Assembly (NCBI GenBank): GCA_028870705.1
Contig: JAGWPD010000055.1
Coordinates: 1-35,166, forward strand
Origin: Gammaproteobacteria bacterium
Lineage (GTDB): Bacteria > Pseudomonadota > Gammaproteobacteria > Steroidobacterales > Steroidobacteraceae
Length of the DNA: 35,166 nucleotides
Direction: 5' to 3'
In this document: positions 1 through 35,166 of the stretch, in pieces
Numbering within the stretch: position 1 is the first letter of the stretch
Layout of the letters: each line of letters begins with the position of its first letter
Position numbers and translations under genes: made by a program
The notes under the pieces: model-generated
What the model saw: the letters and a program-made list of their open reading frames with translations, nothing else
Database searches by the model: none
Told to the model about the DNA's origin: nothing

Positions 1-549
1 GCGCGCGCGGTGCACGGGCTGGGGCTTGCCGAGCTGCGCGGCCAGCCGCGCTTCGCGGAGATCGCCGATGAACTGCTGCGATTCATCGCCGGAGCCGAGC
101 TGATCATCCACAATGCCAGTTTCGACGTCGGCTTCCTCGATGCCGAGCTCGCGCGCCTCGGGCGCGATCCGCCGGTGCTGGTGGCTGAGCTCTGCCCGGT
201 GCTCGATACGCTCGCGCTGGCGCGCGAGATGCATCCCGGCCAGCGCAACAGCCTCGACGCGCTCTGCAAGCGCTATGGCCTCGACAACTCGCGCCGCGAG
301 CTGCACGGTGCGCTGCTCGATGCGCGGATCCTGGCCGACGTATACCTCGCGATGACCGGCGGGCAGAGCGCGCTCGCGCTCGATGAGTCGCCGCGGCGCG
401 CCGCCACGCATCTGCCGACCGCGGCGGCGGCGGGCCACCTGCCGCTGGTCGTGGTCGCTGCCAGCGCCGAGGAACGCGCGGCCCATGAACAATTGCAGGA
501 ACTGCTGCAGCGGGAGAGCCGCGGGCGCTGCCTTTGGCGCGGCCCATGA
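1..549 (+). CDS. dnaQ: DNA polymerase III epsilon subunit, 3'-5' exonuclease (5' truncated by window edge)
   Basis: Frame open from the window start; exonuclease motifs 'LIIHNASFDVGFLDAEL' and 'ELHGALLDARILADVYLAMTGGQ'. Confidence 0.88.
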   Translation, partial: ARAVHGLGLAELRGQPRFAEIADELLRFIAGAELIIHNASFDVGFLDAELARLGRDPPVLVAELCPVLDTLALAREMHPGQRNSLDALCKRYGLDNSRRELHGALLDARILADVYLAMTGGQSALALDESPRRAATHLPTAAAAGHLPLVVVAASAEERAAHEQLQELLQRESRGRCLWRGP

Positions 550-1556
550 AGCTGCTGGTCACCGGTGCCGCGGGGTTCATTGGTGCGTTCGCGGCGCAAC
601 GCTTCCTGGCCCGCGGCGATGAGGTCGTCGGCCTCGACAACCTGAATGAGTACTACGACGTACGGCTCAAGCAGGCGCGTCTCGCGCGGCTCGAGGCGCA
701 GCCGGGGTTCCGCTTCGCCAGGCTCGATCTCGCCGACCAGGCGGGCATGGCCGCGCTGTTCGAGCGCGAACGATTCCAGCGCGTGGTGCACCTCGGTGCA
801 CAGGCCGGCGTCCGCCATTCACTCGAGGATCCGCACGGCTATGTCAGCAGCAACCTGGCGGGCACGCTCAACGTGCTCGAAGGATGCCGCCGGCAGCGCG
901 TCGAGCACCTGGTCTATGCCTCGACCAGCTCGGTGTACGGCGCCAGCACGCGCCTGCCGTTCTCGGAGCACCAGGCCGCCGTGCACCCGCTGTCGTTCTA
1001 TGCCGCGACCAAGCGCGCGTGCGAACTCATGGCGCATGCGTACTCGTCGCTGTTCGGCCTCGCGACGACCGGCCTGCGGTTCTTCACCGTATACGGGCCC
1101 TGGGGCAGGCCCGACATGGCGCTGTTCCGCTTCACGCGCGCGATCCTCGCCGGCGAGCCGATCGAGGTCTACAACCACGGCCATCACCAGCGCGACTTCA
1201 CCTACGTCGATGACATCGTCGAAGGCGTGGTGCGCATCACCGACCGGGTCGCGCTTGGCGACGCGGCCTGGAACGGCGCCGATCCGGATCCTGCCAGCAG
1301 CCGCGCGCCGTTCCGGATCTACAACATCGGCAGCAACCGCCCGATCGAGCTGCTGCGCTATATCGAGGTGCTCGAAGCCTGCCTCGGCCGCAAGGCCACG
1401 CGCCGCTTGCTGCCGATGCAGCCGGGCGATGCGCCGGATACGCATGCCGACGTCGCCGAACTGATGGCGGCCGTGGGCTACGAGCCGCGCACGACGATCG
1501 AGGCTGGCGTGGGCAATTTTGTCCGCTGGTATCGGGAGTACTACCAGGTCACATGA
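546..1556 (+). CDS. NAD-dependent epimerase, UDP-glucuronate 4-epimerase-like (SDR)
   Basis: Rossmann start 'MKLLVTGAAGFIGA', 'STSSVYG', YxxxK ('YAATK'), 'HHQRDFTYVDDIVEGV', 'PGDAPDTHADV'. ATG at 546 preferred over 534; overlaps the dnaQ stop by 4 nt. Confidence 0.85.
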   Translation: MKLLVTGAAGFIGAFAAQRFLARGDEVVGLDNLNEYYDVRLKQARLARLEAQPGFRFARLDLADQAGMAALFERERFQRVVHLGAQAGVRHSLEDPHGYVSSNLAGTLNVLEGCRRQRVEHLVYASTSSVYGASTRLPFSEHQAAVHPLSFYAATKRACELMAHAYSSLFGLATTGLRFFTVYGPWGRPDMALFRFTRAILAGEPIEVYNHGHHQRDFTYVDDIVEGVVRITDRVALGDAAWNGADPDPASSRAPFRIYNIGSNRPIELLRYIEVLEACLGRKATRRLLPMQPGDAPDTHADVAELMAAVGYEPRTTIEAGVGNFVRWYREYYQVT

Positions 1557-3205
1557 ACAACTACCCCAGCGGCGCCGACTGTCCTGCCTGGAAGCAGCTT
1601 GCCGGCGCGGCGCCGGCCGCGCGCACGCGCACGACGCGCGAGCTGTTCGCCGCGGATGACGAGCGGTTCGCGCACTGCTCGGTCGAGGCGGCCGGGCTGC
1701 TGTTCGACTATTCCCGCCAGCGCGTGTCCGCGGAGCTGCTGCCGGTGTTTGCGCAGCTGGCCGACCAGTTGCAGCTGCGCGAGCGCATCGCGGCGATGTT
1801 CCGCGGCGATACCGTCAATACCACCGAAGTCCGCGCGGTGCTGCACACCGCCTTGCGCCGCGGCGGTGCGCCCGCGCCATTGCTGGTCGCCGGACAGGAC
1901 ATCGACGCGCTGGTGCGCGCCGAGCGCGAACGCATGCTCGCCTTCGCCGAGGGCGTGCGCAGCGGGGCGGTCTACTCCAGTTCCGACCAGCCGTTCTCGC
2001 TGGTGATCAATATCGGCATCGGCGGCTCCGACCTCGGCCCGGCGATGGCGGTCGAGGCACTGCGCCAGTACACGGCCGGCGGTCCGCGCGTCGCCTGCGT
2101 CTCGAACGTCGACGGCTGCCAGCTCGCCGACCTGCTCGCGCTCGCCGACCCGGCGCGGACGCTGTTCATCATCTGCTCGAAGACCTTCACCACGCTCGAG
2201 ACGCGCACCAACGCGCTGGCGGCGCGCGCCTGGCTGCGCGCGCGGCTCGGCGCTGCGGCGGTGCCCGCGCATTTCGCCGCGGTCTCGGTCAACGCCCGGG
2301 CGATGGACGAGTTCGGCGTGCATCCGGAATACCGCTTCGCGATGTGGGACTGGGTGGGCGGGCGCTATTCGATCTGGTCCTCGATCGGCGTGTCGCTCGC
2401 GATCGCGATCGGCCGCGCCCACTTCGAGGCCTTCCTGCACGGTGCCGCTGCGATGGACCGGCACTTCCAGGAAGCGCCATGGCTGCAGAACCTGCCGGTG
2501 CTGGCGGCGATGCTTGGCATCTGGAACATCAATTTCCTCGACTTGCCGACGCTGGCCATCTTGCCCTACGACCAGCGGCTGGCGCGCTTCAGCGCCTACC
2601 TGCAGCAGCTCGAGATGGAGAGCAACGGCAAGTCGGTGCGGCTCGACGGAAGTCCCGCGCCGGTGCCGACCTGCCCGGTGATCTGGGGCGAGCCGGGCAA
2701 CAACGCGCAGCACTCGTTCTTCCAGCTGCTGCACCAGGGCAGCCCACGGGCCGCGCTCGATTTCCTGCTGCCGGTGATCAGCTCCTGCGACAGCCAGCCG
2801 GCGCAGGACCTGGCGATCGCCAATTGCCTGGCGCAGGCCGAGGCGTTCGCTTTTGGACAGGGTGCGGCGGCCGTGGCAGCCGACCTGCACCGCCAGGGCA
2901 TGGCGCCGGAGCGCGTCGCCGAACTGCTGCCGCACAAGGTGCACGCAGGCAATCGCCCGTCGACGCTGCTCATGTTCCCGCGCGTCGATCCGCCGACGCT
3001 CGGCAAGCTGATCGCTCTCTACGAACACAAGGTGCTGGTGCAGAGCGTGGTGTGGGGCATCAATGCCTTCGACCAGTGGGGCGTGGAGCTTGGCAAACGG
3101 CTCTGCGACACGATCGTGCCGCTGGTGAAGCAGCCGCGCCTGGCCCGCGAGCTATCGAGTTCGCTCCGTGGTGCATTGAAGTTCGTCGAGCGCGAGCGCC
3201 GTTGA
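1553..3205 (+). CDS. pgi: Glucose-6-phosphate isomerase
   Basis: 550 aa; 'VINIGIGGSDLGPAMAVEAL', 'VGGRYSIWSSIGVSLAIAIG', 'GEPGNNAQHSFFQLLHQG', 'NAFDQWGVELGK'. Confidence 0.96.
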   Translation: MNNYPSGADCPAWKQLAGAAPAARTRTTRELFAADDERFAHCSVEAAGLLFDYSRQRVSAELLPVFAQLADQLQLRERIAAMFRGDTVNTTEVRAVLHTALRRGGAPAPLLVAGQDIDALVRAERERMLAFAEGVRSGAVYSSSDQPFSLVINIGIGGSDLGPAMAVEALRQYTAGGPRVACVSNVDGCQLADLLALADPARTLFIICSKTFTTLETRTNALAARAWLRARLGAAAVPAHFAAVSVNARAMDEFGVHPEYRFAMWDWVGGRYSIWSSIGVSLAIAIGRAHFEAFLHGAAAMDRHFQEAPWLQNLPVLAAMLGIWNINFLDLPTLAILPYDQRLARFSAYLQQLEMESNGKSVRLDGSPAPVPTCPVIWGEPGNNAQHSFFQLLHQGSPRAALDFLLPVISSCDSQPAQDLAIANCLAQAEAFAFGQGAAAVAADLHRQGMAPERVAELLPHKVHAGNRPSTLLMFPRVDPPTLGKLIALYEHKVLVQSVVWGINAFDQWGVELGKRLCDTIVPLVKQPRLARELSSSLRGALKFVERERR

Positions 3206-3266
3206 AGGGTGCCGCGCCGGCCGGCGCCTGGCGGTTTCGCGCCGCGCCGTACCGCTCAGGTCCACC

Positions 3267-3887
3267 TCAGCCGCGCCGATTCGCAGGGCCGCCGAGCGAG
3301 GCGAGCAGCCGGCGTGCGGACGCGGCAAAGCTCGCCATGTCTTTCAGCGGCCAGGCGACCAGCATCGCACCCTCGAGGCCACCGAGCAGCATCAGCGCCA
3401 CCTGCTCGTCGCTCCCCTGAGGATGAAGGGATCCACCACTGCGGCCCTCGCCGATGACGCGCGCCAGCCAGCGTTCATTGTCGGCGAAGAACGCGCGGAT
3501 CGTCCGTTGCATCGGCGCGGGCAGCGTCAGGTACTCGGCCGCGAGGATCCCGCACAGGCACAGCCGGTCCTGCCGCAGCACCTTCGCGTGCAAGCGGGCG
3601 TAGCGCTCGAGGCGCAGCGGCGCGCCCAGGCCCGCGGCGTCGATCGCCGCCAGGGCTGCACGGAAGCCGCGTGCGTAGCGTTCCAGGATCGCCGCGCCGA
3701 GCACAGCCTTGGTGCTGAAGTGATGGTGCAGGCTCGCCTTGGTGATGCCGATTTCGGCGGCGACATCGGCGTAGCTGAAGCCGTTGTAGCCGCGCGTCTG
3801 CATCAGGCGCCCGGCCACGTCCAGAATGCGATCCGGGGTGCCGGTCGAGCGTTTCGAGGTCGCGGGTTTCTTCCTGACGGCGGGCAT
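3267..3887 (-). CDS. TetR/AcrR family transcriptional regulator
   Basis: N-terminal HTH 'RILDVAGRLMQTRGYNGFSYADVAAEIGITKASLHHHFSTKAVLGAAILERY'; divergent from the methyltransferase. Confidence 0.92.
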   Translation of the reverse strand: MPAVRKKPATSKRSTGTPDRILDVAGRLMQTRGYNGFSYADVAAEIGITKASLHHHFSTKAVLGAAILERYARGFRAALAAIDAAGLGAPLRLERYARLHAKVLRQDRLCLCGILAAEYLTLPAPMQRTIRAFFADNERWLARVIGEGRSGGSLHPQGSDEQVALMLLGGLEGAMLVAWPLKDMASFAASARRLLASLGGPANRRG

Positions 3888-3927
3888 CTGACACCTGGCG
3901 GCTACGGCGATTCCTTCCTTGTATCCA

Positions 3928-3943
3928 TACCTACTAGTAGGTA
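3928..3943. promoter_or_regulatory. Candidate TetR-type operator, 16-bp perfect palindrome TACCTACTAGTAGGTA
   Basis: Read directly in the 95-bp divergent intergenic region between the TetR gene and the methyltransferase gene. Confidence 0.65.
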
Positions 3944-3982
3944 GATTCGGTCACGGCCAGGCGCAGCGCAGGGAACCATGCC

Positions 3983-5035
3983 GTGAGCGAGCGTGATGCA
4001 GACCTCAATTCCTTCCTCAACCGGGCGATCGACGACCTGGGCGCCGCGATGAGTGCGGTACTGGTCTGTATCGGCGATGAGCTCGGTTTCTATAGGGAAC
4101 TTGCCAAAGGCGCGTTGACGCCGCTCGAGTTGGCCGCGCGGACCGGCACCGCCGAGCGCTGCGTGCGCGAGTGGCTGGCGAACCAGGCCGCTGGCGGGTA
4201 CGTCAGCTTCGAGGCGGCCTTCGACCGCTATTCGCTCAACGAAGCGCAGGCCACCTGCCTGGCCGGCCGCGGCGGCGTGCACGACCTGCCTGGCGCCTAT
4301 CATGTGGTCGAGGACTTCTTCCGTGTCAAGGATCGCGCCGTCAGGGCCTACCGCACCGGCGAGCGCCTGCCATGGGACGCGCACCAGCCCAGCCTCTTCG
4401 ACGGCGTCGAGCGGTTCCTGGGCGCCACCTATCGCACGCACCTGCTCAACCACTGGCTGCCGGCCCTCGATGGCCTGGTCGAGAAGCTCCGCGCCGGCGC
4501 CTCGGTCGCGGATGTCGGCTGCGGCCTCGGCACCAGCACGATGCTGATGGCCGAAGCCTTCCCGGGGAGCGAGTTCGTCGGCATCGACACCAGCGCCGCC
4601 GCGATCGAGGCTGCGCAGCGCCGCGCGAGCGAGCACGGGCTGCGCAACGTGCGGTTCGTGCTCGGCGATGCCGAGACCTACCAGGAAGGCGAGCTCGATT
4701 TCGTCGCGTTCCTGAACAGCCTGCATTCGATGTCGGATCCGGCGGCCTGCGCGCGCCACAGCTTCCATCAGCTGCGCCGCGACGGCCACGCGCTCATCGT
4801 CGAGCCGCGCGCGGGCGATCGCATCGAGGACAACCTCACGCCGGTCGGCCGCATGTACTACGCCGCCTCCGCCATGGTCTGCGTTCCCAACGCACTGGCC
4901 GCCGCGGGGCTGAAGATCGGCGCCCAGGCGGGCGAGCGGGCGCTCGAGGAAGTGCTGGTCGAAGCGGGCGGGTTCACGCGCCTGCGGCGCGTGTACGACA
5001 CGCCGCTCAGCATGGTGCTGGAGGCGCGGCCTTAG
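3983..5035 (+). CDS. Class I SAM-dependent methyltransferase with N-terminal winged-helix-like region
   Basis: SAM motif 'VADVGCGLGTSTMLMAEAFPGSEFVGIDTS'; N-terminal 'LTPLELAARTGTAERCVREWLANQAAGGYV'. GTG start; the nearby ATG at 3978 runs into a stop. Confidence 0.85.
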   Translation: MSERDADLNSFLNRAIDDLGAAMSAVLVCIGDELGFYRELAKGALTPLELAARTGTAERCVREWLANQAAGGYVSFEAAFDRYSLNEAQATCLAGRGGVHDLPGAYHVVEDFFRVKDRAVRAYRTGERLPWDAHQPSLFDGVERFLGATYRTHLLNHWLPALDGLVEKLRAGASVADVGCGLGTSTMLMAEAFPGSEFVGIDTSAAAIEAAQRRASEHGLRNVRFVLGDAETYQEGELDFVAFLNSLHSMSDPAACARHSFHQLRRDGHALIVEPRAGDRIEDNLTPVGRMYYAASAMVCVPNALAAAGLKIGAQAGERALEEVLVEAGGFTRLRRVYDTPLSMVLEARP

Positions 5036-5466
5036 GCAGACGCGACGCCTACCACCAGTACCAGCCACATCGCCGCGAGCACCAGCCAGCTCGCGAAGTA
5101 GGCGCGGATGCGCCAGCGTAGTCTGTTGGGGCCGAGGTGGATCGCGGCGTGGGCGATGCGCGCGGCAACATAGCACCAGGCGAGAATCACCATCGTCATC
5201 CCAGCGTGCCGCGTGAACATGGCCGCGAGGCAGGCCACGTAGAACAGCGTTGGTGCTTCGAACAGGTTGCTGAAGTGCCGCGCGGCCTTGGCGGCGCTTT
5301 CGGGTTCGGGTACGCCCTGGTCCTGGTATATGCGGTAGTAGGCGGTAGTGATCAGCCGCTCGCGCACTGCGTGCACGCGGCGCCGGAACAGCGTGACCAG
5401 CACCGTCGCGGTCACGACCACCATCGCGAACATCGGGTAGACGAGGCTGGAATCATGATCGCCCAT
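5032..5466 (-). CDS. MAPEG family membrane protein
   Basis: 'YPMFAMVVVTATVLVTLFRRR', 'RHFSNLFEAPTLFYVACLAA', 'YVAARIAHAAIHL' typical of MAPEG proteins. Confidence 0.85.
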   Translation of the reverse strand: MGDHDSSLVYPMFAMVVVTATVLVTLFRRRVHAVRERLITTAYYRIYQDQGVPEPESAAKAARHFSNLFEAPTLFYVACLAAMFTRHAGMTMVILAWCYVAARIAHAAIHLGPNRLRWRIRAYFASWLVLAAMWLVLVVGVASA

Positions 5467-5475
5467 GGTCGCACC

Positions 5476-6243
5476 TTACCCTTCCACGGTCCTCACGGTC
5501 CACAGGTCGCGGGCGAGCTGCGGGGCGGCCAGGTACGCGTAGGGCATGTAGAAGTAGCCGGCATCACCCCATTTCGTCGACCAGGAGTTCATGCAGGTGT
5601 AGCAACCGCCGCGGTCGTCGTAGCCCACCGCGAGCACCGCATGGCCGCCGACGACGCGCTCGCCCGGACCGGGCATCGGCATGTGGCCGGCGCGGGCGAC
5701 GGCGGGCGATTCGAAACCCTCATACACCGAGAACCCGAACACGAACGGATAGCCACTCGCGAGGCACCCCTTCATCTGCCAGGCGTCCTGCACCAGCCGC
5801 TGGTAGCTGAGGGCCTGGTGCCTGAGGCCATCGCGATAGGCAGGGGCGGGCGGTCGCTCGGCGAAACGCTCCGGCGCATATGGCCAGAGCGGCTCGCCGC
5901 AGACACCTTGTCTGGCGAGCGTCTTGATGCCATCGCGCAGCATCGCACCGGCGTCGGTGCCGACCGTGCCTTCGATCGCCCGCTCGTTGTAATAGATGAA
6001 CAGGCGCGAGGGCACGAAACTGCGCGCGCCGCGTTGCTTGAGCAGGTCGAAGCGGTAGGCGTTGCCGATCGCATTCGCGGTACAGCTGCCGAGCACGCCC
6101 TGGTCGAATACCGGCGGGCAGCGGGGCCGCAGGTCGACCGCGGCGGGGAGCCGCTTGAGCACCGGCGGCGGGGCGGCGTAGAGGTGATCGCGCTGGTCGG
6201 GGAGATCCGGAATCCAGCCATAGCGCGCGGACTTGCGTTTCAT
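5476..6243 (-). CDS. C1 family (papain-like) cysteine peptidase
   Basis: 'VFDQGVLGSCTANAIGNAYRFD' (Cys), 'VVGGHAVLAVGYDD' (His), 'CMNSWSTKWGDAGYFYMPYAYL' (Asn); AGGAG RBS upstream on the minus strand. Confidence 0.88.
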   Translation of the reverse strand: MKRKSARYGWIPDLPDQRDHLYAAPPPVLKRLPAAVDLRPRCPPVFDQGVLGSCTANAIGNAYRFDLLKQRGARSFVPSRLFIYYNERAIEGTVGTDAGAMLRDGIKTLARQGVCGEPLWPYAPERFAERPPAPAYRDGLRHQALSYQRLVQDAWQMKGCLASGYPFVFGFSVYEGFESPAVARAGHMPMPGPGERVVGGHAVLAVGYDDRGGCYTCMNSWSTKWGDAGYFYMPYAYLAAPQLARDLWTVRTVEG

Positions 6244-6339
6244 GTGCGCTCCTGTGGGCAGGAAAGAACAAATGAGCCGCGCGCCACTCTAGCCCCGTTG
6301 GCGCGCCATTGCCAGATCGGACGGTCGGCGGCCGGCTAC

Positions 6340-6368
6340 TGGAGAGGCGAGCCGGTTCAACCTAGAAT
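6340..6368 (+). promoter_or_regulatory. Candidate sigma70 promoter (TGGAGA-N17-TAGAAT)
   Basis: 4/6 -35 match, 17-nt spacer, TAGAAT ending 8 nt before the ATG at 6377. Confidence 0.4.
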
Positions 6369-6376
6369 CACGCGCC

Positions 6377-7387
6377 ATGAACCCGCGCGGCACCATGCGG
6401 CACATCGCCTACGGCCCTGATCCGGGCGCGGGCTCGCTGCGCGTCGTCACGGGGCCGGTACCGGTGCCGTCCGCGGGCGAGCTGCTGATCGCGGTCGATC
6501 ACGCGGGCGTGAACCGCCCGGATGTGCAGCAGCGCGCCGGCAGTTATCCGCCGCCGCCCGGCGCCTCACCGATCCTTGGCCTGGAAGTGTCCGGCAAGGT
6601 CGCTATGGTGGGTGCGGGCGTTGAAGGCTGGAAGGTCGGCGATGCGGTCTGCGCGCTGACCCCGGGCGGCGGCTACGCGCAGTACTGTCTCACGCCGGCC
6701 GGGCAGGCGCTGCCGGTGCCGAGAGGGTGGAGCCTCGAGCAGGCGGCGGGCCTGTGCGAGACCTGGTTTACGGTCTGGGCCAATCTCGTCGACATCGGCG
6801 GCTTGCGCGCTGGGCAGCAGGTGCTGGTGCACGGCGGCTCGAGCGGTATCGGTCTCGCGGCGATCGAGCTGATCAGGCTGCGCGGTGCGCAGTGCATCGT
6901 CACCGTGGGCGATGACGAGAAAGCGCGCTTCTGCCGCGGGTTCGGCGCGCAGGCGGCGATCAACTACAAGAGCGAGGATTTCGTGGCGCGGGTGCGCGAG
7001 CTCACCGCTGGCGCCGGCGTCGATCTGGTGCTCGACATGGTCGCCGGGGATTACGTGCCGCGCAACCTCCAGGTGCTGCGGCGCGACGGCCGCGAGCTGC
7101 TGATCGCGCTCCAGCGCGGCACGCAGGCCGAGGTGGATCTCAACCTCGTGATGCGCAACCGGCTGACGATCACCGGCTCGACGATGCGGCCGCGCACGAG
7201 TGCCGAGAAAACGGCCATACGCGATGCGCTGCGACGCGAGGTCTGGCCCGCCTGCGAGGCCGGCCACGTACGCGTGCACGTGCATGCGATTTTTCCGCTG
7301 GCGCAGGCCGCCGATGCACACCGCCTCATGGAGAGCAGCCGCCACATCGGCAAGATCCTGCTGCGCGTCGACGCGGCCGGAGTCTAG
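6377..7387 (+). CDS. NAD(P)H quinone oxidoreductase / zinc-type alcohol dehydrogenase-like (MDR superfamily)
   Basis: 'VDHAGVNRPDVQQRAGSYPPPPGASPILGLEVSG', 'VLVHGGSSGIGLAAIELIRLRGA', 'SSRHIGKILLRV'. Confidence 0.9.
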   Translation: MNPRGTMRHIAYGPDPGAGSLRVVTGPVPVPSAGELLIAVDHAGVNRPDVQQRAGSYPPPPGASPILGLEVSGKVAMVGAGVEGWKVGDAVCALTPGGGYAQYCLTPAGQALPVPRGWSLEQAAGLCETWFTVWANLVDIGGLRAGQQVLVHGGSSGIGLAAIELIRLRGAQCIVTVGDDEKARFCRGFGAQAAINYKSEDFVARVRELTAGAGVDLVLDMVAGDYVPRNLQVLRRDGRELLIALQRGTQAEVDLNLVMRNRLTITGSTMRPRTSAEKTAIRDALRREVWPACEAGHVRVHVHAIFPLAQAADAHRLMESSRHIGKILLRVDAAGV

Positions 7388-9432
7388 TTGGCCTCGATCC
7401 AGTCCATCACCGCGCTGCGGTTCAGCGCGGCCTGCCTGAAGGTCACGAGGTGATTGTCTTTCACCACGTACAGCACGAACAGCGCGGTAGCGTTGCCGGA
7501 GACGGTGATCGTTCCCAGCCCCCGTCCGGTGGTCGAGTCGATCACGAAGTAGCCCGAGGCGTTGCTTGCGGAGAAGGTGCCGTTCGCGATACTGATCGCC
7601 GGCAGCAGCAGCATGGGCGCCACGTCCTCGGCATATTGCGTGCCGCTGATGTAGAAATTCGGCAGGGTCGAGGTGAACGGGCCGGACACCTGTGCCTCGA
7701 GCAGACCGGATCCGCCGGCGGTGCCACTGTGCTCGATCACGTAGCCGTTGGCAGGCCCGTCGAGATAGATGGTGAACTGGCGCGTCACGTTGCCGTTGAC
7801 GAAGCCAAGGGTGGTGCGGCCATCGGCCGCACGCACCGCGTAGGTCGCGCCGGTGATTGCCGTATTGAGCGACACGTTGGCCAGGTTGGCGCTGTCGAGT
7901 TGCAAATCAACCGTGCCATTCGTGGCGTTCGCGTTCGACAGGCGCCCGAGCTCGATCACGGTTTTCGGCGCCGCCACGGCCTGGGCGCCCCAAAGGCTCA
8001 GTATCCCCGGATTGGCGAGCGAGGCATTGCTGAACCCGCCGGAGGCCTGGCGCGTCAGATACCCGGCCAGGCGCGGCGCCTGGTCAGTCGTGACCAGCAG
8101 CAGCTTATCCTTGCTGACGACGTAATAGGCGAAATGGAAGGTCTGGTTGCCGCCTGCCGCGGTCGCCGTGAGCGTCAGCGTGCCGCGGCCGGTGTTGAGG
8201 TCGGGCGCGCCCAGGTTGCCGGCGAGCGCTGCGTCACTGAGCGGATTGCTGCCGTTGGAATCGGCGTGGCCGTCGACGACCAGGCCACCGACATCGAAAG
8301 TGACCGTGCCGGCGAGCGCCATGCGCACGCCATCGGCCTGCACGCCGAGCGTACCAAAGGCGAAACTCCCGGCCAGCGCCGCCTGGTTGAAATCGGCGGA
8401 CGTCTGCCTGAGGAAGAACCCGCTGCCCGACTGCGCGTCGCCCGCGTTCTGCAACTGGATGCGTCCGCCGCTGAGCGCGGTGGTCAACGCGAAATCATAT
8501 TCGGGCGAATTGCCGGTGCCGGTGAACTTGAGTGTGCCGTTGTTGGCAATGCGGTTGGTGCAGGTACCGGTCATCGATTCTGTCACCGGCGGCGTGCTGG
8601 CGCTGTAGTCGTGGTAGCCGGTCACCGTGCCGCTCGAGGTCACGTTGTAGCTGCCGGCGCTCACGGTCATCTCATTGTTCAGGAACCCCGTCGTCATGAA
8701 GGCGTACTGCCCATTGAGCAGGCAGGCCTCTGCCGGGTTGACCACGATCGTGATGCTGGCGGTCGCGACATTCGCCGGCGTATTGCTGTCGGTCACCTTG
8801 ACCTGGAAGGTGTAGGTACCGGCCGTGGTCGGTGTGCCGCTGAAACTGGTGATCGATGTGGTCGAGGTCGTGCTGAAGGTGATGCCGGGGGGCGGCTGCG
8901 CGCTGTTGGCCAGCGCCCAGGTGAAGGGGCCGAGGCCGCCGGCCACAGTGACGCCAGCACCATAGGCGACCCCGACGTTGGCGGGGAACAGCACGGGTGG
9001 TGTGATGACGGGCGTGCCCAGCACCACCATCGTCGCCGTCGACACCTGCGTCGTATCGTGGACCGAGGTGGCCGTGATGACCGGCGTGCTGACGCCAACC
9101 ACGCCGCTTGCGGGGGCAGTGTAGGTCACGGCCGTGGTGGTAGCGTTCGAGAGGGCGCCCACGCCGGTCAGCGTCCAGCTCACGCCCTGTTTGTTGGGAT
9201 CCGAGGCGACCGTGGCGGTGAGCACGAGCGAGCCGCCCGGCTGGAGCTGCGTCGAATTGGTCGAGCTGGTCAGCACGATGCCGGTCGTGGTGCCCACCGG
9301 CGTGGTGCCGACCGCGCGCGAGCTGCCGCTGCAGGCGGTCATCAGCAACACGAGGGTGGCGCCGGCACAGACGCTGGCGATGCGCCCGACGGGCGCGCGA
9401 ACGATAAAGCTCAAATCGACTCTCCTGGGCAT
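7384..9432 (-). CDS. Secreted/lipoprotein with putative Ig-like (He_PIG-type) domain; function unknown
   Basis: Signal 'GATLVLLMTACSGSS' (lipobox-like); 'LGPFTWALANSAQPPPGITFS...FSGTPTTAGTYTFQVKVTDSNTPANVATASITIVV'. Confidence 0.75.
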   Translation of the reverse strand: MPRRVDLSFIVRAPVGRIASVCAGATLVLLMTACSGSSRAVGTTPVGTTTGIVLTSSTNSTQLQPGGSLVLTATVASDPNKQGVSWTLTGVGALSNATTTAVTYTAPASGVVGVSTPVITATSVHDTTQVSTATMVVLGTPVITPPVLFPANVGVAYGAGVTVAGGLGPFTWALANSAQPPPGITFSTTSTTSITSFSGTPTTAGTYTFQVKVTDSNTPANVATASITIVVNPAEACLLNGQYAFMTTGFLNNEMTVSAGSYNVTSSGTVTGYHDYSASTPPVTESMTGTCTNRIANNGTLKFTGTGNSPEYDFALTTALSGGRIQLQNAGDAQSGSGFFLRQTSADFNQAALAGSFAFGTLGVQADGVRMALAGTVTFDVGGLVVDGHADSNGSNPLSDAALAGNLGAPDLNTGRGTLTLTATAAGGNQTFHFAYYVVSKDKLLLVTTDQAPRLAGYLTRQASGGFSNASLANPGILSLWGAQAVAAPKTVIELGRLSNANATNGTVDLQLDSANLANVSLNTAITGATYAVRAADGRTTLGFVNGNVTRQFTIYLDGPANGYVIEHSGTAGGSGLLEAQVSGPFTSTLPNFYISGTQYAEDVAPMLLLPAISIANGTFSASNASGYFVIDSTTGRGLGTITVSGNATALFVLYVVKDNHLVTFRQAALNRSAVMDWIEAN

Positions 9433-11567
9433 CGTGGGGAACGGCTCTCAGGCCGTGGCCAGCCGCGTAGCATAACGGGATACGCCCCCTGGCGTCGCCG
9501 CGACCGGATGGCGGCGGCCCCGGCCAGCACCAGCAGCCCCATTGGATCCAGGGCGCCGCCGCCGCCGCCCGCGCTCAACGCGACCGAATTGATGGTCTTG
9601 CTCGCCGTATCCTGGTGGCCGGCGCTGTCGGTGACCGTCAGCGTCACCGTGACCGGGCGCAGCGCCGGGAACACCAGCGTCGCCTTCGCGCTGGAGGCGT
9701 TGGCAATCGACACGTCGGGATTGGCCGTCCACTGGTAGCTGGCGATCGAAAGGTTCTTGGCCGCCGAGCTCGCGCTGCCATCGAGCGTGATGTTCTGACC
9801 GACGCTGGCTTTGTCGGTCGAAGTGGTGAAGCTGGCGAGCGGATAGAGCGAGTGGGCCAGCGCCGCGGTGGCATTGAGCATGCCGGCACCACAGGTCGCG
9901 GCGGTGCAGGTGCATTCCTTGTCCTGCACGTCGGTGTACGCGCCGGTCGAATCGGTCGTCAGCGCGGCCACATGGCAGGTGCCGCCGTCGGGCGCAGTCG
10001 CCGGTACCGGGAAGGGCGTGGCCGAGGCCGCCAGTCGCGCGATGAGCTGCGCGGCGCTCATGTTCGGGTTCGCCTCGATCATCATCGCGGCCACCCCTGA
10101 GACGATCGGTGCGGCAAAGCTCGTGCCAGCCGTGCCCTCGTTGAGCAGGTTGCCGGCATAGCCCGAGGCCATCTGCGCGTAAGTGTAGAAGGCGTGGGTA
10201 GGGTCGGTGTCTGGTGTCGTCAAGCCGTCATTGCTGGTGGTTTCAATCGAGTACACGCAGGGCAAGGCGTATGGGTGATAGACGTCGAGGTTGACGCAGT
10301 TGCCGGCGGGTGCGGCAATGGTGATCGCCGCCGCGGCGCTGCTGACATTGCTGTAGCCCACCTTGGTGCCCGCGTGGCGGATGCCCGCCACCGCGACCAC
10401 GCCCGAGCAGTTGGCGGGCGCCAGCACCGGCCCGCCATCGTTCCCGGCGGCCGCTACGATGAGGTGTCCATTCTGCGTGATGGTGGTCACCGCGTCCTGC
10501 TCGGTCTGGGTGCAGGCGCCGGTGCCGCCGAGGCTCAGGTTCAGCACCTGCGCGGGATAGGTGTTGGTCGGCACCACGCTGGTTGTGGTGGTCGTCAGGC
10601 CCGCGGCCCAGTACATGCCGGAGACGATGTCCGACATGTAGCCCTTGCACTTGCCGAGCACGCGCACCGGCAGGATGTAGGCGCCCGGAGCGACGCCGGC
10701 CACGCCAATGCCATTGTTGGTGATCGCCGCGGCGATGCCTGCGACGCGCGTGCCGTGCCAGTCGCTAGGCACCATCTGGTCATGGTTCGGCCCCAGGCCC
10801 TGGCGGGGGCACAGCCCGCCGGTGGCGACATCCTGCGTGGTGAGCCAGTTGCCGGGGTCGCTCGCGTCCGCGTCCCAGCCGTCACCGTCATTGGCGACGA
10901 TGTAGGTGTTGCCGGTCGCGTTGCTGGTGCAATTGGTGCCCGAGTCGTTGCAGATGAAATCGCGGCCGGGCAGCAGCTTGCCGCCGGTGCCGTACAGGCC
11001 CAGGTCCGGATGTTTGTAGTCGACGCCGCTGTCGAGCACCGCGATGATGTAGGGCGCGCCGGTGGCGGTGTTCCACGCCGTGGTTGCGCCGATCGCGGCC
11101 GGCACATCCGGCGTCGGGTCCTTGAGGTACCACTGGCCCAGCCACTGGCCGTTGGCATCGCTTCCCGCGTTGAAGCGCGGATCATTCGGATCGCCGAGCG
11201 CATAGCGCACCGCATCCGGCTCGGCGTATTTCACCGCAAGATCGGCGCCGAGCCGCGCCACCACATGCCGCAACGCCGAGCCCGCCAGCGGCGCATCGAG
11301 CTGCACCACATCGAGCCGGTCGCGGATCTCGCGCACGGCCTGCAGGTGGATGCCGGTCGATTGGCTGAGCCGGGCGGCGCGATCCGCGCTGCCGGGAATC
11401 TGGATGGCCGCCACGCCGCTGTCGCGCCAGCGCACGATGATGCGATCGGTGGGCGCTTCGCCGCTGGGGTAGCCGCGCCAGGGGGCACAGTTCGCTGGCA
11501 GGCCGATGCCGCCCAGGGCGCACAGCGCCCCGGCCAGGAGCACCCGATGCAGCCTGCGGTAAGACAT
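9411..11567 (-). CDS. S8 (subtilisin-like) serine peptidase with PKD-like domain and CTERM-like tail
   Basis: Triad 'IIAVLDSGVDYKHPDL', 'DWHGTRVAGIAAA', 'GTSFAAPIVSGVAAMM'; PKD-like 'NITLDGSASSAAKNLSIASYQWT'; tail 'AGGGGGALDPMGLLVLAGAAAIRSRRR'. ATG at 11567 (track uses TTG at 11570). Confidence 0.93.
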   Translation of the reverse strand: MSYRRLHRVLLAGALCALGGIGLPANCAPWRGYPSGEAPTDRIIVRWRDSGVAAIQIPGSADRAARLSQSTGIHLQAVREIRDRLDVVQLDAPLAGSALRHVVARLGADLAVKYAEPDAVRYALGDPNDPRFNAGSDANGQWLGQWYLKDPTPDVPAAIGATTAWNTATGAPYIIAVLDSGVDYKHPDLGLYGTGGKLLPGRDFICNDSGTNCTSNATGNTYIVANDGDGWDADASDPGNWLTTQDVATGGLCPRQGLGPNHDQMVPSDWHGTRVAGIAAAITNNGIGVAGVAPGAYILPVRVLGKCKGYMSDIVSGMYWAAGLTTTTTSVVPTNTYPAQVLNLSLGGTGACTQTEQDAVTTITQNGHLIVAAAGNDGGPVLAPANCSGVVAVAGIRHAGTKVGYSNVSSAAAAITIAAPAGNCVNLDVYHPYALPCVYSIETTSNDGLTTPDTDPTHAFYTYAQMASGYAGNLLNEGTAGTSFAAPIVSGVAAMMIEANPNMSAAQLIARLAASATPFPVPATAPDGGTCHVAALTTDSTGAYTDVQDKECTCTAATCGAGMLNATAALAHSLYPLASFTTSTDKASVGQNITLDGSASSAAKNLSIASYQWTANPDVSIANASSAKATLVFPALRPVTVTLTVTDSAGHQDTASKTINSVALSAGGGGGALDPMGLLVLAGAAAIRSRRRQGAYPVMLRGWPRPESRSPRCPGESI

Positions 11568-11788
11568 CAACTGACCCCTGCGGACCCCACTCTAAGAGCG
11601 CACGTTAGCCTGTTAGTTCCGCCGCGGGCAAGCCGGCGGGGCATTTGCGGTCCAGCCGGACTCAATCGCCTGCTTGCCACGACGACGCGTGCGCATAACG
11701 GGCCGATCGCGCGGCAATAACCGCATGACCGCGCAGCGCGCTGCGACTTGAATGGCGCCTCGTCCCAACCACTGCCACGAGGTGAACC

Positions 11789-12043
11789 ATGAGGCACGAG
11801 CAGCCGATGCGCGGTCAGGGCATGACCGAGTACATCATCATCGTGGCGCTGATCGCCGTCGCGGCCATCGGAGTCTACACGGCGTTCGGCAAGACGGTGC
11901 GCGGGCAGATGGCCGTGACCGCGCAGGCGCTGGCCGGCAAGAGCGCCAGCACCGCACGCACCGTATCCAACACGGCGGCCGACGAGGCCCAGGCGCAGGC
12001 CCAGCGCGACCTCAAGCTGGATAACTATGACCAGCCGCGCTAG
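11789..12043 (+). CDS. Flp-type (type IVb) pilin
   Basis: 'MRHEQPMRGQGMTEYIIIVALIAVAAIGVYTAFG': class motif G/XXXXEY with Glu at +5; GAGGTGA RBS directly upstream. Confidence 0.88.
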   Translation: MRHEQPMRGQGMTEYIIIVALIAVAAIGVYTAFGKTVRGQMAVTAQALAGKSASTARTVSNTAADEAQAQAQRDLKLDNYDQPR

Positions 12044-13370
12044 TGCGCGCTTGGTCGGCAGGCCACGGCGCGAAGGCGGGCAGGTGCTGGCACTGCTGCT
12101 GCTTCTGCTGGCGGCGCTGCTCGGGAGCCTGCTGTTCGTGTTCAATTCCGGACAGATCGTGGCGGCGAAGCTCCGCCTGGTCGGTGCTGCCGACGCGGCG
12201 GCGTACAGCGCCGCGCAGGCGCAGGCCCGCGCGCTCAATTTCCAGGCCTACATGAATCGCGCCGTCGTGGCCAACGAAGTGGCCATAGCTCAATGGGTTT
12301 CGCTGCGCTCGTGGTCGGGCTACATGAAGCAGGTCCTCGACGCAGCGGGCACGGTCGGCGCGCTGGTGCCGCCACTTGCCGCACCCATGCAGTCGCTCGC
12401 GCACAGCTGGGATTCGATCGACCGCGGACTGCAGCGCGCACTGCCGCCCCTCGAAGCGGCCGCAAGTGCATGGAACGTCGAGGTGCTGTCCCGGGCCGGG
12501 TCCGTGGCCGACGCACAGGGTGTTGCCGTGGCCGACAGCCTCGCGCAGCAGGTCGCCCTCGAGAACCTGCCGGAGCTGGGCTCGGACGGATTCGGCCGCG
12601 AGTTCAGCGCCGGCAATGCACTGCAGTGGCGCAATTTCACGGCCACGTACGGCCGCAATGGTGACGGGCGGGCGCGGTTGCGCGAAGTGGTCATGGATTC
12701 GCGCGACGGCTTCACCCGCGAGCGCGGCTGGACCCTTGGTTTGCCGCCGCTGCTCGCCCTGCGCAAGCGGGGCGGCACCGACCTCATCGGTTACGAATCA
12801 TGGCGCGGCATGGATACGCTGGCGCTGCGCGTAGCAGCGCTGTTTGGCACACGCGAGCAACCGCTAGCCTGGCAGGCCGCTGAAGATCGGCGTTCGGTAG
12901 CGCCCGGCCGGGGCGTGCACGGCGGCAGTTACCGCGACAATCCACGCAGTTCCTCCTACGCTGCGCGTGCCATCACGGTACGTACGGGATACCGCGGCCT
13001 GCCAGCGTACCGGGACGTGCGCCTGACTAGGCGCCAGGATCAACCATCATTGCGCTATGAGCTGGAGCTGCACCAGGCCGCCGGAACCATCGCGACCAGC
13101 GACTTGGTCTTGAATGGCGCGGCGACCGTGCTGCCCAATGAGGAAGTAAAGGTCGCGCTGCCCGCCTACCACTCGGGGCGTGTGTACGCCTTGTCCGCGG
13201 CGCAAGTCGCCTTCCAGCGGCCGGTCGGTCGCTCGGACCGCAGGCGGGAATTGGCGAGCCTGTTCAATCCCTACTGGCAGGCCCGTCTGGCGCCGGTGAG
13301 TCGCGCGCAGCGCATGCTGGCCGCCGCCGCGCATGGCGGCAGTGGCGATCCATACCTGGGGCTGCCATGA
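12027..13370 (+). CDS. TadG-like pilus assembly protein
   Basis: N-terminal 'GGQVLALLLLLLAALLGSLLFVFNSGQIVAAKLRLVGAADAAAYSAAQAQARALNFQAYMNRA' plus position in the Tad locus. Confidence 0.75.
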   Translation: MTSRASARLVGRPRREGGQVLALLLLLLAALLGSLLFVFNSGQIVAAKLRLVGAADAAAYSAAQAQARALNFQAYMNRAVVANEVAIAQWVSLRSWSGYMKQVLDAAGTVGALVPPLAAPMQSLAHSWDSIDRGLQRALPPLEAAASAWNVEVLSRAGSVADAQGVAVADSLAQQVALENLPELGSDGFGREFSAGNALQWRNFTATYGRNGDGRARLREVVMDSRDGFTRERGWTLGLPPLLALRKRGGTDLIGYESWRGMDTLALRVAALFGTREQPLAWQAAEDRRSVAPGRGVHGGSYRDNPRSSSYAARAITVRTGYRGLPAYRDVRLTRRQDQPSLRYELELHQAAGTIATSDLVLNGAATVLPNEEVKVALPAYHSGRVYALSAAQVAFQRPVGRSDRRRELASLFNPYWQARLAPVSRAQRMLAAAAHGGSGDPYLGLP

Positions 13371-14086
13371 GCTGCCGTGGCCAGGCAATGGTGGAATTTG
13401 CCGTCGCCGCAGGCGTGCTGGCGACACTCCTGGTCGGCATGCCCGTGATCTGCCGCTACCACGAACTCCAGGCCGCCGCCATTGTGGGTGCGCGCAGGGC
13501 GGCCTTCGAGAACTCATGGCAGCCGGCCGGGACCAGGCGCGGCGGGGTCGGGCTGATCCGGCGGGACCTGTTCCCGACGACCGGCGACTCCGGCCAGATC
13601 CTGGCCTCGCACATTGATGCCAGCGAATCGCAGGAGCAGCCGCGTGGCTTGGCCGGACAGGCCGAGCGTGGCCTGTTGGCACCGTTCAATGCAGCCGCGT
13701 TCGTGCAGCCCGGGTTCGACTTGCGCGCTCCGGTGCTGAATCGCAGCGATTTCGCAGTTGCTTTGTCGCGTCCGAACCCAATGCCGCAACCTTTCGATGG
13801 AATTTCGCTCGCGCTGCAGGAGCGCTATGCGCTCATGGGGGAGGACTGGGCCAGCTCCGGGCCTGGCCAGGTTGCAGCCCGGTCCGGGGGCCTGGTCATC
13901 ACGCGTGCATTCAGTCCAAACTCCGCGCTCATCGGCCTCGGAACCCGGCTGCTGTCGATCGTCGAGCCGGCCTTCCGCGAGTTCTGCCCCGGCCAGGTCG
14001 ATCCCGAACGGGTTCCCGCAGACCGCCTTGGCCAGGGCATGGATCACGACAGCGCATCGATTGGCAGCTGGTCGCCGGCATGCTGA
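13367..14086 (+). CDS. TadE-like pseudopilin
   Basis: 'MSCRGQAMVEFAVAAGVLATLLVGMPVICRYHELQAAAIVGARRAAF': G/QAMVEF pseudopilin motif; 4-nt overlap with the preceding gene. Confidence 0.72.
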   Translation: MSCRGQAMVEFAVAAGVLATLLVGMPVICRYHELQAAAIVGARRAAFENSWQPAGTRRGGVGLIRRDLFPTTGDSGQILASHIDASESQEQPRGLAGQAERGLLAPFNAAAFVQPGFDLRAPVLNRSDFAVALSRPNPMPQPFDGISLALQERYALMGEDWASSGPGQVAARSGGLVITRAFSPNSALIGLGTRLLSIVEPAFREFCPGQVDPERVPADRLGQGMDHDSASIGSWSPAC

Positions 14087-14736
14087 GGCTTCTGCCGTGG
14101 TTGGTGGTACTGGCGCCGGCGGTCGTACGTGGCACGGAACTGCCGGCCACTTTCCGCGCGATTCCGGGCGTCGCGCAGCTGCAGATCAACGGATTGCAGG
14201 TCCGCGCGCGCATGATTGCCTCCAGCCTCGCGCCGGCGGGCGCCTGCGCGCAGCTTGCAAAGCATTGGGGTGCTGGTGCGAATGCCGGTTGGACCGCGCG
14301 TTGCCAGCGTGTTGGCCGATGGTTGTTGGTGTCGCATCCGGTAGGTCGTTTCGTCGAGGCCGCGCAACTGGAGGCGGATGCCGACGGCAGCATCGGCTTT
14401 CTGTCCGCGGTCGATCCGTTCGCGGCACATGCGTCCGGCGCACATCCACGCTTGCCACTGCCCGCAGGCGCGAGGCTCGTAAACACCGTGCGCTCCGATC
14501 TGGATCGCGATTCGGTGTTCCAGTTCACGATCGAGTTGCCCTGGACGCCGGCGGTCTCGCTCGCACGGTTGCGCGGGCTCGCGCGCAAATCAGGTTGGGT
14601 CGCGGCGGCCGCCCCCGCGAGCGATGTCGTCGATTTCCAGCGTGGTGACATCGCGGCGCGCGCCATCGGTCTAGGCAGCGCGCGGGGCTGCTCCCTGTTG
14701 TTGATCGAGCACCGGCCGGCAGGTCATGCGCCATGA
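14080..14736 (+). CDS. Hypothetical exported protein within the Tad locus
   Basis: 218 aa; signal-like N-terminus 'MLRLLPWLVVLAPAVVRGTELPA'; overlaps both neighbours; no family recognised. Confidence 0.7.
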   Translation: MLRLLPWLVVLAPAVVRGTELPATFRAIPGVAQLQINGLQVRARMIASSLAPAGACAQLAKHWGAGANAGWTARCQRVGRWLLVSHPVGRFVEAAQLEADADGSIGFLSAVDPFAAHASGAHPRLPLPAGARLVNTVRSDLDRDSVFQFTIELPWTPAVSLARLRGLARKSGWVAAAAPASDVVDFQRGDIAARAIGLGSARGCSLLLIEHRPAGHAP

Positions 14737-14909
14737 ACGGGCGTGACCGGCGGCGGGGACAGGCCATGACCGAATACCTGATCGGTCTGGTCACGGTCGT
14801 GCTTGCGCTGTTCGTGCCTTTGTTCGACGGGCGCTCGGTCGCTGGTGCCCTGGCGAACGCCGTGCGCGACGCCTACGCCACGTTCAGCTATCTGGTTTCG
14901 CTGCTTTAG
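14733..14909 (+). CDS. Second, short Flp-type prepilin (58 aa), not in the ORF track
   Basis: Manual translation: MNGRDRRRGQAMTEYLIGLVTVVLALFVPLFDGRSVAGALANAVRDAYATFSYLVSLL*. G/QAMTEY with Glu+5 followed by a hydrophobic segment; ATGA overlap with the preceding gene. Confidence 0.8.
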   Translation: MNGRDRRRGQAMTEYLIGLVTVVLALFVPLFDGRSVAGALANAVRDAYATFSYLVSLL

Positions 14910-14933
14910 TCCATTGGACGAGGGAGCCCGCAC

Positions 14934-15848
14934 ATGGGGTGGAAATCATGGATGCTCGATCGGAACGTATTGTTCACGGCTGCGGCGGTGGCATGCGGCA
15001 TGGCCGCCTACCTGCTGGCGCACCGCTACCTCCAGGGCGCCGAAGCCGCGGCGCGTCGCCAACTGGCCGGCGACTATGCCACGCGCGATGCGCTGGTGGC
15101 GGCGCAGCCGCTGCCTGCAGGTTCCGTGATCGAACCGGCAATGCTGGCGCAGCGGGCCGTGCCTGAAAGATTCATGGCCAGCGATGCCCTGGCAGCCGAA
15201 GGTGCGGCTGCGGTCGTCGGGCGTCGGCTCGGACGCGCCCTGGCCAGCGGGGAAGTCATGACGGCATCGGCTCTGGCTGCCGAGAACGAAGTGGAGCTGT
15301 CGTCGCTGGTCGAGCAGGGCTGGCGTGCGCTCACCATCCCCGTCGACGAAAGCAGCGCGGCCGCCGGCCTTATCGATCCGGGCGACTACGTGGATCTGCT
15401 GCTGGCCACCAGCGGCGACGGGAATGGATCCAGGGCGCAGGTGCGACCCTTGCTGCAAGCCGTACGCGTGGTTGCCACGGGCCAGCGGATGCTGCGCCGC
15501 CGTGGGACCGGCGGCGATCGGGAGGCGGTGCCCGCCGAGTCGACCTACGCAACCGTCACACTGCGCCTGCCGCCTGAAGATGCCGAACGCGTGCTGCTGG
15601 CCCAGCGCCTGGGCGAGCTCGCAGTGTTGCTGCGTCCAGCCGGTGATGCCGAGCCACTGGTGCTGCGCGCAGTCGATCAAAGCCAGCTGTTCGGAGCCGC
15701 CGAAACCCGTCGCGGTGCGGTCCTGGTCTCGCGGGTTGAATTCATCGTCGGTGGCGTGGGTGGTTCGGCGCACGCCCGCACGACCGCGGCGCTGGCCAAC
15801 GCGGCACTGGCCAATGCGGCACTGGCCAATGCCGGGGCTCGGCCGTGA
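14934..15848 (+). CDS. cpaB: Flp pilus assembly protein CpaB/RcpC
   Basis: SAF-like region 'ALVAAQPLPAGSVIEPAMLAQRAVPERFMASDALAAEGAAAVVGRRLGRALASGEVMTASAL', 'AGLIDPGDYVDLLL', 'ATVTLRLPPEDAERVLLAQRLGELAVLLRP'. Confidence 0.9.
   Translation: MGWKSWMLDRNVLFTAAAVACGMAAYLLAHRYLQGAEAAARRQLAGDYATRDALVAAQPLPAGSVIEPAMLAQRAVPERFMASDALAAEGAAAVVGRRLGRALASGEVMTASALAAENEVELSSLVEQGWRALTIPVDESSAAAGLIDPGDYVDLLLATSGDGNGSRAQVRPLLQAVRVVATGQRMLRRRGTGGDREAVPAESTYATVTLRLPPEDAERVLLAQRLGELAVLLRPAGDAEPLVLRAVDQSQLFGAAETRRGAVLVSRVEFIVGGVGGSAHARTTAALANAALANAALANAGARP
15789..15833 (+). repeat. Three in-frame tandem 15-bp units (GCRCTGGCCAAYGCN), encoding ALANA x3
   Basis: Direct reading: GCGCTGGCCAACGCG / GCACTGGCCAATGCG / GCACTGGCCAATGCC at the 3' end of cpaB. 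Confidence 0.95.
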
Positions 15849-17149
15849 TCCGCCGCAATCGGCGCGGGCGGCACCGCTGTGGCGCGCCTGGCGTTGCCAC
15901 GATGCTGGTGCTGGGTCTGGGTGTGACCGCGACCCTGCACCCCGTCTCCCCGGCGATGGCCGCGATCGGGGCCACGGTCGCGCCTGCGCCCGGCCCCGCG
16001 AAGCCGGCCACCGAGCGCTTCGAAATGTACATCGGCGATACACGCGTGCTCGATATCGATGCCCGCCGCGTGGCGGTGGGCAATGGCCGCGTAATATCGG
16101 TCAAGCAGGTAGAGGGCAACAGGCTGGTGCTGCTGGGCGAGGCGACTGGCGCCAGCGCCATCCACGTTTGGATGCGCGATGGAGGGCACCGCCGCTATGT
16201 CGTCAACGTCCTCGAATTCAACGGCGAGCTCCTGTATGGCCAGGTGCAGCGACTGCTCGACGGCACACGTCAGATCACGGTACGCCTCGCCGGTGACCGC
16301 ATCGTGCTCGAGGGCCACAGGGTCAGCAATGGCGACCGGGAGAGGGTCGCGACCATCGCCAAGGCATATCCCGGCCGGGTCTTCGATTTCATCGACCGCG
16401 TCGGCTGGGACGCGATGATCCACATGCACGTCAGCATTCTCGAGGTACGACATTCGGCCTTGGACAGCCTGGGAGTCCGCTGGGACAACATGCTCCGGGG
16501 GCCCGTCGCGAATGTGGATTCAGCCGGTGAACCGGGCCGGCACGGTTACCTCGAATGGTCGGCGAAACTCGGCTCGACGATCGACCTGCTGCGCCAGCGC
16601 GGTGAGGCCCGGATCGTGGCCGAGCCCACGCTCAGCTGCCGCAGCGGCGGCGAGGCGCATTTCGTCGCTGGCGGGGAGTTGCCGATTCCGGTGACCAACG
16701 GCGTCGGCACTCCGAGCGTCCAATATCACGAATACGGCGTCATCCTCGACGTCAAGCCAGCCGCCGACGATGCCGGCAACGTCTACGTGCGCGTTGAAAC
16801 CGAAGTCAGTGACATCGACCGCAGCGTGCAGGTGCTGGGCGTGCCCGCGTTCCTGAAGCGGCATTCGAATACCGAGGTCAACGTGCGGGCCGGCGAGACG
16901 ATCGTCATCGCGGGGCTGGTTGACCGTTCGCGCAGCACGGATCGGCACGGTCTGCCGGTGTTGGGCGCGATTCCGGGCATCTCGCCGCTGTTCCAGTCGC
17001 GTAGCCGCGAATTCAAGGACTCGGAGCTCGTGGTGCTGATCACGCCGCAAATCGTGGCCGCCCGGGCCGCCGTGGCCGACGCGCCCGATCCCGGCTTGCA
17101 GCAACTCGAGCGCGCTGAACACGTGCTGCGTGGGCCGGGTGCACGGTGA
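15845..17149 (+). CDS. cpaC: Outer-membrane secretin CpaC/RcpA
   Basis: 'RVLDIDARRVAVGNGRVISVKQVEGNRLVLLGEATGASAIHVW'; secretin 'GEARIVAEPTLSCRSGGEAHFVAGGELPIPV', 'VNVRAGETIVIAGLVDRSRSTDRHGLPVLGAIPGISPLFQSRSREFKDSELVVLITPQIV'. Confidence 0.95.
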   Translation: MIRRNRRGRHRCGAPGVATMLVLGLGVTATLHPVSPAMAAIGATVAPAPGPAKPATERFEMYIGDTRVLDIDARRVAVGNGRVISVKQVEGNRLVLLGEATGASAIHVWMRDGGHRRYVVNVLEFNGELLYGQVQRLLDGTRQITVRLAGDRIVLEGHRVSNGDRERVATIAKAYPGRVFDFIDRVGWDAMIHMHVSILEVRHSALDSLGVRWDNMLRGPVANVDSAGEPGRHGYLEWSAKLGSTIDLLRQRGEARIVAEPTLSCRSGGEAHFVAGGELPIPVTNGVGTPSVQYHEYGVILDVKPAADDAGNVYVRVETEVSDIDRSVQVLGVPAFLKRHSNTEVNVRAGETIVIAGLVDRSRSTDRHGLPVLGAIPGISPLFQSRSREFKDSELVVLITPQIVAARAAVADAPDPGLQQLERAEHVLRGPGAR

Positions 17150-18429
17150 GCGCTGCGCGCGCCGATGACATGGCCCTGGCGCGGCAGATCCAGGAGGACC
17201 TGCGCGCCGAGCTCGACCTGCGCCGCACCGAAGTGGCGCAGCTGGCCGATGCGCCACTGCGCGAACTCGCGTGGCGAGTGGTGCGGCAAAACGTTGCGCG
17301 CCGCCGTTTGCCGCCCGATGTTGATCCGGAGACGCTGGCTCGCTCCGTGATCGACGAGGCGCTGGGCTATGGGCCGCTCGAGCCGATGCTTGCGGATCCG
17401 ACCATCAGCGAGGTCATGGTCAATGGGCATGCTGTGGTATATGTCGAGCGCCACGGGCGCATCGAACCATGCCCGGCCATCTTCAGCAGCGAGCAGGCCC
17501 TGCGCAGCGTCATCGACCGCATCGTCGCCGGCGCGGCGCGACGCGTGGATGAATCCTCGCCGATGGTCGATGCGCGGCTCCCCGATGGTTCGCGTGTCAA
17601 CGTGGTACTGCCGCCGCTGGCATTGAATGGCCCCTGCATGACCATCCGCCGCTTCAGCCGGCTGCGGCTGGACATCCCGGCGCTGGTGCGGCGCGGCGCG
17701 CTGAGCGAGTCGATGGCGCGCTTCCTCGGCGCCGCGGTGCGCGCCCGGCTGAATGTCATGATTTCGGGTGGCACGGGGTCCGGCAAGACCACACTGCTCA
17801 ACGCCATTGCCGGTCTCGTACCCGCGGGCGAGCGCATCATCACCATCGAAGACGCGGCGGAACTCGCGCTCCACCACAACCACGTCGTCGCGCTCGAGGC
17901 GCGCCCGCGCAACCTGGAGGGCCACGGCGAAGTCACGATTCGCGACCTGGTGCGCAATGCGCTGCGCATGCGCCCCGACCGGATCATCGTCGGCGAGTGC
18001 CGTGGCGGCGAGGCGCTCGACATGTTGCAGGCGATGAACTCGGGTCACGAGGGTTCGCTCACGACGGCCCACGCAAATTCCGCTCGTGACCTGCTGTCGC
18101 GCCTCGAGGTGATGGCGCTGATGGCCGGGATGGACCTGCCGGTCCCAGCCATACGCGCGCAGATAGCCGGCGCGCTGGACCTGCTGGTGCACACGAGCCG
18201 CGCTGCGGATGGTGTACGGCGGGTCAGCAGTATCGTCGAGGTCGTCGGCTGCGACAGCGGCATCGTGCAGACGCAGGAGTTGTACGCCTGTGACGCAGCC
18301 GGCATACACCACGCGTGCGGGCAGATCCCGGCCTGCATCGAGCGGCTGCGCTCGACCGGCATGCTTGGCGACTCCAGCCTGTGCTTCGATCACCCGGGCA
18401 ACGGCAACCTGCGATGTATCTCGTCCTGA
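17146..18429 (+). CDS. cpaF: Tad secretion ATPase CpaF/TadA
   Basis: Walker A 'ISGGTGSGKTTLLNAIAGL', 'MRPDRIIVGECRGGEALDMLQAMNSGHEGSLTTAHANSARDLLSRLEVM', 'LEPMLADPTISEVMVNG'. Confidence 0.97.
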   Translation: MSAARADDMALARQIQEDLRAELDLRRTEVAQLADAPLRELAWRVVRQNVARRRLPPDVDPETLARSVIDEALGYGPLEPMLADPTISEVMVNGHAVVYVERHGRIEPCPAIFSSEQALRSVIDRIVAGAARRVDESSPMVDARLPDGSRVNVVLPPLALNGPCMTIRRFSRLRLDIPALVRRGALSESMARFLGAAVRARLNVMISGGTGSGKTTLLNAIAGLVPAGERIITIEDAAELALHHNHVVALEARPRNLEGHGEVTIRDLVRNALRMRPDRIIVGECRGGEALDMLQAMNSGHEGSLTTAHANSARDLLSRLEVMALMAGMDLPVPAIRAQIAGALDLLVHTSRAADGVRRVSSIVEVVGCDSGIVQTQELYACDAAGIHHACGQIPACIERLRSTGMLGDSSLCFDHPGNGNLRCISS

Positions 18430-19262
18430 GCGCATTCGCCGCGGCAGGTGCGGTATTGCTGGCGGCGCCAGCCATGTCAGCGGCCGCGCGCATGTGGGCG
18501 AATCGTCTGCATGGATCGCGGCTCGCCACCGTCGGGCAGGAGCTGCCGGAAGTATTCGTGTTCGTCGATCCCAATCGCTACGCGTGGATGCTGGTCGGCC
18601 TGGTTCTCACCGCCTGCATCGTCGTCGGCGTGCTGACACGGAGCGGATTGGCCAGCAGCGTGGCCGGTGCGCTGGCACTGTTCATCCCGGCCATGGTCAT
18701 GCGGTGGCTGCGGCGGCGACGCAGACGGGCCTTGTTGCGGCAACTGCCAGGTTGCCTGGATCTCATCGCGGTGTCGCTGCGCTCCGGTCTGGCCCTGCTG
18801 CCTGCGATCCAGCACCTCGCGCGGAATCAGCCGCCACCGATCGGGCAGGAGTTGGCATTGGTCATACGCCGGCACCGGCTGGGCTCCAGCATCGATGTGG
18901 CGCTCGAAGACCTGCACCGCCGCATGGGCGGATTCGAAGCCGCCTTGTTCGTGACGGCCGTCGGGGTCGCGCGCCAGCTCGGCGGCAACCTGTCGGAGAT
19001 ACTGGCCCGATTGAGCCAGACACTGCGGGAAAGGCAGGCCATCGAGGCGAAGATCACGGCGCTCACCGCCCAGGGACGCCTGCAGGCGCGCATCGTCGCG
19101 CTGCTGCCGCTGGCGCTGTTGCTGGTGTTGAATCGCATGGAGCCGCGGGCCATGCAACTCATGTACACGACACCCCAGGGCTGGGCGGCGCTCCTCGTAC
19201 TGGCGGTGCTGGAAGTGAGCGGCATGCTGCTGCTGCGCCGGCTGGTGAGGATCGAGGTCTGA
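18414..19262 (+). CDS. tadB: TadB, type II secretion system F-domain inner membrane protein
   Basis: 'LLRQLPGCLDLIAVSLRSGLALLPAIQHLAR', 'VTAVGVARQLGGNLSEILARLSQTLRERQAIEAKITALTAQGRLQARIV'. ATG at 18414 preferred over the track start at 18315; overlaps cpaF by 16 nt. Confidence 0.9.
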   Translation: MYLVLSAFAAAGAVLLAAPAMSAAARMWANRLHGSRLATVGQELPEVFVFVDPNRYAWMLVGLVLTACIVVGVLTRSGLASSVAGALALFIPAMVMRWLRRRRRRALLRQLPGCLDLIAVSLRSGLALLPAIQHLARNQPPPIGQELALVIRRHRLGSSIDVALEDLHRRMGGFEAALFVTAVGVARQLGGNLSEILARLSQTLRERQAIEAKITALTAQGRLQARIVALLPLALLLVLNRMEPRAMQLMYTTPQGWAALLVLAVLEVSGMLLLRRLVRIEV

Positions 19263-19979
19263 ATGGCCGCGGCCACGACAGCATGCGCCGGGGCCGGATG
19301 GCGCCACAGGCTCGACGCGATTCTCGAACAGGCTGGCCTCGACCCTCATGTGCAGGCCCGCCAGTGGCTGGCGCTCGCCTGCCTGAGCGCTGGGCTCGCT
19401 GCGCTATTCGCCCTCGCTGTGACGAGTGCATCGGGTGCGACCCTGCTGTGGCAGGCCATGGCGGCAGCGGCCGCAGGCGCCTTGTTGCCCTGGCTGTGGC
19501 TGCGCGATCGCCTGTTCCGCCGCCGCAACGATCTCCTGCGCGAGCTTCCTGGTTACCTCGACCTGCTGACGCTCGGTCTCGAGGCGGGTTGCGCATTCGG
19601 CGTCGCGCTGCAACTGACGGTCATGCGCTCGGCACCCGGGCCGCTGCGAAGGGCGATGGAGCGCGCACTGCAGGAGATCCGCGCGGGCCGCGGCCGCTCC
19701 GAGGCCTTGCTGCGGGTCGCGCAGCGCCTGCGCGTGGGCGCGCTGAACGAGGCCGTGGCCGCCATCGTGCAGGCCGAGGCGACCGGCGTGAGTCTTGCGC
19801 CCGTAATGCGCGCGCAGGCAGTGCGCGCGACCCAGGAGCGGTTCGCCCGCGCCGAGAAGCGGGCCATGGAGGCACCGGTGAAGATGCTGGCGCCGCTGGT
19901 GCTGTGCATCTTTCCCTGCACCTTCATCGTGATCGGCTTTCCCATCGCGGTGCGGTTGTTCTGGGGAGCTGCGCCATGA
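19263..19979 (+). CDS. tadC: TadC, type II secretion system F-domain inner membrane protein
   Basis: 'LLRELPGYLDLLTLGLEAGCAFGVALQLTV', 'MEAPVKMLAPLVLCIFPCTFIVIGFPIAVRLF'. Confidence 0.9.
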   Translation: MAAATTACAGAGWRHRLDAILEQAGLDPHVQARQWLALACLSAGLAALFALAVTSASGATLLWQAMAAAAAGALLPWLWLRDRLFRRRNDLLRELPGYLDLLTLGLEAGCAFGVALQLTVMRSAPGPLRRAMERALQEIRAGRGRSEALLRVAQRLRVGALNEAVAAIVQAEATGVSLAPVMRAQAVRATQERFARAEKRAMEAPVKMLAPLVLCIFPCTFIVIGFPIAVRLFWGAAP

Positions 19980-20317
19980 GGCGCGCAACCCTGGCCGTGA
20001 ACGGAGTGCCCGTCGGGTGGCCGGTCGCGTGCTGCGATTCCTTCTGGTGGCGATTGCGAGGCCAGCTGGCGGCGCGCCGGCGGCATGGGCTGATATGGAT
20101 GCTGAGTCCGTGCAGCGCCGTGCATAGTTTCTTCCTGGCGCAACCCATCGATGTGGCGTTCTGCGATGCCGACGGCCTGATTGTCCGCGTCTTCGTCCCG
20201 ATGCAGGCCTGGCGCCTGGCCGCGGCGCGCGGAGCGGCCAGCGCCTGGGAATTTCCGGCTGGCTCCCTTGATCGCCTGGCACTGGGCCGGGGGGATCGCC
20301 TTTCGCTATGCGCGTGA
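19976..20317 (+). CDS. DUF192 domain-containing protein
   Basis: In the same frame as the mis-started track ORF 18209..20317; translation from ATG 19976 gives 'MLSPCSAVHSFFLAQPIDVAFCDADGLIVRVFVPMQAWRLAAARGAASAWEFPAGSLDRLALGRGDRLSL', the DUF192 pattern. Overlaps tadC (ATGA) and the next gene. Confidence 0.82.
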   Translation: MRRATLAVNGVPVGWPVACCDSFWWRLRGQLAARRRHGLIWMLSPCSAVHSFFLAQPIDVAFCDADGLIVRVFVPMQAWRLAAARGAASAWEFPAGSLDRLALGRGDRLSLCA

Positions 20318-20940
20318 GTAACCATGTGGAGCGTGGCGCGACGCTGGTCGAATTCGCACTTGTCCTGACGCTGGGCGTGCTGCCATTGGTGCTGGGAATC
20401 CTGCAGGTGGCCGCATTGCTGGTCGCCAAGAACGAACTGAACCTCGCCGCCTACATGGCTGCCCGCCAGGGTGCGGTCAGCGGTGCCGATCCGGACGCGA
20501 TGCGCCGCGAACTCGCGCGATCGATGGTCGCCATGTATGTGCGGGTCGCGCGCGCTGGCGCAGTCCCCGCCGCCGACGTGGCGGTGGCCTATGCCGCAGC
20601 GATGGCGGATGTCACGGCCCTTGATACGCTGGCGGTCCTGTCGCCAACGCGCGCCGTGCTCGATCGTGTCGGCATCAATCGCGGCGGCAGGCGCGTCATT
20701 CCGAATGACTCCATCGAGTTCCGTGCGGCCGCAGTGCAGGCCGCCAACGTCCTGACGATCGAAGTGACGCACTGCCAGCCGCTGGTCGTGCCACTGGCCG
20801 GGCCTGCGCTGGCGCTGGCGCTGGCGGTGTTGGATGCGGATCCCCGCCATCGACGTTGCGTGGCGTTCGGCCGGGCGCCGATCGCGGCGCGCGCAAGCCT
20901 CGTGATGCAGAGCGATGTGCATGCGGATGCCTTGCGTTAA
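20308..20940 (+). CDS. TadE-like pseudopilin/assembly protein
   Basis: 'VERGATLVEFALVLTLGVLPLVLGILQVAALLVAKNELNLAAYMAARQGAV': G/ATLVEF motif. Confidence 0.85.
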   Translation: MRVSNHVERGATLVEFALVLTLGVLPLVLGILQVAALLVAKNELNLAAYMAARQGAVSGADPDAMRRELARSMVAMYVRVARAGAVPAADVAVAYAAAMADVTALDTLAVLSPTRAVLDRVGINRGGRRVIPNDSIEFRAAAVQAANVLTIEVTHCQPLVVPLAGPALALALAVLDADPRHRRCVAFGRAPIAARASLVMQSDVHADALR

Positions 20941-20949
20941 TATCGCCCG

Positions 20950-21918
20950 ATGGCCCGCATCGCCTTGCACACCCGCTGCGTTTGGGTCGCAGCCTTGCTG
21001 CTGGCCGCCTGCGAGCGCGATCAGAATCCAGCGGCTGTCGGCACGCTCGAGCGCCACCGCTTCGAGATCGCGGCGACCGCCGCCGAGCAGATCGTGGCGA
21101 TGCCGGTGCGCGAAGGGCAGGCCGTGCAGCAGGGCGAGCTCGTGGCGCGGCTCGATGGCGGGTCGCTGGCGGCGACCCGCGCCAGCGTCGCGGCACAGGC
21201 AAGCCAGCTGCGGCACCGTCTGGACGAGCTCCGCAATGGTGCGCGGCCCGGCGAGATCGACGCCGCGCGCGCACAGGTCGCGGCCGCGACCGCGCAGCGC
21301 GACCAGAGCGCGAAGGAGTACCGGCGGCTCGCCGAGCTCGCGGCGCGTGGGCTGGTCGCGCAGTCTCAGGCCGACCAGCAACTGGAGCTGCGCGACAGCA
21401 CCGAGGCCGCATTGCGCGCGGCGCAGGCCGGCCTGGGCCTGCTGCTGCAGGGCACGCGCCCAGAGCAGGTCGACCAGGCCCGTGCCGCGCTCCAGTCGGC
21501 CGAGTCGCTCGTGAAGCAGCAGGATGTGCTGCTCGATCGATTGCGCCTGCTCGCTCCGGTCGACGGCAGGATCGAGGCGCTCCCGTACCGGCTCGGCGAA
21601 CGACCGCAGCTGGGCGCGCCGGTCGTGATCATGCTGGCCAGCGGCATGCCATTTGCGCGCGTCTACATCCCGGAGCCGCAGCGCGCCGCGTTGCATGCGG
21701 GGCAGGCCATGCAGGTGCGCGTCGATGGCATTGCCCGGCTCTTCAAGGGCACGTTGCGCTACATTGCCGGCGAGGCGAGCTTCACGCCGTACTTCGCGCT
21801 CACGCAGCGTGACCGCAGCCGGCTGGCCTTCCTCGCCGAGGTCGACCTGCCCGAGGCCGCGGCGCGCGATCTGCCGGCGGGCGTCCCGGTCGAGGTGCCG
21901 CTGGGCCAGGCGCCGTGA
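20950..21918 (+). CDS. HlyD/YbhG-type periplasmic adaptor, probable lipoprotein
   Basis: Lipobox 'AALLLAACERD'; biotinyl-lipoyl-like 'AEQIVAMPVREGQAVQQGELVARLDGGSL'; coiled-coil; 'LLAPVDGRIEALPYRLGERPQLGAPVVIML'. Confidence 0.9.
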   Translation: MARIALHTRCVWVAALLLAACERDQNPAAVGTLERHRFEIAATAAEQIVAMPVREGQAVQQGELVARLDGGSLAATRASVAAQASQLRHRLDELRNGARPGEIDAARAQVAAATAQRDQSAKEYRRLAELAARGLVAQSQADQQLELRDSTEAALRAAQAGLGLLLQGTRPEQVDQARAALQSAESLVKQQDVLLDRLRLLAPVDGRIEALPYRLGERPQLGAPVVIMLASGMPFARVYIPEPQRAALHAGQAMQVRVDGIARLFKGTLRYIAGEASFTPYFALTQRDRSRLAFLAEVDLPEAAARDLPAGVPVEVPLGQAP

Positions 21919-22871
21919 GCGGGGCCAGCGCGGCGGAGGCCGGCGCCGCCATCGAGGCGCACGCGCTCACGCGCCGTTTCGGCCCGGTGGTTGCGGTCGA
22001 TGGGGCCGAACTGTCGATACCGCGCGGCCGCATCTACGGTTTCCTGGGGCCGAATGGGTCGGGCAAGTCGACCACGATCCGCATGCTTTGCGGCCTGATC
22101 AGGCCCACGAGCGGCACGATCCGCGTGCTGGGCCTCGACATTCCGCGCCAGGCCGAGTCGCTCCGCACGCTGATCGGCTACATGACGCAGCGCTTTTCAC
22201 TGTGGGAAGACCTGAGCGCGCGCGAGAACCTCGCGTTCATGGCCAGCATCCACACGCTCGCGCCGGACCACGCCGCACAACGCATTGGCGCGGCGGTCGA
22301 GGAGTACCGGCTCGGCGAGTTCTTCGATCGTCCGGCCGGCACGCTCAGTGGCGGCCAGAAGCAGCGCCTGGCGCTGGCGGCGGCCACGCTCCATGCACCA
22401 CCGCTGCTGATGCTCGATGAGCCGACCAGCGCGGTCGACCCGCAGAGCCGGCGTGATTTCTGGGAGAGCCTTTTCACGCTCGCGGCGCGCGGCACGACAA
22501 TCCTGGTGTCCACGCATTACATGGACGAGGCCGAGCGATGCCACGCGCTCGCGATCCTCGATCGCGGGCGGATCGTCGCCAACGGTCCGCCGCAGCAGCT
22601 GATGGCGCAGCTCCCGCTGCAGGTGATCGAGATCGAGACCGAGGATACGGTCGGTGCGCGCGCGGCGCTCCGCGGGCTCGATTCGCTCCGCTCGCTGGCG
22701 CAACTGGGGCTGCGGCTCCATGCGCTGCTGGCGCCCGGAGAAGCCGACGCCATTGCGCGGGTCGAGCTGCTGCTGGCCGAGCACCACGTGCGGGCCAGCG
22801 TGCGGCGCTCGGTCGCCAGCCTCGAGGATGTGTTCGTCGGCGCCACGCTCGCCAGCGGCGCGGGCCGGTAG
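21915..22871 (+). CDS. ABC transporter ATP-binding protein
   Basis: Walker A 'GPNGSGKSTT', signature 'LSGGQKQRLALAAATLHAPPLLMLDEPTSAVDPQSRR', 'STHYMDEAERC'. Confidence 0.96.
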   Translation: MSGASAAEAGAAIEAHALTRRFGPVVAVDGAELSIPRGRIYGFLGPNGSGKSTTIRMLCGLIRPTSGTIRVLGLDIPRQAESLRTLIGYMTQRFSLWEDLSARENLAFMASIHTLAPDHAAQRIGAAVEEYRLGEFFDRPAGTLSGGQKQRLALAAATLHAPPLLMLDEPTSAVDPQSRRDFWESLFTLAARGTTILVSTHYMDEAERCHALAILDRGRIVANGPPQQLMAQLPLQVIEIETEDTVGARAALRGLDSLRSLAQLGLRLHALLAPGEADAIARVELLLAEHHVRASVRRSVASLEDVFVGATLASGAGR

Positions 22872-23975
22872 ATGCTGCCGGCTTCGCTGCGGCGCACGCG
22901 CGCCATCGCCGTCAAGGAGCTGCGGCAGCTCTCACGCGATCGTCTGACGCTGGCGATGGTGGTCGGCATTCCGCTGGTGCAGATGCTGATCTTCGGCTAC
23001 GGCATCAACTACGACGTGCGCCACATCCGCGCCGGCGTGGTCGACCTGGCCAACACCGGGGCCTCGCGCGCGCTGGTGGCCGACATCGCCTCGAGCCAGG
23101 TGGTCGACTTCGTCGCCCGCCCGGCCGGCGCGGATGAACTGCGGCGCATGATCGTCGCGGGCGACGTGCATGCGGGGCTGTACATCCCACCGGATTTCGA
23201 GCGCCGGAGGATCGACGCCTCGCGTCCGGTGGCGCAGGTGATCGTCGATGGCACGCGGCCGGGAGTCGACACCGCCGTGCGCGCCATCACCGATGCGCCG
23301 CTGCCGGGACGGAGCGGCCTCGTGCGCCGCGCGACACCGTCGATCGAGGTGCTGACCGAGTTCAATCCCGAGAAGCGCACCGCGGTGCAGGTCGTGCCGG
23401 CGCTGATCGGCGTGATCCTCAGCATGACGATGGTGATCTTCACCGCGATCGCGCTGGTGCGCGAGCGTGAGCGCGGCAACCTCGAATTGCTGATCACGAC
23501 GCCGGTCCGCCCGATCGAGCTGATGGTGGGCAAGATCCTGCCTTACATCGGCGTCGGGCTGGTGCAGACGACGCTGGTTCTGCTGGTCGGTGTGCTGCTA
23601 TTCGACGTGCCGATCAACGGTCGGCTGCTCGATCTGTACCTGGGCGCCGGGCTGTTCATCGCCGCCACGCTGGGCCTCGGGTTGGTGATCTCGACGGTCG
23701 CCGCGACGCAGTTCCAGGCGATGCAGCTTGGGTTCTTCACTTTGCTGCCTTCGATCCTGCTGTCGGGGTTCGCGTTTCCGTTCGAAGGCAGCCCCAGGTT
23801 GGTGCAATACCTGGCGCAGGTGCTGCCGCTCACGCATTTCGTCGAGATCCTGCGCGGCGTGATCCTGCGCGGCGCGACGCTCGGGGAGCTGTGGCTGCCG
23901 GTGGCCAAGCTGGCGGCCTTCCTGGTCGTGGCGGTGGCGCTGGCCGCGATCCGCTTCCGCAAGCGGCTCGACTGA
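22872..23975 (+). CDS. ABC-2 type transporter permease
   Basis: 'AIAVKELRQLSRDRLTLAMVVGIPLVQMLIFGYGINYDVRHI', 'RERERGNLELLITTPVRPIELMVGKILPYIGVGL', 'SGFAFPFEGSPRLVQYLAQVLPLTHFVEILRGVILRG'. Confidence 0.95.
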   Translation: MLPASLRRTRAIAVKELRQLSRDRLTLAMVVGIPLVQMLIFGYGINYDVRHIRAGVVDLANTGASRALVADIASSQVVDFVARPAGADELRRMIVAGDVHAGLYIPPDFERRRIDASRPVAQVIVDGTRPGVDTAVRAITDAPLPGRSGLVRRATPSIEVLTEFNPEKRTAVQVVPALIGVILSMTMVIFTAIALVRERERGNLELLITTPVRPIELMVGKILPYIGVGLVQTTLVLLVGVLLFDVPINGRLLDLYLGAGLFIAATLGLGLVISTVAATQFQAMQLGFFTLLPSILLSGFAFPFEGSPRLVQYLAQVLPLTHFVEILRGVILRGATLGELWLPVAKLAAFLVVAVALAAIRFRKRLD

Positions 23976-24106
23976 ACAGACCGGCGTGCTTGGTGATGCG
24001 CCGGGCACCGCTCGCCTGCCCGCCGGGGCCGGGTTTCACTTGGCTTGCGGGGAAGTCTTCCGGGCCTTAAAGTGCCGCGGTTTTACCCGCCACAAGTGCC
24101 CAGGCC

Positions 24107-26590
24107 ATGAGTTCCCGAGATCCCAGTTCCTGGGTCGTCCACAAGTTCGGTGGTTCGAGCGTCGCGAACGCCGATTGCTTCGCGCGCGTGGCGGCGATCA
24201 TCGAATCGCAGCCGGGCCGGCGCCTGGCGGTGGTGCTCTCGGCCTGCCGCGGCGTGACCGATGGTCTGCTGCAGCTCGTGCAGCTCGCGGAGCGGCAGGA
24301 TGAGGCCTGGCACGGCCAGCTTGCCGCGCTCCGGGCGCGCCATGCGGAGATTGCCGCGGCGCTCCTGCCGCCGGGCGGCGTTGCGGAATTCCTCGCCGAA
24401 TTCGACCGTGATGCGGCCGACCTGGATGGCGTGCTGCGCACCACGCAGGTCATGCGCACCGCCGGCCAGCATGTGCGCGACAAGGTGTCCGGGTACGGCG
24501 AGATCTGGTCGACGCGCCTGTTCTGGCGCTATCTCGCGCATCGGGGCAAGCGCGGCGGCCTGCAGTGGATCGACGCGCGCAGCTGCGTGGTGGCCGAGTG
24601 GGGGCCGCTGGGTCCCTCGATCCACTGGCAATCGTCCACGACGCGGCTGCGCGCGCTGCTGCAGCCCGAGGCAGCGACGCTGGTCATCACCGGGTACATC
24701 GCCAGCGACCCGGCCGGCATCCAGACGACGCTGGGCCGCAATGGCAGCGATTTCTCCGCCTCGATCTTCGGCGCGCTGCTGGCGGCGGGCGAGATCCAGA
24801 TCTGGACCGACGTCGACGGCGTGCTCTCGGCCGATCCGCGCCGGGTGCCGGATGCGCAGATCATCAGCACGCTGTCCTACAACGAGGCCATGGAGCTGGC
24901 GTACTTCGGCGCCAAGGTGATCCACCCGCAGACCATGGCGCCGGCCGTCGGCCGCGACATACCGATCTGGATCCGCAACACCTTTGCGCCGGAGCGGTCC
25001 GGCACGCTGATCTGCGCGCAACCGCGCTCCGAGCAGCCGGTCAAGGGGATCACCAGCATCGAGGATGTCGCGCTCGTCAACCTCGAGGGCGCCGGCATGA
25101 TCGGCGTGCCGGGCACCGCGCACCGCCTGTTCGGCGCGCTGCGCGAAGAGGACATCTCGGTCATCCTGATCTCGCAGGGCAGTTCGGAGCATTCGATCTG
25201 CTGCGCGATCCCGGCGGCGCAGGCCGCGCGCGCCACCCGGGTGCTCGAGCGCGCCTTCGCGCGCGAGCTCGCCGACGGCCAGATCCAGAGCGTCGAGGTC
25301 ACGGGCGAACTGGCGATCCTGGCGGTGGTCGGCGATGGCATGGCCGGCATGCCCGGCGTCGCCGGCAAGGTGTTCAATGCGCTCGGCGCCGCGAACGTGA
25401 ACGTGCGCGCGATCGCGCAGGGCGCCTCCGAGCGCAATATCTCGGTGGTGGTCGAAGGGACCCAGGCGACACGTGCGCTGCGTGCGGTGCACGCCGGGTT
25501 CTATCTTTCACCGCACACGCTCTCGATCGGCGTGATCGGGCCGGGCACGGTCGGCAAGGTGCTGCTCGACCAGCTCGCCAGCCAGCATGAACGGCTGGCG
25601 CGGCAGTTCAACATCGACCTGCGCGTGCGCGGCATCATGCGCTCGAATTCGATGACGCTGGCGGAGCAGAGCATCCCGCTGCAGCGCTGGCGCGAGTCGA
25701 TCGCGCAGGGCGCGGTGGACGCGGATTACGCACGGTTCTTCGCACACCTGAAGGTCGACCACCTGCCGCACACGGTGATCATCGACTGTACCGCCAGCCA
25801 GGAAGTTGCCGACCGCTACCACGGCTGGCTGGCGGCGGGCGTGCACGTGATCACGCCGAACAAGAAGGCGAACAGCGGTCCGCTCGCATACTACGAATCG
25901 CTCAAGGCCGCGCGGCGCCAGAGCGGCGCGCACTACCTCTACGAGGCGACGGTGGGCGCGGGGCTCCCGGTGATCCAGTCGGTGCGCGACCTGCGCGAGA
26001 CCGGCGATGACATCGCGAGCATCGAGGGGATCTTCTCCGGCACGCTGGCATATCTCTTCAACGTCTATGACGGCTCGAGCGCCTTCTCCGCGATCGTGCG
26101 CGACGCCAAGCAGCGCGGCTACACCGAACCCGATCCGCGCGATGACCTGTCGGGCACCGACGTGGCGCGCAAGCTCATCATCCTGGCGCGCGAGATGGGC
26201 CTGCAGCTCGAGCTCGGCGATGTGCGGGTCGAGAGCCTGGTGCCGGGCGATCTTGCCGGTGGCAGCAGCGAGCAGTTCCTGGAACAGTTGCCGCGCTACG
26301 ATGCGCAGATGGCGCAACGCTTCAGCGCGGCGAAGTCGCGTGGGCGAGTGCTGCGTTACGTCGGGCGCATCACCGCAGCCGGCGAAGCCACCGTAGGGCT
26401 CGAGGAACTGGACGCGAAGCATTCCTTCGCCAATATCGCGCTGACCGACAACGTCGTGCGATATTCCACTTCACGATACTGTGATAACCCGCTGATTGTT
26501 CAAGGCCCAGGTGCCGGACCCGCCGTCACCGCCGGCGGCGTGTTCGCCGACCTGCTGCGGGTGGCAACCTTCCTTGGGGCCCGCCTGTGA
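24107..26590 (+). CDS. thrA: Bifunctional aspartokinase / homoserine dehydrogenase
   Basis: 827 aa; 'VVHKFGGSSVANADCF', ACT region 'SEHSICCAIPAAQA', HSDH 'SIGVIGPGTVGKVLLDQL', 'GLPVIQSVRDLRETGDDIASIEGIFSGTLAYLFN'. Confidence 0.96.
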   Translation: MSSRDPSSWVVHKFGGSSVANADCFARVAAIIESQPGRRLAVVLSACRGVTDGLLQLVQLAERQDEAWHGQLAALRARHAEIAAALLPPGGVAEFLAEFDRDAADLDGVLRTTQVMRTAGQHVRDKVSGYGEIWSTRLFWRYLAHRGKRGGLQWIDARSCVVAEWGPLGPSIHWQSSTTRLRALLQPEAATLVITGYIASDPAGIQTTLGRNGSDFSASIFGALLAAGEIQIWTDVDGVLSADPRRVPDAQIISTLSYNEAMELAYFGAKVIHPQTMAPAVGRDIPIWIRNTFAPERSGTLICAQPRSEQPVKGITSIEDVALVNLEGAGMIGVPGTAHRLFGALREEDISVILISQGSSEHSICCAIPAAQAARATRVLERAFARELADGQIQSVEVTGELAILAVVGDGMAGMPGVAGKVFNALGAANVNVRAIAQGASERNISVVVEGTQATRALRAVHAGFYLSPHTLSIGVIGPGTVGKVLLDQLASQHERLARQFNIDLRVRGIMRSNSMTLAEQSIPLQRWRESIAQGAVDADYARFFAHLKVDHLPHTVIIDCTASQEVADRYHGWLAAGVHVITPNKKANSGPLAYYESLKAARRQSGAHYLYEATVGAGLPVIQSVRDLRETGDDIASIEGIFSGTLAYLFNVYDGSSAFSAIVRDAKQRGYTEPDPRDDLSGTDVARKLIILAREMGLQLELGDVRVESLVPGDLAGGSSEQFLEQLPRYDAQMAQRFSAAKSRGRVLRYVGRITAAGEATVGLEELDAKHSFANIALTDNVVRYSTSRYCDNPLIVQGPGAGPAVTAGGVFADLLRVATFLGARL

Positions 26591-27534
26591 GCCCGCGGAA
26601 GCCGGCGCGCGAGAGCGCACGGGCCTATGCGCCGGCCTCGGTGGGCAATGTGGCGATCGGCTTCGACATCCTCGGCTTCTCGGTCGGCGCACTCGGCGAT
26701 CGCGCCACGGTGCGGCGCACGGCGGGAGCCGGGGTGAAGATTGCCGCCATCCGCGGGGTGGTCGCCGACCTGCCGCTCCAGGTGGCGCAAAACACGGCGG
26801 GCCGTGCGCTCGAAGCAATGCGCGAGTCGCTCGGGCTCGATTTCGGAATGGAACTCGAGCTGGACAAGGGCATCCCGCTCGCTTCGGGCCTGGGTGGATC
26901 GGCGGCCTCGGCCGTCGCGGCGGTGGTTGCGGCCAACGCGCTGCTGCCCGAACCCTGCTCGCAGCTGCACCTGCTGAAGTTCGCGATGCAGGGCGAGAAG
27001 GTGGCCAGCGGGTCGCTCCACGTCGACAACATCGCGCCTTCGCTGTTCGGCGGGCTGGTGCTGACGGTCGGCATCGACCAGCCGCGGGTGAAGCAGATCC
27101 CGGTGCCGCAGGCGGTGCGCGCCGTGGTGGTCCACCCGCACATGTTGCTGTCGACGCGCGAGGCGCGCGCGATCCTCAAGGCCAGCGTGCCGATGCAGGA
27201 CTTCGTCTGGCAGACCGCCAACCTCGCCGGCTTCATCTCGGGCTGCTACACCGACGACCTCGACATGCTGCGCGATTCCTTCGAGGACGTCGTGATCGAA
27301 CCGCAACGCGCAGCGCTGATTCCCGGGTTCACGGCGGTGCGGCGCGCCGCGATGTCGGCGGGCGCGCTCGGCTGCTCGATTTCGGGCGCCGGCCCGACGG
27401 TATTTGCCTGGTGCGTGGCGAGCCATGCGCTGGCGGTGCGGGAGGCGATGGTGTTGCAGTTCGCGCGCCACGAGCTGCAATGTGACCACTGGACCACTGC
27501 GCTCGAGCCGGTGGGCGCGCGCGTGGAGGCCTGA
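26587..27534 (+). CDS. thrB: Homoserine kinase
   Basis: GHMP kinase 'YAPASVGNVAIGFDILGFSV', 'GIPLASGLGGSAASAVAAVVAAN', 'GCSISGAGPTVFAW'. Confidence 0.96.
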   Translation: MSPRKPARESARAYAPASVGNVAIGFDILGFSVGALGDRATVRRTAGAGVKIAAIRGVVADLPLQVAQNTAGRALEAMRESLGLDFGMELELDKGIPLASGLGGSAASAVAAVVAANALLPEPCSQLHLLKFAMQGEKVASGSLHVDNIAPSLFGGLVLTVGIDQPRVKQIPVPQAVRAVVVHPHMLLSTREARAILKASVPMQDFVWQTANLAGFISGCYTDDLDMLRDSFEDVVIEPQRAALIPGFTAVRRAAMSAGALGCSISGAGPTVFAWCVASHALAVREAMVLQFARHELQCDHWTTALEPVGARVEA

Positions 27535-28838
27535 TGCAATTCGTCAGTACGCGCGATGCAAGCCACCAGGCGAGCTTCAGCGAGGCGCTGGGCCGCGGTC
27601 TCGCGGCCGGCGGCGGCCTGTATGTGCCGCTCGAATGGCCGGCGTCGGCCGTCGCGGGCGTGCGCGCAGGGGAAGCGCTCGCCAGCCAGGCGGCGCAATT
27701 CCTGGCGCCATTTGCCAGTGGCGATCCGCTGGCGGCCGAAATGCCGGCAATCGCTGGCGAGGCCTTCAATTTCCCGGCGCCGCTCGTGCCGCTCGATGGC
27801 GATCGGCTGGGCGTGCTCGAGCTGTTCCACGGTCCGACCGCGGCGTTCAAGGATTTCGGCGCGCGTTTCCTCGCCGCGGCGCTGGTGCGCCTGCGTCGCG
27901 GCGCGCCGCGCCCGCTGAAGATTCTCGTGGCGACCTCCGGCGATACCGGCGGCGCGGTCGCGGCAGCCTTCCATCGGCAGCCCGGCATCGAGGTGGTGGT
28001 GCTGTTCCCGAAGGGGCAGGTGTCGCCGACGCAGCAACAGCAACTGACCTGCTGGGGCGACAACGTGCAGAGTCTCGCCGTGCGCGGCAGCTTCGACGAC
28101 TGCCAGCGCCTGGTGAAGCAGGCGTTCGCGGCGCCGGGGTTCGCGGCCGCGTGGGACCTGTCGTCGGCCAACAGCATCAATCTCGGCCGGCTGCTGCCGC
28201 AGGCCGTGTACTACGTCGCCAGCAGCGTGCAACTGCGCGCGCGCACCGGCAAGCCGGCCTCGTTTATCATTCCGAGCGGCAATCTCGGCAACGCCACGGC
28301 CTGCGTGTGGGCGCGGCGCCTCGGCGCGCCAATCGCCGAGATCGTGCTGGCGCACAACGCCAACCGCACGGTGCCCGACTACCTGGCGGAGGGCGTGTTG
28401 CGGATTCGCGCGAGCGTGGCCACACTTGCTTCGGCGATGGATGTCGGCAACCCGAGCAACCTCGAGCGCCTGACGGCGCTCTATCCCGACGCGGCTGCGC
28501 TGGGCCTGGCGATCAGCGCGGTGTCGGTCGACGATGGCGCGATCCGTGCGCGCATCCGTGCCGACCATGAGCGCTTCGGCGCGCTGTGGTGCCCGCATAC
28601 CGCGACCGCGGCCGAGGCGTGGGCGCTCATGCCGGCCGCGCGACGCGGCAGCCAGCAGTGGGTGCTGGTGGCCACGGCGCACCCGGCCAAGTTCCGCGAG
28701 ACCGTCGAGCCGCTGGTCGGTCGGCCGGTGCCGGTGCCCGCTTCGCTGGCGCGGCTGTTCGGCCGGCCGGCGCAGTACACCGAGATCGATGCGACGCTCG
28801 CGGCACTCCAGGCGACGCTGGAGCGGCGGGCCGCATGA
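27534..28838 (+). CDS. thrC: Threonine synthase
   Basis: 'STRDASHQASFSEALGRGLAAGGGLYVP', PLP site 'HGPTAAFKDFGARFLAAAL', 'IPSGNLGNATACVWARRLG'. Confidence 0.95.
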   Translation: MQFVSTRDASHQASFSEALGRGLAAGGGLYVPLEWPASAVAGVRAGEALASQAAQFLAPFASGDPLAAEMPAIAGEAFNFPAPLVPLDGDRLGVLELFHGPTAAFKDFGARFLAAALVRLRRGAPRPLKILVATSGDTGGAVAAAFHRQPGIEVVVLFPKGQVSPTQQQQLTCWGDNVQSLAVRGSFDDCQRLVKQAFAAPGFAAAWDLSSANSINLGRLLPQAVYYVASSVQLRARTGKPASFIIPSGNLGNATACVWARRLGAPIAEIVLAHNANRTVPDYLAEGVLRIRASVATLASAMDVGNPSNLERLTALYPDAAALGLAISAVSVDDGAIRARIRADHERFGALWCPHTATAAEAWALMPAARRGSQQWVLVATAHPAKFRETVEPLVGRPVPVPASLARLFGRPAQYTEIDATLAALQATLERRAA

Positions 28839-29461
28839 TCGACCTGCGTCCCGTGCGTGACACGCTGCTCGCGCTGGACAAACGGGCCGCGGGCAGCATT
28901 GCGGTGGCGCTGGGGCTGATCGCGCTGCTGCTGCTGGTGTGGCGCTGGTATCGCCGCCGCCGCGCGGCCGCCGCGTTGCTCGCCAACATCACCGGTGGCG
29001 CATTCGAATACCTGCGCGACGTACTCGTGCCCGACGGCCAGGGCGGCTCGCTGCACGTCGATTTCCTGCTGCTCACTGCGCGCGGCTGCGTCGTCATCGA
29101 CATGCGCAACATCGCCGGCAACATCTTCGGCGGTGACCAGATGACCGAGTGGACGGTCATGCACCGCGAGCAGCGCTACACCTTCGCGAATCCGCAGACC
29201 AGCCTTTACGACCGCATCGCGGTGGTGCGCGCGCAGGTCGCGGAATTGCCGGTCGAGGGCCGCGTGGTGTTCGCGCCGCGCGGGCGTTTTCCGAAGGGCT
29301 TGCCGCGCCATACATTGATGCTGGATTCGCTCGCCGCAGAATTCCCGGCCGCCGAGCGCGCGCAGGCTGGAAGCCCGCCGGACACATGGCGGGCGGAGTG
29401 GACGCGACTGGTCGCGGCCTGCAGGCCCAGCAGTCTGGTCGCCCCGAAAGCCGCGATCTGA
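28835..29461 (+). CDS. NERD-like (nuclease-related domain) membrane-anchored protein
   Basis: N-terminal TM 'IAVALGLIALLLLVWRWYRRRR' then 'LHVDFLLLTARGCVVIDMRNIAGNIFGGDQMTEWTVM'. ATG at 28835 overlaps the thrC stop by 4 nt. Confidence 0.72.
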   Translation: MIDLRPVRDTLLALDKRAAGSIAVALGLIALLLLVWRWYRRRRAAAALLANITGGAFEYLRDVLVPDGQGGSLHVDFLLLTARGCVVIDMRNIAGNIFGGDQMTEWTVMHREQRYTFANPQTSLYDRIAVVRAQVAELPVEGRVVFAPRGRFPKGLPRHTLMLDSLAAEFPAAERAQAGSPPDTWRAEWTRLVAACRPSSLVAPKAAI

Positions 29462-29475
29462 GCGGGCAGCAGCGG

Positions 29476-29491
29476 CCGGGCGCTCGCCCGG
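29476..29491. terminator. Candidate bidirectional hairpin between convergent genes
   Basis: CCGGGC-GCTC-GCCCGG (6-bp stem, 4-nt loop) between the NERD-like gene and tatD; no clear U-tract. Confidence 0.35.
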
Positions 29492-29498
29492 TGCGGGT

Positions 29499-30287
29499 TC
29501 AGCCGGCCAGGCCGAACAGGTTGCGTGCGGCGGCGGTGGTGTGCGCCGCGCACTCCTCGAGCGATTCGCCGCGCAGGCGCGCCACCGTCGAGGCGATGTG
29601 CACCAGGAACGCTGGCTCGTTGCGCCGGCTTGAGGGCCGGGGCTGCAGATCGCGCGGCAGCAGGTAGGGGCCATCGGTCTCGAGCAGGAGTTTCCCCGGA
29701 GGTATCCGCTGCACCAGCGATTGCAGGTGGCGGCCGCGCCGTTCATCGCAGATCCAGCCGGTGATGCCGATATGCAGCCCGAGCTCGAGGTAGGCCGCGA
29801 GCTCCGCCTCGCCGCCGGTGAAGCAGTGCGCCACGCCCCGCAGCGCGCTGCCGTGCTCGCGCAGTGCCGCGCTGAAGTCCGCGTGCGCGTCGCGCTGGTG
29901 CAAGAACAGCGGTTTGCCGCATTCCGCGGCGAGGGCGAGCTGCAGCCCGAACGCCCGCCGTTGCGCAGCGCGCGGCGAGTAGTCCCGGAAATAATCGAGC
30001 CCGCATTCGCCGGCGGCGACGCAGCCGGCAGCGGCCAGCAGCCCGCGCAGCCGCGGCACATCGCTGTCGGTGAACGCGTGCGCATGGTGCGGGTGGACGC
30101 CGGCCGTGGCGTAGAGCCTGCCGGGTTCGGTGCGCGCGAATTCCAGTGCGGCCGCGCTCGAATCGAGCGTCGCACCCGTCACGATCAGCCGGGTCACCGC
30201 GGCGGCGCGTGCCCGTGCGAGCACTTCGGCCAGGTCCGCATCGAAGCTGCCGTGGGTCAGGTTGATGCCGATATCGACGAGTTCCAT
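29499..30287 (-). CDS. tatD: TatD family metal-dependent DNase
   Basis: 'MELVDIGINLTHGSFDADLAEVLARA', 'YATAGVHPHHAHAF', 'AAGECGLDYFRD', 'LFLHQRDAHADF', 'LLLETDGPYLLPRDL'. ATG at 30287 preferred over the longer track ORF. Confidence 0.93.
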   Translation of the reverse strand: MELVDIGINLTHGSFDADLAEVLARARAAAVTRLIVTGATLDSSAAALEFARTEPGRLYATAGVHPHHAHAFTDSDVPRLRGLLAAAGCVAAGECGLDYFRDYSPRAAQRRAFGLQLALAAECGKPLFLHQRDAHADFSAALREHGSALRGVAHCFTGGEAELAAYLELGLHIGITGWICDERRGRHLQSLVQRIPPGKLLLETDGPYLLPRDLQPRPSSRRNEPAFLVHIASTVARLRGESLEECAAHTTAAARNLFGLAG

Positions 30288-30335
30288 GGGCGCAGCTAGT
30301 GTACACAGCACGGCGGTGCACGCACCCCTGCTATC

Positions 30336-31145
30336 ATGGCCACAGCGATGACCACCGCAGCCCTGCAACAGCTGCCGCTCTGGAGCGAGGGCGCGATCGA
30401 TGGCGCCTGGCGTGTCAGGCCCAGCCGGCGCGCGCGCCGGCTGGGCGTGCGTGTGTTCCGCGATGGCACGGTCGAAGTCATCGTCCCGCCGGGCGCGAAT
30501 GCGCGTGCGGTCGCCCGCTTCGTCGAACGCCATCGCAGCTGGATTGAACGCCACCGCCAGCGCGCGACGCGCGCGGACTACGCTTTTCCGCCCGAGCGCA
30601 TCGTCCTGCCGGCGCTCGGCGAGACCTGGATCTGCCGGGGCATCGATGGAGCCGCTTCGCGCTCCGCGCCCGCGCCGCTGGTGCGCGCGTCCGCCGCGGG
30701 CGCGCCGGGAGCGGCGGGAGCGGCGGGTGTTGGCGGTGGCGTGCTCGAATGGCAGGCGGGCGCGGCGGATTCATCGTTGCGCGCGGCAATGCTCGAGTGG
30801 CTGTGTGCACGAGCCGCGGCCTCACTTGCCCCGCAGCTGGCCGCGGTGGCTGCCGACTGCGGCCTCCGGTACCGGCGGGCGCAGGTCCGCCGCCAGCGCA
30901 CGCGCTGGGGCAGTTGCTCGGCGCGCGGCACGATCAGCCTGAACTGCTGCCTGCTGTTCCAGCAGCCGGAGGTGGTCCGCTACCTGCTGGTGCACGAGCT
31001 CGCACACCTGACCCACTTGAATCATTCGCCGCGCTTCTGGCGCTTGGTGGAACGCCACGAGCCGCGGTGGCGCGAGCACGATCGCGTGCTCGCGGCAGGC
31101 TGGAGCCAGGTGCCGGGCTGGGTGCTGCGCACGTTGCGGGCCTGA
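30336..31145 (+). CDS. M48-like/YgjP (DUF45) metallopeptidase
   Basis: 'RARRLGVRVFRDGTVEVIVPPGA', 'RWGSCSARGTISLNCCLLFQQPEVVRYLLVHELAHLTHLNHSPRFWRLV'. An alternative ATG lies at 30348. Confidence 0.9.
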   Translation: MATAMTTAALQQLPLWSEGAIDGAWRVRPSRRARRLGVRVFRDGTVEVIVPPGANARAVARFVERHRSWIERHRQRATRADYAFPPERIVLPALGETWICRGIDGAASRSAPAPLVRASAAGAPGAAGAAGVGGGVLEWQAGAADSSLRAAMLEWLCARAAASLAPQLAAVAADCGLRYRRAQVRRQRTRWGSCSARGTISLNCCLLFQQPEVVRYLLVHELAHLTHLNHSPRFWRLVERHEPRWREHDRVLAAGWSQVPGWVLRTLRA

Positions 31146-31181
31146 TGGACATGGCTTTGGCCTGATGCACGGAGGCACGGT

Positions 31182-32045
31182 GTGAACCAGAAAGAACCGC
31201 CCGGTGAGCATCTTGGCAGCGTCGACCTGCGCGACGAGCCGGTGTACTGGAACCTGGGGGAGTCGCTTTCCTATGGGCAGTACCTGCGGCTCGACCTGCT
31301 GCTCGCGGCGCAACGGCCGCTGACCGCCGAGCACAACGAGATGCTGTTCATCATCGTGCACCAGGTCTCGGAACTGTGGATGCGGCTGCTGCGCCACGAA
31401 CTGGCGGCGGTGATGGACTGCGTGCGTCGCGACGAGCTGGATGCATCCTTCAAGATGTTCAGCCGCATCGATCACGTGCAGGGGCAGCTGCTGGCCGTCT
31501 GGGACGTGCTCTCGACGATGACGCCGTTCGACTATTCGGCCTTCCGCAATGCGCTTGGGCGCTCATCGGGTTTCCAGTCGCAGCAATACCGGCTGATCGA
31601 ATTCATGCTCGGGAACAAGCACGCCGACATGATCAGGGTGCACGAGCGCGATCCCGCGGTCTACGCGGAGCTGGAGCGGGCGTTGCGTGCGCCGAGCCTG
31701 TACGACGAGGTGCTGCGGCTCCTCTCGCGCCGCGGCCGCGGGATTCCGCAGGAGCTGCTGGCGCGCGACTTCTCGCAACCCTACGAAGCGCACAAGCAGG
31801 TTACGGCGTCCTGGCTGAGCGTCTACCTGAATGCCGAACAGGACTGGGATCTCTACGAACTCGGGGAGCACCTGGTCGACCTGGACCATCGCTTCCAGCT
31901 CTGGCGCTTCCAGCACATGAAGACCGTCGAGCGGATCATCGGCTACAAGCCCGGCACCGGCGGCACCGCCGGCGTGGCCTACCTCGCCAAGGCGTTGCGC
32001 CTCAGGTTCTTTCCGGAGCTGTGGGAAGCGCGTAATTCGATGTAG
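31182..32045 (+). CDS. kynA: Tryptophan 2,3-dioxygenase
   Basis: 'LSYGQYLRLDLLLAAQRPLTAEHNEMLFIIVHQVSELWMRLLRHELAAV', 'FRNALGRSSGFQSQQYRLIEFMLGNK', 'HMKTVERIIGYKPGTGGTAGVAYLAK'. GTG start. Confidence 0.96.
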   Translation: MNQKEPPGEHLGSVDLRDEPVYWNLGESLSYGQYLRLDLLLAAQRPLTAEHNEMLFIIVHQVSELWMRLLRHELAAVMDCVRRDELDASFKMFSRIDHVQGQLLAVWDVLSTMTPFDYSAFRNALGRSSGFQSQQYRLIEFMLGNKHADMIRVHERDPAVYAELERALRAPSLYDEVLRLLSRRGRGIPQELLARDFSQPYEAHKQVTASWLSVYLNAEQDWDLYELGEHLVDLDHRFQLWRFQHMKTVERIIGYKPGTGGTAGVAYLAKALRLRFFPELWEARNSM

Positions 32046-32679
32046 CGCTCCGCGCCCGCCTGGCGCGGCGCCGCCACCACCGCCAGCCGAGCAGCAGGGC
32101 GGTCACGCTGGCGTAGAGGAGCGGCTCGCGGATGTCCTTCTTGACCTGCCACCAGTAGTGCCAGACGCCGAGCACGATGATCACGTACACCAGCCGGTGG
32201 AGCTGTTGCCAGCGGCGACCGAGGCGGCGCATCCAGCCGTTCGTCGACGTGATGGCCAGCGCCAGCAGCATCAGCAGCGCCGTGAAACCCAGCGTAATGT
32301 AGGGCCGCTTATAGATATCGGCGGCGATCGCATGGGCGTCGAAGCCCTGGAACGGTCCGACGTACGCGAGAAAATGCAGCAACGCGTAGCAGCAGGCGAA
32401 CACGCCGAGCATGCGCCGCAGGCGCAGCAGCTGCGCGTTGCCGGTGAGCTGGCGGAGCGGGGAGACGCACAGCGTGATGAGCAGCAGGTTGAGTGCGCTG
32501 TGGCCGAAGATGCCGAGCATGCGCCGCACCGGGTCGGCGCCCAGGCCCGGGACCGGCAGGTGCGTGATCGCCAGGGCGTTGCCGATGCCGGCCAGCACCC
32601 ATGCCACCGGCACCAGGCAGATGAGGAACAGCAGCGGTTTGTAGATGAACCCGTAGCGCACGTCGGTACGCATGGTCAT
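32002..32679 (-). CDS. msrQ: MsrQ/YedZ heme-binding membrane subunit of methionine sulfoxide reductase
   Basis: 'FGHSALNLLLITLCVSPLRQLTGNAQLLRLRRMLGVFACCYALLHFLAYV', 'DIYKRPYITLGFTALLMLLALAITSTNGWMRRLGRRWQQLHRLVYVIIVLGVWHYWWQVK'. ATG at 32679 rather than the track start at 33375. Confidence 0.95.
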   Translation of the reverse strand: MTMRTDVRYGFIYKPLLFLICLVPVAWVLAGIGNALAITHLPVPGLGADPVRRMLGIFGHSALNLLLITLCVSPLRQLTGNAQLLRLRRMLGVFACCYALLHFLAYVGPFQGFDAHAIAADIYKRPYITLGFTALLMLLALAITSTNGWMRRLGRRWQQLHRLVYVIIVLGVWHYWWQVKKDIREPLLYASVTALLLGWRWWRRRARRARSATSNYALPTAPERT

Positions 32680-32720
32680 GGTTGGCAGCGGCTCATGGAG
32701 TGAAACGCGGTCGCCGGCGG

Positions 32721-33680
32721 CTAGAAATTGCTGCGCAGGTCGAGGCCGCGGTACAGCTCGGCAACCTGCTCGCCGTAGCCATTGAACATTTCGGTCGGCC
32801 GCCGCTGCCCGAACAGGCTGGCGCCGATCCGTCGCTCGGTCGCCTGGCTCCAGCGCGGGTGATCGACCCGCGGGTTGACGTTGGCGTAGAAGCCGTATTC
32901 GCCGGGAAAAGCGGCTGGCCAGGAGGTGAGCGGCCGCCGCGCGGTGAAACGGATCCGTACGATCGACTTGCCGCTCTTGAAGCCGTATTTCCACGGCAGG
33001 TGCACGCGCAGCGGTGCGCCATTCTGGTTCGGGAGCTCGCGGCCATAGACGCCCACGACCATCAAAGCCAGCGGGTGCATGGCCTCGTCGATGCGCAAGC
33101 CCTCGCGGTAGGGCCAGTCGAGCAGTCCACTGCGCTGGCCGGGCATCTGCCGCGGATCGAGCAGCGTCGTGAACTCGACGAACTTTGCGCTCGAGGTGGG
33201 GCGGAAGCGTTTCAACAGGTCGGCGAGCGGGAAGCCAACCCAGGGAATGACCATCGACCAGGCTTCCACGCAGCGATGGCGGTAGATCCGTTCCTCGAGG
33301 GGATGCTGCCTGAGGATGTCCTCTAGATGGAAGGTGCCGGTGACTTCGGCCTCGCCTGCGATGCTGAGGGTCCACGGCCGCGTGCGCAGCGAGTCGGAGT
33401 TGGCGGCAGGATCTGTCTTGTCGACGCCGAATTCATAGAAGTTGTTGTAGGTGGTGATCTCCTCGTAGCTGTTGAGCGGGTCCGCGACCCGGTAGCGCGC
33501 GTTGCGGGTGAAATGCAGCGGCGCCAGCGCCGGAGCTGCAGCCGTGCCAACGGCGCGCCCTGGCAGGAGCGCTGCTCCGGCCAGTCCCAGCGCGCCGGCG
33601 AGCAGCTCGCGGCGCACCTGGAAATGGCGCTCCGCGGTGATTTCCGAAGGCGGGATGTAGGGCAAGCTGGGTCTGGGCAT
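32721..33680 (-). CDS. msrP: MsrP/YedY molybdopterin-dependent methionine sulfoxide reductase catalytic subunit
   Basis: Tat-like '[19 protein letters not shown]'; '[31 protein letters not shown]'; '[25 protein letters not shown]'. Confidence 0.95.
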
Positions 33681-33706
33681 GGCTCTGCCTGAACGCGGAT
33701 GGGAAA

Positions 33707-33720
33707 ATGCGGCGCCGCAT
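33707..33720 (-). terminator. Candidate intrinsic terminator downstream of the HAD phosphatase gene
   Basis: 14-bp perfect palindrome ATGCGGCGCCGCAT, followed on the minus strand by TTTCCC, about 45 nt past the HAD stop. Confidence 0.35.
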
Positions 33721-33765
33721 CGAACCGGCCGCCGTCACTCCTATATCGTCACGGCTGCCTGGAAG

Positions 33766-34461
33766 TTACAGACTCGTGCGCGCGGCCAAAGTGCCCGCGT
33801 CGCCGCGCTGCGACCAGCGTACGGCGCGCACCGAGGGCAAATCCAGAACATCCCGCCGGCGGCCATTGACGTAGGTGCCTGCGCTCACCAGCCGCAGGTG
33901 CTCGAGATCGGCGCGGCTGTTGCCGTAGGCATGTGCGAGCAGCGGCTGGTGCGCGGCGAGGAGCCGGCGCAGGCAGCGGGTCTTTTCCGCGCCGCGACGG
34001 TTCGGCGTGGCCAGCCCGCCATCAAGCGTGCCATCCGGCCGCCAGCGCACCTCGCTGCAGACGCATTCATCGAAGCCCAGCGCGGCCGCAATCTTCGGCA
34101 CGTACAGATCGGGGCTCGCCGACAGCAGCACCAGGTGCGCCTGCGCGCGGCGGTGCGCGGCGATGCAGGTGAGCGCTTCGCCATACAGGCCGCTGCGCAA
34201 CAGCCGCTGCGTGAAGCGCTCGCTCCAGACGTCGAGCTGCGCGCGCGTCAGGCCGCCGAGCGTCAGGCGGATGACAGCGCCCTTGAGTGCGCCGCGGTCG
34301 CGGCCATCCACGAGGTACCGCAGCAGTGGCGCGGTGCACAGCGGCAGCCGCCACCAGCGGCGCGGATGGCGCAGCAGGAAGCCGGCGATGAACGGCCACA
34401 GCGTGTCGTGGCGCGTGATCGTGCCATCGAGGTCGAAGACCGCCAGCGTGCTTTCAGCCAC
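33766..34461 (-). CDS. HAD-IB family phosphatase (SerB/CicA-like)
   Basis: 'LAVFDLDGTITRHDTLWPFIAGFLL', 'VLLSASPDLYVPKIAAALGFDECVCSEV', 'HAYGNSRADLEHLRLV'. Confidence 0.9.
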   Translation of the reverse strand: MAESTLAVFDLDGTITRHDTLWPFIAGFLLRHPRRWWRLPLCTAPLLRYLVDGRDRGALKGAVIRLTLGGLTRAQLDVWSERFTQRLLRSGLYGEALTCIAAHRRAQAHLVLLSASPDLYVPKIAAALGFDECVCSEVRWRPDGTLDGGLATPNRRGAEKTRCLRRLLAAHQPLLAHAYGNSRADLEHLRLVSAGTYVNGRRRDVLDLPSVRAVRWSQRGDAGTLAARTSL

Positions 34462-34477
34462 CGGCGCGTGGCCCGGT

Positions 34478-35166
34478 TCAGGCGGCCTTGCCGGCTACCG
34501 CCAGTTGCCGCAGCACGTAGTGCAGGATGCCGCCGTGCTGGAAATACTCGCGCTCCTTGGGCGTGTCTATGCGTACTCGCGCGACGAAGCGCGTTGTGGC
34601 GCCGTCAATCCCGCTGGCCACCACCGTGACTGTGCGCGCGTTGCCCTGGTCGAGCCCCTGGATCTCGAAGCTCTCACGACCGGTCAGGCCCAGCGACTGC
34701 GCATTGGCTCCGGCGGCGAACTGCAGCGGCAGCACGCCCATGCCGATCAGGTTCGAGCGATGGATGCGCTCGAAGCTCTCGGCAATGACCGCGCGCACGC
34801 CCAGCAGCATCGTGCCCTTGGCGGCCCAGTCGCGCGAGGAACCGGTGCCGTATTCCTTGCCGGCGATGATGATCAGCGGCGTGCGCTCCGCCTGGTAGCG
34901 AATCGCGGCGTCGTAGATGCTCATCTGCTCGCCGCTCGGCACGTGCAGCGTGATGCCGCCCTCGGTGCCCGGCAGCAGCAGATTCCGCAGGCGGATGTTG
35001 GCGAAGGTGCCCCGCATCATGACTTCGTGGTTGCCGCGGCGGGCGCCGTAGGAGTTGAAGTCGGCGGGCTGGACGCCCTGATCCATCAGGTAGCGGGCCG
35101 CGGGGCTCTTCTTGGAGATGTTGCCGGCGGGGGAGATGTGGTCGGTGGTCACCGAGTCGCCGAGCA
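34478..35166 (-). CDS. acnA: Aconitate hydratase, C-terminal part (5' part outside window)
   Basis: '[59 protein letters not shown]', '[49 protein letters not shown]'. Confidence 0.95.

Follow-up and report, generated by a model that had tools for sequence, protein, structure and literature searches.

The window analysed here is a stretch of 35,166 nucleotides of gammaproteobacterial DNA. A Tad pilus operon spans about 11789 to 20940 of this window, and a short gene for a DUF192 protein is embedded in it. The genes of the operon, in their order, are as follows:

11789-12043, + strand: probable major pilin (MRG/QGMTEYIIIVALIAVAAIGVYTAF), recognised from its sequence
12027-13370, + strand: TadG-like protein (PF13400, 22.8 bits at a cut-off of 22.3)
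13367-14086, + strand: TadE/F-like minor prepilin with N-terminal RG/QAMVEF, recognised from its sequence (no Pfam match; homologues in relatives)
14080-14736, + strand: unassigned Tad-locus gene, conserved in relatives (no Pfam match; homologues in L016 and L022)
14934-15848, + strand: rcpC/cpaB (PF16976, 98 bits; SAF)
15845-17149, + strand: rcpA secretin (PF00263, 132 bits; PF13629, 45 bits)
17146-18429, + strand: tadA/cpaF assembly ATPase (PF00437, 209 bits)
18414-19262, + strand: tadB, T2SSF platform protein, probable start at ATG 18414 (PF00482, 64.5 bits)
19263-19979, + strand: tadC, T2SSF platform protein (PF00482, 47.5 bits)
19976-20317, + strand: Tad-type DUF192 protein of 113 aa without a signal peptide (PF02643; AF2 model and fold; codon-position GC)
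20308-20940, + strand: tadE-like minor prepilin (RG/ATLVEF), starting at ATG 20308 (PF07811, 32.6 bits)

The union of TadA, TadB, TadC, RcpA, RcpC and TadE/G-like genes identifies this as a Tad pilus locus. The major pilin at 11789-12043 went undetected in a PF04964 search of its own genome. TadZ was not found in the window, and the Tad locus leaves no room for tadZ; the TadZ_N model, which also misses many true TadZ proteins, had no match in the genome (about 93% complete). A single A24 prepilin peptidase is encoded in this genome, on another contig, and none lies within the Tad locus. Because both TadZ and TadV are missing from it, the locus was filed as a Tad variant rather than as a complete classical set. 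Directly past tadE, genes for an HlyD-type periplasmic adaptor, an ABC ATPase and an ABC-2 permease follow at 20950-23975 (+), and the HlyD and ABC genes hold the same position in two congeners (L015 and L016). These are followed at 24107-28838 (+) by a thrABC-like operon encoding a fused aspartokinase/homoserine dehydrogenase, a GHMP (homoserine) kinase and threonine synthase. On the other side, a subtilase with PKD-type domains at 9411-11570 (-) is divergent from the Tad locus.

The DUF192 gene shares its frame with a 702-aa ORF (18209-20317), of which only the part from ATG 19976 had been predicted to be a real gene. GC content by codon position in this frame was 0.80/0.75/0.52 over 18209-19975, where the lowest value at the third position indicates non-coding sequence, and 0.70/0.58/0.79 over 19976-20314, compared with about 0.72-0.78/0.47-0.55/0.79-0.84 in the TadA, TadB, TadC and TadE reference genes. 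The long ORF was therefore rejected in favour of a coding start at 19976; it is an artefact of a frame that stays free of stop codons upstream, across tadB and tadC. The gene itself is complete, running from ATG 19976 to a TGA ending at 20317 (113 aa), and the predicted lock between tadC and the tadE-like gene was exact, with a 4-nt overlap (ATGA) on the tadC side and a 10-nt overlap on the tadE side. Since the genes overlap, translation of DUF192 is probably coupled to that of TadC and TadE.

Assignment of the protein to DUF192 was confirmed by the HMM search, in which the 113-aa translation scored 28.2 bits against PF02643 (cut-off 27; E = 2e-6), just above the threshold. PF02643 was likewise matched at E<=0.01 by each of the 70 sequences in alignment A3. 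An AF2 model of the window protein, built from an alignment of 70 sequences, reached a pLDDT of 90.3 and a pTM of 0.84, and when it was compared with the PDB by Foldseek, the sole significant matches were the DUF192 structures 3pjy (TM 0.84) and 3m7a (0.81). The nearest NCBIfam model, NF002996 (PRK03760, hypothetical protein), has no assigned function; it gave 33-66 bits for three members, far under its cut-off of 146 bits. To our knowledge, DUF192 as a whole is still without an assigned function.

Two branches of the family were separated by profile searches: ordinary DUF192 proteins and the type found in the window (Tad type). In relatives, ten loci, the window's own included, scored 128-171 bits with the window-type profile and the rest at most 45; in the sample of the class, 23 genomes scored 77-109 bits and the rest at most 55. 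The genome also encodes a second DUF192 protein, on contig C197, that is of the ordinary type (105 Pfam bits). The bipartition between the two types received a support of 0.984 (FastTree). Both types share one fold, that of ordinary secreted DUF192 (PF02643/COG1430; 3pjy, 3m7a), and a common core of R-x-x-G-L, P-[IL]-D, E, G and G-D, but the Tad type differs in having no signal peptide, in its H-T-x-G-M motif, in its usual Cys46 and R80, and in its linkage to Tad genes. Where ordinary proteins read W-M-K-N-T, Tad-type proteins instead read H-T-x-G-M; the window protein carries V-H-S-F-F-L, and the W-M-[KR]-N-T motif that precedes P-L-D in the ordinary branch is absent from it. Residue 50 (window numbering) was H in 102/102 Tad-type and W in 40/42 ordinary sequences, and residues 51/53/54/80 were T/G/M/R as against M/N/T/S; the 102 comprise 33 class or relative loci and 69 distant sequences, and since HT.GM was part of the pattern used to retrieve the latter, these carry a bias at positions 50-54. 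H50 was found in all 33 class and relative loci, a set chosen without this pattern. Cys46 was present in 92 of the 102 Tad-type sequences.

Linkage of the Tad-type gene to Tad genes was assessed in successively wider samples. Among relatives, 9/9 homologues adjoin tadC or sit directly between tadC and tadE; those of three congeneric genomes, at 48-50% identity, occupy the same tadC-tadE slot. In the class sample, 22 of 23 Tad-type DUF192 genes lay beside TadC, and RcpC was present in 21 of these 23 genomes as against 38/274 overall (Fisher p = 5e-19). In the phylum sample, eight loci besides the window's own reached 67 bits or more, and seven of them had RcpC encoded no more than 7 kb away. 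Among the best 80 of 312 loci on genome contigs, 65 were Tad-linked, across about ten phyla, and about 15 had no Tad genes nearby; since the ranking was by likeness to seeds that were themselves Tad-linked, the remaining 232 may show less linkage. Same-strand TadA/B/C genes accompanied 62 of the 65 linked loci, and the remaining 3 had opposite-strand Tad genes or RcpC only. Labels of the linked loci included Gammaproteobacteria, betaproteobacteria, Acidobacteria, Chloroflexi, Desulfobacterota/Deltaproteobacteria, Bacillota, Verrucomicrobia, Gemmatimonadetes, Omnitrophota and Actinomycetota, among others. TadC was the immediate upstream neighbour (<=150 nt) of the Tad-type gene in 40/60 cases, and TadE was a direct neighbour in close relatives only. 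Carriers of the Tad-type gene include Shewanella sp. UCD-KL12 and Lysobacter chinensis. In the control set, no Tad genes were found within about 6 kb on each side of 42 ordinary DUF192 loci (0/42). These combined data bear out the recurrent linkage that a neighbourhood analysis had been expected to reveal. The linkage also supports the pilus-related role that the original prediction proposed, the function itself being what we infer rather than what was demonstrated.

The Tad-type gene was also found to be inherited together with TadA. Distances between DUF192 proteins correlated with those between the TadA proteins of the same 75 loci (Mantel r = 0.59; largest value in 999 permutations, 0.14), and presence or absence of DUF192 required 3 changes on the TadA tree, compared with a mean of 13.4 and a minimum of 9 after shuffling. 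That DUF192 is an ordinary housekeeping passenger, in the operon by chance and with no part in the pilus, is accordingly very improbable: the family has no known role and some homologues are unlinked to Tad, but chance would have to account for linkage over about ten phyla with 0/42 in the control and for the co-divergence with TadA, in a genome that already has a separate ordinary paralogue.

The original suggestion that the protein lacks a signal peptide and may act in the cytoplasm gained support from two observations. Neither a signal peptide nor a membrane anchor was found in the window protein, which in this is unlike the ordinary branch; by N-terminal hydropathy, 1/110 Tad-type proteins had a signal- or anchor-like N-terminus, as against 40/42 ordinary ones. 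The ordinary protein Saro_0823 (3m7a) is periplasmic, with a processed signal peptide (PMC3608174). In one draft genome (G033), a single reading frame joins DUF192 to TadE, with DUF192 on the N-terminal side (L020:10034-11098, - strand), and the linker has no start codon ahead of the pilin motif RG/AATVEF. The leader of type IV prepilins is cytoplasmic, and the DUF192 part of this fusion should therefore be cytoplasmic too. Given the missing signal peptide and this fusion, the cytoplasm is the probable location of Tad-type DUF192. Since Tad-type DUF192 accompanies Tad genes in Chloroflexota and Bacillota, it cannot generally require an outer membrane, and a role there is unlikely.

Subfamily identity, Tad linkage, co-divergence with TadA and the missing export signal were computed in silico; what the protein does biochemically is what we infer from them. 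On balance, we favour the reading, with some reserve, that proteins of this distinct signal-less DUF192 subfamily are dedicated to the Tad pilus machine, which they would serve as accessory subunits in the cytoplasm. Such a subunit would work on the cytoplasmic side of the TadB/TadC platform in the inner membrane, where it would most likely bind TadC, the cytoplasmic leader of TadE or other minor prepilins, or both. Judged by their conservation, H50-T51, R80, D59, E92 and R26-x-x-G29 form a candidate partner- or ligand-binding site. Such a protein may help to load prepilins or keep the platform assembly-competent. Most alphaproteobacterial Tad loci examined, as well as Pseudomonas-type loci, are without DUF192; given that well-studied Tad systems do without it, DUF192 is not a core Tad part.

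In gammaproteobacteria, Tad-type DUF192 marks a Tad subtype without tadZ and in-locus tadV. When TadZ was searched with seeds from DUF192-negative loci, PF16968 (TadZ_N) being too narrow, it was found in 14/14 DUF192-negative loci and in 1/32 DUF192-positive loci, where the match was weak. An in-locus A24 peptidase was present in 9/14 DUF192-negative loci and in no DUF192-positive locus, and nearly all DUF192-positive gammaproteobacterial genomes encode a PilD-like A24 peptidase elsewhere. In each of two genomes (G101 and G142), a Tad locus with DUF192 and without in-locus TadV coexists with another that has TadV and Flp but no DUF192.

The near-exclusive distribution of TadZ and DUF192 in these bacteria would be expected if DUF192 were a regulator or localisation factor that stands in for TadZ and takes over its hub role. 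We consider this unlikely, given that about 30 loci outside the gammaproteobacteria carry both TadZ and DUF192 and that the DUF192 fold has no relation to that of ParA/MinD ATPases; the idea that DUF192 substitutes for TadZ in general was rejected on the former ground. Slightly less probable still is that DUF192 is a prepilin-modifying or -processing enzyme, with Cys46/His50 and acidic residues, that compensates for the missing in-locus TadV. The lack of an in-locus peptidase, the near invariance of H50, D59 and E92, and the fusion to the TadE leader all fit such an enzyme. Against it, PilD-like peptidases are available elsewhere in nearly all the genomes concerned, the pilins retain normal cleavage motifs, Foldseek revealed no structural likeness to any peptidase of note, and 10/70 sequences have G, S, E or T at position 46 instead of Cys, for which reason a catalytic Cys46 was downgraded.

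A more far-reaching version of the accessory-subunit reading, which we put forward tentatively and hold to be rather doubtful in its entirety, is that DUF192 is an unrecognised Tad part of many phyla, a cytosolic protein that would handle minor prepilins at the platform and thereby control the initiation of assembly, and that the gammaproteobacterial Tad subtype runs without TadZ and a prepilin peptidase of its own.

The window locus and the Tad (type IVc) pili of Pseudomonas, Aggregatibacter and Caulobacter have homologues of TadA, TadB, TadC, RcpA, RcpC, TadE and TadG in common. Unlike those systems, the window locus has neither tadZ nor an in-locus tadV, and its major pilin is divergent; their published component lists contain no DUF192 protein (PMC12307814, PMC6668835). 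Tad pili have been proposed to descend from archaeal Epd-type pili (PMC6668835). In the literature on DUF192/COG1430/PF02643 searched outside subscription journals, only one paper, from December 2025, also treats the Tad pilus, and under UPF0127 there was none. It describes a 112-aa DUF192 gene, with no function assigned, as the penultimate gene of the tad operon of Bulleidia extructa (Bacillota), and reports the gene from Bulleidia and Helcococcus as well as from two metagenomic Erysipelotrichales (PMC12786226). Likened by description, that gene and the window gene are both short, lie inside a Tad operon and have a fold like 3pjy; the window gene differs in its tadC-tadE slot, its proteobacterial origin and in belonging to a type seen across about ten phyla. 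The split of DUF192 into subfamilies, the breadth over phyla and the subtype without TadZ and TadV appear to be unreported in the literature searched, subscription journals aside. A DUF192 subfamily tied to one machine provides a testable context for a family without an assigned function, and points to a Tad component that is missing from the model systems used to study Tad pili.

A number of individual loci showed further arrangements, with neighbours judged by eye. Among Tad-type homologues unlinked to Tad, no single alternative gene context was found. One such orphan (L076:8948-9328, + strand; G144), in a genome without RcpC, has R26 changed to H and is flanked by response-regulator-like and DsbA-like genes; others lie beside a ComEC-like gene (L119), a ComF-like gene (L102) or conjugation-type-looking genes (L171). 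A tblastn search of plasmids for Tad-type DUF192 gave four partial matches only. Two DUF192 copies were present in the Tad regions of L115 (2149-2502 and 9965-10306) and L130 (4086-4439 and 9938-10285), the second copy in L130 having a weak score. In L172 (4096-5121, + strand), the DUF192 frame runs on into a membrane protein that, judged by eye, is similar to isoprenylcysteine carboxyl methyltransferases; this may be a fusion or an adjacent start.
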